Shown here in pieces: positions 1 to 64,000 of a stretch of 64,000 nucleotides of DNA. How positions within the stretch are numbered: the stretch's first letter is position 1; every line of letters starts with the position of its first letter. Origin of the DNA: Deltaproteobacteria bacterium. Its GTDB lineage: Bacteria > Desulfobacterota > DSM-4660 > Desulfatiglandales > Desulfatiglandaceae. The stretch is taken from assembly GCA_019307815.1 (NCBI GenBank), contig JAFDIV010000019.1, forward strand, positions 1-64,000, written 5' to 3'. The notes below the pieces were generated by a model, which had not been told where the DNA came from, searched no databases, and saw only the letters and a list, made by a program, of their open reading frames with translations. The position numbers were made by a program, and so were the translations under genes.

Positions 1-87
1 ATTTCACCTGGTTGTGCTTTTCTTATGACAACTGGCCGGAAATTTGTCCACCTTAAAATGCGCTTTTTTTGTCAAAATATCAAATTG

Positions 88-873
88 TTACCTTTCGTGG
101 ATGGGCACTAGGTAGGTCACGGCTCTTCCACCTATTTCCACCCTCTCGCCAAGGGCCTTGCATATTAGTTCCCCTGATCTTTTGGATAATTGCTTGGCTC
201 TAAGGTGTTTCTTGCCCAATCTATTAGACCAATAGGGTATCAAGCTAGTGTGGGCTGACCCTGTTACAGGGTCTTCGGGTACTCCCGATTGGGGGGCAAA
301 AAAACGGGACACAAAATCTACCGTAGTGCCTGGAGCAGAAACAATAACTCCCCTAGATGGTATTTTGCTCAGTATCTCCATTTTTGGAGATAGCGATGCA
401 ATAACATCTTCACTATCGAAAATAACCAGAAAGTCGTCTCGTCCCCTATATACTTCAGTTGGTTCGATTCCAAGTGCTTGTGGAAGCTCTTTTGGTGCAT
501 TTACTTCATGTAATGTGTCAACCGGAAAATCCAGGTAAATAATACCATCATCTCCCCTTCTGGCACGCAACAGGCCGCTCTTAGAAGAAAAACAAATGGG
601 ATTGTCGTTACAACCCAAGTGGTTAAATAACACGTGAGCGGAGGCAAGTGTGGCATGTCCACATAGATCCACCTCAACTGTGGGTGTAAACCATCGGATG
701 TGGTATCCATCCCCTGCAGATAGCACAAAGGCGGTTTCCGATAAATTGTTTTCCGCGGCAATTGCTTGCATAGTCTCATGCGATAGCTCCGAATTTAAGA
801 TAACTACCGCCGCAGGATTACCTGTAAATGAACGGCTGGCAAAGGCATCAACTTGGAATATAGAAACTTTCAT
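88..873 (-). CDS. PhzF family isomerase/epimerase
   Basis: A 261-residue protein of the PhzF/YddE (diaminopimelate epimerase-fold) family, cytoplasmic isomerases acting on small, often amino-acid-like molecules. Visible family marks are the N-terminal VDAF and GNPAAV (residues 18-23), the general acid/base glutamate in LSETAF (Glu46), the DLCGHAT loop and the C-terminal EDPVTGSAH motif. The length is slightly below the usual 280-300. The ATG is preceded by AAGGAG at a good distance. It stands alone, with no operon partner visible. The true substrate cannot be read from the sequence; most homologues are uncharacterised. The 87 bases at the window edge downstream show nothing recognisable. Confidence 0.9.
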   Translation of the reverse strand: MKVSIFQVDAFASRSFTGNPAAVVILNSELSHETMQAIAAENNLSETAFVLSAGDGYHIRWFTPTVEVDLCGHATLASAHVLFNHLGCNDNPICFSSKSGLLRARRGDDGIIYLDFPVDTLHEVNAPKELPQALGIEPTEVYRGRDDFLVIFDSEDVIASLSPKMEILSKIPSRGVIVSAPGTTVDFVSRFFAPQSGVPEDPVTGSAHTSLIPYWSNRLGKKHLRAKQLSKRSGELICKALGERVEIGGRAVTYLVPIHER

Positions 874-970
874 TGCTGCTCCTTTAGGTATCTAAAGCCT
901 CTGATCTCTTTCTTCTTTTGGGGCGTAGGAGGGAAGATATCACATTTGTGAGACGGCATGTCCTAGCAGC

Positions 971-1006
971 ATCACGGATAGCCGGTGATCTGGCGGATGG
1001 CCCGCC
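971..1006. repeat. 36-bp palindromic repeat, copy 1 of 3
   Basis: A short element made of two adjacent inverted repeats, ATCAC...GTGAT and GGCGG...CCGCC. It lies just beyond the stop codon of the GH26-like gene. Copies 2 (4543-4578) and 3 (6744-6775) are nearly identical. In copies 1 and 2 the identity continues into the flanking 3' ends of the GH26 genes, so these two were copied together. It could fold as two small hairpins in RNA. Confidence 0.7.
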
Positions 1007-1008
1007 AT

Positions 1009-2256
1009 TCAAACCTTTCTGTACGGCACTTTTCCTAGGAAATAGGGGTCTGCAATTGATTCTTTAAATGCTTGTAAAGCTTCTGGTGAAGAGTCTATTC
1101 GGGAATCAAAATCTACAATAGTGTTGTGGCTCCATTTTTCATCCCACCAGCATATGGCTTTAATTCCTTGAAATTTTTCTTTTACATCTCTGAATGCATT
1201 CTTTACCCATTTTTCTTTTGATCCCATCTCATCTGTCCCCGTTTCAACAATCATGATTGGCTTAGTGGGATGTTTTTTTCTCATGGTGGAATATTCGAAG
1301 GTGAAGAGTTGTGAGAAAGTTTGATATGTTTGATATAATTGACCACCAAAATTGTAGCCATTAAATCCAATCCAGTCAACAAAGGAGTCTCCAGGATAAT
1401 AACTGTTTGCATATTGAGCACCTCTGGCAACAGATATAAAAGGATCCCACACCCATGTGGCATATTCATTTGCCCCCTCTTCATTAAAAATATGCCATAT
1501 ATGTTTCCATGTTTTTTTAAATTTGTGAGGAATCCCGCCCCATGGTGGCCATCTTCTTGTTAAGTTCATCTCCCTCATTGTCCTGATGAAGAACCCGCCG
1601 TATTGCTCCCCGTATTTTCTTAATTTTTTTGCTGACTCCTTGATTGCATCATCAAATTCTCCAGTAAGTATTTTTTTGAAAACATAACCTTCTTCTTCGT
1701 AGTAATATCTTGCATCATAAGTAATAAAAGAAATTACATTTTTTTCAGCAGCCTGGATCATTCGGGTTATGATGCCAGAAGGAATAACATTTGGTATTTT
1801 TGTTCCACTATATTGAAAAAGAATGATTGAGGGTGTTTTTCCAACTTTTCTTTCATAAAATGGTATTATATCATTAGGTTCATCCCACCCATATCTCTTA
1901 AAATAATACCCAACCATACACCCTTCCAATCCATAATGCTCAGGCGACTGTATTTTATGCCCTGGCAGTCTTGGATAATGGACAGGGCCGGTTTCCTTTA
2001 CCCCACCCAACATAAGAGAGCCGCCAGCGCAGTTGTTGGACACAGCAGCGATACCGCCCAATAAAGCAGCTAATCGGCCGGACTTTAGAAAATCGCGCCT
2101 GTTAACAGCGCCTTTCTCTAAGATATCAACAACCCTTGCCAGCTCATTAGCTTTGACCATGTTCTCATATTTTTGCATCTCATCAGCATGCACTTCGTGG
2201 CCAAGTATAGACTCAAGAAATTCCCGCTTTTTGATTGGAGGGGGTTGCTTTTTCAT
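1009..2256 (-). CDS. GH26-like Tat-exported lipoprotein
   Basis: A 415-residue protein related to glycoside hydrolase family 26 (beta-mannanase-type TIM barrel). The family's two catalytic carboxylates are recognisable: acid/base Glu229 in TMREMN and nucleophile Glu338 in VETGTD. A 50-residue leader precedes a twin-arginine motif, NRRDFLKSG, a hydrophobic stretch and a lipobox-like SNNC, so export by Tat and lipid anchoring are likely. I chose the ATG at 2256 because AAGGAGG lies just upstream; the longer open frame has no such site. A disrupted paralogue is at 4581-5869. The leader and the C-terminal 50 residues of the two are almost identical while the catalytic part differs. Substrate unknown; an envelope or extracellular polysaccharide is plausible. 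Confidence 0.8.
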   Translation of the reverse strand: MKKQPPPIKKREFLESILGHEVHADEMQKYENMVKANELARVVDILEKGAVNRRDFLKSGRLAALLGGIAAVSNNCAGGSLMLGGVKETGPVHYPRLPGHKIQSPEHYGLEGCMVGYYFKRYGWDEPNDIIPFYERKVGKTPSIILFQYSGTKIPNVIPSGIITRMIQAAEKNVISFITYDARYYYEEEGYVFKKILTGEFDDAIKESAKKLRKYGEQYGGFFIRTMREMNLTRRWPPWGGIPHKFKKTWKHIWHIFNEEGANEYATWVWDPFISVARGAQYANSYYPGDSFVDWIGFNGYNFGGQLYQTYQTFSQLFTFEYSTMRKKHPTKPIMIVETGTDEMGSKEKWVKNAFRDVKEKFQGIKAICWWDEKWSHNTIVDFDSRIDSSPEALQAFKESIADPYFLGKVPYRKV

Positions 2257-2584
2257 TGTGAAACCTCCTTGTATTTTTGTCGGCAAGGGTCGATAGGGAG
2301 GGTAATGGAAAGACCCTGCAACAGAAAACTTGTGAAGCTTCTTACCCCACGTCTGGGCGATGACCTCAGTCCCAAAGTAGACAAAAATAACAATGATGTC
2401 AATTGCACTTGGGATAAGACGCGACACCTGTTGATTCCAGTGGAATTAAGAATAACGTTATTAGGAAAAAGGCTTTTTGAGGGTGATTTGACCCAGGGCT
2501 ACACAGAGTAGAATGTTACTTTTTGGGATAGTATATCCTAAAAAGCTTGACTTTCTGGGAATATAGTTTCAAAATAGCAATGCC
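2257..2584. other. Intergenic region with inverted repeat
   Basis: This 328-base stretch separates two divergent genes. A near-perfect inverted repeat with 11-base arms (TTTTTGGGATA and TATCCTAAAAA, 3-base centre) occupies 2520-2544, about 40 bases before the AAA ATPase start, and is a candidate operator for that gene. An open minus-strand frame across the first half continues the GH26 frame but lacks a ribosome binding site. Nothing else was recognised. Confidence 0.5.
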
Positions 2585-3868
2585 ATGTTAAAACCGGACG
2601 AGTTTTTAGAAGAAAAGCTGTATCCAAGAAAGCTTCTTATCCGAATAGAGCCATGGATAAGAAGAAAGGAGGCAGTGGTAGTCCTGGGGCCAAGAAGGAG
2701 TGGCAAAACCTCTCTCCTCAAATTATTAGCTCAACAGCTTCACAAAAGCTCAAAAGAGGTATTCTTTTTTGACGCCGAGGATCCCGATGATAAGGATGTG
2801 CTGAATCAGGGACCGACAGTACTAAGGCAATTTCTCGGAAAAGGGGGTGTACTATTCATAGATGAATTCCATCTTCTGGAAGATCCCGCGAGGTTTGTGA
2901 AACTATCAATAGATCATCATCCCGAGTTCAAGCTCTTCCTCACCGGTTCATCAAGTCTCACAATACTTAAGAAATTCAGGGATTCTCTTATAGGACGGAT
3001 TGTGGAGTTTGAACTCTCGCCCTTGAATTTGAATGAATTTCTCCTTTTCAAAGGACAAATGCGTTACAGAAACCTTTTGAGGGGTTTCGACCGGAGAAAA
3101 GCATCGTTGCCAAATGTCACAAAAGTGCCGGAAAAGCTCATTTCATTATGTGAAGAGTATCTTCTTTTCGGGGGTTTTCCTGAGGTAGTGTTGGCAGATC
3201 CAATAGAGGTCAAAACGAAGCTAATTTCTCAGCTTTTTGGAATATACGCCTTGAGGGACTTACACCAATTGTTTGCAGGAAGAAACGAGGCGGTGTTTAG
3301 AAAGGTTTTTATGGCCTTATCCGGCAGTATTGGGAATCCCATAAACTTTTCAGAAATAGCATCTGACATAGGAGTTAGCAACAAGACGGTTAAACAGTAC
3401 ATTGAGCTTCTCAAAGGACTCTTTTTGGTCAAAGAGCTTGGGCCTTTTAGCCAGAACCCCAGGACTGAAATAAAGAAATCTCCAAAGATATATTTCATAG
3501 ACACTGGACTGTTAAGTTGGGCAAGAGGGGGCTTTGCTCCCTTGCGCGAACGACCTACATTGGCGGGCTTATATGCAGAAAATGCTGTTTTTATGGGATT
3601 CCAGGGAACGCTTAGGCCTGAAGAAAGGCTTTTTTATTGGAGGAGCAAAACAGGAACAGAGATAGACCTTATTTGGTCCAGTGGTCAAAAGGTCATCCCT
3701 GTGGAAGTCAAGTACAGAGAAAGACCTAGCCTAAGGCAGCTATTACCTTTTATCCGAAGGTATAAAAACCAAATTGAACACTGCATTTGCTCTACCAGAA
3801 ACCATTCAGAGCTTAGACAAATAGATGGCATCAAGGTCCTTCTGGTGCCTGCCCCGTTCTTGATCTAA
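2585..3868 (+). CDS. AAA ATPase with DUF4143 domain
   Basis: A 427-residue protein of the widespread ATPase-plus-DUF4143 family. The N-terminal P-loop is GPRRSGKTS (35-43), followed by a Walker B, LFIDEF, near residue 97 and a sensor-like LTGSSS. A winged-helix-like middle segment follows. The C-terminal part contains TEIDLIW...IPVEVKYR, the E-x-D...E-x-K pattern of the PD-(D/E)XK nuclease fold seen in DUF4143. The family is common in mobile or defence-rich parts of anaerobe genomes but its job is not settled. It is monocistronic, with an inverted repeat just upstream that may be an autoregulatory site. Full length for the family. Confidence 0.85.
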   Translation: MLKPDEFLEEKLYPRKLLIRIEPWIRRKEAVVVLGPRRSGKTSLLKLLAQQLHKSSKEVFFFDAEDPDDKDVLNQGPTVLRQFLGKGGVLFIDEFHLLEDPARFVKLSIDHHPEFKLFLTGSSSLTILKKFRDSLIGRIVEFELSPLNLNEFLLFKGQMRYRNLLRGFDRRKASLPNVTKVPEKLISLCEEYLLFGGFPEVVLADPIEVKTKLISQLFGIYALRDLHQLFAGRNEAVFRKVFMALSGSIGNPINFSEIASDIGVSNKTVKQYIELLKGLFLVKELGPFSQNPRTEIKKSPKIYFIDTGLLSWARGGFAPLRERPTLAGLYAENAVFMGFQGTLRPEERLFYWRSKTGTEIDLIWSSGQKVIPVEVKYRERPSLRQLLPFIRRYKNQIEHCICSTRNHSELRQIDGIKVLLVPAPFLI

Positions 3869-3978
3869 TCAGGGGGTCTTACAAACGGTTCAACTTCTTT
3901 GCCGGCCTGATCAACATCCAGATCATCAATTGCCGTTTTCAACAGACCTCTATAAGCCTTTTCGTCAAGAGAAGACGA
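3865..3978 (-). pseudogene. Remnant of AbiEii-like nucleotidyltransferase C-terminus
   Basis: An open minus-strand stretch of about 37 codons with no start encodes a peptide ending in VDQAGKEVEPFVRPPD. This resembles the C-terminal end of AbiEii/DUF1814 nucleotidyltransferase toxins, judged from memory of the pattern only. It begins just after the BrnA stop codon and ends on the 3' end of the AAA ATPase gene. No upstream portion of such a toxin is present, so this would be a decayed fragment left by past turnover of a toxin-antitoxin or abortive-infection locus. Confidence 0.35.
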
Positions 3979-3981
3979 TCC

Positions 3982-4215
3982 TTAGCGATAATCTGAAGCT
4001 CTCTCGAGCCTCTCCGCGATCCATATCTTGATTATCGCCTGACGAGGAATCCCCAGGCGCTTGGCTTCTTTGTCCAAAGAGCGAATCATCCATAACGGAA
4101 AATCAACATTCACCCTTTTTTGGCTCTGAGTGGGTCGCTTGGCGCTAGAAATATCAAGGTATTCAATAATGCTCTGCCCGTTGTCAAATTTCTTGTCCAA
4201 CTCCTTAGCTTTCAT
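3982..4215 (-). CDS. brnA: BrnA-like antitoxin (ribbon-helix-helix)
   Basis: A 77-residue protein with a C-terminal segment, KRVNVDFPLWMIRSLDKEA, typical of ribbon-helix-helix antitoxins paired with BrnT. The N-terminal 35 residues, rich in charged residues, would contact the toxin. Its start overlaps the 3' end of the BrnT gene by 11 bases, the usual BrnT-BrnA order (toxin first), and the pair is presumably translationally coupled and autoregulated. Assignment rests on the partner and on the RHH pattern. Confidence 0.75.
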   Translation of the reverse strand: MKAKELDKKFDNGQSIIEYLDISSAKRPTQSQKRVNVDFPLWMIRSLDKEAKRLGIPRQAIIKIWIAERLERASDYR

Positions 4216-4465
4216 ATAGCTCTACCTCCTCCTTCCTGGCCCTTCGCACAGAGATGATTCGGATCTTTTCCCCACGGTATGTAATAATACCCGCCCAATG
4301 CTTCCCCCTTATCTTGCCCACAACCAAGAATCTAGGCTCATCTTCTGTTCTGGCGGGAATCTCTAATAGTTCAGGATCGTCCCAAAGAGCCTGGGCCTGA
4401 AAAAAATCAATGCCGTGTTTTTGCATGTTTTTTTCTGATTTTTTGGGGTCGAATTCAAAGTCCAT
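4205..4465 (-). CDS. brnT: BrnT family toxin
   Basis: An 86-residue protein that matches BrnT, a RelE-fold ribonuclease toxin. The family pattern is clear: FEFDPKKSEKNMQKHGIDF at the start, then the WDDPELLE segment, GKIRGKHWAGIITYR strand region and the terminal RIISVRRARKEE where the catalytic basic residues lie. It is the first gene of a two-gene operon with BrnA. Length is normal. The upstream region to 4540 holds no other gene. Confidence 0.88.
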   Translation of the reverse strand: MDFEFDPKKSEKNMQKHGIDFFQAQALWDDPELLEIPARTEDEPRFLVVGKIRGKHWAGIITYRGEKIRIISVRRARKEEVELYES

Positions 4466-4542
4466 GTATATATGATATGTATCTTAGGTATGCAGAGTCA
4501 ACCAAAAAAGGGGATAATTGGCTTACGCTATGTCCTAGCAGC

Positions 4543-4578
4543 ATCACGGATAGCCGGTGATCTGGCGGATAGCCCGCC
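4543..4578. repeat. 36-bp palindromic repeat, copy 2 of 3
   Basis: Nearly identical to the element at 971-1006, again immediately beyond the stop codon of a GH26-like gene. The match extends about 12 bases upstream and well into the coding end, so this unit was duplicated with its gene. Confidence 0.7.
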
Positions 4579-4580
4579 AT

Positions 4581-5869
4581 TCAAATCTTTTTGTACGGCA
4601 CTTTTCCTAGGAAATAGGGATCTGCAATTGATTCTTTAAATGCTTGTAAAGCTTCTGGTGAAGAGTCTATTCGGGAGTCAAAACCATCTGGCTGATCACT
4701 CCAATCCATATCAAAGTAGCATAATGCCTTAATACCTCTAAACCTTTCTTTTAAATCAGAAAACATCTCTCTAAACCATTGTGGTTTTCTTTTTCTATTT
4801 GGGTAGCAGCCAACTTCAGCTATTAAAATTGGTTTATTGGGGTGTTTTTTTCTCATAATGGAATAGCCAAGGCTATAGGTTATTTTAAATGAATTCCATA
4901 GATGATTGCCAGATACAGGACCAAAATTGAAACCATTAAGTCCAATCCAATCAACGAATTCATCTCCTGGATAATAATGATTAGCTATAGTAGCATAGTG
5001 GACTCTTCCTTCATTCACAATAGGATTCCAAACCCAGGTTGCATATTCATTTGCTCCTTCTTCATTGAAAATGTGGTGAATATGTCTCCATGCTGGTTTA
5101 AATTTTCCACTTTGACCCCAAGGGTACCAGTGTCCGTTCATCTCCCTCATAGTCCTGATGAAGAATCCGCCGTATTGCTCTCCGAATTCTCGGGCTTGCT
5201 TAGCAAAGTCTTTTATGAGGTGGTCTGCTTTGCCATTGATTATGTCACGAAGGCTGAATTCTAGATCCTGCCCAAAAAAAGCATCCTTAGGTCGTAAGTT
5301 ATGAAAGGAATTATGCCTTTTTCTGCCGCACCAATTGCCTGTCCAATTGGAAACTCATTTCCAGGTTCAGCTAATCTACTCCACATATAACCCATAAATA
5401 TGACTGCTGGATACTTATTCAGCTTGTTCTTATATTTCTCAATAATTTCTTCTATTTCTTTTTTGTTTAGTTTTTCAGCCAATGAGGGACGGGAAGTGCC
5501 ATGTGTTTCTCCACTGAAATATCCAACCATACACCCTTCCAATCCATAATGCTCAGGCGACTGTATTTTATGCCCTGGCAGTCTTGGATAATGGACAGGC
5601 CCGGTTTCCTTTACCCCACCCAACATAAGAGAGCCGCCAGCGCAGTTGTTGGACACAGCAGCGATACCGCCCAATAAAGCAGCTAATCGGCCGGACTTTA
5701 GAAAATCACGCCTGTTAACAGCGCCTTTTTCTAAGATATCAGCAACCCTTGCCAAGTCATTGGGTTTGACCATGTTCTCATATTTTTGCATCTCATCAGC
5801 ATGCACTTCGTGGCCAAGTATAGACTCAAGAAATTGGCGCCTTTTGATTGAGATGGGTTGGCTTTTCAT
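4581..5869 (-). pseudogene. Frameshifted GH26-like Tat lipoprotein (paralogue)
   Basis: A second GH26-like gene split into two frames. The 5' part (5869-5261) carries the Tat leader with RRDFLK and SNNC, and stops shortly after ITYDLRMLF. The 3' part (from about 5270 to 4581) carries REMNGHWYPWG with the acid/base Glu and IAEVGC with the nucleophile Glu. Adding one base in the run of seven A (5274-5280, T on the coding strand) joins the two parts into a continuous protein of about 428 residues. The break is therefore a single-base indel in a homopolymer: a real null allele, a slippage switch, or a sequencing error. The leader and tail match the neighbour at 1009-2256 almost exactly; the middle does not. 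A good AAGGAG lies before the ATG at 5869. Confidence 0.75.
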
Positions 5870-5930
5870 CCCGAGATCTCCTTATGACATCTTGCATTGC
5901 ACCGCGGTCCCCCCAGAAAAGGGGGAAATC

Positions 5931-6326
5931 TTAAAGGACCCGAATAGATTGTTTCTTAGCAACTTGCCTTAAAGAACGGTCCATAGTCAAAAGGAACCCG
6001 TTGTGTCTGCGTGCTACGACCAAGTAAAGCATATCATACACCGGCTTTTGGGTAATGCAGGAAAGGGAAAAGGCCTCTAGGCAAAGATCACGGTCGTCAG
6101 AGAATTCATCTGGCAACGAAAGTGCATGGGCCAATCCTTTTTCACACTCTTCGATAGGAAGATTATGGAATTGATGATACTTCCAAAATACATTGGATAC
6201 TTCGGATACATATAGCGTTGGCGAGATGACCCAATCGGCATCAAGAAGATGGTGTTCAAGAACCGATGCCCGCTTTCTCTTCAACACCACTTCAACCGCA
6301 GCGCTTGCGTCCAAGACGATAATCAT
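5931..6326 (-). CDS. PIN-domain toxin (VapC/FitB type)
   Basis: A 131-residue PIN-domain ribonuclease. Acidic metal-binding residues are seen in VLDASAAVE near the start, in the central VSEVSNVFW and in KPVYDMLYLVVA, with LLTMDRSL near the end. It follows its antitoxin with a 4-base overlap and is presumably silenced by it. The probable target is a specific RNA, which cannot be predicted here. Confidence 0.88.
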   Translation of the reverse strand: MIIVLDASAAVEVVLKRKRASVLEHHLLDADWVISPTLYVSEVSNVFWKYHQFHNLPIEECEKGLAHALSLPDEFSDDRDLCLEAFSLSCITQKPVYDMLYLVVARRHNGFLLTMDRSLRQVAKKQSIRVL

Positions 6327-6574
6327 CTTTCCCTGTCCTCGCGTATCATGGCAACTGGATCAGGAAGGGTGTCGCCAGATGGGCCAACAGGGTTTTTTGA
6401 GATTTGTTCCAATATCTCTTTTCGCCGTGACTTTGAATCCTTACTCACGCCCAGTCCCTTGGCCAAGACTGTTATAGCTTGCTGAGAGAGGCTGCGGAAT
6501 TCTTTAGCAGCTTGTTCTTTGAGTTTTTGGTAAATTGGCTCGGGCAAGTCTCTAATTTGCAGTGAAGGCATCAT
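6323..6574 (-). CDS. Antitoxin of PIN toxin (Arc/FitA-like)
   Basis: An 83-residue protein starting MMPSLQIRDLPEPIYQKL, the classic N-terminal ribbon-helix-helix of FitA/VapB antitoxins, followed by a charged tail that would wrap the toxin. The start was moved to 6574 because AAGGAGG sits just upstream of tandem ATG codons; the second ATG (6571) has the better spacing. It overlaps the toxin gene by 4 bases. Confidence 0.85.
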   Translation of the reverse strand: MMPSLQIRDLPEPIYQKLKEQAAKEFRSLSQQAITVLAKGLGVSKDSKSRRKEILEQISKNPVGPSGDTLPDPVAMIREDRER

Positions 6575-6743
6575 AGTCCTCCTTAGAGAATTTTTTTCAT
6601 CATATTGCATTATTCATCATATTGCAAGCATCATTTCTCTCTTTCTTGGGGGACTCCTTGAAATGTTATTTCGTGGATTTCTCAGGCGCCATATCAGCTC
6701 TTGGAGCTATAGTGGTTTGCGTTAAGACAATGTCTGAAGTAAC

Positions 6744-6775
6744 GTCACGGATAGCTGGTGATCTGGCGGATGGCC
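6744..6775. repeat. 36-bp palindromic repeat, copy 3 of 3
   Basis: A third, slightly diverged copy of the element at 971-1006. Here it overlaps the last codons of the FGGY kinase, so the kinase C-terminal tail is partly repeat-encoded. Read on the plus strand it gives a short open frame, which I do not accept as a gene. Confidence 0.6.
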
Positions 6776-8292
6776 TGGTAAAGGGGTTGAAGGCGGCTGT
6801 AGAGTTTTTTGTATACCCTTTGATATAGCTGGTCATAGACCTGGTGGGCCTTGGGACTAGGGTAAAACACATCACGGACCCGGGTCATACGGGCAACAGC
6901 GATCTCGAAATCGGGGTGCAGGCCCATGCCAACTGCTGCGTCAATGGCAGCTCCGAGGCCAGATACTTCATAGGTGTGCGGCCTTTCCACAGGCAGGCCA
7001 AAGATATCCGCTGTTATTTGAACCGCCCTGTTGCTCTGGGAGCCCCCGCCACAGACCCGCAACCGTTTGATTCGGACCTTTGCCCTTTTTTCTATCCGTT
7101 CCTTGCCCTCCCTCAATCCATAGCCTAGTCCCTCTAGAATGGCCCGATACAAATGGGCCCTGGTGTGCACATCGCCGAATCCAATGATTGCGCCCTTGGC
7201 CTCAGGCCCTGGGTGCCTTATGCCGGGGGACCAATAGGGCTGCAGAATTAGGCCCATGGATCCCGGCGGGATGGGGGCTATCAGTTGGTCAAACAGGGTT
7301 TCAGGCGCAATACCCTTTTCCTCTGCAATACGTTTTTCCCTTAGGCCAAATTCCTTTTTAAACCAATTTATCATCCAGTAGCCTCTGGCGATCTGGGCCT
7401 CCATGCAATAATGACCGGGAAGGGCTGAAGGGTATGGAGGGAGCAGGGGGACGGCCTCAACGTATTTGTGGTTATTGGCATTGATGGTGGCCGTGGTGCC
7501 AAAGCTTAGGCAGGCGATGTTGGGAGTGAGACAGCCGGCACCAATCACCTCGCAGGCTTTATCCGCGGCTGCAGCAATTAGCGGTAGCCCTTCTGGGACG
7601 CCTGTCTCATGGCTTGCCTGGGAAGTGATTTTTCCAAAGATGTCTCCAGGCCGAACCAACTGGGGAAGCATTTGCGGCTTTACACGGACGGCCTTCCATT
7701 TCCAGCTAAAGGGAGAGGCCCATTTGAGCCTCTTATAGTCAAAGGGAAGGTAGCCCACCTGGCAGCCCACGGAATCCACATACCTACTGGTCAGGCGATA
7801 AGTGAGATACCCGGACAGTAACAAAAACTTGTGGGTCTTTTCCCAGATATCGCGCTGGTTTTCCCAGATCCAGTTGGCCTCGGCCTGGGACCGGAAGTAA
7901 TCTATTGTTTGCTTTTGCCTGATCAAGGAAAAAACGGTTTCCCAGAAGACTCCCATATCAGGCAATTGCTTCGCTGTACGTTGGTCCAACCAGACCATGG
8001 CCGGCCTCAAGGGCCTGCCTTCGCTGTCCAGGTTGATAAGTGTTCCCCGCTGGGTGGTGAGGGCAACTGCCTTTATGGTGTTCTTGTCCACAGTGGTCTC
8101 ACCGAAAAGGGCACGGCAGGCATGGCAAAGGGCATCCCAATAGGTACCGGGGTCCTGCTCGGCCCACCCCGGATGGGAGGAAAAGTAGGGCTCAATATGG
8201 ATCTGGGCCTTAGAGACCAGGTTGCCTTCGAGATCAAAGAGAAGGGCCCGCACACTCTGGGTCCCACAGTCAATGGCGAGGATATGGGTCAT
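6745..8292 (-). CDS. FGGY family carbohydrate kinase
   Basis: A 515-residue ATP-dependent sugar or polyol kinase of the glycerol/xylulose kinase superfamily. Marks include the N-terminal phosphate loop [14 protein letters not shown], a substrate-side WLDQRTAK, the second phosphate loop LSFGTTATI and the adenosine motif [11 protein letters not shown]. Sequence alone does not separate glycerol kinase from xylulokinase-like members. Its position on the same strand below a glycerol-3-phosphate dehydrogenase and an alkylglycerone-phosphate synthase-like gene favours a glycerol-type substrate, an inference. The gene is separated from GlpD by a toxin-antitoxin pair. The last dozen codons lie in a dispersed repeat, so the tail may be non-native. 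Confidence 0.85.
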
Positions 8293-8335
8293 TATGGCCT
8301 TTGTGAAGCCTAGGGCTCCTAGATATATTTTTCAG

Positions 8336-8764
8336 CTAGGTTAAGTCTGTTTGAAAAAGCTCTACATTGAGATCCCTTGCCGCCTCTGCCAAGGCTTTGT
8401 CAAGAGTGGCTAGTGGCAAGCCTTTCCTCATGGCCAGGTCCAGGTACGAAGCGTCATAAGTGGACAGCCCGGTATCTCTTGCCAGCAAGTAAACTTCCCT
8501 CATCAGCCTATCGGGGCCTTCCTGCTCGATATCTATTGGCAATCGGGAAAGCAAGTCCAAGAATCTAAGGCAATCAGTCCTTTTCAGCCTCTCTTTTCTT
8601 TCGGCAACAACCAATACGTTCCCTACTTCTAGGGGCCAGATCGAAGGAACAATAGCACGGACGTGTTGCAATGAGTCCAAAACCTGATCAGCATATTGAT
8701 TTGATTCATCTTCGAAGCACCACGCCATTACCACAGAGTTGTCCAACACTATTGCGCTGTCCAT
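8336..8764 (-). CDS. PIN-domain toxin
   Basis: A 142-residue PIN-domain ribonuclease toxin. It has the N-terminal VLDNSVVMAWCFEDE, a central WPLEVGNVL, and STYDASYLDLAM followed by LATLDKAL, which supply the conserved acidic residues. Its ATG directly abuts the stop codon of the Phd-type antitoxin. The pair lies inside an otherwise metabolic minus-strand cluster. Confidence 0.88.
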   Translation of the reverse strand: MDSAIVLDNSVVMAWCFEDESNQYADQVLDSLQHVRAIVPSIWPLEVGNVLVVAERKERLKRTDCLRFLDLLSRLPIDIEQEGPDRLMREVYLLARDTGLSTYDASYLDLAMRKGLPLATLDKALAEAARDLNVELFQTDLT

Positions 8765-9004
8765 CTAATCCCTTCCTGCCTCGATTATTGCTTTCAAGTT
8801 CAAGCCACTTAGTCTTTTGTTTTTTCTAAATTGCTTTAATTTATTGATAGTAGCTTTTGAAGCGTATTTTTTCTTGTCATCATAAGGCCGTAATATAGCT
8901 ATAGGAACCCCATGTTTGGTGATGACTATTTCTTTTCCTTTGGAAACCTCTTCCAGCAACCTGGGCAAATGAGTTTTTGCGTCATAAGCTCCTATGTGTT
9001 CCAT
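8765..9004 (-). CDS. Phd/YefM family antitoxin
   Basis: A 79-residue protein with the typical Phd/YefM start, IGAYDAKTHLPRLLEEV, then GKEIVITKHGVPIAILRP, the dimerising DNA-binding fold; the lysine-rich tail would bind the toxin. It ends exactly where the PIN toxin begins. Just upstream, 9014-9040 contains the repeated ACTAGTTT/AGACTAGTC words (part of an inverted repeat around CTAGTTTTAGACTAG), a candidate operator for autorepression. Confidence 0.87.
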   Translation of the reverse strand: MEHIGAYDAKTHLPRLLEEVSKGKEIVITKHGVPIAILRPYDDKKKYASKATINKLKQFRKNKRLSGLNLKAIIEAGRD

Positions 9005-9056
9005 GATTAACTCCTAGACTAGTTTTAGACTAGTCTATCCTTGCTGAGATCATATG

Positions 9057-10691
9057 TCAATCTAATTTGCTCTTGAGAACGGGGTTAGGGACGCTATAGC
9101 ATTGCCGCCATAGGTCTCTGTAAGCTACCCACTCCTTTTCCCATTGGTTTTCATCCCAACCCAGCTCCTGTTGGCAGACGCTCTTTATGCGGTCAAGTTG
9201 GTGGAGGCCCCCGTCCTTTAAAAGGATTCCCACACGGGTTCGGCGCAATAGCAGGTCTTCCAGGTGGACAACCCCTTCTGATCTGGCAGCCCACCGAAGC
9301 TCTGCCCAGAGGGTGTCTGTGCCAGGGATGCGCTCTAGCTCATCAGCGGATGTGCTGGCAAGGAGCTCAGGGCAAAGGGAGCCGTAACGGCCACTCAAAC
9401 GTCTTCTTAAAAGGGGGCCAAGTGTTTTGGGAAAGGGGGCCTGGCCAGAAGGCGTTCTTGTCGTTGTTTTCTTTTTTTGAGAATATTTGGCCTCAAGACG
9501 GTCAGGTACCAGCTCCTTAAGGGCATCATGGGCGATGATGCGAAAGGTGGTGAGTTTGCCGCCGCCAATGGAAATGAGCCCTTTTTCCACCCAAATGGTG
9601 TGGTCGCGCTTTTCCTTGGACGGGTCTATTTTTCTCCTCTTTCTCAGATGCACAACAGGCCGCACCCCTGAATAGGTGGAAAGGATGTCCTCCTTTTTGA
9701 TTGCGAGGGAAGGAAACTGGTGGTTCACAATGGCAAGGAGGTAGGCTAGTTCTTCTTGGGTGATGTGGGGATCGGCATCCAGATCCTGTTGATGGTCCAG
9801 ATCTGTGGTCCCCACCACAGTGGCTCCCTCCCAAGGAAAGATGAATACCGGCCTGCGGTCCCAGGGGTGCATGAGGGTTATGGATTGGGCAACCGGAAGC
9901 TGCCAGAAGGGAAATACAAGGTGACTACCCCTCAAGGGCCGGATATGGGATCTGCCACTTGCCTCCTTTCGCAACCGGTCCACCCATACACCTGCGGCAT
10001 TTATAACGCCTTTGGCAAAGACCTCGGCCTCGGCCCCAGTAATGGTGTCTCGCACAACCAACCCGCAAGTCTTGCCCTTATACAGGAGCAGGCCACGGGC
10101 TTGCACATAGTTCATGGCAAGGGCACCTTTTAATGTGGCCTCCTGTATGAGACGCAATACAAGGCGGGCATCGTCGGTTACTGCATCCACAAAGCGGGTT
10201 CCACCTCGGAGACCTTTTTCCTGGATCCCAGGGGCCATCATAAGGTACTGTGAGCGCCTGAAATAATGGTGATTCCATTGACCAGCGAAAAGGTCATATA
10301 TGGACAGGAGCATATTTAGTGAAACGGGTCCTGGATATTTGTGGTGGTAATGGGAAAAGAGGAATCCAAGTGGATCCACAAGGCCCGGTAGCTCTTCAAG
10401 GAGCCTGTTTCGTTCTTTAACGGAGTCACGGCTGAGCCTGAAGTCCCCAGAGGCAAGGTACCGGAGCCCTCCATGGATCATCTTTGAGGAACGGCTGGAG
10501 GTGCCCCAGGCAAAATCCCGCTGTTCAACGAGGGCTGATTCAAGCCCAAGGGCAGTTGCTTCGCTCAAGAGCCCGGCACCGGTTATCCCCCCTCCAACGA
10601 TAAGGGTGTCCCATCCAGGCTCCCTTTTCCCTGTTTCCAGGAGCTGTGCCCAGAGCTCATCTCGTGTCTTTCCCCGCCAATAAAGGGTCAC
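9057..10691 (-). CDS. glpD: Glycerol-3-phosphate dehydrogenase (FAD, GlpD/GlpA type)
   Basis: A 544-residue flavoprotein that oxidises sn-glycerol 3-phosphate to dihydroxyacetone phosphate and passes electrons to the quinone pool at the inner membrane face. The FAD-binding GGGITGAG is near residue 33, followed by VEQRDFAWGTSSRSSKMIHGGLRY in two family blocks and a C-terminal GlpO/GlpD-type helical domain. Its product is the precursor side of alkyl-DHAP, which fits the neighbouring alkylglycerone-phosphate synthase-like gene 32 bases upstream. Full length. Confidence 0.92.
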   Translation of the reverse strand: MTLYWRGKTRDELWAQLLETGKREPGWDTLIVGGGITGAGLLSEATALGLESALVEQRDFAWGTSSRSSKMIHGGLRYLASGDFRLSRDSVKERNRLLEELPGLVDPLGFLFSHYHHKYPGPVSLNMLLSIYDLFAGQWNHHYFRRSQYLMMAPGIQEKGLRGGTRFVDAVTDDARLVLRLIQEATLKGALAMNYVQARGLLLYKGKTCGLVVRDTITGAEAEVFAKGVINAAGVWVDRLRKEASGRSHIRPLRGSHLVFPFWQLPVAQSITLMHPWDRRPVFIFPWEGATVVGTTDLDHQQDLDADPHITQEELAYLLAIVNHQFPSLAIKKEDILSTYSGVRPVVHLRKRRKIDPSKEKRDHTIWVEKGLISIGGGKLTTFRIIAHDALKELVPDRLEAKYSQKKKTTTRTPSGQAPFPKTLGPLLRRRLSGRYGSLCPELLASTSADELERIPGTDTLWAELRWAARSEGVVHLEDLLLRRTRVGILLKDGGLHQLDRIKSVCQQELGWDENQWEKEWVAYRDLWRQCYSVPNPVLKSKLD

Positions 10692-10722
10692 GTTTTACTC
10701 CCCAAATAGAACCACATTTCCA

Positions 10723-12315
10723 TCACTCCACAAGCTTACCCGGATTCATAATGCCTTGGGGGTCAAAGTGTTTACAAAGGGATGCTATGGCATCTACCCC
10801 CAGCCTGCTTTTTTCGTAGACCAGATAAGGGCGGTGGTCCGTGCCAATACCGTGGTGATGACTTATGGTGGCCCCCTGGGCCACGATTACCCTTGAAGCC
10901 GCGTCTTTGGCCCGTGCCCATTGCCGAAACGTCTGTTCATAGGTTGATGCCACGGGAAAAAGATAGGTGGTATAAATACTTGAGCCCTGTGGATAAAGAT
11001 GGGAGAGGTGAGAAAAGACTAGGCACTTTTGACCTTCTGCAGAGAAAGCCGAATAAATGGCCTTTTCAATGCCCACCATCAGATGGTCAACCTGGTCCCA
11101 AGTGGTGGCTGTCTCCAGGGTATCAATACCATAGCCCATTTCCCACAGGGTGTTTCTCAGGTAGGCCGAGCGAAAACGGTTTTCGGCCCATTTTCCTCCA
11201 AGGATGCGGTTGATGGCCTTACCAGCCGACGGTCTGAAGAGCCTGAAGGCATCCCTGAGGGTTTGTTTGTGGAGGCGTTTTGTGCCGGAGACCGCAAAGG
11301 TAAGCATGCACTTTTCCTCCTTTGCCCCTTTGAAGGAAAGCAATTTTTCCAGGATTGACACCGTAATTTTTCCGCCCCCAAGATTGAGGAAGGTCCTTGT
11401 CTCGGTATGGTTGCTCAGCCTGAGCATGGAAAGCCGCAGCCCTGTGCGTAGTGCACACCTAACACGCTCGAGCCCGGTTTGCCAGTCCGGGAAGAAGAGC
11501 ACGTGGAAGCTTTCCCGTTGGGGTAGCGGCTGTATACGTACTATAACCTCTGTCAAGATACCAAGCCTGCCTTCAGAGCCCAACACCATATCTCGGAGAT
11601 CAGGGCCTGCGGCCGATGCAGGAAAGGGCGGCAGCCTTACCGTGCCCTCCGGTGTCTCCAGGGTGCCCCCTGCAAACAGGCGCTCAATGCGGCCGTAGTA
11701 AAGGGACTGCTGTCCGCTTGACCGGGTGGCGACCCAGCCCCCCAAGGTGCTGTACTCAAATGATTGGGGGTAGTGGCCCAGGGTGTAGCTATGTGCCCTC
11801 AGTTGAGCCTCGATATCAGGGCCCGCCGCACCTGCACCGAATGTGGCCAAAAGGCTCTGCTCATCCAGGTCCAGAAGCCTGTTCATCCTTCCCATATTAA
11901 TGGTCAAGATAGGGCGGTCATCCTTTTGCGGGTTGATGTGCCCTACAACACTGGTGCCGCCGCCGTAAGGGATTACAGCGATTCCATTGGTTTTGGCAAA
12001 GGCAAGGAGTTTTCTTACTTGTTGGCTATCCTCTGAGAATACCACGCCATCGGGAAAGGTTCCAATGTTGCCACTGTGCAATGCCAGCCAGTCAGGAAAG
12101 CTCTGGCCCCTTGCATGCCGGATCCGCTGTTCTGGGTCCTTTATGATCAGGGGATGGTCAGGGAGGCGGGAAGGGGGAACCTTGGTGAGGACATCCTCTA
12201 GGCGCGCATCGGGTAAGGGCGTTGGCTTGCCTATTGCCTGTGCCAGGAATTCTGTGGCACCCTTTGGCAAAGGGACAGATATGGATTCATCGCCCCAACC
12301 GTTCCACCGTCTCAT
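10723..12315 (-). CDS. Alkylglycerone-phosphate synthase-like flavoprotein
   Basis: A 530-residue FAD enzyme of the vanillyl-alcohol-oxidase superfamily that most resembles alkyldihydroxyacetonephosphate synthase, which swaps the acyl group of acyl-DHAP for a fatty alcohol to make the ether bond. It begins MRRWNGWGDE as this family does, and shows RHARGQSFPDW, the FAD-binding GGGTSVVGH, TLGGWVATRSSGQ and the triple-histidine active-site motif ATISHHHGIG near the end. The GlpD and kinase genes downstream supply DHAP chemistry. Ether lipids are known in several sulfate reducers and myxobacteria. It overlaps the GNAT gene by 29 bases. A different hydroxyacid or alkyl substrate cannot be excluded. 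Confidence 0.82.
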   Translation of the reverse strand: MRRWNGWGDESISVPLPKGATEFLAQAIGKPTPLPDARLEDVLTKVPPSRLPDHPLIIKDPEQRIRHARGQSFPDWLALHSGNIGTFPDGVVFSEDSQQVRKLLAFAKTNGIAVIPYGGGTSVVGHINPQKDDRPILTINMGRMNRLLDLDEQSLLATFGAGAAGPDIEAQLRAHSYTLGHYPQSFEYSTLGGWVATRSSGQQSLYYGRIERLFAGGTLETPEGTVRLPPFPASAAGPDLRDMVLGSEGRLGILTEVIVRIQPLPQRESFHVLFFPDWQTGLERVRCALRTGLRLSMLRLSNHTETRTFLNLGGGKITVSILEKLLSFKGAKEEKCMLTFAVSGTKRLHKQTLRDAFRLFRPSAGKAINRILGGKWAENRFRSAYLRNTLWEMGYGIDTLETATTWDQVDHLMVGIEKAIYSAFSAEGQKCLVFSHLSHLYPQGSSIYTTYLFPVASTYEQTFRQWARAKDAASRVIVAQGATISHHHGIGTDHRPYLVYEKSRLGVDAIASLCKHFDPQGIMNPGKLVE

Positions 12316-12817
12316 GGGTGTCCCATTGAAATAGTTGTTCTGTAACCTCTATTCCCCACTGCTTGCCCTTTTGTTGCTTGGCGAGTTTGAATCCCACGCT
12401 TTCATAGAGGTGGCGCGCTGCATCCAATCCCTCAAATGTCCAGAGGTATATCTTTTGATAGTGCTTTTTGTGGCTAAAGGCAATGGCTTCATTCAAAAGC
12501 CTTTTGCCTATACCTCTGCCCATAAAGGGTTCTGAGACAATAAACCATCGGAGGTGGGCACCTTCATTATGGGCTTGCTGGCCGTCTATTACAATGGATC
12601 CTTGTATTTGGTTGTCAATCCAGGCAGTGAGGAGCAGATCCTTGTCAGGATCGTATCTCAGTATGAACTGGGAAAGCTCGGAGGCCACCTTGGCCTCGAA
12701 AAACGCGCCAAAGCCCCAGTGGGTGCTGTAATAGGTGGCGTGGAGCTCAACGATGCGGCTTATGGTTCCTGGGTGATAATTCTTCTTTAAACTAAAATTG
12801 GTTTCTTGTAACGCCAT
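12287..12817 (-). CDS. GNAT N-acetyltransferase
   Basis: A 176-residue GNAT-fold acyltransferase. The acetyl-CoA-binding motif A is FMGRGIGKRLLNEA near residue 117, followed by the beta5-alpha4 segment KIYLWTFEGLDAARHLYESVGF. The substrate is unknown. It is the first gene of the minus-strand glycerol/ether-lipid cluster and its 3' end overlaps the synthase start, so the two are likely cotranscribed; a link to lipid or protein acylation is only inferred. Confidence 0.87.
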   Translation of the reverse strand: MALQETNFSLKKNYHPGTISRIVELHATYYSTHWGFGAFFEAKVASELSQFILRYDPDKDLLLTAWIDNQIQGSIVIDGQQAHNEGAHLRWFIVSEPFMGRGIGKRLLNEAIAFSHKKHYQKIYLWTFEGLDAARHLYESVGFKLAKQQKGKQWGIEVTEQLFQWDTHETVERLGR

Positions 12818-12976
12818 GGTTTTTAAAAAGTTTCTAGAATAATGGCAGTCGCCACATAATGAATACAGAGCGGGCTGGCCGCGGGATTTGCGTCACTAAA
12901 ATAGGTACAATATTCCGGATTTGTGGTCAATAATCGTGAGAAAATTGCCAAGATCCAAAAAGGGAGTATTGGAGTA

Positions 12977-13019
12977 TTGACAAAGGCGATGGCGATGTAA
13001 TATTATTACTAGTATTACA
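12977..13019 (+). promoter_or_regulatory. Promoter with overlapping operator of AbrB-PIN module
   Basis: A -35 box TTGACA (12977-12982) is followed after 18 bases by a -10 box TATTAT (13001-13006). An inverted repeat with arms TGTAATA and TATTACA spans 12996-13019 and covers the -10 box. The antitoxin ATG follows 20 bases later. This is the layout expected for autorepression by the AbrB-type antitoxin. Confidence 0.7.
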
Positions 13020-13038
13020 GATAACTGGAGGAATATAA

Positions 13039-13266
13039 ATGCGGGTAACAGTCAAAGGTCAGGTGACTATCCCCCAAGATATTCGCAAGAAAATGGGAAT
13101 CACTCCCGGCTGCGAGGTTATATTCAAGGAGGACAAGGGTCGGGTGTATTTGGTGAAGGCAAGAAGGCGAGAGGGGGGAACTTCTCATTTTAGAAAGTTG
13201 AGGGGAATAGCAACGGTCAAGATGACAACCGATGAAATTATGGCCCTGACAAGAGGAAACAAATGA
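13039..13266 (+). CDS. AbrB/MazE-type antitoxin (swapped-hairpin)
   Basis: A 75-residue DNA-binding protein opening with RVTVKGQVTIPQDIRKKMGI, the signature swapped-hairpin AbrB fold of VapB-type antitoxins. The C-terminal DEIMALTRG segment is the usual toxin-binding end. It overlaps the PIN toxin by 4 bases and sits behind a promoter whose -10 box is covered by an inverted repeat. A GGAGGA lies upstream of the ATG. Confidence 0.9.
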   Translation: MRVTVKGQVTIPQDIRKKMGITPGCEVIFKEDKGRVYLVKARRREGGTSHFRKLRGIATVKMTTDEIMALTRGNK

Positions 13267-13667
13267 AAGGGGCCCTGGTTGATTCAAATGTTATTTTAGA
13301 TCTTTTCTTAGATGACCCTGCCTGGGCGGACTGGTCAGAGAGAACCTTGGAAAGATATTTAGGCCGCTCCATCTTATACATTAACCCTATAATCTATTCC
13401 GAAGTATCTATCGCTTTTAATTTAATTGAGGAATTGGAGGCAGCCATAGCAAGAACAGGGTTTCAGATGTTGGAAATACCTAAAGAGGCCTTGTTTTTGG
13501 CTGGGAAAGTTTTTTTGAAGTACAGGAGACGAGGGGGCGTAAAGAGATCCCCTTTACCAGATTTCTATATAGGAGCCCAAGCTGCAGTGCTCGATTTGGA
13601 ATTGATTACAAGAGACGTATCAAGGTATAGATCATATTTCCCAACCGTTAATCTTATAACACCCTAG
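13263..13667 (+). CDS. PIN-domain toxin (VapC)
   Basis: A 134-residue PIN-domain ribonuclease. Acidic residues lie in ALVDSNVILDLF, in IIYSEVSIAF and in PLPDFYIGAQAAV, with LITRDVSRYRSYFP at the end, the pattern of the VapC subgroup coupled to AbrB antitoxins. Translation overlaps the antitoxin gene by 4 bases. Confidence 0.9.
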   Translation: MKGALVDSNVILDLFLDDPAWADWSERTLERYLGRSILYINPIIYSEVSIAFNLIEELEAAIARTGFQMLEIPKEALFLAGKVFLKYRRRGGVKRSPLPDFYIGAQAAVLDLELITRDVSRYRSYFPTVNLITP

Positions 13668-13699
13668 TATTTGGAGGTGTGCAGAAAGGAGGAAGCCAG

Positions 13700-14275
13700 A
13701 TGAACGAGAGCATCCCAACACGTGAGCAGGCATATGAGCTGCTTACAAGATACAACAAGAATGAGAGTCTCATAAAGCACGCACTTGCCGTAGAGGGGGT
13801 GATGCGGTACTTTGCCAGAAAATATGGTGAGGATGAAGAGAAATGGGGGATCATCGGGCTTGTACATGACCTTGACTATGAAAAGTATCCTGACCAGCAC
13901 TGCCGTAAGTCAGAAGAAATCTTGCGCGAAGAAGGATGGCCAGAGGAGTACATACGGGCGGTTATCAGCCATGGGTGGGGTATTTGCTCGGATGTGAAGC
14001 CGGAGACCAGGCTTGAAAAGGTCCTCTATGCCATTGATGAATTGACTGGCCTGATTGTGGCTGCCGCATTGGTAAGGCCATCAAAGAGTGTCATGGACCT
14101 CAAGGCAAAGTCTATTAAGAAAAAATGGAAAGAGAAACGGTTTGCTGCTGGGGTGGATCGCTCCATTATTGAAAAGGGGGCTGAAATGCTGGGCGTGGAT
14201 CTCAGCGAGCTTATTACTGATACCATAATGGGAATGCGCGAGGTGGCCGAGGCAATTGGGTTGGCAGGGCACTAG
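13700..14275 (+). CDS. HD-domain phosphohydrolase
   Basis: A 191-residue HD-superfamily protein. The metal-binding histidine/aspartate pair is in IIGLVHDLDYEKYPDQH, preceded by an upstream histidine in SLIKHALAVEGVMRYFA, and followed by the ISHGWG histidine. Such stand-alone HD proteins hydrolyse phosphate esters, often nucleotides; the substrate is unknown here. The start at 13700 was chosen because AAAGGAGG lies 6 bases upstream. It is separated from the toxin by a short gap and may be transcribed with it or alone. Confidence 0.85.
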   Translation: MNESIPTREQAYELLTRYNKNESLIKHALAVEGVMRYFARKYGEDEEKWGIIGLVHDLDYEKYPDQHCRKSEEILREEGWPEEYIRAVISHGWGICSDVKPETRLEKVLYAIDELTGLIVAAALVRPSKSVMDLKAKSIKKKWKEKRFAAGVDRSIIEKGAEMLGVDLSELITDTIMGMREVAEAIGLAGH

Positions 14276-14969
14276 AAACGACAATAGGACTATAAACCTA
14301 ACCCGGATAAAGCAAAAATGACAAATGTCAAAGTTCAAACCTGCCATTGGCAGGTAAATGTCAAATGAAATCCAAATGCCTCAATGACAACTCATATCTC
14401 AGTCCACAGGTGTCCAAGATGATTTTGGATTGAAAAGCTAAGCTATCAAGTACATTCCCATGACTCAGGGAAACGGCATAATCCCTTTCTGTCTGCCGCC
14501 ATGCACTGCGGGTCAAGCACTTACTTGTGCGGTTACGTTTAGGGTGTAAAATGTCGTTTCGACCGAAGGGAGAAATCTTAGGATTTCTCGTCCCCGCCTG
14601 ACCGCATGGCGGGCAGGGCTGACACTCCTCGAAATGACAGGATTGTCGTTACTGAAAGTGAGTGCTCGACACGCCGCTTTGAGAACATCCCCTGACTGCA
14701 GCAGGCAGGCGTTCCACTGCTTCCAATGGAAATCTGTTTTTAGACAGGCGTGATTTCAGTCACATGATTACTGCTGTAATAGGCGGACAAGGCAACTAGA
14801 GAGCGGGGTCGACTTCTCGTTCATTCGATCATTTGATATTTGACATTGATTTGGCCTTTGGGTTTTGGAATTTGACATTCAATGTGTCATCAGAGAAACT
14901 TTGTGTTCGTTTTAAGCGCAAAATTATTTATAAGGTGCTAGGGAGAAAGCGTTTGAGGAGGTTTTGGAA
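14276..14969. other. Non-coding, repeat-rich region
   Basis: About 690 bases without a credible gene. The outer parts carry AAATGTCAAA-type words near 14320-14360 and their complements near 14835-14885, so the block has loosely inverted ends. The middle holds the palindromic element described separately at 14552-14639. It reads like decayed or non-autonomous repeat DNA rather than a regulatory region, apart from the last 30 bases that carry the GAGGAGG site of the next gene. Confidence 0.5.
14552..14639. repeat. 88-bp palindromic intergenic element
   Basis: The ends TGTCGTTTCGA and TCGAAATGACA are inverted copies differing by one base. Inside are two further hairpins: GAGAAATC/GATTTCTC at 14570-14589 and CCCGCC/GGCGGG at 14593-14613. 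This triple-hairpin layout resembles the dispersed REP/BIME-like elements common between deltaproteobacterial genes. Only one copy is in the window. Confidence 0.6.
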
Positions 14970-15743
14970 ATGGCAGATGTGATCGACTATAAGATATATG
15001 GCGATGATATGCAGATAGTGGAAGTGGAGCTGGATTCGGGTGAGGGTATTCGGGCAGAGGCCGGTGCCATGATGTATATGGAAGAAGGGATAGAAATGCA
15101 GACCTCTACAGGAGGAGGCCTTTTCAGGGGATTCAAGCGGATACTCACCGGAGAAAGCTTTTTTATCACCACCTTCCTGAACAATGGACAAGGAAAGGGA
15201 CATGTGGCCTTTGGAGCCCCCTATCCGGGCAAGATTATTCCCCTGGACCTGAGCCGGCTTGGAGGGAGTTTCTTGTGCCAGAAGGACGCCTTTCTCTGTG
15301 CCGCAAGGGGGATAGAGATTGAGGTGGCCTTTACCAAGAGGATCGGGGCAGGGCTTTTCGGGGGCGAGGGTTTTATACTCCAGAGGCTTGAGGGCGATGG
15401 CCTAGCATTTGTTCATGCCGGTGGAACCATTATCGAACGAGACCTGAAACCCGGCGAGCGCCTAAGGGTGGACACAGGCTGTTTGGTAGCATTTGCACCC
15501 ACGGTGGACTACGACATACAGTTCGTGGGGGGATTCAAGAATGCCCTTTTCGGCGGCGAAGGCATGTTTCTGGCCCAAATGACAGGCCCCGGGCATGTAT
15601 ATCTCCAAAGCCTTCCCTTTTCCCGCCTGGCCGACCGGATTTATGCGGCTGCTCGCTACCAACAAAGGGGTGAAAGCAAGGGAATTGGCGGAATCGGTGG
15701 AGGACTCCTGGGGGGCCTTTTGGGTGGGGATGAGGATTATTAG
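14970..15743 (+). CDS. AIM24/TIGR00266 family protein
   Basis: A 257-residue member of the AIM24-like family, tryptophan-RNA-binding-attenuator-like beta folds of unknown biochemical function. Typical features are the [15 protein letters not shown] stretch near the start, repeated Gly-rich strands such as [19 protein letters not shown], and a C-terminal glycine-rich tail ([16 protein letters not shown]) that is often seen in this family. The ATG at 14970 has GAGGAGG 8 bases upstream and is preferred over a TTG two codons earlier. No operon partner. Confidence 0.85.
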
Positions 15744-16032
15744 GATCAACAGCGTCCACAACATCGGTGCCATCCATTCTTTACTCACCCTCCTTGCTTA
15801 ACCTTGTCCTTGATGGCGATTTGAATGACCTAAGATGCTTTTCCCAGGAACAGACCTTGACTAACTTGGAGGCATTTGTGGAGATGCTTGCCCAAGTAAA
15901 ATAGGGAATCAAAGAATTTGATCCTGTCCTGAGTGGTGGGGTCAGCATGTCTTAATTTCTATTATGTTGACAGACATACTATTTTGAACTATTGTTTTAA
16001 TGTAGTATGCAAATCCTCAAAAGGAGGATAAG

Positions 16033-16380
16033 ATGATAGACGTTCAGCTAAGGGGTTACAAATTCAAGGTAAGTCCAGAGGAAGTGATACAACTTGCAAG
16101 AAAACTTCCTCCAAGCAAGGGAAGGAAATATGCTGCTCTTGTTGATGGTAAGGCATTTTCACCAAAGGAAATCGTGGCCCATCTGATTGAGGCAAAAAAT
16201 ATCCCTTTGACAAAGTTGGATTTTACGACAATGGATGCGGCAAGGATCTTAAGACGGCTCGGATTTGAAACCCGAGATTTGTCCAATGATAAATGCCAGA
16301 AAAAGTCCTTATTGTCATTTGCGGGGATCGTGTCATTGGGTGGTGATAGCTTGAAAGAAGGTGAAGCGTGGTATGAGTAA
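16033..16380 (+). CDS. Putative antitoxin upstream of PIN toxin
   Basis: A 115-residue protein I cannot place in a named family. Its position just ahead of a PIN toxin with an 8-base overlap, and its C-terminal FAGIVSLGGDSLKEGEAWYE, which has the FAG-I-S...E-x-W/Y character of VapB toxin-binding tails, make it a likely antitoxin. The N-terminal half would hold the DNA-binding part. An AAAGGAGG site precedes the ATG. Between 15744 and 16032 no gene is supported, though a short frame ending in LEAFVEMLAQVK may be a remnant. Confidence 0.6.
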   Translation: MIDVQLRGYKFKVSPEEVIQLARKLPPSKGRKYAALVDGKAFSPKEIVAHLIEAKNIPLTKLDFTTMDAARILRRLGFETRDLSNDKCQKKSLLSFAGIVSLGGDSLKEGEAWYE

Positions 16381-16798
16381 GATTATTCTCGACACTAATG
16401 TGTTAGTTGCGTTATTGGACAATAAGGATGTCCATCACCAAAGTGCTGTGAGACTCGTGGGGAGACTAGAGAACGAACGACAGCAATTTGTGTTGATGGA
16501 TTGTATCTTGGTAGAGCTCTATTCTGTTATAGCAAGGAGGAGCAAAGAAAAGGGATATGATTTTTCCCAAATTTTCCCGCAAATCTTCCGGCTAGAAAAG
16601 ATGTATCATGTGATTATGGCATATGGTTACAGAGAAAAACAGCATAGGAAGGTCCTGGATCTCATGCTTTCTTCTAAAGGCGCGCTAAATTATCATGATG
16701 CCCTTATAAGCCTTGCAATGAAAAGGGAAAGGATTAGGAAGATCGCCACATTTGACAGGGACTTTGCTGTGATTGATTGGGTGGAGGTTGAGAACTAG
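16373..16798 (+). CDS. PIN-domain toxin
   Basis: A 141-residue PIN-domain ribonuclease. It has ILDTNVLVALLDNKD at the start, CILVELYSVIARR in the middle, and NYHDALISLAM with IATFDRDF near the end, giving the four conserved acidic positions. The start at 16373 overlaps the putative antitoxin gene by 8 bases; an in-frame start four codons earlier is possible. Confidence 0.88.
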   Translation: MSKIILDTNVLVALLDNKDVHHQSAVRLVGRLENERQQFVLMDCILVELYSVIARRSKEKGYDFSQIFPQIFRLEKMYHVIMAYGYREKQHRKVLDLMLSSKGALNYHDALISLAMKRERIRKIATFDRDFAVIDWVEVEN

Positions 16799-16870
16799 GA
16801 ATCTTTGACAGGCGTTCGGTTTCTATCTCTCTATAATATGCTGCAATGTGGTGATGTGCAAACACATTTT

Positions 16871-18040
16871 TCATATTTCGAAAAGATCCCTGGGGCTCTT
16901 GGTCAAGATTTGATTTCCGTTGTTAGTGACCAGGATCATATCTTCTAACTTAACCACCCCCACATTTTCATCCATCATATGCATATCTAAAGCCAAGACA
17001 AAACCGTCGGAGATCTGTGAGTTATTGTAGGTTGATAGTATGGGTGGTTCATTTAACTCCAATCCAATGCCATGGCCAATCATCCGGCTTTTTCTTCCTT
17101 TCCCGAAGTTCAAGAAGGCATCTGCAATCTTGAGCTCTTTGGATTTTCCTATGGCCATTTGATAAATTTGACTGCACGTCATACCAGGCGTGATTTCCCC
17201 AATCAGGTAATCAGCGATCTCCTTCAGCTTGCCATACAGCGTCTTAACTTTTTGAGGGGCCTTTCCTAAAATATAGGTTCTTGTCTGATCCGCATGGTAC
17301 CCATTCACTAAGGTAGGGACATCGATTATGATCAGATCCCCCTTTGAGATGGGTCTTCTTGAGGGGCCAGCTGGCACTGAAGCGCTCAAACCCACCCCGG
17401 TGATAGTATAAACGGCTCCGCTAACCTTGTATAAATTCGGCCCAGAGGCAATAGGGCCCGTACTCATAAAGAAATCAGGTTGCCTTATGAAGAATGTTCC
17501 CTCATGTCCCGCTAGTCTATGAGCGTTTTCCACGGCTGCCGCCAGCTCAAGCTCGGTAATGCCTTCTTTTAGGGTTAATAATGCTGCTTTGTGTCCGGCG
17601 TCCATGACTTCACAGGCTTTTTTGAGCTTATGGACCTCGGAGGCATCTTTTGTTTGTCTTTGCTCCAGTATCAGTGGGGAGACATTTACGAACTCAAAGT
17701 CGGAGAATACCTCCTGGTATTCCTGCATTTGGGTCGCTGGCAAGACATCCATTTCAGTGCCAATTTTCTTCTTTTTAATCTTGGCGCATATTTCTCTGTA
17801 AATATTGGCCAGTTTTCCTTCCTCTTTTATCTTGTCTCTTTCTATAAAGACCTCATCTAATGCAAATTCAAGGCCTCTCCTGACAAACAAGATGTACTCT
17901 TCGGGCGAAACAAAAAGATAGGAAGGCTGTGCCGTGCCTGTGTAATAGAATACATCGCGGGAATAAAAGAGCAGGACTGCCCCAAGTCTCTGCTCAACTA
18001 TTTTTTCCTGCAGAAATCTAATCCTCCCTTTCCGTTCCAT
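16871..18040 (-). CDS. M24 family metallopeptidase (Xaa-Pro aminopeptidase-like)
   Basis: A 389-residue protein with the creatinase N-terminal domain (1-130) and a pita-bread M24 domain. Metal ligands expected in M24 are visible: the aspartates of LIIDVPTLVNGYHADQTRTY, the histidine of MIGHGIGLELNEPP and the glutamate of VVKLEDMI. It would cleave X-Pro peptides or be a related hydrolase such as a creatinase. A TetR regulator is encoded upstream on the same strand and an ACCG-type operator lies between them, so the peptidase may be part of that regulon. Confidence 0.85.
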   Translation of the reverse strand: MERKGRIRFLQEKIVEQRLGAVLLFYSRDVFYYTGTAQPSYLFVSPEEYILFVRRGLEFALDEVFIERDKIKEEGKLANIYREICAKIKKKKIGTEMDVLPATQMQEYQEVFSDFEFVNVSPLILEQRQTKDASEVHKLKKACEVMDAGHKAALLTLKEGITELELAAAVENAHRLAGHEGTFFIRQPDFFMSTGPIASGPNLYKVSGAVYTITGVGLSASVPAGPSRRPISKGDLIIIDVPTLVNGYHADQTRTYILGKAPQKVKTLYGKLKEIADYLIGEITPGMTCSQIYQMAIGKSKELKIADAFLNFGKGRKSRMIGHGIGLELNEPPILSTYNNSQISDGFVLALDMHMMDENVGVVKLEDMILVTNNGNQILTKSPRDLFEI

Positions 18041-18112
18041 ATATGCCCCCTTTTTTGGTTTTTGGCAGAGGTTCTTGAAGGTTGAAGATTTCCCCTGCGA
18101 ACAAATATTAAG

Positions 18113-18122
18113 ACCGGTCGGT
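18113..18122. promoter_or_regulatory. Candidate TetR operator
   Basis: The sequence ACCGGTCGGT (an ACCG/CGGT inverted repeat with a 2-base centre), set in an AT-rich context between the TetR gene and the M24 peptidase gene. ACCGnnCGGT palindromes are a common operator type of TetR proteins. The link to this regulator is inferred from position. Confidence 0.45.
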
Positions 18123-18168
18123 TTAATTAATAGGCAAAAAAATTATTTCATTAGTTCTGTATACTCTC

Positions 18169-18768
18169 TCATTTCCTCAACTGGTTGACATACAATTCCA
18201 GCTGTGTGATTGTCTGCCTCCAAATGTTAGGGTCTCTGCTTGCCGAATACAGAGTAGCTGCCCCGTTGAGGGAGATGACAATAAAATTGCCCACCTCTTT
18301 AAAGTTAATCCCTTCCCTCAAAATCCCTTTTTCATAGCCCTCTCTTAACCATGACTGGAGTAGCTTTGAAAATCTAACGAATCCGCGCAAGATATGCCTT
18401 GTCATTGTTGAAGATTGCCCCGAGAGCTCCACCAGGGAATTTACAAAAAAGCATCCGCCCTCAAAGATATCAGCCCCAAGATAGTCTTTCATACTCCGTT
18501 CAATGACCTCGAGGATGCGTTCAATAGGGTCCGATATGGCTCTCATGTCCCTAAGAACTATTTCCCTCCAAACTCTAGCGGCTTCCTCATAAACGGCATA
18601 CCAGATATCTTCTTTACTTTTAAAGTGTCCATACAGCCCTCCCTTTGTGAGGTCTGTGGCTTCAAGGATGTCGCTTATGGAGGTATTAAAGTAGCCTTTT
18701 CGAGAAAAAAGTTGTAAGGCCACCTCGACAATTCGCTTCCGTGTATTTTCACCTTTTGTGTATACCAT
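18169..18768 (-). CDS. TetR family transcriptional regulator
   Basis: A 199-residue regulator with an N-terminal TetR helix-turn-helix ([19 protein letters not shown]...[20 protein letters not shown] in two adjoining blocks, residues 9-50) and a divergent ligand-binding C-terminal domain. The C-terminal part resembles the TetR_C_6/AcrR-like type ([14 protein letters not shown]). It likely represses the downstream M24 peptidase and itself; the inducer is unknown. Confidence 0.9.
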
Positions 18769-18905
18769 AGCAATCCGACTGGTTGGTATATTTTGCCTGC
18801 TCTTGGCATTTCATGTCAAGGGAATTTTTCTGAAGATGCTTAGGGAGTTCATCTTCTTCCTTGTTGAATCGAGGAGGAAAATTTTTATTGTATTTTATCT
18901 CCATA

Positions 18906-18923
18906 TGCTATATATGTATAGCA
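18906..18923. promoter_or_regulatory. Palindromic operator of RHH-RelE module
   Basis: A perfect inverted repeat with arms TGCTATA and TATAGCA and a 4-base centre lies 35 bases before the antitoxin ATG. The position and symmetry fit autorepression by a ribbon-helix-helix antitoxin dimer; a -10-like TATAT is within it. Confidence 0.55.
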
Positions 18924-18958
18924 AACATGTGGCAGGTGGGAACCAAGGGGGTGTTAAT

Positions 18959-19183
18959 ATGCTTGCTTTGCGATTGCCGCCAGATATTGAAAAAAGACTT
19001 GATGCACTTGCCAAGAAAACAGGCCGCACCAAATCGTTTTATGCGAGAGAAGCTATCTTGAGGCATCTGGATGACCTTGAAGATATTTACCTTGCTGAAA
19101 AAATCTTGGACCGTATAAAGACAGGCAAGGAGCACACTTATACCATAGACGAGGTGGAGCGTGAGCTCGGTCTGGCAGATTGA
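18959..19183 (+). CDS. RHH antitoxin (RelB/CopG type)
   Basis: A 74-residue ribbon-helix-helix protein starting [21 protein letters not shown], followed by a helix with [20 protein letters not shown] and a toxin-binding tail ending [10 protein letters not shown] chose ATG 18959 because it opens the RHH strand and has AAGGGGG upstream; the frame extends further 5' but without a family match. It overlaps the toxin by 23 bases. Confidence 0.88.
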
Positions 19184-19439
19184 GTTTTCCGATACTGCCA
19201 GGAAGCAAATGGCCAAGCTTGACCGGTCCGTAGCGGCTGAAATTTTGCGGTATCTACGCGAACGAATAGCCACATCCCAGGATCCAAGGAGATTCGGAGA
19301 GCCCTTACACAAAGATCTCGCTGGATTTTGGAGGTATAGAGTCGGAGCATACAGGCTTATTTGCGATATCCAGGACAACAAGATGGTAGTTCTTGTTCTC
19401 CGGCTCGGCCATAGAAGCAAGGTGTATGGAGGTCACTAG
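19161..19439 (+). CDS. relE: RelE/ParE family toxin
   Basis: A 92-residue RelE-fold mRNA interferase beginning at a GTG. It has the family sequence [17 protein letters not shown], then [20 protein letters not shown] with the catalytic basic residues and [12 protein letters not shown] at the end. It is translated in overlap with its RHH antitoxin. The 3' end touches the convergent DUF3795 gene by 4 bases. Confidence 0.9.
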
Positions 19440-19927
19440 TCCAAATCCAACTCGGTCTTGCATCGGTTACATCTTACAACGCCCCGGAAGACCTTATTGC
19501 CACATTCAGGGCATACATAGCGCTCTGCTTCCTCCTTCATGAACTTCTCGAGACCCCAGTCCCTTATTTGAGGGATTGCCCTTAATATGACCTTTTTGCC
19601 GACGGCCATGGGGAAATTTTCAATGTGCTGGCAAGGCCATTCACTGCATTCATGGCAACCTGTGTAGCCCCTTGCCCGGGTACAATCACGGATCTCACAT
19701 ATTTCACAATACTTAAACAACTTATCAGACATACACCCATTACACTTGATGCTCTCAATGGTCAAATCCTCGCTACCAGGAAGTATGCCTTTGCCAGGCA
19801 CTCCACCCTTGTAAAGATTCACCAGCCTTTCCTTGAATTTGGTATTATTGTCCCGATCCGCGATGTAAATGGCACACACACCACAGTAAAGCCCGCAAGG
19901 CCCCATCAAAGCCGGATTTACCTCCAT
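19436..19927 (-). CDS. DUF3795 cysteine-rich protein
   Basis: A 163-residue protein with the DUF3795 pattern: GPCGLYCGVCAIY near the start, CNGCMSDK, CEICEIRDC, GCHECSEWPC in the middle and a C-terminal zinc-ribbon CPECGNK...CNRC. The many paired cysteines indicate zinc or Fe-S binding. The family is common in anaerobes; its function is unknown. Confidence 0.85.
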   Translation of the reverse strand: MEVNPALMGPCGLYCGVCAIYIADRDNNTKFKERLVNLYKGGVPGKGILPGSEDLTIESIKCNGCMSDKLFKYCEICEIRDCTRARGYTGCHECSEWPCQHIENFPMAVGKKVILRAIPQIRDWGLEKFMKEEAERYVCPECGNKVFRGVVRCNRCKTELDLD

Positions 19928-20185
19928 AATTTTGCCCTCCCTTATTGTGATTGGTTCATGGTTGGAATCTGGTGCCTACATCGAAGGTGGATCATAAGGA
20001 CATGTCTTGCTTCCCTAAGACTTGCGGTTAGGGAAAACAAAAGGCGCTGAAATGCCACGGAATTTCCAAAACAAATTTCTATTCGCATTGGAAAGGACCA
20101 TATAGCAGCTATAATGTAACTGCAATCTAGCTACAAGAAGGTAAAGATGTCAAGGAATTTCTGAGCGCGAGAAGTACAAACTGGA

Positions 20186-21838
20186 TTATCTGTGGAACTC
20201 CGGCAGGCGGCCGCTGACCTCAGTAAGTGCATCATCCACCTCATGGTAGATTTTCTTGAGTTCTTCAAGGGCGCTTCCCATGAGAGGGATATTGCATGCA
20301 GCCTTTGTTTGGCCCAATTTGAGTAGCTTTCTGGCCTGGGTGAGAACCTTGTCAAAGTTATAAAGGGAGACTATTATATTTGCTACCTTTTTTGCCTCGT
20401 CCTCAGAGATATCCCTGGCCGAAAGGTCTATGACGAAGTCCATAATGGTGTTGCGTAAAGTCCTTGCAGCTTGGGCGTAAATGTGGCCCCGTTTGAGCAG
20501 CTCCTCGTCATTGTAAGTAAAGCCATCCATTGCGGTCTTTATGACCGCCCGGCAGATCCCGCCGAATCTCACGGTTTCCTTTATGGCCAGCTCCAGGGCC
20601 GCGGTGGGATCCTGTTTTATCCCTTCAATGAGGTAATGAGGCCTAGCCAGCTCTCTGGCTAGAATCCTTTTTTCAGGTACAAACCAGGTCAAAAACCGGG
20701 AAAATGGCCTGACTATGGGGACAAAGATCACTGCGTCAACCAGCTTTATCATTACATGCAGGTTGGCTATTTGATGGGGCATGTTGCCGCCTATTTTAGG
20801 AATAACCCAGAGATACAAATGATAAAAGATGGTCAATGTCATCAAGGCACCGAATATGTTGAAAAAGGTATGGGCAGCGGCCGCCCTTTGGGCTTCACGG
20901 TCGGTCTTCAATGAGGCGAGAAGTGCAGTGGTACAGGTTCCAATGTTGCAGCCCAAGATAAGAGGTATCACTTCCTTCAGGTCTGTAACCAGCCCCTGGA
21001 ATGCTAGTATTACAATGAGACTAACGGTTATGCTGCTGCTCTGAACAATGGCCGTGGCCACGGTTCCCACCAGGAGTCCGAAGAGGGTACCCTTTAGTGT
21101 GCCACTGCTCATAAGGAAAAGATGCCTGATGGTTTCTTTCGCCTCAGGAGGAATAGCGTTTTTCATGATTACAATCCCCAGGAAAAGCAGTCCAAAGCCC
21201 ATCACGGCCTGGCCCGCTTGCTTGACCTTCCTGGCATCGAAGAATAGATACATGATCATTCCCAGCCCTATGGCCGGAAGGGCGAACTGATCTAATTTTA
21301 GGGCGACTACCTGAGTAGTGACGGTAGTGCCTATATTGGCCCCGAGAATGACCCCGATGGACTGGGTAAATTCCAGAAGCCCTGCGTTTACAAAACCCAC
21401 CACCATTACGGTAGTGGCGCTGCTGCTTTGGATAATGGCGGTTATCACTGTACCAAGGACCAGCCCGTAAATGGGCTTACCGGTTAGTTTTCCAAGAACG
21501 GATTTGATGCGGTTTCCAGCGGCCTTTTGGAGCCCCTCACTCATCAGGTGGATTCCGAACATGAACAGGCCAATGCCCCCAATAAGGGCAAAAAGTGTAG
21601 CCTTAACGGCTCCGCCACTTCCCTTGGATGGCACTTTGACCAGAACGAGGTCATTGTTGTCTTTTACGGAATGGGCCTGATCTAATAATGAGCCGCCCTC
21701 AGGCACTACAGAATGATTTGCCCTCACTACCCCTTGCAAACCTGGAACAAACCACAAACAAAAAAGGGTCAGGACCAAAAGAAGTGCCAGGATATGGTTG
21801 TGGCGGATTCGCCGCGATTCTACCGGGACAGGGGCCAT
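20186..21838 (-). CDS. Na+/phosphate symporter with PhoU-like C-terminus (NptA family)
   Basis: A 550-residue membrane protein of the NptA/PNaS family. The two inverted transport repeats each contain the substrate-binding QSSS motif (TAIIQSSSATT and TAIVQSSSITV). About ten hydrophobic segments precede a soluble PhoU-like helical domain from about residue 410. It imports phosphate with sodium, or exports it in some relatives. The upstream gene encodes a DUF47/PhoU-like protein three bases away, the usual pairing. An N-terminal hydrophobic segment (res 14-35) may be a signal anchor. Confidence 0.92.
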   Translation of the reverse strand: MAPVPVESRRIRHNHILALLLVLTLFCLWFVPGLQGVVRANHSVVPEGGSLLDQAHSVKDNNDLVLVKVPSKGSGGAVKATLFALIGGIGLFMFGIHLMSEGLQKAAGNRIKSVLGKLTGKPIYGLVLGTVITAIIQSSSATTVMVVGFVNAGLLEFTQSIGVILGANIGTTVTTQVVALKLDQFALPAIGLGMIMYLFFDARKVKQAGQAVMGFGLLFLGIVIMKNAIPPEAKETIRHLFLMSSGTLKGTLFGLLVGTVATAIVQSSSITVSLIVILAFQGLVTDLKEVIPLILGCNIGTCTTALLASLKTDREAQRAAAAHTFFNIFGALMTLTIFYHLYLWVIPKIGGNMPHQIANLHVMIKLVDAVIFVPIVRPFSRFLTWFVPEKRILARELARPHYLIEGIKQDPTAALELAIKETVRFGGICRAVIKTAMDGFTYNDEELLKRGHIYAQAARTLRNTIMDFVIDLSARDISEDEAKKVANIIVSLYNFDKVLTQARKLLKLGQTKAACNIPLMGSALEELKKIYHEVDDALTEVSGRLPEFHR

Positions 21839-21841
21839 AGG

Positions 21842-22504
21842 TTAGATCTTCTCTCCTATGAGAAGGACATTTAGGCGGTCGGCTGCATCTTCTATCTCAT
21901 CAGAGATGGAGGTTGTGCGCCGAAGAAATGTTTCCAATTGCATTTTTTGTGCAAGGGGAAGATCTGAAGAAAATATATCTCTTATTAAGGCCTCTTCCTT
22001 TTGATCGATTTCTGATTCCATATCAATGACAGCGGAGATCCTTTGGCGTATAAAGGGCAAATGGTCATAGTCGTGGAAGGTCTCATCAGGCATGAATTTG
22101 GCAACCGCTTCACGAAAGCTAGTGAACATTGATAGGGTTTTTTCAATGATTTCAAAGAAGGCCTTCATGTACTGGGAAGGAATGTCAGGCTGCTGAAAGA
22201 CCACTGTATCAGAAGCTCGCTCAGCACTATTGGCAATCTCATCAATGGCCTCGCTCAACATATAGATGTCTTTTCGGGCCAGTGGGAGAAAGGCCCCTGA
22301 GTAAAGGCTGTCTGCTATTTTTCGCCGGATAATGTCTGCCTCACTCTCAGCGTAGTCACAATTTTCGTGGATTTGCTCGGCAGCTTCCAAGTTTTTTTTG
22401 AAAGACGCCTCCACACAGCTCTTGAAACAGCTCAGGCAATTTTCCACCTTTTCTAGATGGAGGTCGATGAGCTCTTTGACCTTGCGCTCTTTTTCCGTAA
22501 ACAT
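21842..22504 (-). CDS. DUF47/PhoU-like phosphate transport regulator
   Basis: A 220-residue all-helical protein of the TIGR00153/DUF47 family, PhoU-like accessory proteins usually encoded beside phosphate transporters. Characteristic segments are YAESEADIIRRKIADSLYSGAFLP, DIYMLSEAIDEIANSAE and the C-terminal SISDEIEDAADRLNVLL. A clean AAGGAGG precedes the ATG. It is followed after three bases by the Na/Pi symporter, so translation is coupled. Confidence 0.92.
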   Translation of the reverse strand: MFTEKERKVKELIDLHLEKVENCLSCFKSCVEASFKKNLEAAEQIHENCDYAESEADIIRRKIADSLYSGAFLPLARKDIYMLSEAIDEIANSAERASDTVVFQQPDIPSQYMKAFFEIIEKTLSMFTSFREAVAKFMPDETFHDYDHLPFIRQRISAVIDMESEIDQKEEALIRDIFSSDLPLAQKMQLETFLRRTTSISDEIEDAADRLNVLLIGEKI

Positions 22505-22559
22505 GTTTACCTCCTTGAGGCATCACTTTTAACAAAATTTTCTATACATCCCGTATGCT

Positions 22560-23327
22560 TCACCTGCTGTCAAAGGTCTCTTTCCTAATACCGAGACGAC
22601 TCAGAGCAAAATCGTATTTTACTGGGTCTTCCGGGCAGATCTTCTGAAAATGCCGGGTAATTTCCAGGGCACATGTAAGATTGGCGTTTTTGCGGCGTGT
22701 CATGCCCATGCGAGAGCATTGTTGAAACATGTGTGTATCAAGAGGAATAACCAAGATTCTGGGTGAGACCTGCTCCCACAGGCCAGGATCCACCCGATCT
22801 TTGCGTACCATCCACCGGAGAAACAGATGGAGTCGTTTGCAGGCACTCCCCTTTTCAGGAGAAGGAAGGAGACTGCTCGGCATACCATCGAAAGATATCA
22901 GCTCCTGCACAAAGCGGGACAAAGCCGGGATTACATTATCGTGCTCGGCGCTCAATCCTTTCAGGAAACACTCATAAAGGGAGCCGTACCTCCCAATAAT
23001 ACCTTTTATGGCCTTTAGCAGAGAGATCAACTCCTTGGCCGTGGTGAAGCGGTGTCTGAAATTCTGGAACAGTTTGGTCCAGGTCCTTTCCGTGGAATGG
23101 AGTAAAAAGTCGCGGGGAGAGGATCCCATGGGCCGTAGTACTGACTCTGCAGAGGCCAAGATCTGCCTAACCCTGCCATAGGCCAGAGAAGATGCAATAA
23201 GGCCCACTATTTCTTGATCCAAAGGGCTTTTATATAGGTGAACAAACTCAAGGGGATCTGGATGAATCCACTTGGGGTGGTTGTATTTGTGGTATAAGGC
23301 CTCAAGCCAGGATTTATCGGGCTTCAC
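22560..23327 (-). CDS. DUF2400 (TIGR02757) family protein
   Basis: A 255-residue member of the TIGR02757/DUF2400 family, whose function is unknown; the fold is thought to be related to DNA-glycosylase-like helical proteins. Recognised by YKSPLDQEIVGLIASSLAYGRV, the central SSLLPSPEKGSACKRLHLFLRWMVR (in two blocks) and VIPLDTHMFQQCSRMGMTRR. It starts with GTG directly at the stop codon of the ferredoxin gene, so the two form an operon. Confidence 0.85.
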   Translation of the reverse strand: MKPDKSWLEALYHKYNHPKWIHPDPLEFVHLYKSPLDQEIVGLIASSLAYGRVRQILASAESVLRPMGSSPRDFLLHSTERTWTKLFQNFRHRFTTAKELISLLKAIKGIIGRYGSLYECFLKGLSAEHDNVIPALSRFVQELISFDGMPSSLLPSPEKGSACKRLHLFLRWMVRKDRVDPGLWEQVSPRILVIPLDTHMFQQCSRMGMTRRKNANLTCALEITRHFQKICPEDPVKYDFALSRLGIRKETFDSR

Positions 23328-23510
23328 TTATCCACTCTCCCAGTAGATACAATCGCCAGGGCACATGTTGATGGCCTTTTCCACCTTTTCAACAGGATAG
23401 GAATGCAGATCTGCAATTTCAATGGTATGAGTTTCTTCGTTGTGAAAGAAAACATCTGGGCAAACCTCGATACACGTTTCACAATCGTTACAACATCGCT
23501 GGTCAATCAT
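23328..23510 (-). CDS. Single [4Fe-4S] cluster ferredoxin
   Basis: A 60-residue ferredoxin of the Desulfovibrio ferredoxin I type. The cluster ligands are C-x2-C-x5-C-P in CETCIEVCPDVF (with the preceding CCND cysteines) and the distant CPGDC near the end. It carries single electrons for anaerobic metabolism. ATG 23510 gives a compact protein; a TTG five codons earlier is also possible. It is followed without gap by the DUF2400 gene. Confidence 0.85.
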   Translation of the reverse strand: MIDQRCCNDCETCIEVCPDVFFHNEETHTIEIADLHSYPVEKVEKAINMCPGDCIYWESG

Positions 23511-23560
23511 AGGTCTTTTCTTCAATTAGTCGTTTTCCTTTTATGTTAGTACTACTTCTT

Positions 23561-24655
23561 TCAGGTCCCGTCTCCTTGGTCATAGATGGGTAGGAGTACC
23601 TCAAAGGTAGTCCCCTTGCCCTCCTTGCTTGTGACGGTTATGCTTCCCCCTCGGTGGTCTTCCACGATCCGTTTGGAGATGCAAAGCCCTAACCCTGAAC
23701 CATGTGTTTTTGTGGTAAAGAAGGGCGAGAAAATTTTGTCCCTGTGTGCCTTTGAAATCCCAGGCCCATCGTCGGTCACCTGGATCTGGACGTGCTCCTT
23801 GAGGACCTTTACCTTAATATGGATGTGGCCGTCGCTTTTGGTGGCCTCCATGGCGTTTTTGATTAGATTGATGAATACCTGTTTTAGTCTTGCCTCATCT
23901 CCTTCAACAAGGTGAGAACGGTCCTCAAAATCCATGGTTACGCTGATATTTCGTTTCTCGCAGTCAGCCTTTACCATGGAATGGATTTCCTGGAGCAGGC
24001 TTCGGATATCTACTGGTCCAGGCTCCAGCCTTCTAGGAAGGTAGTATTCACGGAGATCGCTCAAGAGATCCTCAAGTCTTTTTACTTCCGCCACAATGAT
24101 ATTCAGCTTTTCAAGATCCTTTTGGTTGTTGAGGGATTTGGTGAGTTGGCGGGCAAAGCCGCCGATGGTCATCAACGGATTCTTGATCTCGTGGGTAATT
24201 TCCGCAACTAGCTGCCCCAGGGCAGCCAGCCGTTCTGACTGGAGAATCTTGGTCTGTAAGACCTTTGTTTCCGTGAGGTCACGTACAAGACCGGTAAAAA
24301 AATGCTTCCCCCCTATGCGAGTTACGGAAAAGGAAATGGCCGCAGGGAATTGCTGACCGTTTTTCCGAGTGGCCAGAAGCTCTGTTTCATGCCCAATGCG
24401 TGCGCCTTTGCCGGTCTTGAGATAGCGTTCCACAGCCCCTTTGTGATCCTTGGCGCATGTGGGCACCATAATAACGCTCAGATCATGTCCAAGCACCTCT
24501 TGTCTAGAATAGCCGAATATCTTTTCTGCAGCCTGGTTGAAAAAGATCACCCTATGGTCTTCGTTGATAGTGACAAAGCCCTCGTTGGTATTTTCAACGG
24601 CTTCCTTGAGAATAAGCAATTCCTCAGCCGTATGCCTACCCTCATTCTTGTTCAT
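23561..24655 (-). CDS. PAS-domain sensor histidine kinase
   Basis: A 364-residue soluble histidine kinase. A PAS domain (residues 10-130; FFNQAAEKIFGYSRQEVLG) precedes the HisKA box EITHEIKNPLMTIGG with the phosphorylated histidine, then the N box NLIKNAMEA, G1 box DDGPGIS and G2 box GSGLGL. No transmembrane segment is seen, so it senses a cytoplasmic signal through the PAS pocket. No response regulator gene is adjacent. It lies 45 bases below the rubredoxin gene, suggesting redox sensing, an inference only. Confidence 0.92.
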   Translation of the reverse strand: MNKNEGRHTAEELLILKEAVENTNEGFVTINEDHRVIFFNQAAEKIFGYSRQEVLGHDLSVIMVPTCAKDHKGAVERYLKTGKGARIGHETELLATRKNGQQFPAAISFSVTRIGGKHFFTGLVRDLTETKVLQTKILQSERLAALGQLVAEITHEIKNPLMTIGGFARQLTKSLNNQKDLEKLNIIVAEVKRLEDLLSDLREYYLPRRLEPGPVDIRSLLQEIHSMVKADCEKRNISVTMDFEDRSHLVEGDEARLKQVFINLIKNAMEATKSDGHIHIKVKVLKEHVQIQVTDDGPGISKAHRDKIFSPFFTTKTHGSGLGLCISKRIVEDHRGGSITVTSKEGKGTTFEVLLPIYDQGDGT

Positions 24656-24700
24656 GGTGAGTCTTGGCCTGGGCGGACAGACCTCCTTGTCATGGATGTG

Positions 24701-24862
24701 TTATTCTTCTTTTTCAAATTGGGACTTTTCAGCCCCACAAACAGGGCAGGTCCACTCGTCTGGCAGATCATCAAAGGATGTTCCAGGGGCGATACCACTG
24801 TCAGGATCACCTTGAGCCGGATCGTACACATAACCGCATACCGAACACATATACTTATCCAT
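24701..24862 (-). CDS. Rubredoxin
   Basis: A 53-residue rubredoxin. The single iron is bound by the two C-x2-C-G knuckles, [11 protein letters not shown] near the start and [11 protein letters not shown] near the end, with the usual [11 protein letters not shown] loop and aromatic core between them. It shuttles one electron at a time in the cytoplasm, often in oxygen or superoxide defence. GGAGGGG precedes the ATG. It is upstream of the histidine kinase on the same strand. Confidence 0.97.
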
Positions 24863-25272
24863 TTTGACCCCTCCCACAAAGTTGGTTTACCGCATGGTCC
24901 TTGACAGGCCTTAGTATGGGCCATATAGTTATTCAGTATCTATCCACAAATCAAGTATTTTTGGGTGGAGGTTGCAGCTACTAGCCCAACTTGTATATTT
25001 CGTGTTTTTTTACCAAAACTCGGGAGCTGAAGCCTAGACGAGCCCCGGTAGGAAATTTCGATTTCCGTAAGGTTAGTATTTGCAATAAATACTTTCGTAG
25101 CGCAGGCCTTTCCTAGACCATTCCCGCCGCTGTTAACATCCCTGAGAAAATAAAGGAGAGGCTGCTTGATGTCAAGATGGTGTTCAGAGGACATAATGCT
25201 TGCTTTGTGGACAAGATGGGCCTTGACGATTTCTATTTATTGTCTGTAACGTTTAGGGGGAAGGAATAAGTG
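24863..25272. other. Intergenic region between divergent rubredoxin and SDR genes
   Basis: About 410 bases. A perfect hairpin GGAAAT-TTCG-ATTTCC lies at 25051-25066. A plus-strand frame of about 50 codons from 25117 to 25267 encodes a peptide with VKMVFRGHNACFVDKMG, but has no start site or family match and may be a gene remnant. A minus-strand frame over the same bases is equally unsupported. Nothing else was recognised. Confidence 0.4.
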
Positions 25273-26184
25273 ATGAAGATATTTATTACAGGGGGAACTG
25301 GATTTGTAGGCTCTACATTGGCCAGATATCTTTTCAACCAAGGCCATGAGGTCACGGTCCTGACCCGTTCTGCCGCAAAGGCCAGGCATATGCCGGATGG
25401 TATAGCGGTGGTGGAGGGTGATCCGGTGGTGCAAGGCCCCTGGCAAAAACGGGTTGCCGAGCATGAGGTGGTTATCAATCTTGCTGGGCGATCCATCTTC
25501 ACACGATGGACCAAGAAGGCAAAACGCGTCATCAGGGACAGTCGCTTGCTCACCACGCGACATGTGGTGGAAGCCATTTCTGAGAGGAAAGGTGAGAACA
25601 CACTGCTGCTGAGCACCTCGGCTGTGGGTTACTACGGTTTCCATGGGGATGAAGAACTAGATGAGGACAGCCCTCCGGGTGACGATTTTCTGGCCACCTT
25701 GACTCGGCAGTGGGAGGAGGCCGCCTTTGAAGCGGAAAGGTATGGTGTAAGGGTTATCACGTGCAGGTTTGGCATTGTTCTTGGCAGGCAGGGGGGCGCC
25801 CTTGAAAAAATGGTGGCCCCCTTTCGAAGAGGGCTGGGAAGCCGTCTGGGTAGTGGAAGGCAATGGTTTTCCTGGATTCATGAGCAGGACTTAGCGGCCA
25901 TTTATCTTTTCCTTGCAGAAAAAAAAGACATTTCAGGGCCCATCAACTTCACGGCACCTGAGCCAGTGACCAATGCGGAGCTGACCAGAATACTGGGAGA
26001 GGCCTTGCAAAAGCCGGTCTTCTTGCCCCCTGTACCGGGCTTTTTGCTTAAGGCCCTGATGGGGGAATTTGGTTCCGTGTTACTGAAAGGGCAAAAGGTC
26101 CTTCCCAGGAGACTAATGAGGCTGGGGTTTCAGTTTCGATTCTCCACGATAGTGGAAGCCCTCCACGACCTACTACGCTTATAA
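25273..26184 (+). CDS. TIGR01777 family NAD-dependent epimerase (SDR39U1-like)
   Basis: A 303-residue extended short-chain dehydrogenase of the TIGR01777/YfcH family. It has the nucleotide-binding FITGGTGFVGSTLARYL at the start, a catalytic tyrosine segment LSTSAVGYYGFHGD, and the family-specific C-terminal DUF1731 domain ending RRLMRLGFQFRF. The substrate is unknown for the whole family. GGGGGAAGGA precedes the ATG at 25273; the adjoining GTG is less likely. Confidence 0.92.
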   Translation: MKIFITGGTGFVGSTLARYLFNQGHEVTVLTRSAAKARHMPDGIAVVEGDPVVQGPWQKRVAEHEVVINLAGRSIFTRWTKKAKRVIRDSRLLTTRHVVEAISERKGENTLLLSTSAVGYYGFHGDEELDEDSPPGDDFLATLTRQWEEAAFEAERYGVRVITCRFGIVLGRQGGALEKMVAPFRRGLGSRLGSGRQWFSWIHEQDLAAIYLFLAEKKDISGPINFTAPEPVTNAELTRILGEALQKPVFLPPVPGFLLKALMGEFGSVLLKGQKVLPRRLMRLGFQFRFSTIVEALHDLLRL

Positions 26185-26325
26185 TGGACATGGACACAAG
26201 GTTCTATGGAAAACCTTGCCTACAGGCCAAAATGAAACCGAGTTATGGTCAGGTCCTTCAAATGGTCATTTACCTGTCTTTTTGGCGGCCGACTTTTTTC
26301 GCAGACTGGGCCCGGCCATAATGCG

Positions 26326-26351
26326 CTTGCATTGCAAGACCACTCCCCTTA
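26326..26351 (+). promoter_or_regulatory. Possible heat-shock (sigma-32 type) promoter
   Basis: CTTGCAT (26326-26332) and CCCCTTA (26345-26351) are separated by 12 bases, resembling the CTTGAAA / CCCCATnT pair read by sigma-32. It lies 82 bases ahead of the small heat-shock protein ATG, where such a promoter would be expected. The match is imperfect. Confidence 0.35.
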
Positions 26352-26433
26352 GAATATGCGTTCATTAAGAGGGTTTATCAAGGGTTCTTAATAGATGATC
26401 CTGGTCCGCAAAATGCGGGAGGGAGGTTATCAC

Positions 26434-26880
26434 ATGTCTGAACTGATACTTTGGACTAACAGGGAGATCAACAAGCTTCGTCGTGATATTGATCGGCTAT
26501 TTGAGCGGTTATGGATGGGTTTCGGTGGAGGTGCTGATCTGCCGGGGGATATGCGCGGTCCCTACTTTGAATTGCTTGATGAGGGGGACACTCTCGTTGT
26601 GAATGCAGAGCTGCCAGGTATGAGGCCCAAAGACGTGGAAATAAGCGTGAGAGAGGATATGCTTTTCATTCGTGCCGAAAAGAGGCAGGCAGTGGAGACC
26701 AGTGGGCCCTTTTATCGAAGGGTGGAGCAGAGTCTCAGATCCGTCTCTCGGAGGATCAAACTGCCTTGTCGTGTAAAGGCCACAGACGTGCGTGCGGATT
26801 ACAAGGCCGGGGTGTTTCGTATCGTAATGCCGAAGATAGAGATGGAAAAGAAGAAGGGCATAAAGATCCGGGTAAAATAG
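26434..26880 (+). CDS. Small heat-shock protein Hsp20
   Basis: A 148-residue alpha-crystallin-type chaperone that holds unfolding proteins. The alpha-crystallin domain starts near residue 45 with DEGDTLVVNAELPGM and contains the VEISVREDMLFIRAEKRQ strands, and ends with the DYKAGVFRIVMPKIE hairpin. The start at 26434 is set by GGGAGG upstream. The Lon-like protease gene starts 18 bases downstream, a common chaperone-protease pairing. Confidence 0.93.
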   Translation: MSELILWTNREINKLRRDIDRLFERLWMGFGGGADLPGDMRGPYFELLDEGDTLVVNAELPGMRPKDVEISVREDMLFIRAEKRQAVETSGPFYRRVEQSLRSVSRRIKLPCRVKATDVRADYKAGVFRIVMPKIEMEKKKGIKIRVK

Positions 26881-26898
26881 ATTGCTGAGGAGGTTAGT

Positions 26899-29382
26899 AT
26901 GCCGAGGAAAAAAAGATATCCAGAGGTACCGGTGGAGCAACTGAGATGGCGGCTGGATCCGGCCACCCTGCCCTTTGAGACCACCGAGGATTTGGACCCA
27001 CTCAAGGAAATCATCGGACAAAAGAGAGGGGTGGAGGCCCTTCAATTTGCCATTCATATGGACAAGCCCGGTTACAATGTGTTTGTGACTGGTGTGGCAG
27101 GCACAGGGAGATTGGCTACAGTAAAGAGAATTCTCCAGGACATAACCAAGAAAGAAAAGGTGCCGGATGATCTGTGCTATGTGAACAACTTCCAGGATCC
27201 AGAGGCCCCCATACTTCTTCGCCTGAAGGGCGGCACAGGTGCCCAGTTCAAGAAAGATGTGCATGATTTTGTGGAGACCCTTAAAAAGGAGATTCCCCAG
27301 CTCTTTGAGAGCCAGGAGTATATCAACTTGAAAAAGGAAATTATGGAGACCTATGAGGAAAAGGGGAAGAGCTTTTTTAAGGGCCTGGACCAGAAGGTCA
27401 AGGAGGAAGGTTTTGCCCTAGTTGACGTGCAGATGGGGCAATACAAGCGGCCCGAAGTAATGCCGCTCGTGGATGGGCAGCCCATGCATATTGATCAGGT
27501 GGAGGCATTGGTAGAAAAGGGGCGGTTTCCAAAAGAGGAATTTGAGGCCATGAAGGAAAAGCAGGCCAAGTTGAGGGACCAGATTGATCAGATTTTCCTT
27601 GAATTGCGCGATCTTCAGAAAGAGGTCCAGGAAAAGATCGAGAAGATGGACCGAGTCATGTTCATGAAAAATGCCTCTGAGCTGATGGCTCCCCTCACAA
27701 AGAAGTACAGGTCTGAGGCGGTCAGAAAGCATCTGGATGCAATGCTGGAAGACATGGCCGATAACCTCCATATTTTCAGGACACAACCCCAGGCTACAGG
27801 TGTACCTGGAATGGTTTCAATGATGCCCCAGCCAGATCCCTTCCAGCCCTATGAGGTTAATCTCCTTGTGGACAATAGCGAGCAGAAAGGCCCTCCGGTT
27901 ATCATTGAGTCCTATCCCACATATAGAAATCTTTTCGGGAGCATTGAGCGGGTTGTGGATCGCACGGGGGTGTGGCGTACCGATTTCAGTAAGATCAAGG
28001 CTGGGTCACTCATCAAGGCCAATGGGGGCTATTTGGTCATCAATCTCCTGGATGCTATTACGGAGCCGGGCGTGTGGCAGGGCCTCAAGAGGGCACTCAA
28101 GAGCAAAAAACTGGAGATCCAGACCTATGATCCATTCTATCTGTTTACCACAACAGGACTCAAGCCCGAGCCCATCGAGCTGGACGTGAAGGTGGTAGTG
28201 ATATCAGACTATTATTTGTATTACCTCCTGAGCCACTATGATGAAGAGGTGAAAAAGATATTCAAGGTAAGGGCGGATTTTGACACGTCCATGGACAAGA
28301 CAAAGGAGTCAATTCGGCAATTCGCCGCCTTTGTCAAACAAAAGACTGATGAGGACAAATTGAGGCCCTTTGATCGAACCGGTATTGCAGCATTAATGGA
28401 ACATGCCGTCAGGATGGCCGGAAGGAAGGAGAAGATCTCCACGGCGTTTCCGGACATCACCGACCTGATCAGGGAGGCCGATTTTTACGCGGCCCAGGAT
28501 AGATCCTCGGTGATTAAGGAAAAGCACGTTGATAGGGCTATAGAGGCGCGCATATTCCGCTCCAATATGGTGGAAGAGCATATCCAGGAGATGATTGACA
28601 GGGGAACATTGCTGATCGATGTGGACGGAGCAGTGGTAGGCCAGGTGAACGGCTTGGCTGTATACCAGCTTGGCGATTATACCTTCGGCAAACCAACACG
28701 TATCACTGCCTCCACCTCCATGGGTAGAGCAGGGATCATTAACATAGAGCGGGAGGCGGATCTATCCGGGTCCACCCACAACAAGGGTGTCCTCATTATG
28801 GCTGGGTATCTACGGAAGAAATATGCACAGGACAAGCCCCTTACCATGAGTGCCAGCATAGCATTTGAGCAATCCTATAGCGGTGTGGATGGAGATAGTG
28901 CCTCATCTACCGAGGTTTATGCATTGCTGTCCAGTCTCTCAGGAGTTCCCATCAAACAGTCCATTGCAGTGACCGGTTCCGTGAATCAAAAGGGAGAGAT
29001 CCAGGCCATCGGGGGCGTCAATGAAAAGATAGAAGGATTCTACGACTGTTGTAAGAGGCTTGGATTAACTGGAGGCCAAGGGGTTATTATCCCCGAGGCC
29101 AATGTCAAGGATCTGATGCTGAGAAAGGACGTTGTTGAGGCAGTCAAGAAAGGGAAATTTCACATCTATCCTGTAAAGACCATTGATCAGGGGATAGAGA
29201 TCCTCACGGATAAAAAGGCAGGCGAGAAGAAAGAAGACGGAACTTATCCTAAAGGCACTGTTAATGCCTTGGTGGACCAGAAGCTGAGGGAACTTGCTGA
29301 GGGACTGAAGCGATTCGGTGAAAAGGAGGAAAAGAAGGGGGACAGGCGCAAAAAGACTGGTACAAAGAAAAAGAAGGCCTAA
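26899..29382 (+). CDS. Lon-like ATP-dependent protease (LonB/AAA_32 type)
   Basis: An 827-residue protease of the bacterial Lon-like family with no classic Lon N-domain. The N-terminal AAA part contains GVAGTGRLATVKR (a modified P-loop) and a long coiled-coil insert at about 130-250; the lid follows. The C-terminal proteolytic domain has the serine in GVDGDSASSTE and the lysine in GGVNEKIEGF, the Lon Ser-Lys dyad. A lysine-rich tail ends the protein. It lies just below Hsp20 and may be induced with it. Confidence 0.93.
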   Translation: MPRKKRYPEVPVEQLRWRLDPATLPFETTEDLDPLKEIIGQKRGVEALQFAIHMDKPGYNVFVTGVAGTGRLATVKRILQDITKKEKVPDDLCYVNNFQDPEAPILLRLKGGTGAQFKKDVHDFVETLKKEIPQLFESQEYINLKKEIMETYEEKGKSFFKGLDQKVKEEGFALVDVQMGQYKRPEVMPLVDGQPMHIDQVEALVEKGRFPKEEFEAMKEKQAKLRDQIDQIFLELRDLQKEVQEKIEKMDRVMFMKNASELMAPLTKKYRSEAVRKHLDAMLEDMADNLHIFRTQPQATGVPGMVSMMPQPDPFQPYEVNLLVDNSEQKGPPVIIESYPTYRNLFGSIERVVDRTGVWRTDFSKIKAGSLIKANGGYLVINLLDAITEPGVWQGLKRALKSKKLEIQTYDPFYLFTTTGLKPEPIELDVKVVVISDYYLYYLLSHYDEEVKKIFKVRADFDTSMDKTKESIRQFAAFVKQKTDEDKLRPFDRTGIAALMEHAVRMAGRKEKISTAFPDITDLIREADFYAAQDRSSVIKEKHVDRAIEARIFRSNMVEEHIQEMIDRGTLLIDVDGAVVGQVNGLAVYQLGDYTFGKPTRITASTSMGRAGIINIEREADLSGSTHNKGVLIMAGYLRKKYAQDKPLTMSASIAFEQSYSGVDGDSASSTEVYALLSSLSGVPIKQSIAVTGSVNQKGEIQAIGGVNEKIEGFYDCCKRLGLTGGQGVIIPEANVKDLMLRKDVVEAVKKGKFHIYPVKTIDQGIEILTDKKAGEKKEDGTYPKGTVNALVDQKLRELAEGLKRFGEKEEKKGDRRKKTGTKKKKA

Positions 29383-29395
29383 GGGCTTGCACCTC

Positions 29396-29935
29396 ATGAG
29401 CACCATGCATATAGAGGAAAAGATAGCATGGGCAAAGAATCAGTTTCTAAGGTGGAGGCCCCTGCTGTTTTCTGATGGGGAGCTCATGAGGCTTTTGAAG
29501 GCGTTTGGCAAGGCAAAGGATGCATCCCATAAGGTCATGGTCCAGGCCGGGGTCGTGGACATATGCCGGCGTTGCGAAATGGAAGAGGGGGGATCATGCT
29601 GTGGGGCGGGGATTGAAGGTCACTATGACGAGTGGCTGCTATTGATCAACCTTATGCTGGGCGTGGACTTGCCCAAGAGGAGATGGAGAGAGGATAGTTG
29701 CTTTTTCCTTAGTAATAAAGGCTGCCTCCTTAGTGCGCGCCATACCATATGTATCAACTATCTGTGCAGGAAGATAACTGAGCAAATAGATGCCAAGAGT
29801 ATAGCATTATTGAGGGAAAGGGAAGGAAGGGAGCTGGAGCTCCTTTTTTTGTTGAATGAAAGACTCAAGATGGTGGTAAAAGCACGTGGATCCGGTGATA
29901 GAAGAAACACTAAAGAGAATCGCAGCGTTTTATGA
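29396..29935 (+). CDS. YkgJ-like cysteine-rich protein
   Basis: A 179-residue protein with cysteine groups CRRCEMEEGGSCCG, CFFLSNKGCLL and CINYLC, the layout of the YkgJ/CxxCxxCC family of putative zinc- or iron-binding proteins. No catalytic function is known. Start 29396 lies just after the Lon stop codon; a second ATG is three codons later. It overlaps the next gene by 50 bases and is probably cotranscribed with it. Confidence 0.65.
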   Translation: MSTMHIEEKIAWAKNQFLRWRPLLFSDGELMRLLKAFGKAKDASHKVMVQAGVVDICRRCEMEEGGSCCGAGIEGHYDEWLLLINLMLGVDLPKRRWREDSCFFLSNKGCLLSARHTICINYLCRKITEQIDAKSIALLREREGRELELLFLLNERLKMVVKARGSGDRRNTKENRSVL

Positions 29936-30500
29936 CAAGCGAAAGGTGGGTGATGTGGGGCCCTTGGGCTTTAGGCGGTCATCGGATCTATCCCTATTGG
30001 TGAGGTGTATAAAGAAATTGATAAGGAATGGATTGCTGCGGCCTGAGTCATGCTTTCTGGATATGGGTTGCGCAGATGGCAGGGTAAATGTGCTCATGAG
30101 TTACTTTGTTAAAGCTTCAGTGGGTATTGAGATCGATGAATGGACGCTGGAAGAATACGCTCAACTAAGAAAAGAGTTGGATCAAGTTCTACAATCAAGA
30201 AACTTGCCACTTCCACCTCAGAATATCTATCTGTTTCATGGCGATGCCTGTGATGAGAAAATTCATAAACGTATGGAAGAGACAGTCGGTACGGGTTTTG
30301 AAGACTTTGATTTCTTTTACACCTACCTTGTCATGCACGAAGAATTCTCTCGCCTCATCTCGGAAAGAGCAAAGCCAGGCGCTATCTTTATGGTCTATGG
30401 AGTTGATAGGGTGCTGCCTAGCTATGACGGCCTGAAACTCATGAGAAACATTAGCCCCATGGAAGGCATCCTGGCCCTATATAGGAAGGATAAAGGCTAA
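29886..30500 (+). CDS. Class I SAM-dependent methyltransferase-like protein
   Basis: A 204-residue protein whose FLDMGCADGRVNVLMSYF followed by SVGIEID is the motif I and acidic motif II of Rossmann-fold methyltransferases. The later DFFYTYLVMHEEF segment is where motif IV lies. The substrate is unknown. It starts at a GTG inside the preceding gene; a later start cannot be excluded. The 3' end meets the convergent radical SAM gene with a 4-base overlap. Confidence 0.7.
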   Translation: MDPVIEETLKRIAAFYDKRKVGDVGPLGFRRSSDLSLLVRCIKKLIRNGLLRPESCFLDMGCADGRVNVLMSYFVKASVGIEIDEWTLEEYAQLRKELDQVLQSRNLPLPPQNIYLFHGDACDEKIHKRMEETVGTGFEDFDFFYTYLVMHEEFSRLISERAKPGAIFMVYGVDRVLPSYDGLKLMRNISPMEGILALYRKDKG

Positions 30501-32284
30501 AGGAAAAGGGCCATTGGTACTCCCAGGCTCAAAAACTTCTCTCCTTCCTGAAACATAAGTCGCTTTCCGACCATCATTCGGAGAAATGCCTCGATTTTAT
30601 CAGAGGCAAATGAGGGAAAGCGGGCCGTGATTTCTTGAATGGTCCGCTGTGTCTGGCAAAAGAGATAAATCTTTCTGGAAGTACCCTTTAGCTTGTGGGT
30701 CATGAGATCAGCATGGGCCCGACGTTGGCGGATGATCAGGAACTCCCCTCCATCGAGGTATGAAAGGATGGGCTCAGGGCGGGGTGAGGCGTGTAAAGTT
30801 TGGTACTCCTTTTGCCATTCGGCCACTTTTTGCCGGACTGATTGCCATAGCAGCCTCTGGCGTCTTATTGGGCCATGGTAGCCTTGGATCATCATGTTAA
30901 GAGAGCGGAACAGGGAGGGGGGAAAAATGGCCTTGTAATTGGGGTGGTTGGAGATGCCCCTTATGCCGTAGATACGGGGCTGCTCCCATACGGGGCTTCC
31001 ATAGCCCAGCCAAAAGGGAATGGCCTTGAGGGGCCGCATTGCCCTGGCAAAATCCAGGACCCTGAGGGTTTCTTTTACATCATTGTCATCACTGGAGGGG
31101 AATTCCATGATCAGATTGCCGGTAAGTGTGGGAAGCCCAGGAGTTTCACAATGCTTCATAATTTCCAGGTTGTCCATGGCAGTGGTACCTTTATTAAGTT
31201 TGCGCAGGAGGCTGCTGCTAAGGGCTTCAATACCAACCTGAACATCCCTTATACCTGCTTTTCCCATGGCCGCGAGGATCTCAGGTGGGGTGGTGGCACG
31301 TATCTCGGCAAAGAGCTGGAAATCCCTCTTGCTTTTCCTGAGGCCATTACACAAGGTTAGGGTCTCCTTGGAGGGAAGCAAGTTGTCCATAAATGAAAAG
31401 GCAAGAACTTGGTATTTGTCAGACAATGTTTTGAGTTCAGAGATGACCCTTTTTGTGGACTTTGCCCTGTAGCCCCGCCACTGTAGATTAAGGTTGCAGA
31501 AGGCGCAGCGGTTCCACCAGCACCCTCTGGACATCTCCACCGGAATCTTTGGCAAAAAGGCCTTTTCTGAACCCAAGCTTGATAGAAGCCTGAAATAGTC
31601 ATCATAATCAGGTAGGGGCAATGTGTCGATATTGGTGATTTGCTCAATTTTAGGCACAAATCTCAGCTCCCTCCATTCCGGATGCTCCTTTATTTGTTTG
31701 ATCAGTGCTAGAAGAGGAAGCTCGCCCTCTCCGGAAACCACAAAATCTATCTCAGGAAAGCTTGCGGCCAGGCTGGTGCCCAAGGGGCCCGAGCAAGAGG
31801 ACCCACCGATCACAATGGCTACCTTTGGGACCATTTGTTTGATTTTACGGATAAAGTAAAGGGAACTGGTCAGTTGGGAGAAGCAGATGGAAAACCCTAT
31901 GAGGCTATAGCTGCCCCAGTCGTATGAGGACAGGGCTTGTTGAGACACGGCCTCCAGTGTTTCACACACCTTCTTGAAGGGGACGCCCTTGCAATGGCGC
32001 GTCTTGGAGGCCTTGCGGTGCCAGAACTTTTCCATGGCCTTGGCTTGTTCGGGGTAGAGCAGGGCAGCATAAAGGGGTTCGGCCAGCCAAGTGCTTTGGG
32101 AAATCTCTTTATAAAGGGGATATCCCAAGGCCGCAGCTACCTCAAGGTAGATGTGAAGGGCTTCAACCCTAGTTTCTGGCATGTTATGGGAAATGAAGGC
32201 CTTAAGGGTCCCCAATTGAATGGAAGGGCGGTTGAACAGTGGCCAAGGGGTGGAGACAAGGGCGATCATAAGGGACTTTTCCAA
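30497..32284 (-). CDS. B12-binding domain radical SAM protein
   Basis: A 595-residue radical SAM enzyme with an N-terminal cobalamin-binding Rossmann domain (the VIGGSSCSGPLG and FVVSGEGELPLLAL segments near 155-195) and a radical SAM barrel starting near residue 245. The cluster motif reads SRGCWWNRCAFCN, C-x4-C-x2-C rather than the usual C-x3-C-x2-C. It resembles RiPP-maturation C-methyltransferase-type enzymes (CWW...C-x2-C, RxKSPERV-like YRAKSTKRV). Such enzymes methylate unreactive carbons or modify peptides. No precursor peptide is evident nearby, so the substrate is open. Confidence 0.85.
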   Translation of the reverse strand: MEKSLMIALVSTPWPLFNRPSIQLGTLKAFISHNMPETRVEALHIYLEVAAALGYPLYKEISQSTWLAEPLYAALLYPEQAKAMEKFWHRKASKTRHCKGVPFKKVCETLEAVSQQALSSYDWGSYSLIGFSICFSQLTSSLYFIRKIKQMVPKVAIVIGGSSCSGPLGTSLAASFPEIDFVVSGEGELPLLALIKQIKEHPEWRELRFVPKIEQITNIDTLPLPDYDDYFRLLSSLGSEKAFLPKIPVEMSRGCWWNRCAFCNLNLQWRGYRAKSTKRVISELKTLSDKYQVLAFSFMDNLLPSKETLTLCNGLRKSKRDFQLFAEIRATTPPEILAAMGKAGIRDVQVGIEALSSSLLRKLNKGTTAMDNLEIMKHCETPGLPTLTGNLIMEFPSSDDNDVKETLRVLDFARAMRPLKAIPFWLGYGSPVWEQPRIYGIRGISNHPNYKAIFPPSLFRSLNMMIQGYHGPIRRQRLLWQSVRQKVAEWQKEYQTLHASPRPEPILSYLDGGEFLIIRQRRAHADLMTHKLKGTSRKIYLFCQTQRTIQEITARFPSFASDKIEAFLRMMVGKRLMFQEGEKFLSLGVPMALFL

Positions 32285-32296
32285 GGATCACGAAAG

Positions 32297-32347
32297 AAGG
32301 CCAAGGGCCTTTATCTTTTAGGTTGGGTGTCTCCCTTGGCCTTTTTT
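32297..32347 (-). terminator. Hairpin terminator after iorB
   Basis: An 11-base-pair stem, AAGGCCAAGGG paired with CCCTTGGCCTT, lies between the end of iorB and the start of the radical SAM gene. It has six T on the plus side and a weaker TTCTTT on the minus side. It probably ends the iorAB transcript and separates the two units. Confidence 0.65.
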
Positions 32348-32349
32348 CT

Positions 32350-32943
32350 TCATTGCATCTTGGCAGAGTCGTAACCAAGATCAAAGGCCTTGAGGTTGGA
32401 CTCTAGGAAAGCCCTTTTGGTCAACTCCTCTATGGTCTTTTTCATGGTCTCAGCTTTTACAGGTACAGAACCTGATCCAATTAAGGCCCCCAGCATGACC
32501 ATGTTGAGAGACAGGGGGTTGCCTACTTCCGCGGCCATGGCATCGCCGTCAAGGGCTATTACCCTTTTTATTTTTGCCTTAATCAGATCTAACATCTCAT
32601 CCACAGGCGGATAGGTTCCTTGACCAACCGAGACCGTAAAGGGGGGCAGAGGGTGGGTGTTGGTGATAACAAGGGTTTCATTGTTACATTTCCCCAAGGC
32701 CCTTAGTGTCTCTACAGGCTCAAAACCAACCAGTACATCTGCCTCACCTTTGGATACGATTGGACTACCTACATCACCCATAAGCACAGCCGATTCCACG
32801 ATGCCACCCCTTTGGGCCATACCATGGATTTCGCTCACTACTACTGGAATGCCTAGGGAAAGGGCGGCTTCTCCTAACAGCCTGGAAGCCAGAAGATTTC
32901 CCTGACCGCCCACTCCAACGAATACCACTCTTTTTGTCTCCAT
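32350..32943 (-). CDS. iorB: Indolepyruvate:ferredoxin oxidoreductase beta subunit
   Basis: A 197-residue gamma-domain subunit of 2-oxoacid:ferredoxin oxidoreductases. It carries FVGVGGQGNLLASRLLGEA at the N-terminus and EIHGMAQRGGIVESAV, as in IorB. With IorA it oxidatively decarboxylates aryl pyruvates from aromatic amino acids to aryl-acetyl-CoA, reducing ferredoxin. The start at 32943 has GGAGG just upstream and avoids a long unsupported 5' extension. It follows iorA by about 40 bases. Confidence 0.95.
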   Translation of the reverse strand: METKRVVFVGVGGQGNLLASRLLGEAALSLGIPVVVSEIHGMAQRGGIVESAVLMGDVGSPIVSKGEADVLVGFEPVETLRALGKCNNETLVITNTHPLPPFTVSVGQGTYPPVDEMLDLIKAKIKRVIALDGDAMAAEVGNPLSLNMVMLGALIGSGSVPVKAETMKKTIEELTKRAFLESNLKAFDLGYDSAKMQ

Positions 32944-32983
32944 TGAAACCTCCACGTATAACCTTAAGAGATCCGTTTCCTTG

Positions 32984-34831
32984 CTATTTTGCAGGTAGGA
33001 TCGCGTTTTCAGGACAGATCTGGGCGCACACCGCACATCCAATACATAAGTTGGGATTGATTTTTACCTGCTCTCCCTCAAGATACATGGCGGGGCAGGC
33101 AATCTTGTTAATGCAATCCCGATGGTTTTTGCATTTATTCAGGTTGACGTAGAAGGGCCTGGCTTTCTTGGCCTGACCCGTGGCCTTGGCAAACAGCGGG
33201 CAAAGCTCTCTTGAGATGATCACAGAAATCCCGTCGTATTCCATAGCCGCCTTGACCGCTTCCATGGTCTTTTTCACCTTCAGCGGTTTCACCACATGTA
33301 CGTCCTTGACCCCGCATCCTCGTACCAAATCCTCAAGGGAAATCCGTGTGCGTTCTACACCCAAGGGACGGGTGTCTACTCCAGGATGAGGCTGATGCCC
33401 AGTCATGGCAGTGGTGCCGTTGTCTAGAATGACAAGGGTGAATTTATGATTGTTGTGGACCGCGTTGACCAGCCCGGTGATTCCTGAATGGAAGAAGGTG
33501 GAGTCACCAATAAAGGAGACCACCTTCTTGTCTGTGGCGCGGGAAAAGCCACAAGATGAACTGACCGATGACCCCATACAGATGAGATAGTCGGCCATGG
33601 ATATTGGGGGCAATACACCAAGGGTGTAGCACCCGATATCAGAGGGATGAATGGCGTCTTCTCCATAAACCTCTTTTACCGCATAATAGGTGGCCCTATG
33701 AGGGCAGCCCGGGCACAGGTTAGGTGGCCGACCAGGGAGTTCCGGGATGCCTGAAAGATCAACGGGCTCCAGTGCCTTGTAAGGAATATCAAAGTATTGG
33801 GCAATGGACCTTCGTACCATACCCGGGTCGTATTCGAAAAGCCTACTGAGTTCTCCCACGCCTTTACCCTTGATGGGTATGGTAATACCAAATTCTTGGG
33901 CAATGGCCTTGAAGTCATTTTCCATTATGGGTTCCAGTTCCTCTACCACAAGTACCTTGTCCACCTGTTCTAGGAACTGTTTAATGAGCCCCTTGGGAAG
34001 AGGCCAGGAAAATCCCATCTTCAAGATGCTTACTTTATCTGAGATGCCCAGGTCTGATATGGCATCACTCACATAGTTAAAGCTCACCCCGTTGGTCACA
34101 ATACCCCACTTGCCGTTGCCGATAATTTGATTAGTGGGCCATTTTTCCGCCTTGGCCATGGCCTGGTCATACTTTTCAAGGAGCAACTTATGTAGCTTCC
34201 TTGAGACAGCCGGGATGGCCACAAAATGGAATGGGTTTTTCTGAAAATCTCCCTTTGGCGTAATGGGTTGCAACTGTCCCAGTTCCACTTCTCCCCTTAC
34301 ATGGTTGAGGCGCGTGGTGGTGCGCAGCAGGACAGGCAGCTTTAGCTCTTCAGACAGATCAAAGGCCGCTTTGGTGAGGTCTTTCATCTCTTGGGTATTG
34401 GTGGGCTCCAGCATGGGAAGTCCTGACAGCCGGGCGTAGTAACGATTGTCTTGTTCGTTTTGGCTAGAGAAGAGATAAGGATCATCCGCCGTGACAATCA
34501 CCATACCTCCCTTGATGCCAGAGTAGGCCAAGGTCATCAGAGGATCAGCCGCCACGTTAACTCCCACGTGTTTCATGGTGACCATGGTGCGAAGTCCACT
34601 CACTGCAGCACCTGCACCCACTTCCAAGGCTACCTTTTCATTGGTGGAGTATTCGAAGTATAGATCTGTCTCCTGGCTAATCCTAAAGAACTGCTCTGGG
34701 ATTTCTGAAGAAGGTGTGCCCGGATAGCAGGTGGCAAATGAGAGGCCTGCTTCCAGTGCGCCCCTGGCAATGGCCTCATTCCCCAAAAGGAGCATTTCCT
34801 TTCCTGGAGCATCGGTCAACAATTTGTGCAT
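32984..34831 (-). CDS. iorA: Indolepyruvate:ferredoxin oxidoreductase alpha subunit
   Basis: A 615-residue thiamine-diphosphate enzyme subunit. The N-terminal pyrimidine-binding half starts LLGNEAIARGALEAG and includes CYPGTPSSEIPE; the TPP diphosphate-binding half has GDSTFFHSGITGLVNAVHN and the LDNGTTAMTGHQ motif. The C-terminus carries ferredoxin-like cysteines, with a complete C-x2-C-x2-C-x3-CP group in CIGCAVCAQICP and a partial one in CKNHRDCINKIACP. Together with IorB and the upstream acyl-CoA ligase it forms an aryl-pyruvate degradation operon. Confidence 0.96.
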   Translation of the reverse strand: MHKLLTDAPGKEMLLLGNEAIARGALEAGLSFATCYPGTPSSEIPEQFFRISQETDLYFEYSTNEKVALEVGAGAAVSGLRTMVTMKHVGVNVAADPLMTLAYSGIKGGMVIVTADDPYLFSSQNEQDNRYYARLSGLPMLEPTNTQEMKDLTKAAFDLSEELKLPVLLRTTTRLNHVRGEVELGQLQPITPKGDFQKNPFHFVAIPAVSRKLHKLLLEKYDQAMAKAEKWPTNQIIGNGKWGIVTNGVSFNYVSDAISDLGISDKVSILKMGFSWPLPKGLIKQFLEQVDKVLVVEELEPIMENDFKAIAQEFGITIPIKGKGVGELSRLFEYDPGMVRRSIAQYFDIPYKALEPVDLSGIPELPGRPPNLCPGCPHRATYYAVKEVYGEDAIHPSDIGCYTLGVLPPISMADYLICMGSSVSSSCGFSRATDKKVVSFIGDSTFFHSGITGLVNAVHNNHKFTLVILDNGTTAMTGHQPHPGVDTRPLGVERTRISLEDLVRGCGVKDVHVVKPLKVKKTMEAVKAAMEYDGISVIISRELCPLFAKATGQAKKARPFYVNLNKCKNHRDCINKIACPAMYLEGEQVKINPNLCIGCAVCAQICPENAILPAK

Positions 34832-34846
34832 GATTTTCCCCCGTTT

Positions 34847-36418
34847 CTAGATCTTAAAACTTTCTTCTCTGCCTGCGTATTTCTTTCGTAGTTTAGGCTT
34901 TTCAATTTTACCCGTAGGATTCCTGGGTACATTGTCAAAAAAGACCTTTCTAGGCCTTTTGTACCTTGGTAGGGCCTCACAATAGGCCAAGACTTCTTCT
35001 TCGGTCATCTCCTGTCCGGGTTTCAATTGGATAATGGCGGTGACGATCTCTCCCAGCCTTTCGTCCGGGACGCCTATAACAGCGGCATCCTGGATCTTGG
35101 GGTTGTCCAAAAGAAAGTCCTCGATTTCCACTGGAAAGATGTTTTCTCCTCCGGAGATGATAATATCCTTTTTCCTGTCCACCAACCAGATAAACCCGTC
35201 CTCATCCACCCTGGCCATGTCCCCAGTAAGCAGCCATCCGTCAACGATGGTGGTTTTGGTGGCCTCGGGGTTCTTGTAATACTCTTTCATAACGCCAGGA
35301 CCTTTTACTATGAGCTCACCTGGTTGGCCCTTTGGGACCTCGTTTAGTTGGTCATCGACTATCTTGTATTCCCAGTCAAATCCCGGCACACCTATGGCCC
35401 CTACTTTATGGAGATTTTCTATTCCGAGATGCACGCAGCCCGGTCCTGTACTCTCGCTGAGGCCGTAATTTGTATCGTAATCATGGTGTGGGAAGACCTT
35501 TTTCCAGTTCTTGATAAGGCTTGGGGGTACGGGCTGAGCCCCTATGTGCATAAGGCGCCATTGGTCCAGCTTGTAATCTTCCAGCTTAAGCTCCCCTTGC
35601 TCAATTGCCACAAGGATATCCTGGGCCCATGGGACCAGCAGCCAGACAATAGTACATTGCTCTTCAGAAACGGCTTCTAGGATCCATTGTGGTTTGACGC
35701 CCTTGAGGATCACTGCCTTGCCCCCCACGATGAAATTACCAAACCAATGCATTTTGGCCCCTGTATGATACAAGGGGGGGATGCACAGAAAATTGTCGGT
35801 GTGTGTCTGGTTATGGTGACGGTTTTCAACAATACAAGCAAATTCCAGGTTGCGGTGGGTCAAAAGGATAGGTTTTGGCTTTCCAGTAGTGCCGGAGGTG
35901 AAATATAGGGCCGCATCATCCAGGATGCTGAGAGGAACCTTTGGATCTTCAGGTGATCCGGTATTGAGGAATGCCTCGTAATGTTCGCAATACTCGGGAG
36001 TAACCTCTTTAGGGCCTACAAAAACAAAGTCTTTGATGCTCTCAAGGTCTTCTTTAATGGTGTTGATCCTGTCAATAAATTCTTCCCCGAAGATAATGGC
36101 CTTTGCCTCTGCAATCTCAGCGCAGTACTTGATATCCTCTGCAGCGAACCGGAAGTTGAGAGGGACGGCCCATGCACCCGTCCGTAATATCCCGAAGTAG
36201 AAGGGAAGCCATTCCAGGCAGTTGACCATCAGGTGTATGACCTTGTCCCCCTTTTTTATGCCCTTTTGGATGAGCGCTGTGGCCACCTGATTGGCCATCT
36301 CATCAAATGCCTTCCAGGTGATTTCCACGCGTTTATTTTTGGCGGGCTCCCTTTCAATAAGGGCGATTTCATCTCCATACATCCTGGCATTTCTGGCCAA
36401 AATTTCCGTGATGATCAT
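34847..36418 (-). CDS. AMP-forming acyl-/aryl-CoA synthetase
   Basis: A 523-residue ANL-superfamily ligase. It has the P-loop YFTSGTTGKPKPILLTHRN, the GLSEST motif, WLLTGDMARVDEDGF, the hinge DRKKDIIISGGENI and the catalytic lysine in PTGKIEKPKL. It forms acyl-CoA from a carboxylate and ATP. Being first in an operon with iorAB, it probably acts on aryl-acetates or on branched/aromatic acids and links them to the CoA pool; the exact substrate is inferred. It precedes iorA by 15 bases. Confidence 0.93.
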   Translation of the reverse strand: MIITEILARNARMYGDEIALIEREPAKNKRVEITWKAFDEMANQVATALIQKGIKKGDKVIHLMVNCLEWLPFYFGILRTGAWAVPLNFRFAAEDIKYCAEIAEAKAIIFGEEFIDRINTIKEDLESIKDFVFVGPKEVTPEYCEHYEAFLNTGSPEDPKVPLSILDDAALYFTSGTTGKPKPILLTHRNLEFACIVENRHHNQTHTDNFLCIPPLYHTGAKMHWFGNFIVGGKAVILKGVKPQWILEAVSEEQCTIVWLLVPWAQDILVAIEQGELKLEDYKLDQWRLMHIGAQPVPPSLIKNWKKVFPHHDYDTNYGLSESTGPGCVHLGIENLHKVGAIGVPGFDWEYKIVDDQLNEVPKGQPGELIVKGPGVMKEYYKNPEATKTTIVDGWLLTGDMARVDEDGFIWLVDRKKDIIISGGENIFPVEIEDFLLDNPKIQDAAVIGVPDERLGEIVTAIIQLKPGQEMTEEEVLAYCEALPRYKRPRKVFFDNVPRNPTGKIEKPKLRKKYAGREESFKI

Positions 36419-36621
36419 GCCAGCCTCCCCTCCTAGAAGCTATATTTTAGCTATAAAGTGACCATAGTTAAAGGAAACTTCGGTGTCAAGGGAAATTTCT
36501 TTTCCATTAATTCCCATTGGTTTCGTATGAAAAGGCATTTCAGCTGTTGCCTTTATCCGGGCAAGTAAGCCCATGTGCTAGAGGGCCTGCGGATTATTAC
36601 ATATCAATGAACAGGGAACAG

Positions 36622-37317
36622 TCAACTGTGAGCAGCTGAAAGGATTGCCTTTACCATAAGGAGAAAGGGGGAATCAGGGAATTGTTTCACAAATTGCTCA
36701 AGTATCTTTTTGGCATCTTTTTGTTTGTGTTCCAAGCGATAGACCCTGGCAAGGTTCATCATGGCCAGTTCCCGGAAAGGGCTTGTCATGTCTTGGGTGA
36801 TGGGTTCGAGCTGCTTGGCCGCCTTGGCTAGCTCTCCCTTTGCCTCATAACAAGTAGCTAGGGCTATTTGGGTAAGTATCCGATACTGAGGGTCATCACC
36901 TATCTTGTGGAGGAAATTGGCGTAGAGCGAAATGGCCTCATCGTATCTTTTCTGGCGATATGCGGCGTAGGCTGCTTCAGGGAGAGCGAGACGTGATACC
37001 TTTGAAAGGGAGTAGTCTTTGACAACTTTCTTGAATAACCTTTCTGCCTCCTCCCATTTTTTGGGATCATTATCCGGCTTCATGTTAGAAGTCATTGTCT
37101 GGTAGGCCAGGTTATAATGGGTTTGTCCCTGTTTATTCAGATGGCCATAATAAAAATACCCTGCCATATAAAGGGCAAAAAGCCCGAGTATAACTGCGCC
37201 CGCATACGCTAGATGCCTTTGGTGCGTGTGTATCCAGTTAAAAAGCCTGTTTGAAAAGGTCAAGAATTCATCAGGCTCTTTTAGTAATTCTTTTCTTTTG
37301 ATCTTTTTCTTTGCCAT
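36622..37317 (-). CDS. YfgM-like TPR membrane protein
   Basis: A 231-residue protein with a lysine-rich cytoplasmic N-terminus, one transmembrane segment (about residues 38-56, YAGAVILGLFALYMAGYFYY) and a periplasmic domain with tetratricopeptide-like repeats (EAAYAAYRQKRYDEAISLYANF and following in several blocks). The layout matches YfgM/TPR_21 proteins, which assist the Sec machinery and periplasmic folding. It is monocistronic. The identification rests on architecture rather than a strong motif. Confidence 0.75.
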   Translation of the reverse strand: MAKKKIKRKELLKEPDEFLTFSNRLFNWIHTHQRHLAYAGAVILGLFALYMAGYFYYGHLNKQGQTHYNLAYQTMTSNMKPDNDPKKWEEAERLFKKVVKDYSLSKVSRLALPEAAYAAYRQKRYDEAISLYANFLHKIGDDPQYRILTQIALATCYEAKGELAKAAKQLEPITQDMTSPFRELAMMNLARVYRLEHKQKDAKKILEQFVKQFPDSPFLLMVKAILSAAHS

Positions 37318-37516
37318 GATTTTTAGCTAGGTCCAAGGCGTTAGACCCAAGGCTCAAGGTTCGACCCCCATAATAATGGAGGATGAGATAACAGATGGCC
37401 CTTTAGCAGTCAAGGAAAAACGAGCTTGCATTCTTTCATTCCAATAACGTACATTCTTTGCCAAACTGGCAGATGCTAAGAGACCTTTAGCCTTTGACCT
37501 TTATCCTTTACCCATT

Positions 37517-38155
37517 ATGATGGCTTACCTAGATCAATTTCTGAATTTTTTGAGCACCCTACCTGCATGGCTGATTTATATCTTTCTTGGAATCAGTGCT
37601 TTTGTGGAGAATATTTTCCCCCCTATACCTGGAGACACTATCACGGCGTTCGGCGCGTTTCTGGTGGGTACGCATAAGGTTGGCTTCATCGGTGTGTATG
37701 TGTCCACCACCATAGGAAGCTTAACAGGGTTCATGTGTCTATTTTGGATAGGATATAGGCTTGGAAGGCCCTTTTTCATTGAGAGGGATTATCGGTTTTT
37801 CAAGGCCGAAGATATCCTCCGGGCAGAACAGTGGTTTCGAAAATACGGCTATTTTCTGATTCTTCTCAACCGGTTTCTTCCCGGCATCCGTTCCGTAATT
37901 TCCATTTCGGGTGGGATATCTGGATTAAAGTGGGGGAGGGTGGCCCTACTGGCCTTGGTAAGTTGCGCTGCTTGGAACCTCATATGGATCGAGGTGGGAT
38001 ATGCCATAGGGTCCAACTGGGCAGTGGTGAGAAATACCATGTCGCAGGTCATGTCTAGGTACAATATGGTGGTTTTGGCGGCCACAGCCGTAGTTGTACT
38101 TTTCCTTTTGACTAGGAGGTACCTCAGGAGAGGGGGAAACAAGGACCAGGGCTGA
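37517..38155 (+). CDS. DedA family membrane protein
   Basis: A 212-residue polytopic protein of the DedA (VTT domain) family, which includes lipid scramblases or flippases. Typical marks are FPPIPGDTITAFGAFLVG, GYRLGRPFF and the conserved FLPGIRSVISISGG re-entrant loop. About five hydrophobic segments are visible. It could move undecaprenyl phosphate or phosphatidylethanolamine across the membrane, as relatives do. Confidence 0.93.
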   Translation: MMAYLDQFLNFLSTLPAWLIYIFLGISAFVENIFPPIPGDTITAFGAFLVGTHKVGFIGVYVSTTIGSLTGFMCLFWIGYRLGRPFFIERDYRFFKAEDILRAEQWFRKYGYFLILLNRFLPGIRSVISISGGISGLKWGRVALLALVSCAAWNLIWIEVGYAIGSNWAVVRNTMSQVMSRYNMVVLAATAVVVLFLLTRRYLRRGGNKDQG

Positions 38156-38331
38156 TGTAAACGGGGTTTTTGTTATTATGGTTTTCCTGCTTGACGAGCG
38201 GCCTTTGCGGGCCTATATTTTCGATGCTTGTTTGTGTCAAAGACAGGGAAGGAGGTGAGATTAGGGATAAGCAATATGGGTCTTTTCAAACATGGGTGAT
38301 ACATATTCTACTTAGCAAAGGAGGTTAAGGT

Positions 38332-38922
38332 ATGAAAAAGGTACTGGTTTTTTCACTGGGGGTGATTTTTTTACTTGCGACGCTAGGACTGGCGCTTGCT
38401 GGTAATAATCCACTCAAGGCAAATGAGAAAAAGGTCCACCACAGCTTTATTGCTCAAATTCCTGCTGACCATATGATCGATGTGTTCAAGCTTCATGAGG
38501 TATGGCAAAAGGCCATGGCTGATCCTGCCTACCGGAACAAGATTTATTTGATCGATGTGCGAACTGACTCCGAGTTTGATGCATTTCACATTGAAGGAAC
38601 TGACCATATTCAGGCAGGGCATATGTATGTGATTCCCAAGAAGATCAAAGACCCCAATGCTGAAATTTATATCTGGTGCCGTACGTCACACAGGGCGAAG
38701 TATGTCGCAGGTTTTTTGTACAAATACGGTTATAAGAATGTTTATTGCGTAGTGGAAACTACTAAGAACGGCAAGAAATATCATGGCGGCGTGGTAGGCT
38801 GGGCACAGGCCGGCTTTCCCTTGGTTAATCAATTCACCGGCGTATTTTACATCAAGGAATACCGCAAATATCCTTCAAAGGCAGAGATGTCTTACCGTTT
38901 GAGGATGTGGCATCCTTATTAA
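38332..38922 (+). CDS. Exported rhodanese-domain protein
   Basis: A 196-residue protein with a Sec signal peptide (residues 1-24, ending ALAG) and a rhodanese fold. DVRTDSEFDAFHIEG is the CH2A-like segment and CRTSHRAKYVAGFLYKYGY holds the active-site cysteine in a six-residue loop. It may carry persulfide sulfur in the periplasm, plausible in a sulfur-metabolising anaerobe. AAAGGAGG precedes the ATG and a strong terminator follows. Confidence 0.9.
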   Translation: MKKVLVFSLGVIFLLATLGLALAGNNPLKANEKKVHHSFIAQIPADHMIDVFKLHEVWQKAMADPAYRNKIYLIDVRTDSEFDAFHIEGTDHIQAGHMYVIPKKIKDPNAEIYIWCRTSHRAKYVAGFLYKYGYKNVYCVVETTKNGKKYHGGVVGWAQAGFPLVNQFTGVFYIKEYRKYPSKAEMSYRLRMWHPY

Positions 38923-38960
38923 TACAGTTCTTCGGCAAGAAATAAGATAGGTATGAGATA

Positions 38961-38995
38961 AAAACCCGGGGGTTTTCGATCTCCGGGTTTTCTGT
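38961..38995 (+). terminator. Rho-independent terminator of rhodanese gene
   Basis: A 9-base-pair stem AAAACCCGG/CCGGGTTTT with a 13-base loop, followed by a short T-rich stretch. It lies 40 bases past the stop codon and isolates the BMC operon from upstream transcription. Confidence 0.8.
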
Positions 38996-39241
38996 CTCAA
39001 AAAACCAGATGATATTTACTCAATCCTCCTTTCGGTAAAGTCCAAAAATGTCATTTCTGTCACCCAAGCCCAAGGTGCCATTTCGGCTAATTCAAAAGCA
39101 AAGAAAGTAGTTGGCTAATTGCAGGCTAACTTGCAGGTTTCTTTACCTTCTGAAGAAATATCTACTAGTCTTTATACCTAACATACTGATCTACCGTGAG
39201 ATTTACTTTGCCATCAAAATTCCTTACTCAGAAAATTTTAC

Positions 39242-39270
39242 TTGACAAAAAGAATATGAAGGAATATTTT
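39242..39270 (+). promoter_or_regulatory. Candidate promoter of the amine-pathway/BMC operon
   Basis: A perfect -35 box TTGACA (39242-39247) followed after 17 bases by a weaker -10 box TATTTT (39265-39270). The first gene of the operon starts 66 bases later with a GGGGGCAAGAA ribosome binding region. The weak -10 would suit activated or derepressed expression, for example under the RpiR regulator encoded in the operon. Confidence 0.5.
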
Positions 39271-39336
39271 CACTTCTAACTCTTTTCTGTAGGTATTTGT
39301 GCAACCATTCCTCTTCTTCGCAAAAGGGGGCAAGAA

Positions 39337-40671
39337 ATGGACAAGAAAGCGCTTTTGGAGAGGGTTAAAGAATTGGGGCTTCATACGATTCGGGTGGAAT
39401 TCTCTGATATGTACGGAGTTAGTAGAGGCAAGATGGTACCTGCTTCGCGGTTGGAAGAGGTCTTGGAGGAGGGAATCAATTGTGCCAAGCCCACTTTTTC
39501 GTTGGACCTCAGTTACAACATACCACCCGGTACTGGAACGGCTGATGAGGTAAACTACGAAGATATGACCATAATTCCCGATCCAGCCACGTTCATGGTG
39601 ATTCCTTACCAAGAAGGTCTCTGCAGGCTCATTGGTGATCTTTACGCGGACGGAAAACCTTTCCCCTACTCGCCGAGAGGGCTTTTAAAGAAAGTGGTGG
39701 AAAAATACCGAGAGAAGGGATTAATCCCTATCTCTGCCAGTGAGTTGGAATTCTTCGTTTTTGAGTCAGATGGAGATAACTTCCAGTACTATTGCGACAA
39801 GCCGAGCAATGTTTACACCGTTGGCCCCCGGAGTGATCCCAAAGGGCTACTCACCAGCCTGCAAAACACTCTCGTGCAAATGGGCATTGATGTTCTCTAC
39901 ATAAACCACGAATTCTTCCAAAGCCAGTACGAGATAAACTGGCGGCACCAAGAAGCCCTTACCATGGCAGACCAAACCTTCACATTCAAAATGGTATGCA
40001 AGGAACTGGCATTTTTGAATGACCTCTTTGTGACCTTCATGGCTCGACCCAAAAATGAAATGGGTGGTAGTGGTTATCATATCCACTTTTCCATTCAGGA
40101 TGCTGAAACCGGCAAAAACCTTTTTGATGATCCCAATGGAAAAGAAGGTATGTCAGACCTAATGCGCTATTTTATTGGTGGGCAGATGGCACATGCAAAA
40201 GCGATGACTCCTTTCTTGGCCCCAACAATCAATTCTTATAAGCGATATGTCCTTAATTCCTTTGCTCCCTACTATTTGGCCTGGGGCTTGGACAACAGAA
40301 CCACCTACATTAGGGTCCCCAGAGAAAGGGGGGCTGCCACAAGAGTGGAAAACCGGGCTGCTTGTGCCTCTGCCAACCCGTATCTTGCCCTCGCCGTTGC
40401 CCTCATCGCGGGTCTGGATGGCATAGAAAAGCAACTTGATCCGGGTGACTATTATGTGGGTGATATTTACACCGAGGAGCCAGGGAAATTCGATACAGTA
40501 CCATTTTATCTCCAAGAGGCAATAGAAGAGCTAAAGAAGGACAAGGTCCTTTGTGAAGCTATCGGAGAGGAGATCATAAACAATTACACTGCCGTAAAGA
40601 TGTCAGAGGTGGAAAGATTTAGGACATACGTTACCGAATGGGAATTCAATGAGTACTTTTATCACCTATAA
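39337..40671 (+). CDS. Glutamine synthetase-like gamma-glutamylalkylamide synthetase
   Basis: A 444-residue member of the glutamine synthetase superfamily, nearest in context to GmaS/GlnT-type ligases that join glutamate to an alkylamine with ATP. The beta-grasp domain (1-100) has FSDMYGVSRGKMVP; the catalytic domain carries SELEFFVF (metal/glutamate ligands), GGSGYHIHFSI (ATP/metal), and RTTYIRVP and RVENRAACASANPYLA (phosphate and glutamate sites). The adenylylation tyrosine motif of classical GlnA is not seen. The three genes below match N-methylglutamate synthase, so the product is likely a gamma-glutamylalkylamide. Which amine is used cannot be read. True ammonium-assimilating GlnA is the alternative. 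Confidence 0.8.
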   Translation: MDKKALLERVKELGLHTIRVEFSDMYGVSRGKMVPASRLEEVLEEGINCAKPTFSLDLSYNIPPGTGTADEVNYEDMTIIPDPATFMVIPYQEGLCRLIGDLYADGKPFPYSPRGLLKKVVEKYREKGLIPISASELEFFVFESDGDNFQYYCDKPSNVYTVGPRSDPKGLLTSLQNTLVQMGIDVLYINHEFFQSQYEINWRHQEALTMADQTFTFKMVCKELAFLNDLFVTFMARPKNEMGGSGYHIHFSIQDAETGKNLFDDPNGKEGMSDLMRYFIGGQMAHAKAMTPFLAPTINSYKRYVLNSFAPYYLAWGLDNRTTYIRVPRERGAATRVENRAACASANPYLALAVALIAGLDGIEKQLDPGDYYVGDIYTEEPGKFDTVPFYLQEAIEELKKDKVLCEAIGEEIINNYTAVKMSEVERFRTYVTEWEFNEYFYHL

Positions 40672-40686
40672 ACTAAGGGGGAGTTT

Positions 40687-41586
40687 ATGTGCGGTATTGC
40701 TGGCATCATTGCCAAGGATTCCGACACACTAGGCAATGACCTTATCAGTATGCTGAAAGAGCTCATTCACAGGGGCAAAGACTCAACAGGTATTGCTGTC
40801 TATGAGCAAAGAGATCACGCGTGTTTGAGGGTCTCTTTGAGGGATTCGAGATACCAGAATGAACTGGAGCAGATAATAGAAAAATACGCCAAGATTGTTA
40901 ATAAGAAGGTCTATCAAGGGAAAGGAGTATTTACCTTCCTTGAATCCGCAATAGATATCGCCGCCGATGATATAGCCAAACTCAACTGGGAGATTGATAC
41001 CCATCCTCACTTGTGTGTGCATTCCATTGGTAGAAAGATCAAGGTGTATAAAGATGAGGGATCAGCAGAGGAATTAAGAGAAAAACACAGTATAGATATG
41101 AAGCGTGCAACTCACGGGATCGGGCATGTAAGGCTTGCTACGGAAAGTATCGAGGACATCAACTTCGCCCACCCTTTTGTATCCTACATCTTTCCCGAAC
41201 TCGCCATTGTACACAACGGTCAATTCACCAACTATTTCAATCTCCGAAGAAAATTGGAAAACCTTGGCGTGCGCTTCAAGACAAACAACGACTCGGAGAT
41301 GGCCGCCCATTTTCTGGCCTACCACATGAAAGAAAAGGGGATGAGCCTTGAAGAGGCTCTCTGGCTTGGGCTGGATACGTTTGACGGAGTATTCACATTG
41401 CTGGTCAGCACACCTGAGCACGTCGGGGCAGTTAGAGACCGCCTTGGTATCAAACCTTTGCTTTACTACGAGCAAGACGGTTCTCTGGCACTTTTTGGCT
41501 CCGAGCAGATATGTCTCACTTCCATAGTTTATGACGTTTACGCAACCGAGATGGACCCAGGAGATGTTAAGGTATGGCACGTCTAG
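40687..41586 (+). CDS. N-alkylglutamate synthase subunit A-like (class II amidotransferase)
   Basis: A 299-residue Ntn-hydrolase glutaminase-type domain as in MgsA/GlxB. The nucleophile is Cys2 in MCGIAGIIA. The substrate pocket residues follow in IGHVRLATES and VHNGQFTNYF, with NDSEMAAHFL. In the pathway it would hydrolyse the gamma-glutamylalkylamide and channel the amine to the synthase site. It lies 15 bases after the synthetase gene and overlaps the next gene by 13 bases. Confidence 0.85.
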   Translation: MCGIAGIIAKDSDTLGNDLISMLKELIHRGKDSTGIAVYEQRDHACLRVSLRDSRYQNELEQIIEKYAKIVNKKVYQGKGVFTFLESAIDIAADDIAKLNWEIDTHPHLCVHSIGRKIKVYKDEGSAEELREKHSIDMKRATHGIGHVRLATESIEDINFAHPFVSYIFPELAIVHNGQFTNYFNLRRKLENLGVRFKTNNDSEMAAHFLAYHMKEKGMSLEEALWLGLDTFDGVFTLLVSTPEHVGAVRDRLGIKPLLYYEQDGSLALFGSEQICLTSIVYDVYATEMDPGDVKVWHV

Positions 41587-42272
41587 ATCTTACAGGAATG
41601 AGCTCAAGAGAGGTAAATCGAAAGCTCAGGGAACTCATTAGGACGGAGAATCACATTGAGGTCTTCAATCCTCACTCAATTCATAACTTCGCCACTGCTT
41701 TGGTGGGTGAGGGGGTCATCACTGTGCATGGAAGCACAGGATTTTACACTGGAGGATTTCTGGACAGTCCAACCTTAATAATAAAAGGCAATACTGGGTG
41801 GTATACGGGAGACAACATGATGTCCGGTGAAATCATTGTAGAGATGAATACCGGGAGTAATGCCGGGCCATCAATGGTTGGGGGGACGCTTTTAATAAAA
41901 GGAAATAGTGGGAGTCGAGCTGGTTGGGGAATGAAAGGTGGTAACCTCATTGTTTGCGGAAATGTGGGGAGATGGACAGGCAAGATGACCCTGGGCGGCA
42001 GGATAATTGTGCTGGGCCAGGTCGGTGAGGGTATCGGCGAGTCGATGTACAATGGAGTCATTCACACCTTGGATCCTTCTATAGAGGACAAGTTGGGGGG
42101 TAACGTAAGGGTGGTTCCTATTGCAGATGAAGAGAAAAGAGAAGTGGAAATTTTGTTTAAAAGATATGGCATTGAACAATCTGTTGAGGAGTTCAAGAGT
42201 GTCGTGCCAAAAATCTATGGTAGGCATGAATATGTCTTGTTTAAACCCACGCATAAAATGAGGCAACAGTAA
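41574..42272 (+). CDS. N-alkylglutamate synthase subunit B-like (GXGXG domain)
   Basis: A 232-residue beta-helix protein with the repeated G-x-x-G-x-x-x-G units of the glutamate synthase C-terminal GXGXG domain (TGWYTGDNMMSGEIIVEMN, GNSGSRAGWGMKGGNL). This matches MgsB/GlxC, the structural subunit that tunnels the amine between the two active sites. Its stop shares a base with the start of the next gene (TAATG), so expression is coupled. Confidence 0.87.
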   Translation: MARLDLTGMSSREVNRKLRELIRTENHIEVFNPHSIHNFATALVGEGVITVHGSTGFYTGGFLDSPTLIIKGNTGWYTGDNMMSGEIIVEMNTGSNAGPSMVGGTLLIKGNSGSRAGWGMKGGNLIVCGNVGRWTGKMTLGGRIIVLGQVGEGIGESMYNGVIHTLDPSIEDKLGGNVRVVPIADEEKREVEILFKRYGIEQSVEEFKSVVPKIYGRHEYVLFKPTHKMRQQ

Positions 42273-43564
42273 TGGGATCAGAGGAGAAAAAAGTCAAAGT
42301 CAAGGATGTGCAAAGGGGTATTTGGACTCCCGAAGTCATCTCTGAAATAAAATACAAGGCCGAATTCGGCAAACATCGAATAAGGGGATGTGGCGCGGTA
42401 AGGAAATTCCCGAACTTTGATGACCTTTTGGTGCTTCCTGCGCAGCTAACCAGAATGTCCATTGACACCTATAGAGAAGATTGCAAGACACAAACAGTTT
42501 TGGGGGCGAGATATGCCAAAAGGCCTTTGGTCATTGAGACACCTATCATGATTTCGGGCATGTCCTACGGAGCGCTCAGCAAAGAAGCAAAGATTGCCCT
42601 TGCCAAGGCCACTGACATTGTAGGGACCTCTATCAATAACGGTGAAGGAGGGCTACTACCAGAAGAGAGGGCAAATTCTTACAAGCAGGTAGTTCAGATA
42701 TTACCCAGTAGAATCGGATTCTCTTTGAGGAACATAGAGGCGGCAGATGCATTAGAAATCATTGTTGGAATAGGGGCCAAACCAGGATTGGCAGGCCACC
42801 TCATGGGCTCGAAGATAACCAAGGAAATAGCACAGTTCAGGCAACTTCCCGAAGGTATAGACCTTCATAGTCACCCCAGACATGGAGATATATTTGGCGC
42901 CGATGATTTGTGTCTCAAGGTTGAAGAGTTGAGAGACGTGACTGACGGGGAGATACCAATATTTATAAAAATAGCAGCGGGAAGAGTCTGGGAAGATGTG
43001 AAAATCGCTGCAAAGGCGGGAGTTGATGGTATTGTCATAGACGGTGCCGAAGGGGGCACCGGAGCAGCTCCTGTTGTGGCTTCTAACAATCTTGGAATCC
43101 CAACCCTCCCAGCACTTGTTCAGGCTGTGAGAAGTCTCGAAGACATGGGAGTAAAAGATGAGATAAGCCTTGTTGTCTCGGGCGGCATAAAGGACGGGGC
43201 CGATGTGGCCAAGGCAATAGCACTGGGGGCAGATGCAGTCGCTATTGGGACCGGGGCAATGGTGGCAATGGGTTGTGTGGTTTGCTTACGGTGCCATGAG
43301 GGAAAATGTCCTTTTGGAATTGGTACTCAAGATCCGGAACTAAGAAAGAGACTCGACATAGATGAAGCCGCACAGAAGGTTGCAAACTATATCAAAGGAA
43401 TGACGTACGAAGCAGTAATTATCGCCAAGGCTGCAGGCAAGACAAAGCTGCACAGCCTGGAAAGAGAAGACTTAAGATCTCTGACATTAGAGGCATGCGC
43501 GATGACAGGTATTCCTCTTGTGGGATCAAACTATGTATTTGGGGAAAGATTCGGTTTCTGTTAG
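42272..43564 (+). CDS. N-alkylglutamate synthase subunit C-like (FMN, glutamate synthase core)
   Basis: A 430-residue protein equal to the central FMN-binding domain of glutamate synthase, as in MgsC/GlxD. The FMN/2-oxoglutarate barrel shows ISGMSYGALSKEAK, DGAEGGTGAAPVV and SGGIKDGADVAKAIALGADA. Cys335, Cys338, Cys341 and Cys346 (CVVCLRCHEGKC) supply ligands for a 3Fe-4S-type cluster. It would reductively join the amine to 2-oxoglutarate, giving N-alkylglutamate. Full length for the family. Using free ammonia to make glutamate is the alternative role. Confidence 0.87.
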   Translation: MGSEEKKVKVKDVQRGIWTPEVISEIKYKAEFGKHRIRGCGAVRKFPNFDDLLVLPAQLTRMSIDTYREDCKTQTVLGARYAKRPLVIETPIMISGMSYGALSKEAKIALAKATDIVGTSINNGEGGLLPEERANSYKQVVQILPSRIGFSLRNIEAADALEIIVGIGAKPGLAGHLMGSKITKEIAQFRQLPEGIDLHSHPRHGDIFGADDLCLKVEELRDVTDGEIPIFIKIAAGRVWEDVKIAAKAGVDGIVIDGAEGGTGAAPVVASNNLGIPTLPALVQAVRSLEDMGVKDEISLVVSGGIKDGADVAKAIALGADAVAIGTGAMVAMGCVVCLRCHEGKCPFGIGTQDPELRKRLDIDEAAQKVANYIKGMTYEAVIIAKAAGKTKLHSLEREDLRSLTLEACAMTGIPLVGSNYVFGERFGFC

Positions 43565-43614
43565 TTGCACAACCTTGAACACACAATCATTCTACCCAGG
43601 CAAAGATATAGAAA

Positions 43615-43932
43615 ATGAGGATTGAAGAGCATCCAATTTTAGGAAAATTTGAAAAGGGGAGGAAAATAAAGTTTACCTTTGACGGAAAAACATTGGAAGG
43701 GTTTGAGGGAGAACCTATCGCCGTCGCCCTTAGAAGCAACGGGGTCATGATTCACCGTTATACAGCGAAGCGCAATGAACCTAGAGGAGTGTTTTGTGCC
43801 ATTGGAAGGTGCACGGACTGTATCATGGTGGTAGATGGGACCCCAAATGTAAGGACCTGTATAGAACCGTTGAAAGAGGGGATGGTGGTTGAAACACAGC
43901 GGGGCAAAGGGTCGATAATAAAGCCGGAGTAA
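43615..43932 (+). CDS. [2Fe-2S] subunit of split amine dehydrogenase (HcnA/SoxA N-terminal-like)
   Basis: A 105-residue plant-type ferredoxin domain with ligands in FCAIGRCTDC and the distant VRTC (C-x4-C-x2-C-x11-C), as in HcnA, the N-terminal part of sarcosine oxidase alpha and the small subunit of dye-linked proline dehydrogenases. It begins with IEEHPILGKFEKGRK, the usual start of these subunits. It would relay electrons between the flavin subunits and other clusters. The FAD subunit gene follows after three bases. Confidence 0.85.
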   Translation: MRIEEHPILGKFEKGRKIKFTFDGKTLEGFEGEPIAVALRSNGVMIHRYTAKRNEPRGVFCAIGRCTDCIMVVDGTPNVRTCIEPLKEGMVVETQRGKGSIIKPE

Positions 43933-43935
43933 GTT

Positions 43936-45027
43936 GTGAAGCGGTATGAAATGATAAGCATAGGGGCAGGTCCGGCGGGGTTGGCCGGTGCCATAGAGGC
44001 TGCCAAAAGGGGAGTCCAGGTTGTAGTTTTCGATGAGAATGACCGCCCCGGAGGCCAGCTCTTCAAACAAATCCACAAGTTTTTTGGATCGCATGAACAT
44101 TTCGCGAAGATCCGAGGGTTCAATATTGGGAATGAGCTCCTTCAAGAGGCGAACCGACTGGGCGTTGAGGTCTTTCTCAATGCTGTAGTCATAGGTATCT
44201 ATGATGGTCGGGTGTTGAATGTCATGATGAACAACAAAAACATAGAACATGTTAAGGCAGAGAAAATTCTTGTCGCCACCGGCGCCTCGGAGAACATGGT
44301 ACCTTTTCCCGGTTGGACCCTGCCTGGCGTGATAGGCGCGGGAGCAGCTCAAACTATGGCCAATATCCACGGGATAAAGCCTGGGAATAAAATATTGATG
44401 GTGGGATCAGGTAACGTCGGCCTGGTTGTTAGCTATCAGCTTTTGCAGGCCGGATGCGAGGTCGTGGCCATCATTGATGCTGCACCGGAGATAGGCGGCT
44501 ACGGGGTCCATGCCGCCAAGGTGGCCAGATATGGTGTTCCTTTCTATATGTCCCATACAATAAAGGCGGCCCATGGCAAAGACAGTGTGGAAGGTGCCAC
44601 AGTGGTAGAGGTTGATAAGGAATGGAAACCAATACCGGGGACGGAAAAAGAATTTGATGTGGATACCATTTGTCTTGCGGTCGGCCTTAACCCCATGACG
44701 CAATTGCTGAGAATGAGCAAATGCAAGATGGTCTATGAGCCAGTGCTTGGCGGATACGTACCAGCTCACGATATTAACCAAGAGACCTCAATACCGGGCA
44801 TTTATGCAGCTGGCGATGTGTCAGGCATTGAAGAAGCCAGCACGGCCATTATTGAGGGGAGAATAGCAGGGCTGTCCATAGCCCATAGTCTGGGCTATCT
44901 GGACACTAAGGATTTTTTGAAGGAGAGGGACGAACAACTTCGAAGCCTCAAGGGCCTCAGATCGGGAGGGCATGGAGAAGCTAGGAGATCTGCAAAAGAG
45001 CACTTAATCAGAGCGTTGGAAGGTTGA
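43936..45027 (+). CDS. FAD/NAD(P)-binding subunit of split amine dehydrogenase (HcnB-like)
   Basis: A 363-residue two-dinucleotide-binding flavoprotein: FAD site ISIGAGPAGLAGAIEAA at the start, then FDENDRPGGQLFKQIHKFFGS, a second nucleotide fold ILMVGSGNVGLVVSYQL, and the C-terminal GIYAAGDVSGIEEAS. It matches HcnB and the central part of SoxA, but both extra SoxA modules are missing: there is no THF-binding aminomethyltransferase domain and no BFD [2Fe-2S] tail. The BFD domain is encoded separately at 51232. GTG start. Confidence 0.85.
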   Translation: MKRYEMISIGAGPAGLAGAIEAAKRGVQVVVFDENDRPGGQLFKQIHKFFGSHEHFAKIRGFNIGNELLQEANRLGVEVFLNAVVIGIYDGRVLNVMMNNKNIEHVKAEKILVATGASENMVPFPGWTLPGVIGAGAAQTMANIHGIKPGNKILMVGSGNVGLVVSYQLLQAGCEVVAIIDAAPEIGGYGVHAAKVARYGVPFYMSHTIKAAHGKDSVEGATVVEVDKEWKPIPGTEKEFDVDTICLAVGLNPMTQLLRMSKCKMVYEPVLGGYVPAHDINQETSIPGIYAAGDVSGIEEASTAIIEGRIAGLSIAHSLGYLDTKDFLKERDEQLRSLKGLRSGGHGEARRSAKEHLIRALEG

Positions 45028-45030
45028 CAA

Positions 45031-45549
45031 ATGCCAACAGGACTTTCTCGCACAGGATATATCTCAAAAGAGGAGCTAGAAAAGGCGCCAGGAATACCTT
45101 CGGCTGAAAGACGCAGAAAAGGGCCGGTGGCAGTGATAGAGTGCATCCAGGATATCCCGTGTAATCCTTGTGAGACGAGCTGCCCCACGGGAGCCATAAC
45201 CGTGGGAGAGGACATCACCAACCTGCCGGTCCTGGACGAAGAAAAGTGCGTTGGTTGCCGGAGTTGCGTGCCAATTTGCCCAGGGCAGGCCATCTTCGTA
45301 GTTGACGAAAGTTTGGACAACGGAAAGGCTACTGTAACAATACCTTATGAATTTCTGCCGCCTCCTGAGAAGGGAGATGTGGTTATTGCGCTGGATCGGT
45401 CTGGAAAGGAGTTGGGAGAGGCGGTTGTGGATTCGGTCAGGATAAGCGAGAAAATGGATCATACCACCTTGGTCACCATTTTAGTTCCAAGGGAATGGTC
45501 GATGGAGGCTAGAGGATTTAAGAGAAAATTACAAGAGAAGAGGAGGTAG
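45031..45549 (+). CDS. 2x[4Fe-4S] electron-transfer subunit
   Basis: A 172-residue ferredoxin-like protein. Two clusters are set by CIQDIPCNPCETSCPTGAI (an unusual first group, C-x5-C-x2-C-x3-CP) and CVGCRSCVPICPGQAI (C-x2-C-x2-C-x3-CP). A C-terminal non-cluster domain with VVIALDRSGKELGEAVV follows. Equivalent proteins accompany anaerobic proline or hydroxyproline dehydrogenase operons, so this is the probable electron exit of the split amine dehydrogenase towards PduS or ferredoxin. Three bases separate it from the FAD subunit gene, and it immediately precedes the shell genes. Confidence 0.8.
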   Translation: MPTGLSRTGYISKEELEKAPGIPSAERRRKGPVAVIECIQDIPCNPCETSCPTGAITVGEDITNLPVLDEEKCVGCRSCVPICPGQAIFVVDESLDNGKATVTIPYEFLPPPEKGDVVIALDRSGKELGEAVVDSVRISEKMDHTTLVTILVPREWSMEARGFKRKLQEKRR

Positions 45550-45555
45550 AAAAGG

Positions 45556-45837
45556 ATGTCTGAACAAGCTCTAGGTATGGTTGAGACAAGAGGCCTGGTG
45601 GGAGCGATAGAGGCTGCCGACGCCATGGTGAAGGCCGCCAAGGTGAGGTTTGTAGGAAGAGAATTTGTGGGCGGTGGTCTTGTAACGGTTTTTGTCCGTG
45701 GTGATGTGGGAGCTGTTAAAGCAGCAACAGATGCGGGAGGGGCTGCAGCCGACCGGGTCGGTGAGCTGGTTTCGGTCCATGTAATCCCGAGGCCGCACAG
45801 TGACATAGAATCCACAATCCCAAAACCAGAAGAATAA
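45556..45837 (+). CDS. BMC-H shell protein (PduA/EutM type)
   Basis: A 93-residue single-BMC-domain protein that forms hexameric tiles of the shell. It has [41 protein letters not shown] and [11 protein letters not shown], nearly PduA-like throughout. The pore loop reads FVGGG in place of the PduA KIGSG, so the pore-lining serine is replaced by glycine. It is the first shell gene and probably the major facet protein. A second BMC-H is at 50869. Confidence 0.97.
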
Positions 45838-46022
45838 ACATAGTAGAAGTCAGCGGATCTGGTAGAAGGGCTGCTCACAGCGGATTAAAGAGCGGACCTC
45901 GCTTTCGCCTTGGTTTCAACAGCAGCAAGGGAAGCGAGAAAAGATTTGTGTTTGTTGAGACGGGATCCATTATCTATGTTCATTATGGCGGCAGGGTGCA
46001 CATAGCTCAATAAGGGAGTCAG

Positions 46023-46325
46023 ATGGCGGTAAATATCCAACTTATAACCCACCCGAGTCACGGTGTCATTGAGATACTCATGAGCAGGGTGGGACCGGTC
46101 GGTCGGAAGCTGATCGAACAAATTGAGTTTAGTGCTGTTGGACTGGTTCAAGGGAGACTTACGGACATGATTTATGCAGCGGACATTGCCGAGAAAGCCG
46201 CAGATGTCCGGGTTTTTGATTTGAAAGGAACATGTCCACAGCACCTGACTATGATAGGGATTTTTGGTGATATAGCTGCTGTAAAGGCTGCACTAGAGGC
46301 CATAAAGGCAGATGAAAGTCTCTAA
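46023..46325 (+). CDS. Circularly permuted BMC-H shell protein (EutS/PduU type)
   Basis: A 100-residue BMC protein with the permuted order of EutS/PduU. An N-terminal strand (VNIQLITHPSHGVIEILMS) precedes the core SAVGLVQGRLTDMIYAADIAEKAADV and the LTMIGIFGDIAAVKAAL end. EutS/PduU hexamers carry a small beta-barrel over the pore, formed by that N-terminal part. Its exact role in shell function is not settled. It is 185 bases downstream of the first BMC-H. Confidence 0.88.
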   Translation: MAVNIQLITHPSHGVIEILMSRVGPVGRKLIEQIEFSAVGLVQGRLTDMIYAADIAEKAADVRVFDLKGTCPQHLTMIGIFGDIAAVKAALEAIKADESL

Positions 46326-46366
46326 ACAGTTCGACAAAGCAATTCCAACCTCAAAGGCGGTGATCA

Positions 46367-46639
46367 ATGATACTGGGTAAAGTCGTAGGGGATGTCTGGT
46401 CCACAAAAAAAAAGGAAGAAGTCAACGCCCTGAGATTCCTATTTGTTCAGCCCTTCGGTAAGAATCTCACTCTCAAAGAAGAATTGATAGTTGCGGCTGA
46501 TGAGATAGGAGCTGGAATCGGCGAAACAGTAATAGTAACTCAGGGCGCGCCTGCGATGCAGGCCTTCAAGAGGGACAATCTTCTTCCTATCGATGCAGTG
46601 GTAATCGGCATTGTGGACAGCATGGAGATGCCGGAATAG
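46367..46639 (+). CDS. BMC-P vertex pentamer (EutN/CcmL/PduN)
   Basis: A 90-residue EutN/CcmL-family protein; pentamers cap the twelve vertices and close the shell. It starts MILGKVVGDVWSTKK, and has the FVQPFGKNLT, VAADEIGAGIGETVIVTQG and PIDAVVIGIVDS segments of the family. Only one BMC-P gene is present, so vertices should be uniform. The presence of a pentamer supports a closed compartment. Confidence 0.97.
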   Translation: MILGKVVGDVWSTKKKEEVNALRFLFVQPFGKNLTLKEELIVAADEIGAGIGETVIVTQGAPAMQAFKRDNLLPIDAVVIGIVDSMEMPE

Positions 46640-46652
46640 GCAATAACCCGAC

Positions 46653-47987
46653 ATGAGCAATGCAATTGTGGACAAGATAAGAGAAGCCGGAGTGGTGGGG
46701 GCTGGAGGAGCGGGATTTCCCACTCATATCAAGGTGAGCGCCCGGGCTGAAATCGTGCTGGGCAATGGGGCCTCGTGCGAACCCCTCTTGGTCAGTGATA
46801 TTTACCTTATGGAAGAGATGTCGGAACAAATCCTCAGAGGGCTCCAGCTTGTTGTCCAATGCACCGGAGCGAAAAAAGGAATCTTGTGCCTTAAAGGAAA
46901 GCACAAGAAGGCATGGGAAAATCTACAAAGGGCCTTAAAACAACACTTTCCAGAGATTGAGCTGTTTGAGTTGGGGAATTTCTATCCCGCAGGTGATGAA
47001 CATATCTTGGTTTATGAGGTGACGGGGAAAGTAGTCCCCGAAGGAGGGATACCACATGACGTAGGGGTTATTGTAAACAATGTAGAGACCCTGTTGAACA
47101 TAGAGAGAGCCGTTGATGAAGGCGCTCCTGTTACTCAAAGGTATATTACAGTTACAGGAGAGATAAAACATTCAATGGTAACCAAAATCCCAATTGGGAC
47201 CCCCATAGGGCAGGTCATTGATTACGCTGGTGGTGCAACGGTTGAGGATTTTTTGGTGGTGGTTGGAGGTCCCATGATGGGGATGGTTACGGATGATCTC
47301 TCAGTACCGGCTACAAAAACTACTACGGCCCTCATTGTGCTCCCCAAGAATCATAATGTTGTTCGAAGCAAGATTATGGATCCGAGGCGGCTTTTAGAGA
47401 TTACCAAAACAGTATGCTGCCAATGCTCCAGGTGCACTGATCTGTGTCCGAGGCATCTCTTGGGCCATGATATTGAACCTCACAAAATTATGAGATCTCT
47501 TGCATGGGCTTCGGACCTGTCAATGGAGGTATTTCAGGCGACTCTAATTTGCTCAGAATGTGGCATTTGCGAAAAATACGCCTGCCCCATGATGATATCA
47601 CCAAGAGAGGTAAATGCCCGTATTAAGCAAGAGCTGCTGAGAAAAGGCGTAAAAAAGAAACAGGATGGAAAGGCGTATGAGCCTTCAAGTTTTAGGAATC
47701 TTCGCAAGGTGCCAGCTGATAGACTGATAGAAAAGCTAAACATAAAAAAATATGATTATTTCCCCCCATTCAGATATTTTAGCAGTGACGTGAATAGAGT
47801 GAAGATCCCCTTGGATCAGCATATAGGTAAACCAGCAGTTGCTTTGGTTGCCGAAGGTGACAAGATCACCCGAGGAGGATTGATAGGTGACATAGGTGAG
47901 AATGCGGTAGGAGCGAAGGTACATTCCTCTATAAATGGCGTCGTTGTTTCTGCCCGTGATGCCATAACGATTCAAGCGGGAACATGA
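46653..47987 (+). CDS. PduS-like flavin/Fe-S oxidoreductase (RnfC/NuoF-like)
   Basis: A 444-residue protein of the PduS family. The N-terminal KIREAGVVGAGGAGFPTHIK and the NFYPAGDEHILVYEVTGK region form the NADH/FMN-binding NuoF-like fold. Two [4Fe-4S] clusters follow in CCQCSRCTDLCPRHLLG and CSECGICEKYACP, then a C-terminal barrel-sandwich (GKPAVALVAEGDKITRGGLIG). In Pdu systems PduS is assigned as a cobalamin reductase and interacts with PduT; no B12-dependent BMC enzyme exists here, so an NADH/ferredoxin electron conduit is the better reading. Full length. Confidence 0.93.
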   Translation: MSNAIVDKIREAGVVGAGGAGFPTHIKVSARAEIVLGNGASCEPLLVSDIYLMEEMSEQILRGLQLVVQCTGAKKGILCLKGKHKKAWENLQRALKQHFPEIELFELGNFYPAGDEHILVYEVTGKVVPEGGIPHDVGVIVNNVETLLNIERAVDEGAPVTQRYITVTGEIKHSMVTKIPIGTPIGQVIDYAGGATVEDFLVVVGGPMMGMVTDDLSVPATKTTTALIVLPKNHNVVRSKIMDPRRLLEITKTVCCQCSRCTDLCPRHLLGHDIEPHKIMRSLAWASDLSMEVFQATLICSECGICEKYACPMMISPREVNARIKQELLRKGVKKKQDGKAYEPSSFRNLRKVPADRLIEKLNIKKYDYFPPFRYFSSDVNRVKIPLDQHIGKPAVALVAEGDKITRGGLIGDIGENAVGAKVHSSINGVVVSARDAITIQAGT

Positions 47988-48002
47988 GAAAGGTAGTAAT
48001 AA

Positions 48003-48554
48003 ATGGAATATCGGGCTATTGGACTTCTTGAGTTAAACAGTGTGGCAAGAGGCATTGAGTGCGGTGATGCCATGGTCAAGGCATCGGAGGTGGAACTCAT
48101 AATGGCTCGATCTACTTGTCCCGGTAAGTATCTTGTAATGATTGCTGGGGATGTTGGTTCAGTACAGAATTCTGTAAAGGTTGGCAGAGAGGTAGCAGGT
48201 GAGTTTCTTGTTGATCGTTTTGTAATTCCTAATGTTCACCCTTCGGTATTTCCTGCTCTCGCTTGTTCGACATCTGTTCCACAGATCAATGCGCTTGGAG
48301 TAATAGAGACCTACTCTGTTGCTTCCTCTATTATAGCAGCTGATGGAGCCGTAAAGGCAGCAGATATTTCCCTTATTGAGGTTAGATGTGCTACTGGCTT
48401 GGCGGGCAAGTCGTATGTGTCCTTTACAGGTGATGTTGGTTCCGTACGTTCAGCGGTTGATGCCGCCCTGGCCCTTATTCAAGAAGAGGGAATAATTCAA
48501 TGCTATGCAGTGATTCCGTCGTTGGCGAGGGAACTACATTCATCCCTAGCCTAG
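48003..48554 (+). CDS. BMC-T shell protein with [4Fe-4S] cysteine (PduT type)
   Basis: A 183-residue tandem-BMC protein forming pseudohexameric trimers. Domain 1 covers residues 1-90 and domain 2 residues 97-183. Cys39 in RSTCPGKYLVMI matches the PduT cysteine that binds one [4Fe-4S] cluster in the trimer's central pore. That lets electrons cross the shell. The adjacent PduS-like protein is its known partner. It overlaps the EutJ-like gene by 55 bases. Confidence 0.95.
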   Translation: MEYRAIGLLELNSVARGIECGDAMVKASEVELIMARSTCPGKYLVMIAGDVGSVQNSVKVGREVAGEFLVDRFVIPNVHPSVFPALACSTSVPQINALGVIETYSVASSIIAADGAVKAADISLIEVRCATGLAGKSYVSFTGDVGSVRSAVDAALALIQEEGIIQCYAVIPSLARELHSSLA

Positions 48555-49363
48555 TAGAGAATGTCGATAGAATAAGATATCTGGTGAACAGGCCAGAGCG
48601 CTGGGATATGGCAGGTGTCAGTGAGCTGTTCACAGGAGTTGATTTAGGGACGTCCATGGTGAAGGTGCTGGTAGTGGATGAAGCAGGATGCCCACGGGCT
48701 GCCGTGATGAAAGAGGCAACGGTGGTCAAGAGTGGACTTATTTTGGACTATGTGGGGGCTTTAAGCATTGTGAAAGAGATAATTGCCGACATAAGAGCTC
48801 ATCTCCCGGTTGGGATTGAGAAGGCCGCCACTTCATACCCTCCCAATACTGAATCAGCCAATGTAGATACTACGAAGTATATATTGGAAGGAGCAGACCT
48901 AAGAGTTGTCTGCGTCCTGGATGAACCTACCGCTGCCAATGAGGTGTTGAAGCTTACAAACGGTGCTATTGTTGACATAGGTGGCGGCACTACTGGTATC
49001 TCGGTGTTTCGAGATGGAGAAGTAGTATATTCGAACGATGAGCCGACAGGAGGCGTACATTTGTCGCTCGTGTTGGCAGGCCACTTGGGAATAGGTTATG
49101 AGCAAGCTGAGCAGCTGAAACGGGATAGGACAAAAGCCAAGGACATTTTTCCAATTGTCAGGCCCGTCATTGAAAAGATTTCAAGCATCATTGGCTCATT
49201 TTTGCGAGGGTTTAATTGGATAGAGGAAATTTATTTGGTAGGCGGGACCTGTGAGCTGGAAGGGATTGCAGAAATAGTTTCGGAGGAACTGGGGATTTTG
49301 GCAAAAACCCCCCCCTTCCCTCAGGCAATCACACCATATGGAATTGCTCTTTCCTGCTTATGA
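48500..49363 (+). CDS. EutJ-like ASKHA chaperone
   Basis: A 287-residue actin/Hsp70-like ATPase of the EutJ family, BMC-associated chaperone-like proteins of unproven role. It has the phosphate 1 loop TGVDLGTSMVKVLVVDEAG, connect segment VLDEPTAANEV, phosphate 2 loop NGAIVDIGGGTTGISVF and the adenosine motif YLVGGTCELEGIAE. The ATG at 48500 lies inside the BMC-T gene; an ATG 36 codons later (ahead of AGVSELFTG) is an alternative start. Confidence 0.9.
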   Translation: MLCSDSVVGEGTTFIPSLVENVDRIRYLVNRPERWDMAGVSELFTGVDLGTSMVKVLVVDEAGCPRAAVMKEATVVKSGLILDYVGALSIVKEIIADIRAHLPVGIEKAATSYPPNTESANVDTTKYILEGADLRVVCVLDEPTAANEVLKLTNGAIVDIGGGTTGISVFRDGEVVYSNDEPTGGVHLSLVLAGHLGIGYEQAEQLKRDRTKAKDIFPIVRPVIEKISSIIGSFLRGFNWIEEIYLVGGTCELEGIAEIVSEELGILAKTPPFPQAITPYGIALSCL

Positions 49364-49395
49364 TGCAACGGGTTTTTATTTAGTTAGATGGACAA

Positions 49396-50190
49396 ATGAA
49401 AGAAATAGACGAAGAAAAGATCCGCCGACTAGTTTTAGAGAGCCTGAAGCAAATAGGGATAAACCCTGCAGTTACACATCAAAATGTTGGCTCTGGCGTG
49501 GATGGCCCAAGGGCTTTGATTGTTTTGAATTCTGGGTTGAGACGTGTGGATGAGGCCCTTGAACACGTTCGCCTCATAGAGAAGCAATGCAGTAAGGCTG
49601 CCTTTTTTACTGTGAGCTCTGCGAGAGAGACTTTGTGCAAAGAAGACATAAGGGAAAAGGCGGGAGGGCGGTGTATACTGGATACGGTTTCAGAAGACGG
49701 CGTGGAAAAGGTTTTATCCATGTCAGATATTCTGGTTCTGCCCACCTTCTGTTTTACTGTAGCTTCCAAGGTAGCCAACCTGATTGTTGACGACTTCGAA
49801 TCCCGCCTTCTGTTTTCTGCGCTGGCCCAGGGGAAAAAGGTTTTGGCAACCAAGGATAGTTTTTCTTTTATCGGGCTTGTTAAGAATGAAAGAATAGGCG
49901 CTGAGATAATGCATATCTTAGAGAAATTGAAGGATATGGGGATAAATTTTTGTGAGACGCAAGATCTTGAGAAAGTGTTTATGGAATTAGTCAGCAGCGA
50001 TAATAAGGAAAGCCAGCGTAACGACTCAAATGATAGAGAAGCGAGTGTGAAACTGATTACAGCCAAGGTAGTGACCGAGGCTTTTGAGAAAGGGAACCAG
50101 AGGATTAAACTTGCTAAGGGCGGCAAGATTACACCTTTGGCAAGAGATCTGGCAAAGGAATATTCAATAGAAATCGTTACATTGGGGTAA
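49396..50190 (+). CDS. BMC-associated flavoprotein-like protein with targeting modules
   Basis: A 264-residue protein with three parts. Residues 1-22 (IDEEKIRRLVLESLKQIG) form an amphipathic helix of the encapsulation-peptide kind. The middle has the character of the Flavoprotein (PF02441-like) proteins found in BMC loci (ILVLPTFCFTVASKVANLI, SRLLFSALAQGKKVLA). The last 45 residues, LITAKVVTEAFEKGNQRIK and GKITPLARDLAKEYSIEIV, are a EutQ-N-terminal-like module that recurs in the proteins at 51232 and 57218. Enzymatic function is unknown; cargo assembly or flavin handling is inferred. Confidence 0.7.
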   Translation: MKEIDEEKIRRLVLESLKQIGINPAVTHQNVGSGVDGPRALIVLNSGLRRVDEALEHVRLIEKQCSKAAFFTVSSARETLCKEDIREKAGGRCILDTVSEDGVEKVLSMSDILVLPTFCFTVASKVANLIVDDFESRLLFSALAQGKKVLATKDSFSFIGLVKNERIGAEIMHILEKLKDMGINFCETQDLEKVFMELVSSDNKESQRNDSNDREASVKLITAKVVTEAFEKGNQRIKLAKGGKITPLARDLAKEYSIEIVTLG

Positions 50191-50234
50191 AAGCTTTTTG
50201 TAGTTACAAGAAATATTTTAGCTAAGGGAAAAAC

Positions 50235-50852
50235 ATGGCGGAATTACGAGCTTATTGTCATCTGGATAGGTTGCAACCTCAGTTTGCATCCCTGTTTGCA
50301 TGCAGATGCAGGGGATATCTTTCAGTAGAGGGCATGGCGTCATTGTTTGTCGAAGTAGTACCGGGGGTCGAAATAAATCGAATTACCGATATCGCCCTTA
50401 AACTAACTAACTCTAGGCCCGGTGAGATGATCGTCGAGCGACGCTATGGGATGTTAGAGATTCATTCCTTTGAACAAGAGGAAGTTTTGCAAGCAGGGAG
50501 AATGATCTTAGAGGAACTCGGACTCAAGGAAGAGGAAAGGCTTGCTCCAAAAATTCTGGCCACAAGTGTAATCAACAAGGTCGATCCATACCAAGCAGTT
50601 ATCATAAATAGGAATAGCAGAGGGATGCTAATCCTAGGTGGAGATGATGTGTATCTTCTGGAAGTAACACCAGCAGCATATTCCTCCATAGCTGCTAATG
50701 AGGCGGAGAAGCACTGTAACATTAGGCTCGTAGACATAAGATTTTTTGGAGCGGCGGGAAGGATTTACTTGGCAGGGTCTCATTCGGAGGTGCAGGCTGC
50801 GGCAAAAGTGGTGGTTGAGACCCTTAAAAGTTTGAAAGGTAGAGAGCAATAG
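50235..50852 (+). CDS. BMC-T shell protein, double-stacking type (CsoS1D/CcmP-like)
   Basis: A 205-residue tandem-BMC protein of the subgroup whose trimers stack face to face, with large gated pores. It opens ELRAYCHLDRLQPQFASLF and has VPGVEINRITDIALK and the central VERRYGMLEIH; Glu68-Arg69 correspond to the gate pair of CsoS1D. The second domain has NRNSRGMLILGGDDVYLLEV. Such pores can pass large metabolites or cofactors. A paralogue is at 53067. Confidence 0.93.
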   Translation: MAELRAYCHLDRLQPQFASLFACRCRGYLSVEGMASLFVEVVPGVEINRITDIALKLTNSRPGEMIVERRYGMLEIHSFEQEEVLQAGRMILEELGLKEEERLAPKILATSVINKVDPYQAVIINRNSRGMLILGGDDVYLLEVTPAAYSSIAANEAEKHCNIRLVDIRFFGAAGRIYLAGSHSEVQAAAKVVVETLKSLKGREQ

Positions 50853-50868
50853 TCGAGAGGGCCTGATC

Positions 50869-51207
50869 ATGGAAGAGGCTTTAGGTATGATTGAGTCGCG
50901 AGGTTTGGTGGGTGCCATAGAGGCAGCAGATGCTATGGTCAAATCAGCCAATGTAAAATTCCTTGGCAGGAAAAAGGTCAAGGGCGGTCTGATGATCGTA
51001 ATGGTCAGCGGCGAAGTAGGGGCTGTCAAAGCGGCAGTGGATGCAGGACGGCAGGCATGTAAAGAGGTCGGGCATCTAGTCTCAGCCCACGTAATACCTA
51101 GACCTGCTGAAGGAATTGAGACCCTCTTGCCCAAGCCAGGGACTCCTGCTCCAATGAAGAGAAAAAGAAGGCAGGCTAAAAGAGAAAAGCCCAAAAAGAA
51201 AAAATGA
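50869..51207 (+). CDS. BMC-H shell protein with basic C-terminal tail
   Basis: A 112-residue single-BMC-domain hexamer subunit, a paralogue of the protein at 45556. The pore loop reads KVKGG, placing a lysine next to the pore where PduA has glycine, so its pore should be more positive and suited to anions. A tail of about 18 residues (PMKRKRRQAKREKPKKKK) is almost entirely basic, unlike normal BMC-H ends, and may bind nucleic acid, cargo or the membrane. Confidence 0.95.
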   Translation: MEEALGMIESRGLVGAIEAADAMVKSANVKFLGRKKVKGGLMIVMVSGEVGAVKAAVDAGRQACKEVGHLVSAHVIPRPAEGIETLLPKPGTPAPMKRKRRQAKREKPKKKK

Positions 51208-51231
51208 TAGTCGAGTTGAGGGAGAGATTGA

Positions 51232-51825
51232 ATGGCAGGCCGATTCATTTTCCGCAAAGATATTGAAAAAGCAATAAAGGACGGGAAAAAAGAAATACTA
51301 ATTCCTCAGGATGCAAGAATATCTTCTGAGGCCCTTGATCTCATAAAAGAGAAAAACATTAGCGTAAAATACTCCCAAGAGCAAAGCCCGCAAACAGAAG
51401 ATGAGAGAGAATTAGGTTCAGCTCCGGAAACAGTGAAAGTAGAGGAGACAGGTATTTCTGAGAGCGAGGTAGAGGAGATAGTCAATAGGGTTATCCAAAG
51501 GATCAGAGAACTGAGACATAAGCAGGGCTCGGAGAAGGTTGTTAGGGCTGAAGAGGCTCAAGAAGATGATGATATGATCATATGCAGGTGTGAAGAAATT
51601 ACCAAAGGTGAAATCAGGGAAGCAATACGCAGTGGGATTAAAACTCTGAATGGGATCAAACGAGTTACAAGAGCGGGCATGGGACTTTGCCAGGGCCAAA
51701 CATGTGAAAGGCTTGTCTCTCAAATACTCTGTGAAGAGCTCGGAGTAAAGAGAGAGGAGGTTGAGCCAAGCACGGCTCGAGCTCCTGTCAGACCTGTCCC
51801 TATTTCAGTTTTTGCTACCGGATAA
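51232..51825 (+). CDS. BFD-like [2Fe-2S] protein with EutQ-like N-terminal module
   Basis: A 197-residue fusion. Residues 1-48 (RFIFRKDIEKAIKDGKKEI, IPQDARISSEALDLIKEKN) are the EutQ-like module shared with the proteins at 49396 and 57218. A charged linker follows. From about residue 115 a BFD-type [2Fe-2S] domain has CRCEEITKGEIREAIRSG and GMGLCQGQTCERLV (C-x-C and C-x4-C). In HcnB and sarcosine oxidase alpha this domain is the C-terminus of the FAD subunit; here it is detached and seems redirected to the shell. It lies 18 bases before the second flavin subunit gene. Confidence 0.85.
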   Translation: MAGRFIFRKDIEKAIKDGKKEILIPQDARISSEALDLIKEKNISVKYSQEQSPQTEDERELGSAPETVKVEETGISESEVEEIVNRVIQRIRELRHKQGSEKVVRAEEAQEDDDMIICRCEEITKGEIREAIRSGIKTLNGIKRVTRAGMGLCQGQTCERLVSQILCEELGVKREEVEPSTARAPVRPVPISVFATG

Positions 51826-51843
51826 ACTTTAGCAGGAGATAGG

Positions 51844-53049
51844 ATGTCAGTAACAGCAGACACTGTGATAATAGGCGGCGGCGTTATGGGGTGTTCCATA
51901 GCGTATAATCTTGCCAAAGAGGGCCTTAAACCGATAGTGGTAGAGAAGTCCGACATAGGCGGAGAGGCCTCAGGAAGTAATGGTGGAGGGGTTAGACAAT
52001 CGGCAAGAAATCTGAAGGAAATGCCCTTGGCAATGGAAAGTGTAAAGCTTTATGAGCAATTACATGATGAGCTTGGGATGGATGTTGAATATGTTCAAAA
52101 GGGAAATCTTCGTCTGTGTACCACTGAAGAAGAACTTGAAAACATGCGAAAATCAGTGGAGAACCAAAAAGCAGCCGGTCTGGATTTAGAGATGCTAGAC
52201 CGAAAGCAGATCCTCGAAATAAACCCATATGTGGGGGAGAAGGTCATTGGCGCCAGTTACTGCCCTACGGATGGGCATGCAAATCCTTTTTTGGTGACAT
52301 ATGCATATTACAAAAGAGCAAAGGAACTAGGTGTGCAGTTTTTTACACATGAAGAGGTAACAGATATTAGGCTCAGGAAGGGAAAAGTAATAGGTGTTTT
52401 GACCAACAAGAGGGAAATACATACAGATGTGGTGGTCAACGCTGCCGGTGTAGCGGGGCGAGAAGTGGCGAATATGGTGGACCTTGACCTGCCGTTACGA
52501 CCGGTATTTTCAGAAGCACTTATCACGGAACCGTGTTCACCACTTTTTCCGCAGATGATTGGACACGCAAAGGGGCTGTTCTATGGAAGACAGACTGTGC
52601 ACGGCTCTTTTTTTTGGGGGGGCTTTGTTGGAACGGAAAACTTTATCTATAGAAGTGGAAAGCCCCTATTTCACTTTATTGGACCTGCTATTTGTAAGAT
52701 GGTTGAGGAGTATTTTCCCATACTCAAAGGCCTGAACGTGATACGCACATGGTCAGGCATCATAGCCATGATGTCGGATGGGCTTCCTGTGCTAGGTTTT
52801 ACCGAAGAAGTGGCCGGGTTTGTGTTTGCAACGGGCTTTAGCGGTCATGGGTTTGGACTTGCGCCAATAATCGGGAAGCTCATAAGCGAGTTGATATTGG
52901 ACTGTAAGACATCGTTGCCAATCAATGAGTTTTGCTACGGAAGATTCTCCCATGAGGAAACTGAAGAATGTGCTTGCAAAGCAGAAGGTGCTTGCACCAT
53001 TAGTTCTGCCATATGCCCTTACAAAAGAGAGTGGCTGAAAAGCGTTTGA
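51844..53049 (+). CDS. FAD-dependent amine/amino-acid dehydrogenase subunit (HcnC/SoxB-like)
   Basis: A 401-residue DAO-family flavoprotein, the catalytic partner of HcnB-like proteins. The FAD fold is TVIIGGGVMGCSIAYNLA, then GGEASGSNGGGVRQSARN, VVVNAAGVAGREVANM, and the C-terminal GFVFATGFSGHGFGLAPIIG with the substrate loop. In sarcosine oxidase, HcnC and proline dehydrogenase this subunit oxidises the C-N bond of a secondary amine. N-alkylglutamate is the substrate suggested by context. The end of the protein adds CACKAEGACTISSAIC, four cysteines not usual in SoxB, that may bind a metal cluster. Confidence 0.9.
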   Translation: MSVTADTVIIGGGVMGCSIAYNLAKEGLKPIVVEKSDIGGEASGSNGGGVRQSARNLKEMPLAMESVKLYEQLHDELGMDVEYVQKGNLRLCTTEEELENMRKSVENQKAAGLDLEMLDRKQILEINPYVGEKVIGASYCPTDGHANPFLVTYAYYKRAKELGVQFFTHEEVTDIRLRKGKVIGVLTNKREIHTDVVVNAAGVAGREVANMVDLDLPLRPVFSEALITEPCSPLFPQMIGHAKGLFYGRQTVHGSFFWGGFVGTENFIYRSGKPLFHFIGPAICKMVEEYFPILKGLNVIRTWSGIIAMMSDGLPVLGFTEEVAGFVFATGFSGHGFGLAPIIGKLISELILDCKTSLPINEFCYGRFSHEETEECACKAEGACTISSAICPYKREWLKSV

Positions 53050-53066
53050 CCCAGAGGTCGGATAAG

Positions 53067-53684
53067 ATGATTCAGTTCAGAGCCTTTGCCACAATTGACA
53101 GGTTACAAAAGCAATTCACTGGCTTCATTGGAAGCACCGCTTTGGGATACTATCCGGTTCCAGGCCAGGCTGCGCTTTTTATGGAGATAGCCCCAGGGAT
53201 ACAGATCAACTCTCTTACCGACATAGTGCTGAAGAGAGCAAATGTTTGGCTTGGTGCGATGGTAGTGGAGAGGACCTATGGCATGCTAGAGGTACATGCC
53301 GACTCGCCTGCTGACATCAAAGAAGCAGGCGAAGTAGTCCTGGAGAATTTAGGGCTGGATCTGTCTCAACGGCTCAGGCCCAAGATACTCTCATCAGTAG
53401 TTATAGAGAGGACCGATCCATATATGTCCCAAATCATAAATAGATTCAGGGCCGCAAGCATGATGTTGAGCGAAGAAACCCTTTACATTCTTGAAGTAGT
53501 TCCAGCTGGCTATGCAGGGCTGGCGGCAAATGAGGCAGAGAAGGCTGCAGATATAAATCTCATTCATGTGAGTGTTTTCGGAGCCAGTGGAAGAGTTTAC
53601 TTGAGCGGATCCGTTTCGGACGTAGACGCAGCCAAGAAGGCAGCAGAGAATTCCTTAAGAAGTCTTCATGGAATGGACCATTAG
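53067..53684 (+). CDS. BMC-T shell protein, double-stacking type (second copy)
   Basis: A 205-residue tandem-BMC protein, paralogue of the one at 50235. It starts MIQFRAFATIDRLQKQFTGF and has PVPGQAALFMEIAPGIQINS and VVERTYGMLEVH with the same Glu68-Arg69 gate pair. I set the start at ATG 53067, matching the paralogue; the open frame extends upstream into the previous gene. Having two versions suggests two sorts of gated pores or a mixed stack. Confidence 0.93.
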   Translation: MIQFRAFATIDRLQKQFTGFIGSTALGYYPVPGQAALFMEIAPGIQINSLTDIVLKRANVWLGAMVVERTYGMLEVHADSPADIKEAGEVVLENLGLDLSQRLRPKILSSVVIERTDPYMSQIINRFRAASMMLSEETLYILEVVPAGYAGLAANEAEKAADINLIHVSVFGASGRVYLSGSVSDVDAAKKAAENSLRSLHGMDH

Positions 53685-54647
53685 GTGACAGGGCAGAAAG
53701 AGATGAAGAGTCCTAAAAAGGATTTATTCGATCGTGTAGTGGACGCCTATCCCTCTTTATCATCGAAAAAAAGGAGGATAGCTGACCTTATATTGAAAGA
53801 TTTCAAGAAGCTCTTCTTGATGACCGCCAAAGAAATTGCCGATGAGTGCGGGGTAAGCGAGCCAACGGTAATAAGATTCACTCAAGATCTTGGGTTTACG
53901 GGATACTCGGATTTCGTTCAGCACATGAAGAGTGTCTTACGGACAGAGCTTACAAGTGTGGAGCGGCTCACCAAGACAAAACATAAATTAAAAGACGAAA
54001 GCACTCTCAAAAGGTATTGCGAAAATGCAATGTATAACCTAGAAAACATTGTTACATCAATTTCAGACTTTGAGTTGAAACGGGTCGCAAGGAGGATCTA
54101 TAAGGCGGACCAGGTATTTGTTGTTGGATATCGAGCCTCAGCAACTCTTGCATACTACTTTGGGTATCTCCTCAAAAAAATCAAAGAGAATGTATTCGTT
54201 GATACGACCATATCGTGGGAAATCATTGATTTAATAACTAAATGCAACCGTCCTTCTCTGATGTGTGTATTTGCATTCCCGAGGTATCCAAGGAGAACGA
54301 TCGAGATAGTAAGATTTGCAAAGCAATACGGCATCGACATTCTGGGAATAAGTGATAACCCAAGGTCACCCATTATCACGCTATCGGATGAGTATGTCAT
54401 AATTGATGTGGAAGGTGTGTCTTTCATTGATCCCTTCTCTCACATCATAACCTTTATTAGCGCATTAGTGCATGAAATAACCTTTATTGATAGTGAGAGA
54501 GCCAAACAGTTGCTGGCCAAATTTGATGAAGGCGTTAAAGCTGCAAGAGAGTTTTACACTGAAGATGGGATTAACGAGGAGTTGGAATACAAGCTTGACA
54601 GTGAGCATCTCACCTCATTGTGGCCACAGAAAAAGGTGAAGCCATAA
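53685..54647 (+). CDS. MurR/RpiR family transcriptional regulator
   Basis: A 320-residue regulator with an N-terminal helix-turn-helix (LMTAKEIADECGVSEPTVIRFTQDLGF, given in two blocks by its family) and a C-terminal SIS sugar-isomerase domain (VFVVGYRASATLAYYFGYLL, CVFAFPRYPRRTIEIVRFA). SIS domains usually sense phosphorylated sugars, but RpiR proteins also control amine and amino-acid operons. A GTG start directly follows the BMC-T stop. Being inside the operon it probably governs the operon promoter; its ligand is unknown. Confidence 0.92.
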   Translation: MTGQKEMKSPKKDLFDRVVDAYPSLSSKKRRIADLILKDFKKLFLMTAKEIADECGVSEPTVIRFTQDLGFTGYSDFVQHMKSVLRTELTSVERLTKTKHKLKDESTLKRYCENAMYNLENIVTSISDFELKRVARRIYKADQVFVVGYRASATLAYYFGYLLKKIKENVFVDTTISWEIIDLITKCNRPSLMCVFAFPRYPRRTIEIVRFAKQYGIDILGISDNPRSPIITLSDEYVIIDVEGVSFIDPFSHIITFISALVHEITFIDSERAKQLLAKFDEGVKAAREFYTEDGINEELEYKLDSEHLTSLWPQKKVKP

Positions 54648-54712
54648 AGAAAGCTGGTACTATTGTTTGGGATAAGATGGCGGAGATTGAAGAACTAACC
54701 AATATGCGATGA

Positions 54713-55078
<366 letters not shown>

Positions 55079-55091
55079 CAAAAGGTGTCTG

Positions 55092-56555
55092 ATGGAGAGG
55101 ACAATGGTTGATGAAAGAATTATCAGTCGGGTGGTGGAGGAGGTCATCCGGAAACTGAGTCAGGAGAATGCAGAGGTGGAGCAAGCTGAGAAGGACTCTT
55201 CACAACCCCAAGTTAGAGATGGTGTGTTCAAAGAAATGGAGGAGGCTATTAAGGCAGCTGAGATCGCTCAGAAAAGCTTGGTTGCACTCCCGCTAGCTGT
55301 TCGGGAAAAAATTATCAAGGCTATAAGGAATACGGGTTTATCTAATGCCGAAGAATATGCTCGAATGGAGTGGGAAGAGACAGGTCTAGGCAAGGTTGAG
55401 GACAATGTGAAAAAAATAACCGCATCTTGCAATGTTCTTGGTATGGAGGATTTGAATCCCGAAGTTTATATGGGCGACAAGGGAATTTCTGTAATTGAGA
55501 GAATACCCTATGGTGTGATTGCTTCAGTCAATCCGGTCACGAATGGAGCGCCGACCATTATCTTCAATTCAATAATGATGCTCGCAGGTGGCAATACCGT
55601 GGTAAATAATCCCCACCCCAAAACAAAAGCCGTGTCTGCAAGGGTTGTAAGGGATCTGAATAAGGCCATTTTAGAGGCTGGGGGCCCGCCTAACACGATA
55701 TGCGCCATCGAAGAGCCCTCAGTCCCTTCGGCCCAATATCTGATGACGCATCCTAGTATAAAGTTAATTGCAGTGACGGGCGGTCACGGCGTTGTGGACT
55801 TTGCAGCCAAGACAGGTAAGAAAGTGATTGCAGGAGGACCTGGCAATCCCCCGGTGGTTGTTGATGAAACCGCAGACCTGGATTTGGCTGCCAGATGCAT
55901 CATTGAAGGGGCTTCCTTTTCTAATTGCACACCTTGTGCCAGTGAAAAAGAGATCTTTGTAGTGGATTCGGTAGCAGACAAGCTAAAGGATTTGCTGAAA
56001 AGATATGGAGCTTATGAAATCGACGCCTCCCAAGGAGAGGCTTTGGTAAAGAATATCTTCAAGGAATTGGGGGAACCAGGGAAGCCGGGTGTCATAAACA
56101 TGGATTTTATCGGTAGGTCTCCTTCTTTTATCCTTGCCTCGATTGGACTGGAGGTCAGTGAAGATATCAAGATTGTGATTTTGGAAACCAATTATGATCA
56201 TCCTCTTGTTTGGACAGAGCAAATAATGCCTGTCTTGCCATTGGTGAGATGCAAGGACGCTGATGAGGCAATACGCAGGGCTGTGAAGGCAGAGCAAGGA
56301 TTGGGTCATACCATGATAATGCACTCTAATGATCTCACGAACTTGAGCAAAATGGCGAGCATGGCCGAAGCCTGTGCTTTTGTAAAGAATGGGTCTTCAT
56401 TGGCAAGTGTGGGTGTGGAGGGCGCGGGATTCATTTCGTTTCACATTGCAACCGATGGCGATGGCCATACCAGGCCAAGGATATTCACAAGGGCTAGAAG
56501 ATGTACGTTATCAAACGACTTTCGCATGAGATTTGGAGCCGGTAATTTGTCTTAA
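55092..56555 (+). CDS. CoA-acylating aldehyde dehydrogenase (PduP/EutE type)
   Basis: A 487-residue aldehyde dehydrogenase of the BMC core type, converting aldehyde, CoA and NAD+ to acyl-CoA. An N-terminal amphipathic encapsulation peptide (VDERIISRVVEEVIRKLSQE) is joined by a linker of about 25 residues. The body shows ERIPYGVIASVNPVTNGAPT, TGGHGVVDFAAKTGKKVIAG and the catalytic Cys282 in CTPCASEKEIF (numbered from 55092). This places an aldehyde step inside the shell. ATG 55104, behind GGAGAGG, may be the real start. The absence of PduL, AckA and an alcohol dehydrogenase beside it is unusual. Confidence 0.95.
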   Translation: MERTMVDERIISRVVEEVIRKLSQENAEVEQAEKDSSQPQVRDGVFKEMEEAIKAAEIAQKSLVALPLAVREKIIKAIRNTGLSNAEEYARMEWEETGLGKVEDNVKKITASCNVLGMEDLNPEVYMGDKGISVIERIPYGVIASVNPVTNGAPTIIFNSIMMLAGGNTVVNNPHPKTKAVSARVVRDLNKAILEAGGPPNTICAIEEPSVPSAQYLMTHPSIKLIAVTGGHGVVDFAAKTGKKVIAGGPGNPPVVVDETADLDLAARCIIEGASFSNCTPCASEKEIFVVDSVADKLKDLLKRYGAYEIDASQGEALVKNIFKELGEPGKPGVINMDFIGRSPSFILASIGLEVSEDIKIVILETNYDHPLVWTEQIMPVLPLVRCKDADEAIRRAVKAEQGLGHTMIMHSNDLTNLSKMASMAEACAFVKNGSSLASVGVEGAGFISFHIATDGDGHTRPRIFTRARRCTLSNDFRMRFGAGNLS

Positions 56556-56666
56556 CCAATGCATGGTAGAGCCTTGAGCCCGGGTATGTTCCCAAATGAG
56601 TTCAATTGTCCAACCTGAAGTGGTCTCGGCCCAGGAAAAAGTTTTGACCTCTAAAGGAATAAGAAC

Positions 56667-57083
56667 ATGGATTTGCTAAAGAGAGAGAACTTTTCTTCAG
56701 GCGCTCCATTTGAAGAGAAGGTTGGATATAGTCGTGCGGTTAGAGTGGGAAACATGGTTTACATCGGCGGGACCACCTCTACCAACTCGGAGGGCGTGGT
56801 AGAGGGCGCTGGCGATGCCTATCTTCAAACCAAGATCATTCTCCAAAAAATAGAGGACGCTCTAGCGCGCGCAGGAGCGAAGGTTTCCGAAGTGATAAGA
56901 GTTCGTTTCTATGTCACTGATATAAGCAAAGGACAGGAGTATCTACGTGCCTATTCTGAATGGTACAAAGGGGTCAAGCCGGTGATCACCATGGCAGAAG
57001 TAAAGGCATTAGCAAGACCCGAGCACTTAGTAGAAATAGAGGTGGAAGCGGTAGTTGGTTCTTATCTGATTAAGAGTAAGTGA
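56667..57083 (+). CDS. RidA/YjgF-fold protein lacking the catalytic arginine
   Basis: A 138-residue YjgF/YER057c/UK114-fold protein. VGNMVYIGGTTS, ALARAGAKVSEVIRVRFYVTD and LVEIEVEAVV mark the family. In E. coli RidA the deaminase arginine is in PARSCVEV; here the equivalent is KPVITMAEV, so isoleucine replaces Arg105. It is therefore not a canonical imine deaminase and belongs to the Rid4-7-like group. In this operon it might bind an imine or carbinolamine on the amine-to-aldehyde path. It follows the aldehyde dehydrogenase after 111 bases. Confidence 0.85.
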   Translation: MDLLKRENFSSGAPFEEKVGYSRAVRVGNMVYIGGTTSTNSEGVVEGAGDAYLQTKIILQKIEDALARAGAKVSEVIRVRFYVTDISKGQEYLRAYSEWYKGVKPVITMAEVKALARPEHLVEIEVEAVVGSYLIKSK

Positions 57084-57217
57084 AATCCTCATCCGGTACC
57101 GGATTGAAAGAGTATGGACGCGGATAACATTATCAATCTTTAAGAAAGAAATAGCGCAAGCCAACCTGGCCAAGGTCGTAGTAAAAGAGGCGGGACCGAA
57201 AGTGATGTTAAAATCCA

Positions 57218-57805
57218 TTGTTTGATTTGTTCCGATTAAAAGCGAGGACTAGGGTGAGAAGAAGATTCGTGTTTTTAAAAGAGGTCAAAGAGCTTGTAGC
57301 AAAGGGAGTCGATAAAATAGAACTTCCCAAAGGTGCGAGGATTTCTGATGAAGCGGCCGATTTGATCAAGGAAAAGGGCATTAAGGTAATTTTTGGCACT
57401 GATGATATTGCTGATAATTTGCAAAGAAATTCGGAATTTGGACGCAGTAAGGTGTTGACAGAAAAACTAAATACCAATGGTGGCCAACGGCTGGTTGCCG
57501 TCGCGTCGGATGGTAAAAGTGAGACAGATTTTGTCAGCCGTGTAGCCGCTAGAAGCCCATATTTTTTGCTTTTTAACGAAGAAGCTGAATTAGTCGAAAT
57601 TGTGGAAAATCCTTACCGTAACATTGGTGGTGGCGCTGGCCCATTAGTAGCTGAGTTTCTGGCGGCGAAGGGAGTCACCACAATTGTGGCAGGAAATTTT
57701 GGCATGAACATCAAGCGGAGCTTGGAGCAGATGGGTCTTGAGCATTTTGAGTTTCAAGGGGAGGCTAGAAAGGCTGCTCAGAGGGCATTGGGTCAAACCT
57801 TTTGA
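57218..57805 (+). CDS. NifX/FeMo-cofactor-domain protein with EutQ-like N-terminal module
   Basis: A 195-residue fusion. The N-terminal module (residues 16-60; RRFVFLKEVKELVAKGVDK, ELPKGARISDEAADLIKEK) is the one shared with the proteins at 49396 and 51232. The C-terminal domain (from about 88) has RLVAVASDGKSETDFVSRV and GGGAGPLVAEFLAAKGVTTI, the dinitrogenase iron-molybdenum cofactor (NifX/NafY) fold, which elsewhere carries metal clusters. No nitrogenase genes are near. A metal-cluster carrier for the Fe-S cargo is a guess. The start is uncertain (TTG at 57218, or a later codon). Confidence 0.75.
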   Translation: MFDLFRLKARTRVRRRFVFLKEVKELVAKGVDKIELPKGARISDEAADLIKEKGIKVIFGTDDIADNLQRNSEFGRSKVLTEKLNTNGGQRLVAVASDGKSETDFVSRVAARSPYFLLFNEEAELVEIVENPYRNIGGGAGPLVAEFLAAKGVTTIVAGNFGMNIKRSLEQMGLEHFEFQGEARKAAQRALGQTF

Positions 57806-57969
57806 GGATACGTTTGGCATGCGGAGTAGGTCAAGAGCTCCCCTCTCCCATTTCGCGAAACCTTAGGGGAGATTTCTTGCGCAAAATTAGTAAGAAGGGG
57901 GGTGAATAAAGAAAATAAGATAGGAAAGGAATCTTTTGTTAATTTATTTTATTAGGGAGGAGAACAGAG

Positions 57970-59028
57970 ATGAAAAAAACCAACGGACTGCTCATTGGGG
58001 CTATTATTTTAGTCGGTATATTTTTTACCTTTGTGGCCTTTGGAAGTGTTAGCGCCATCGCCGGCCAAAAGATCTACCGAATGAAGATCCAATCCGCGTA
58101 TCCTCGAGGCGATATCTCCATGGAACTGCTGAAGTACTTCGCTGACCGGGCAAAGGAAAGAAGTAATGGCAGGATCTTGATATCGGTTTTTGCAGATCCT
58201 GAACTAGTCCCTGCCGAACAACTCTTTGAGGCAACCCAAAAAGGCACGCTTGACATGTTACACGCTGTTGCAGCCATGTGGGGAGGGATAGTGCCTGTTG
58301 GAGAAGTCGAATTTGGGCTGCCTTATGCGTACAACATACCGGGTGACAAAGATATTGTTGAGACAGGAAGGATTGTGCGGGATTTCTTTTATAATAGTGG
58401 ACTCGTGAAGCTGCTTCGAGAGGAATATGGAAAACACGGCCTCTTTTGGCTGGACATGCATTCCTATGGAAAGATAATAACTCTCTCAAGAACCTGTATA
58501 ACATCTTGCTCTCAATTAAAGGGAAAAAAGTTTAGAGTAGAGGGATCCTGGGCTGATTATTACAATGCTTTAGGTGCTCGAGGAACTTATATACCAGGGA
58601 CTGACGCATACATGGGGCTCAAACTGGGCACTATTGACGCGTCCCAGTGGGACATAAGCGCTATAACGGGACTGAAATGGTACGAAGTGGCACCATATTG
58701 GCTTATTGGAGGGCAAAACGACGTTGTGCCAGGACACATACTGGTCAATATGAAATCATGGAATGCATTGCCATCCGATCTTAAACAGGCACTGCTAGGG
58801 GCAGCAGAAGACTACTATCACAAGCTTCTGGATAGCTATATGGTTGAGTACAAGAAAGCCGACGATTTGGTCAAGGCCGGGAAAATAACAAAATGTGCCT
58901 TAGATGAAGCATGTGACAAAAAATGTGAGGAAGTTGCTAACAAACTTTGGGACAAGATTGCGAAGAGAGATCCCGCAGCGGCAAAGGCTATCGAAATGAT
59001 AAGGAAATGGAGAAAAACTCTAAAATAG
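57970..59028 (+). CDS. TRAP transporter substrate-binding protein (DctP family)
   Basis: A 352-residue periplasmic binding protein. A long Sec signal peptide (residues 1-33, ending VSAIAG) precedes the DctP fold: YPRGDISMELLKYFADRAKE, LKGKKFRVEGSWADYYNALG with the arginine that usually grips a carboxylate or sulfonate, and LKLGTIDASQWD. The bound solute is probably an organic acid or zwitterion; for this operon an amine bearing an acidic group would fit. AGGGAGGAG precedes the ATG. It leads the DctPQM set. Confidence 0.93.
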   Translation: MKKTNGLLIGAIILVGIFFTFVAFGSVSAIAGQKIYRMKIQSAYPRGDISMELLKYFADRAKERSNGRILISVFADPELVPAEQLFEATQKGTLDMLHAVAAMWGGIVPVGEVEFGLPYAYNIPGDKDIVETGRIVRDFFYNSGLVKLLREEYGKHGLFWLDMHSYGKIITLSRTCITSCSQLKGKKFRVEGSWADYYNALGARGTYIPGTDAYMGLKLGTIDASQWDISAITGLKWYEVAPYWLIGGQNDVVPGHILVNMKSWNALPSDLKQALLGAAEDYYHKLLDSYMVEYKKADDLVKAGKITKCALDEACDKKCEEVANKLWDKIAKRDPAAAKAIEMIRKWRKTLK

Positions 59029-59064
59029 GAAAAGAAACGGCTTTTCAGTTCAGGGGGTGACACG

Positions 59065-59550
59065 GTGAGGTATTTAAATCGGATTATGGACATTATCGAC
59101 ATCGTCAGCCATAGATTGGGAAAAGCTCTTTGCCTCACCGTGTTCCTTATGATGCTTATCACCACGCTCGATGTTATTGCCAGGTATGTTTTTAACAATC
59201 CATTACTGTGGGGATGGTTGTTGAACAGGCAGCTTTTCGGCTTGTTTATCATGTTTGCGGGCGTATATACCATGGCAACAGGCGGCCACATAAGAATAGA
59301 AATATTTTATGACCATTTCCCCAAGAAAATCAAAATGATTGCTCGCCTTATTACCATCGCAAGTTTCGTAACATTCATGGGAGTATTAATAACACAGGGT
59401 TTTTGGATGGGGCTCAACTCATTGAAAATGAAAGAGCTTGCAGCAGGAGCCTTTCGCTTACCATTATATCCTCTCAAACTCCTCATTCCGATCGTGGCAA
59501 TACTATTCCTGCTTGAGGGGATCGTATATTTCATAAGATCTGATGACTAG
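59065..59550 (+). CDS. TRAP transporter small permease (DctQ family)
   Basis: A 161-residue membrane protein with four hydrophobic segments, the size and layout of DctQ. Family marks are TTLDVIARYVFNNPLLWGWL and MFAGVYTMATGGHIRIEIFY. It pairs with the DctM permease to form the sodium-driven transporter. GTG start behind AGGGGGTG. Confidence 0.9.
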   Translation: MRYLNRIMDIIDIVSHRLGKALCLTVFLMMLITTLDVIARYVFNNPLLWGWLLNRQLFGLFIMFAGVYTMATGGHIRIEIFYDHFPKKIKMIARLITIASFVTFMGVLITQGFWMGLNSLKMKELAAGAFRLPLYPLKLLIPIVAILFLLEGIVYFIRSDD

Positions 59551-59621
59551 ATTTGTCAATCTCGCCCATATGGTACTTCTGTTTCCTTTCGAGCCTTTAA
59601 TTTTTGGTAGGTAGCTTGCTA

Positions 59622-60923
59622 ATGTCTACAGAACTCATCACACTTCTTCTTTTTGGCGGTCTACTAATTCTCCTAGCGCTCGGAGTGCCCGTGGTTTTTG
59701 CACTGGGAGGGATAAGCGTTTTCATAACTTATCTAATAGGTGGGAGCAATGATCTGTACATTGTTGCGACCACAACATACAGGCAAATCACCGACGGGGG
59801 GCTGATCACGATCCCTTTGTTTCTCCTTATGGGCAACTTTCTTCTTCATTCGGGAATCTCAGATCGCTTGTTCAAAGCGTTGAATTATTGGCTTTCCGGC
59901 GTGAGAGGAGGGCTGGCAGTTGTAACAATTGGCGTATGCGTGGCGCTAGCTATGTGCGGGGGCTTTGGTCCAGGTATCTTGACCATGGGACTTATTGCCG
60001 TACCCGCCATGCTCAAATACTCCTACAATAAGTCCTTAGCATTGGGGACTGTAATGGCGGGCGGGGTCCTCGGCACCATAATCCCTCCAAGTATTCTGAT
60101 GATAGTATTTGGTTATATTGCGCGAGTATCTATTGGTAGGCTTTTTTTTGGTGGCGCAATACCAGGGTTAATAAGCGCATTTCTTTACATATCCTACGTG
60201 TTGACAAGATGTTTTTTCCAGCCTCAACTCGCTCCGAAAGCCTCACAAGAGGTCACATGGAAGATTAGATGGGCTTCGCTGAAAGAGATAGTTTTCCCTA
60301 CCCTTCTAGTGGTGCTGGTCTTGGGATCAATCTTTCTGGGGATAGCAACTCCTACTGAAGCTGCGGGCGTAGGTGCGATGGGCGCGTGTCTAATGTGCGT
60401 AATATACGGGAGGTTCACCTGGAAGGTAATAATCGATTCTTGTATTGAAACCATGAAAGTCAGCGGGATGGCGCTGTGGATATTGGTGTCAGCTACGCTT
60501 TTTGGTGTAGTGTACACCAGTGCCGGAGCCCAAGATATGGTCATGAGCATCGTTCAAAGTGTAACGGTTAGTCCCTGGATCATACTCGGGACGATGCAGA
60601 TCATGCTTCTCATCTTTGGCATGTTTATGGATGACTACGCCGTCGTTACTATTTGCGCGCCTATATTTGTACCCATAGCAAAGCTGCTAGGGTTTGACCC
60701 GATTTGGTTCTCCATAGTTTTTATACTGAACATGCAGGTAGCCTACCTCACACCACCCTTTGGCTGGGCCTTGATCCTCATGAGGGGTGTTGCACCACCG
60801 GAAATCAGTACCAGAGATATCTGGAGGGCAGTACCTCCTTTCGTAATGATGCAACTTCTGGTATTAGTGCTTACAATGATATTTCCAGCTCTTGCACTAT
60901 GGCTCCCAAACAAGATGTTTTGA
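59622..60923 (+). CDS. TRAP transporter large permease (DctM family)
   Basis: A 433-residue protein with about 12 hydrophobic segments, the ion-coupled permease of the TRAP system. Conserved stretches include LITIPLFLLMGNFLLHSGI, GGVLGTIIPPSILMIVFGY and GIATPTEAAGVGAMGA. The start was set at ATG 59622, as the upstream part of the frame lacks a ribosome binding site. It completes a DctPQM set serving the BMC pathway. Confidence 0.93.
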   Translation: MSTELITLLLFGGLLILLALGVPVVFALGGISVFITYLIGGSNDLYIVATTTYRQITDGGLITIPLFLLMGNFLLHSGISDRLFKALNYWLSGVRGGLAVVTIGVCVALAMCGGFGPGILTMGLIAVPAMLKYSYNKSLALGTVMAGGVLGTIIPPSILMIVFGYIARVSIGRLFFGGAIPGLISAFLYISYVLTRCFFQPQLAPKASQEVTWKIRWASLKEIVFPTLLVVLVLGSIFLGIATPTEAAGVGAMGACLMCVIYGRFTWKVIIDSCIETMKVSGMALWILVSATLFGVVYTSAGAQDMVMSIVQSVTVSPWIILGTMQIMLLIFGMFMDDYAVVTICAPIFVPIAKLLGFDPIWFSIVFILNMQVAYLTPPFGWALILMRGVAPPEISTRDIWRAVPPFVMMQLLVLVLTMIFPALALWLPNKMF

Positions 60924-61023
60924 TAGAATATACTCGTCAGAATTTATATGGGCTTTTGTTGTCTTCTGTGATAAATGCATTTCATGCAGACGCTGGGATG
61001 AATGTACGAGGTGAGATTACGTC

Positions 61024-61497
61024 ATGGCAGAGTATAATTTGCTAAGGGGCAAAAAAATCCTAATCGTGGACGATGAGCCCGACGTGCTGGATACTCTAGA
61101 ACAGTTGCTCGCAATGTGCGAGGTGAAACGGGCCACCAATTTCGAGGAAGCTAGATCACTCTTGGAAAAACATATCTTTGATATTGCTATTCTCGATATT
61201 ATGGGTGTAAACGGCTATGGGCTTTTGGATATTGCGAATGAAAAAGGGATAATAGCGGTGATGCTGACTGCACACGCCCTTACGCCAGAAAATGTGGCTA
61301 GATCAAAAACTCAAGGGGCATGGTCTTTTATTCCAAAAGAAAAAATTGCGGAAATTGCTTCTTTTTTGGAGGACGTGCTAGAGGCCAAAGAAAAAGGCCG
61401 AAACCCCTGGTCCCGCTGGCTGGACAGGCTAGCCGACTATTTCGATAAGAAGTTTGGTCCTGATTGGCAAAAAAAACATGGGATTACTGTGAGATAG
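61024..61497 (+). CDS. Stand-alone response-regulator receiver protein
   Basis: A 157-residue CheY-like receiver domain. The acidic pocket is in KILIVDDEPDVLD, the phospho-acceptor aspartate in FDIAILDIMGVNGYGLL, and the lysine in FIPKEKIAEIAS, with a T/S switch in AVMLTAHALT. There is no DNA-binding domain; a C-terminal helical tail (110-157) follows. No histidine kinase is adjacent, so its partner is elsewhere. Its link to the BMC genes is by position only. Confidence 0.88.
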   Translation: MAEYNLLRGKKILIVDDEPDVLDTLEQLLAMCEVKRATNFEEARSLLEKHIFDIAILDIMGVNGYGLLDIANEKGIIAVMLTAHALTPENVARSKTQGAWSFIPKEKIAEIASFLEDVLEAKEKGRNPWSRWLDRLADYFDKKFGPDWQKKHGITVR

Positions 61498-61556
61498 AAA
61501 ATGCCAGGACAACTTCCCTCTTAGGGCAAATATTGCGGTCATTGGAAAAGTCTCGA

Positions 61557-61985
61557 ATGATAGAGGAATCAGATCAATTTAGCGAAGCCCGGGGGTTGGT
61601 TAGCTCAGATCCCATGTCCAGATTCCTGGGCTTTGAACTTGTTGAGCTAGAAAAGGCACTTGCTGTAACTCGATACCGGCCTGATGAAAATCATGTAACT
61701 GCCCTGGGGCGTGTTCAGGGGGGAGCACTTTTTGCGCAAGCTGATCATGCGATAGCGCTGGCGGCAAGTACTTTGGGAGGTACTGTCGTAACTGTTGAAG
61801 TGAAAATCAATTTTCTTGCCCCCGCAGGTCCTGGAGAAATTCTAATCGCAGAGGCAAAACCGATTGATATCAAGCGAAAATTAAGTCTTTGGCAGGTAGA
61901 AATTCGCAAAGATTCAGGAGAGTTGGTCGCGATAGCGCAGGGGTTGGCCTATCACGCACAGGGAAAATCATATGGAAGTTCCTGA
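61557..61985 (+). CDS. PaaI-type hotdog thioesterase
   Basis: A 142-residue hotdog-fold protein. LGRVQGGALFAQADHAIALAASTLGG is the PaaI helix with the active-site acidic residue, and VEVKINFLAPAGPGEILIAEA is the following strand pair. It would hydrolyse an acyl-CoA, releasing acid and CoA. As the last gene of the operon it could return CoA from the aldehyde dehydrogenase product, replacing the missing PduL route, an inference. I prefer ATG 61557; the frame extends to a TTG at 61464 overlapping the receiver gene. Confidence 0.8.
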   Translation: MIEESDQFSEARGLVSSDPMSRFLGFELVELEKALAVTRYRPDENHVTALGRVQGGALFAQADHAIALAASTLGGTVVTVEVKINFLAPAGPGEILIAEAKPIDIKRKLSLWQVEIRKDSGELVAIAQGLAYHAQGKSYGSS

Positions 61986-62090
61986 TTCTTGGATGGGACT
62001 TTGGCATGAGGCCATATTATTTGCCTGCGAACCCGTACAGATATCGTTCTTTGAGGAGATGACATCCAAAATCCCGGAGTCTCAATTGCC

Positions 62091-62118
62091 TTGACTTGAT
62101 TAGGGATGGTGGTATCAT
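62091..62118 (+). promoter_or_regulatory. Promoter of the candidate small RNA
   Basis: TTGACT (62091-62096) and TATCAT (62113-62118) are spaced by 16 bases, each one mismatch from the sigma-70 consensus. The expected start, about 7 bases after the -10 box, falls at 62125, the first base of the RNA closing stem. Confidence 0.65.
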
Positions 62119-62124
62119 TGTAAC

Positions 62125-62250
62125 TGCAGGTGGGTTCTGGCCTTTCCACCGAATCCTCTGTGGCTTGAGAGTCCTAACCACCTCCCTTGTCTTCAGAGGC
62201 CGGGGCCTCCCAAGGGCCTCCTGGACACAGAATCCGCCTGCACTTTTTTC
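62125..62250 (+). ncRNA. Candidate structured small RNA
   Basis: Positions 62125-62139 and 62228-62242 pair as a continuous 15-base-pair stem with 13 Watson-Crick and 2 G-U pairs. Inside, GCCTTT (62140-62145) can pair with AAGGGC (62212-62217), and CCTCTG (62155-62160) with CAGAGG (62194-62199), giving a long rod with internal bulges. Six T (62244-62249) follow the closing stem, acting as a terminator tail. A good promoter points exactly at the 5' end. The form recalls 6S RNA, but the length of about 125 is short for it and no conserved motif proves it. It could also be another trans-acting or structural RNA. Confidence 0.55.
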
Positions 62251-62415
62251 ACGTCATCTGAAAACAAAGCCTTTCCTGAAAAGCCCACAACCTCGTTAAG
62301 TTTCTTGACCCCTTATCTTCTTTTTTCTATAATCGCGCCGCAGTCGCGCTGAAAACACTGCTCAGTTATGATACTGATCACCCAATCCTGATACAGACAA
62401 ATAAGGAGGTAGGAA

Positions 62416-62598
62416 ATGTCTTTGAGTCGAAAATTTGCTATCGGCATTGTTATGATTGTCCCAGCTTTTGTAACAGGGGGAATTGTCTGGTCCATACTCG
62501 AATCTTGGATTGCCGTTATTATCTGGGAAATTTTTGTGGCCTTTATCTATGGTGGGATCGTAAAGGGTAAGCTTTCTTTTGGCAGCAAAGCAGCATGA
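62416..62598 (+). CDS. Two-helix small membrane protein
   Basis: A 60-residue hydrophobic protein with two transmembrane segments (about residues 7-28 and 30-48) joined by a tight turn around LESW, and a basic C-terminus (KGKLSFGSKAA). AAGGAGG lies 7 bases before the ATG, which supports translation. I recognise no family. It lies 83 bases ahead of the potassium transporter gene on the same strand and might be a small accessory subunit. Confidence 0.65.
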   Translation: MSLSRKFAIGIVMIVPAFVTGGIVWSILESWIAVIIWEIFVAFIYGGIVKGKLSFGSKAA

Positions 62599-62681
62599 CC
62601 AAAGAGGGTCCGGGTTTTTTTAGGGCATTTCAACCAAAGGCCCATAGGAGAAACGGCCGATGACGCCAGCCCTCTAAGAAA

Positions 62682-64000
62682 ATGAAAAATGTCTTCCGCC
62701 ATCTGTCACCCCAACAGGTCCTGCCCCTCAGCTTCTTGGGTTTTGTCCTTTTTGGGGTTGTGCTTTTGGTCAGTCCTTGGGCTACCAGGGATGGGGGCAT
62801 GTCTATTGTGGATGCCCTATTCACAGCCACCTCTGCCGTGTGCGTAACCGGCCTGATTGTGGTAGACACGGGTACTTACTTTACCCCTTTCGGCCAAGGA
62901 GTGATTCTGGGCCTCATTCAGGTTGGCGGCCTAGGGATCATGACCTTTTCAGTTCTTTTCTATAGGCTGCTGGGAACCGGAATCAGCCTTAGGGACAGAA
63001 TAATCGTCCAAAGCAGCTTCTCCCCCCTTAACAAGGGCGATGTCCTGGAGTTAGTAAGATCCATCTTCATATATACATTTTTGATAGAGGCCACGGGCAC
63101 GCTGCTTTTGTTTTTTGGTTGGCCCGGAGGTTCGGTATCTTGGCGGTGCTTGTGGGTGGCGATTTTTCATAGTGTGTCGGCCTTTTGTAATGCGGGGTTT
63201 TCGCTGTTCTCGGATAGCCTTATGTCATTTCAGTCCAACTGGTGGGTCAATGTAATCATCACCAGCCTCATCATATGCGGCGGCCTGGGTTTTGTTATCC
63301 TTACGGAACTTGTTCATTGGGTAAAGAAAAGGTTACAACAAGAAAGGCATGCGAGGCTATCGCTGCATTCGAAGATAGTCCTTGCAACCACAGGGAGCTT
63401 GATCCTGGGAGGGACCCTGCTGTTCCTAGTGCTGGAGTTCAACAATTCATTGGTTACTGTTCCACTTCACGGGAAGATACTTGTCTCCTATTTTCAGTCT
63501 GTCACTGCCCGTACCGCCGGATTCAACACGGTCAATCTATACAATCTGGCCAATCCAACACTTTTTGTCCTGATTATCTTGATGTTTATTGGTGCTTCTC
63601 CTGGCTCATGCGGGGGTGGTGTGAAAACAATCAATGCGGCTATCTTGGTAATTATGGCAAAGAATCGATTCAAAGGCAGGGAAGAGGGCGAGGTGTTCAA
63701 GCGAACCATACCCAGAGAGACCCTCAGCCGATCCGTGACCATTATCTTGAGTTCTGTTGTGTTGATATCTGTAGTTGCCTGTCTGGTGATGATCGCGGAG
63801 ACGGGTGGCTATACGCACTCAGAAACGAGGGGAAAGTTTTTGGAATATCTTTTTGAAACGGTCTCAGCCTTTGGTACGGTTGGGCTAAGTATGGGCGTGA
63901 CCTCCACACTAACTACCTTGGGTAAGATACTCATCATGATCATGATGTTCTTGGGAAGGCTTGGGCCGCTTAATTTAGCCTTTTTACTAGCAAAAAGGAC
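62682..64000 (+). CDS. TrkH/KtrB potassium uptake membrane subunit (partial)
   Basis: An open frame of 439 codons from ATG 62682 running off the window end; the C-terminus is missing. The four selectivity-filter repeats of the superfamily are visible: SAVCVTGLIV, SAFCNAGFSL, TARTAGFNTV and SAFGTVGLSM, each between pore helices. The short first part (no long TrkH N-terminal extension) and length suggest a KtrB-like subunit. It moves K+ with a cytosolic regulatory ring (KtrA/TrkA) whose gene should lie downstream, outside the window. Confidence 0.92.
   Translation, partial: MKNVFRHLSPQQVLPLSFLGFVLFGVVLLVSPWATRDGGMSIVDALFTATSAVCVTGLIVVDTGTYFTPFGQGVILGLIQVGGLGIMTFSVLFYRLLGTGISLRDRIIVQSSFSPLNKGDVLELVRSIFIYTFLIEATGTLLLFFGWPGGSVSWRCLWVAIFHSVSAFCNAGFSLFSDSLMSFQSNWWVNVIITSLIICGGLGFVILTELVHWVKKRLQQERHARLSLHSKIVLATTGSLILGGTLLFLVLEFNNSLVTVPLHGKILVSYFQSVTARTAGFNTVNLYNLANPTLFVLIILMFIGASPGSCGGGVKTINAAILVIMAKNRFKGREEGEVFKRTIPRETLSRSVTIILSSVVLISVVACLVMIAETGGYTHSETRGKFLEYLFETVSAFGTVGLSMGVTSTLTTLGKILIMIMMFLGRLGPLNLAFLLAKR

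Follow-up and report, generated by a model that had tools for sequence, protein, structure and literature searches.

We identified an operon for a bacterial microcompartment (BMC) in which adjacent PduS and PduT genes accompany a flavin/Fe-S dehydrogenase of the opine type, a glutamine synthetase (GS)-like ligase and a glutamate-synthase-like module, within a DNA stretch of 64,000 nucleotides (the window). On balance, with a probability that we place a little above even, the locus specifies a metabolosome whose substrates are opine-like N-alkyl amino acids derived from an amine and glutamate, with PduS/PduT as its electron exit. Outward electron transfer is the best-supported role of the pair, and the electrons would come from the flavin dehydrogenase, from NADH or from both; the locus type recurs in six genomes, and no B12 enzyme, glycyl-radical enzyme (GRE), alcohol dehydrogenase (ADH) or PTAC was found in these loci. 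The operon comprises the following genes.

39337-40671, + strand: glutamine-synthetase-like amine ligase, similar to gamma-glutamyl-alkylamide synthetase (PF00120, 2.8e-103)
40687-41586, + strand: GATase subunit of a glutamate/N-alkylglutamate synthase-like module (PF13522/PF13537; N-terminal Met-Cys)
41574-42272, + strand: GXGXG subunit of the same module (PF01493)
42272-43564, + strand: FMN glutamate-synthase domain (GltS) subunit of the same module (PF01645, 1.2e-105)
43615-43932, + strand: [2Fe-2S] gamma-type subunit of the flavin dehydrogenase (PF13510; CX4CX2CX12C in 6/6 genomes)
43936-45027, + strand: alpha-type FAD subunit of the dehydrogenase (PF07992; similar to the sarcosine-oxidase alpha family)
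45031-45549, + strand: ferredoxin-like subunit (PF12838; eight identical cysteines in 6/6)
45556-45837, + strand: BMC-H shell hexamer (PF00936 over cut-off; EutM-like)
46023-46325, + strand: second BMC-H-type shell protein (PF00936, 40 bits)
46367-46639, + strand: BMC-P shell vertex (PF03319, 5e-26)
46653-47987, + strand: PduS, electron-transfer flavoprotein with FMN and two [4Fe-4S] clusters (domain order, cluster motifs, identity)
48003-48554, + strand: PduT, BMC-T shell trimer with pore Cys39 and type-specific Cys129 (domains, structure matches, alignment)
48500-49363, + strand: EutJ-like actin-fold protein (NF011660 and TIGR02529 over cut-off)
49396-50190, + strand: TIGR02536-like BMC protein with a C-terminal BMC-associated domain (domain HMM)
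50235-50852, + strand: first CcmP-like gated double trimer (BMC-Tdp; NF053796, 1.7e-70)
50869-51207, + strand: third BMC-H (PF00936, 100 bits)
51232-51825, + strand: BFD [2Fe-2S] subunit with an N-terminal BMC-associated domain and an internal encapsulation-peptide-like helix, residues 77-97 (PF04324, PF17806; helix in 6/6)
51844-53049, + strand: beta-type DAO catalytic FAD subunit with a C-terminal four-cysteine motif (PF01266, 9.7e-80; RxW motif)
53013-53684, + strand: second CcmP-like gated double trimer (NF053796, 2.3e-68)
53685-54647, + strand: RpiR-type regulator (PF01418, PF01380)
55092-56555, + strand: acylating aldehyde dehydrogenase (AldDH) with an N-terminal encapsulation peptide (NF011927, 544 bits, over cut-off)
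56667-57083, + strand: RidA-like imine/enamine hydrolase (PF01042, 4.2e-24)

The PduS gene encodes a full-length protein of 444 residues with the Pfam domain order Complex1_51K, SLBB, Fer4_17 and, at the C-terminus, RnfC_N, the same four domains that PMC6325248 lists for PduS. An RnfC identity was ruled out by the C-terminal placement of the sandwich domain (residues 381-436; N-terminal in aligned RnfC chains) and by the higher full-length identity to annotated Salmonella PduS (41%, compared to about 30% across 80-85% of the length for RsxC). Both four-cysteine motifs are present, CX2CX2CX3C (Cys255/258/261/265) and CX2CX2CX4C (Cys300/303/306/311), with the spacing published for Citrobacter PduS (PMC2982820). 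Only 40% of PduS positions are invariant among the six members, yet all eight cluster cysteines are kept in the six orthologs; the glycine-rich loop GAGGAGFPTH is also conserved. On sequence grounds, the window PduS may oxidize NADH with FMN, and it may also bind cobalamin; we know of no sequence motif diagnostic of cobalamin reduction by PduS. Corrin/cobalamin reduction is the known role of the protein (PMC2982820).

PduT (183 residues) consists of tandem BMC domains with the pore cysteine in a CPGK-type loop, and is 47% identical to E. coli PduT. Its best matches in the PDB are PduT-type trimers, and the AlphaFold model (pLDDT 92) superimposes on the PduT-type structures 3nwg, 3n79 and 3pac with TM-scores of 0.87-0.95. 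Cys39 is found in all 50 PduT sequences compared, including 6/6 members of the window type, among which only 42% of positions are invariant, and this ligand cysteine predicts that the trimer may carry a bound [4Fe-4S] cluster. A second cysteine, Cys129, is specific to the window type (6/6 members vs 0/44 other PduT proteins). In the model it begins the loop 129-136, whose equivalent in the first domain is the Cys39 loop. This position hints at tuning, in that Cys129 could bind or adjust the pore cluster. Domains, invariant cysteines and structure matches thus confirm the adjacent PduS and PduT of the sequence-only reading, with two [4Fe-4S] motifs in the one and Cys39 in the other; chance or misannotation of the pair was ruled out by the order of the domains, the spacing of the motifs, the recurrence in six orthologous loci and the PduT structure matches. 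The dN/dS of pduS and pduT was 0.06-0.13 in unsaturated pairs, and the pair is therefore under purifying selection.

The same operon type was found in the window, G007 (L018), L020 from a Syntrophobacteraceae MAG, the Desulfococcaceae genome HSG9 (G041, L019), G180 (L124) and G088 (L125). The recurring order is GS-like ligase, GATase, GXGXG, GltS, Fer2, FAD subunit, ferredoxin, BMC-H, BMC-H and BMC-P, followed by PduS, PduT, EutJ, TIGR02536-like protein, CcmP, BFD, DAO, CcmP, RpiR, AldDH and RidA; the BMC-H after the first CcmP is found in the window only. L018, L020, L124 and L125 end at contig or fetch edges, where some genes were not seen. At the HSG9 locus the GS/glutamate-synthase genes, EutJ and RpiR were not seen, and its AldDH orthologs lie on another contig. 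When genome contigs were scanned with the DAO subunit, generic patterns returned mostly unrelated DAO proteins, with the same type only in L019 and L020. A TRAP transporter downstream of the operon is not conserved and was left out of the system; in its place, G007 and G088 have an amidohydrolase and a branched-chain-type ABC binding protein, and L124 an amino-acid permease. In L018 (14814-16550) and L125 (17394-19106) the genes for the amidohydrolase (PF07969 in L018) and the Liv-type binding protein come after RidA, and an amide is a possible source of the amine there.

The genes flanking the shell proteins point to the chemistry of the organelle. The GS-like ligase scores below all NCBIfam equivalog cut-offs, those for ammonia ligases included, and lacks, in the alignment, the DGSS motif of true GS, and its nearest PDB matches are annotated glutamine synthetases. 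The FMN glutamate-synthase domain subunit is 91% identical in G007. The motifs that define the flavin opine/D-hydroxyproline/L-proline dehydrogenase family (PMC4575208) are present in the dehydrogenase: alpha and beta FAD subunits, RxW and the gamma CX4CX2CX11-12C motif, together with a BFD/SO_alpha_A3 domain. The RxW pattern (an FMN motif) is kept in 5/6 beta orthologs, and the structure nearest to this DAO subunit is 1y56_B, annotated as sarcosine oxidase. Within this family, the flavin-containing opine dehydrogenase that has been characterized does not accept NAD(P)+ (PMC4575208). The encoded dehydrogenase therefore needs another acceptor, and an electron wire may serve it at least as much as NADH. 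The C-terminus of the DAO subunit carries a CxC-x5-C-x6-C tail in the five orthologs that reach it (5/5), a possible extra metal or Fe-S site. In Clostridiaceae BRH_c20a (L083 7838-13842), relatives of the dehydrogenase outside any BMC adjoin a polyferredoxin-like protein and an aldehyde:ferredoxin oxidoreductase, the latter consistent with an aldehyde product; these genes stand behind a branched-chain-type ABC transporter.

AldDH orthologs are present in all six genomes (68-72% identity), and the AldDH N-terminus is an amphipathic helix of the encapsulation-peptide kind. A similar helix lies within the BFD subunit in 6/6 genomes (moment 0.55-0.84, compared to 0.55-0.56 for E. coli PduP/PduL); the BFD model, which is weak (pLDDT 58), comprises a small N-terminal domain, helix 77-97 and the BFD part. 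An HMM of the N-terminal domain finds a NifX-like protein at 57218-57805 (7.6e-16) and the TIGR02536-like protein (3.9e-6), with a marginal score against E. coli EutT (0.014). Together, the AldDH and BFD helices and the shared domain suggest that the dehydrogenase is inside the shell. The shared domain is about 45 residues long (51232-51375 in the BFD subunit, 57263-57391 in the NifX-like and 50056-50181 in the TIGR02536-like protein), has a marginal likeness to the EutT N-terminus and may serve BMCs in cargo loading or assembly. Two AldDH genes occur in tandem in L124 (15742-18670), and HSG9 likewise has two AldDH genes.

Next, we searched for the enzymes that accompany PduS/PduT elsewhere, using E. 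coli Eut and Pdu proteins, the glycyl-radical enzyme YbiW and its activase YbiY as probes. PduC/D/E/O, EutA/B/T, GRE and activase, PduQ/EutG and PduL/EutD gave no match in the 64 kb window and the five sister loci. These loci thus lack the PDU/EUT signature enzymes (PduCDE or EutBC) and the GRM signature of a glycyl-radical enzyme and activase, and of the classical metabolosome core (AldDH, ADH, PTAC) they retain AldDH. The YbiW probe did find targets elsewhere in the phylum sample, matching six other PduT loci. Genome-wide, and in the relatives tested, family searches found no EutB (E. coli, the positive control, matched), no PduC (the PDU-type genome G077, the positive control, matched) and no PduL-type PTAC, which agrees with the claim that diol dehydratase and ethanolamine lyase are missing and argues against a hidden B12 enzyme elsewhere in the genome. 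A shell-targeted ADH encoded elsewhere, which the sequence-only reading had named beforehand as fatal to its proposal, was looked for and none was found: the sole Fe-ADH-family match in the genome is an AroB-like 3-dehydroquinate synthase rather than a true Fe-ADH, and the four zinc-type dehydrogenases show no encapsulation-type extension on inspection. With the genome 98% complete in 75 contigs, the case for genome-wide absence is strong but not absolute.

From these genes we infer the substrate class, the lumenal location and the direction and source of electron flow. We propose that, in the cytosol, the GS-like ligase and the three-subunit glutamate-synthase-like module would turn an amine into an N-alkyl-glutamate, which the flavin/Fe-S dehydrogenase, kept inside the shell via its BFD subunit, would convert to glutamate and an aldehyde. 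The encapsulated acylating AldDH would then produce acyl-CoA and NADH. PduS, anchored on PduT, would take electrons from the Fe-S subunits of the dehydrogenase and/or from NADH, and these would leave to the cytosol through the PduT pore cluster. Citrobacter PduS oxidizes NADH and binds PduT (PMC2982820, PMC6325248), and the published potentials of the PduS flavin (-262 or -150 mV, the sources disagreeing on the preparation) and of PduT (+99 mV; PMC2982820, PMC6325248) allow flow from NADH or the flavin dehydrogenase to PduT. The earlier idea of an electron wire across the shell therefore gains from the context free of B12 enzymes and ADH, the intact electron-transfer residues, the purifying selection and a dehydrogenase whose characterized relative does not use NAD(P)+, but as an idea it was already in print. 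Among the points against the scheme, HSG9 has no GS/glutamate-synthase genes next to its operon, and PduS/PduT are found with ADH in other BMCs.

The sequence-only reading had named a survey of loci with PduS/PduT and no B12 enzyme as a check, and we examined 35 kb around each of 30 Bacillota PduT loci on long contigs. No B12 enzyme was detected in 16/30; EutB or PduC was found in 14/30, GRE in 7/30 and neither in 9/30, the last count being an upper bound since distant or divergent enzymes would be missed. The pair and ADH (PduQ) often occur together, so that replacement of ADH by PduS/PduT as a general rule is unsupported by the survey.

The survey also contained a counterpart in three genomes: L207 (G520, 7531-22804), L203/L204 (G434) and L258 (G684, 1091-16435). 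These BMC loci combine a GS-like ligase with GATase, GXGXG, two GltS proteins, PduS, PduT, PduL, AldDH and acetate kinase. They also carry an octopine dehydrogenase of the NAD type (PF02317), which starts with an encapsulation-peptide-like stretch, and neither a B12 enzyme nor a GRE or ADH was detected in them. The counterpart AldDH is of a different subfamily to that of the window and has a C-terminal peptide; in G520, where this was tested, it is over the cut-off for acetylating acetaldehyde dehydrogenase. In a quick PduS tree, the counterparts form one clade (three rows, 100% SH-aLRT) and the window type another (six rows, 95%), nested among GRE- and B12-associated PduS. The Bacillota BMC is assembled separately from the window type. 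Since two unrelated opine-type dehydrogenases stand beside the same amine-glutamylating module, we argue that N-alkyl amino acids are the shared substrate class. As both Bacillota dehydrogenases are expected to make NADH and no ADH is present, PduS is the only encoded exit there.

That Bacillota arrangement also lends itself to another explanation, in which PduS/PduT merely recycle the NADH made by AldDH in place of ADH, and the flavin dehydrogenase uses a separate acceptor. PduS is the sole encoded NADH-oxidizing candidate in the counterpart, the window locus has no ADH and its genome no Fe-ADH, and Citrobacter PduS is an NADH-dependent flavoprotein (PMC2982820). We nevertheless consider this explanation unlikely, though worth keeping in play, because an acceptor other than NAD is required for the flavin dehydrogenase as well and no further one is evident in the shell operon, and because PduS/PduT stand beside ADH elsewhere, so the pair is more than a stand-in for ADH. 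The corresponding earlier claim, replacement of ADH for NAD+ recycling, is possible but unproven: PTAC is missing too, and the two CcmP-type gated trimers may give NAD(H) and CoA a different way through the shell. Were NAD(H), CoA and acyl-CoA exchanged in this way, PduS/PduT would be left with a minor part such as redox balancing or Fe-S upkeep. Both CcmP-like trimers are conserved in the sister loci, CoA must exchange somehow when PTAC and ADH are both missing, and passage of large cofactors through gated trimers was suggested in PMC8217296; but the strict retention of nine cluster cysteines and of the type-specific Cys129 would go unexplained, and we give this route a slightly smaller chance again.

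Two further possibilities seem very improbable to us, and to a like degree. The pair might be a functionless remnant of an ancestral BMC that depended on B12 or on a glycyl radical; PMC4207490 names a relic as one possibility, and the nested position of the window-type PduS would suit such an origin, but dN/dS of about 0.06-0.13, redox cysteines invariant in six genomes and a conserved operon position are at odds with loss of function. Low-potential electrons might alternatively be sent inward, for instance to reduce cobalamin or another cofactor of an unrecognized lumenal enzyme. Corrin reduction is the known PduS function (PMC2982820), and a B12-binding radical SAM protein is encoded in the window; against it, the six loci have no B12 or glycyl-radical enzyme, and the radical SAM gene (30497-32284, - strand) runs opposite to the BMC operon and is separated from it by about 7 kb, its product being over the cut-off for TIGR03975, RiPP maturation C-methyltransferases.

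Outward transfer, our preferred role for the pair, has a history. An exit of electrons from the shell by way of PduT was suggested in 2010 (PMC2982820), and PduS/PduT without B12 enzymes are not new, having been published in 2014 (PMC4207490) and developed for glycyl-radical BMCs in 2019 (PMC6325248). Whether the pair moves electrons across a shell has been asked since 2010, but B12 or glycyl-radical reactions within one and the same organelle have made the question hard to answer; the window type has neither chemistry and the sole encoded donors are the flavin dehydrogenase and the NAD-linked AldDH, so that the wire can be tested alone. What defines the organelle is the GS/glutamate-synthase module together with a dehydrogenase of the opine type, and neither is part of the sequence-only reading. 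No BMC with opine dehydrogenase, sarcosine oxidase, N-methylglutamate or glutamate synthase turned up in literature searches, although an unnamed catalog entry in PMC8217296 (e.g., an MIC or MUF type) may cover the locus; as far as the literature searched shows, the amine-oxidizing host organelle seems to be an undescribed metabolosome type. The operon points to a new BMC substrate class, amine-derived N-alkyl-glutamates, reached separately in two bacterial groups. More tentatively, as something possible rather than probable, we suggest that "opine metabolosomes" are an undescribed class that arose independently in these two groups and oxidizes N-alkyl-glutamates in the shell, and that the window PduT, with its second pore-loop cysteine, is a dedicated outward conduit fed directly by the encapsulated dehydrogenase and not via NADH.

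Comparison with known systems indicates how these parts have been combined. PduS/PduT match the pair of the Pdu microcompartment in domain make-up, cluster motifs, pore cysteine and the adjacency of the two genes, whereas the window lacks diol dehydratase, PduO, PduQ and PduL, and its PduT has the extra pore-loop cysteine. Glycyl-radical microcompartments (PMC6325248) are also B12-free, and GRE loci are among the PduS clades closest to the window type in the tree, but window-type loci have neither glycyl-radical enzyme nor activase. Other B12-free BMC loci with a reported PduS similarly lack B12 and glycyl-radical enzymes; theirs have aldolases or no signature enzyme, in contrast to the flavin opine-type dehydrogenase and GS/glutamate-synthase-like module of the window type. 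The dehydrogenase resembles OdhABC, D-hydroxyproline dehydrogenase and archaeal L-proline dehydrogenase in its FAD-containing alpha subunit, FAD-containing beta subunit with RxW, [2Fe-2S] gamma subunit and BFD (PMC4575208). Unlike these, it adds a ferredoxin-like subunit, a four-cysteine tail on beta and a BMC operon setting, and its BFD forms a protein of its own, bearing a BMC-associated domain and an encapsulation-like helix. In the N-methylglutamate pathway (GMAS, NMGS, NMGDH), a GS-like ligase and a GATase/GXGXG/GltS module are laid out by a sarcosine-oxidase-like dehydrogenase, and the window has a GS-like ligase and such a module next to its own sarcosine-oxidase-like enzyme. It differs in having no folate-type (GcvT-like) subunit in the locus; here, the aldehyde would instead reach the acylating AldDH inside the shell.
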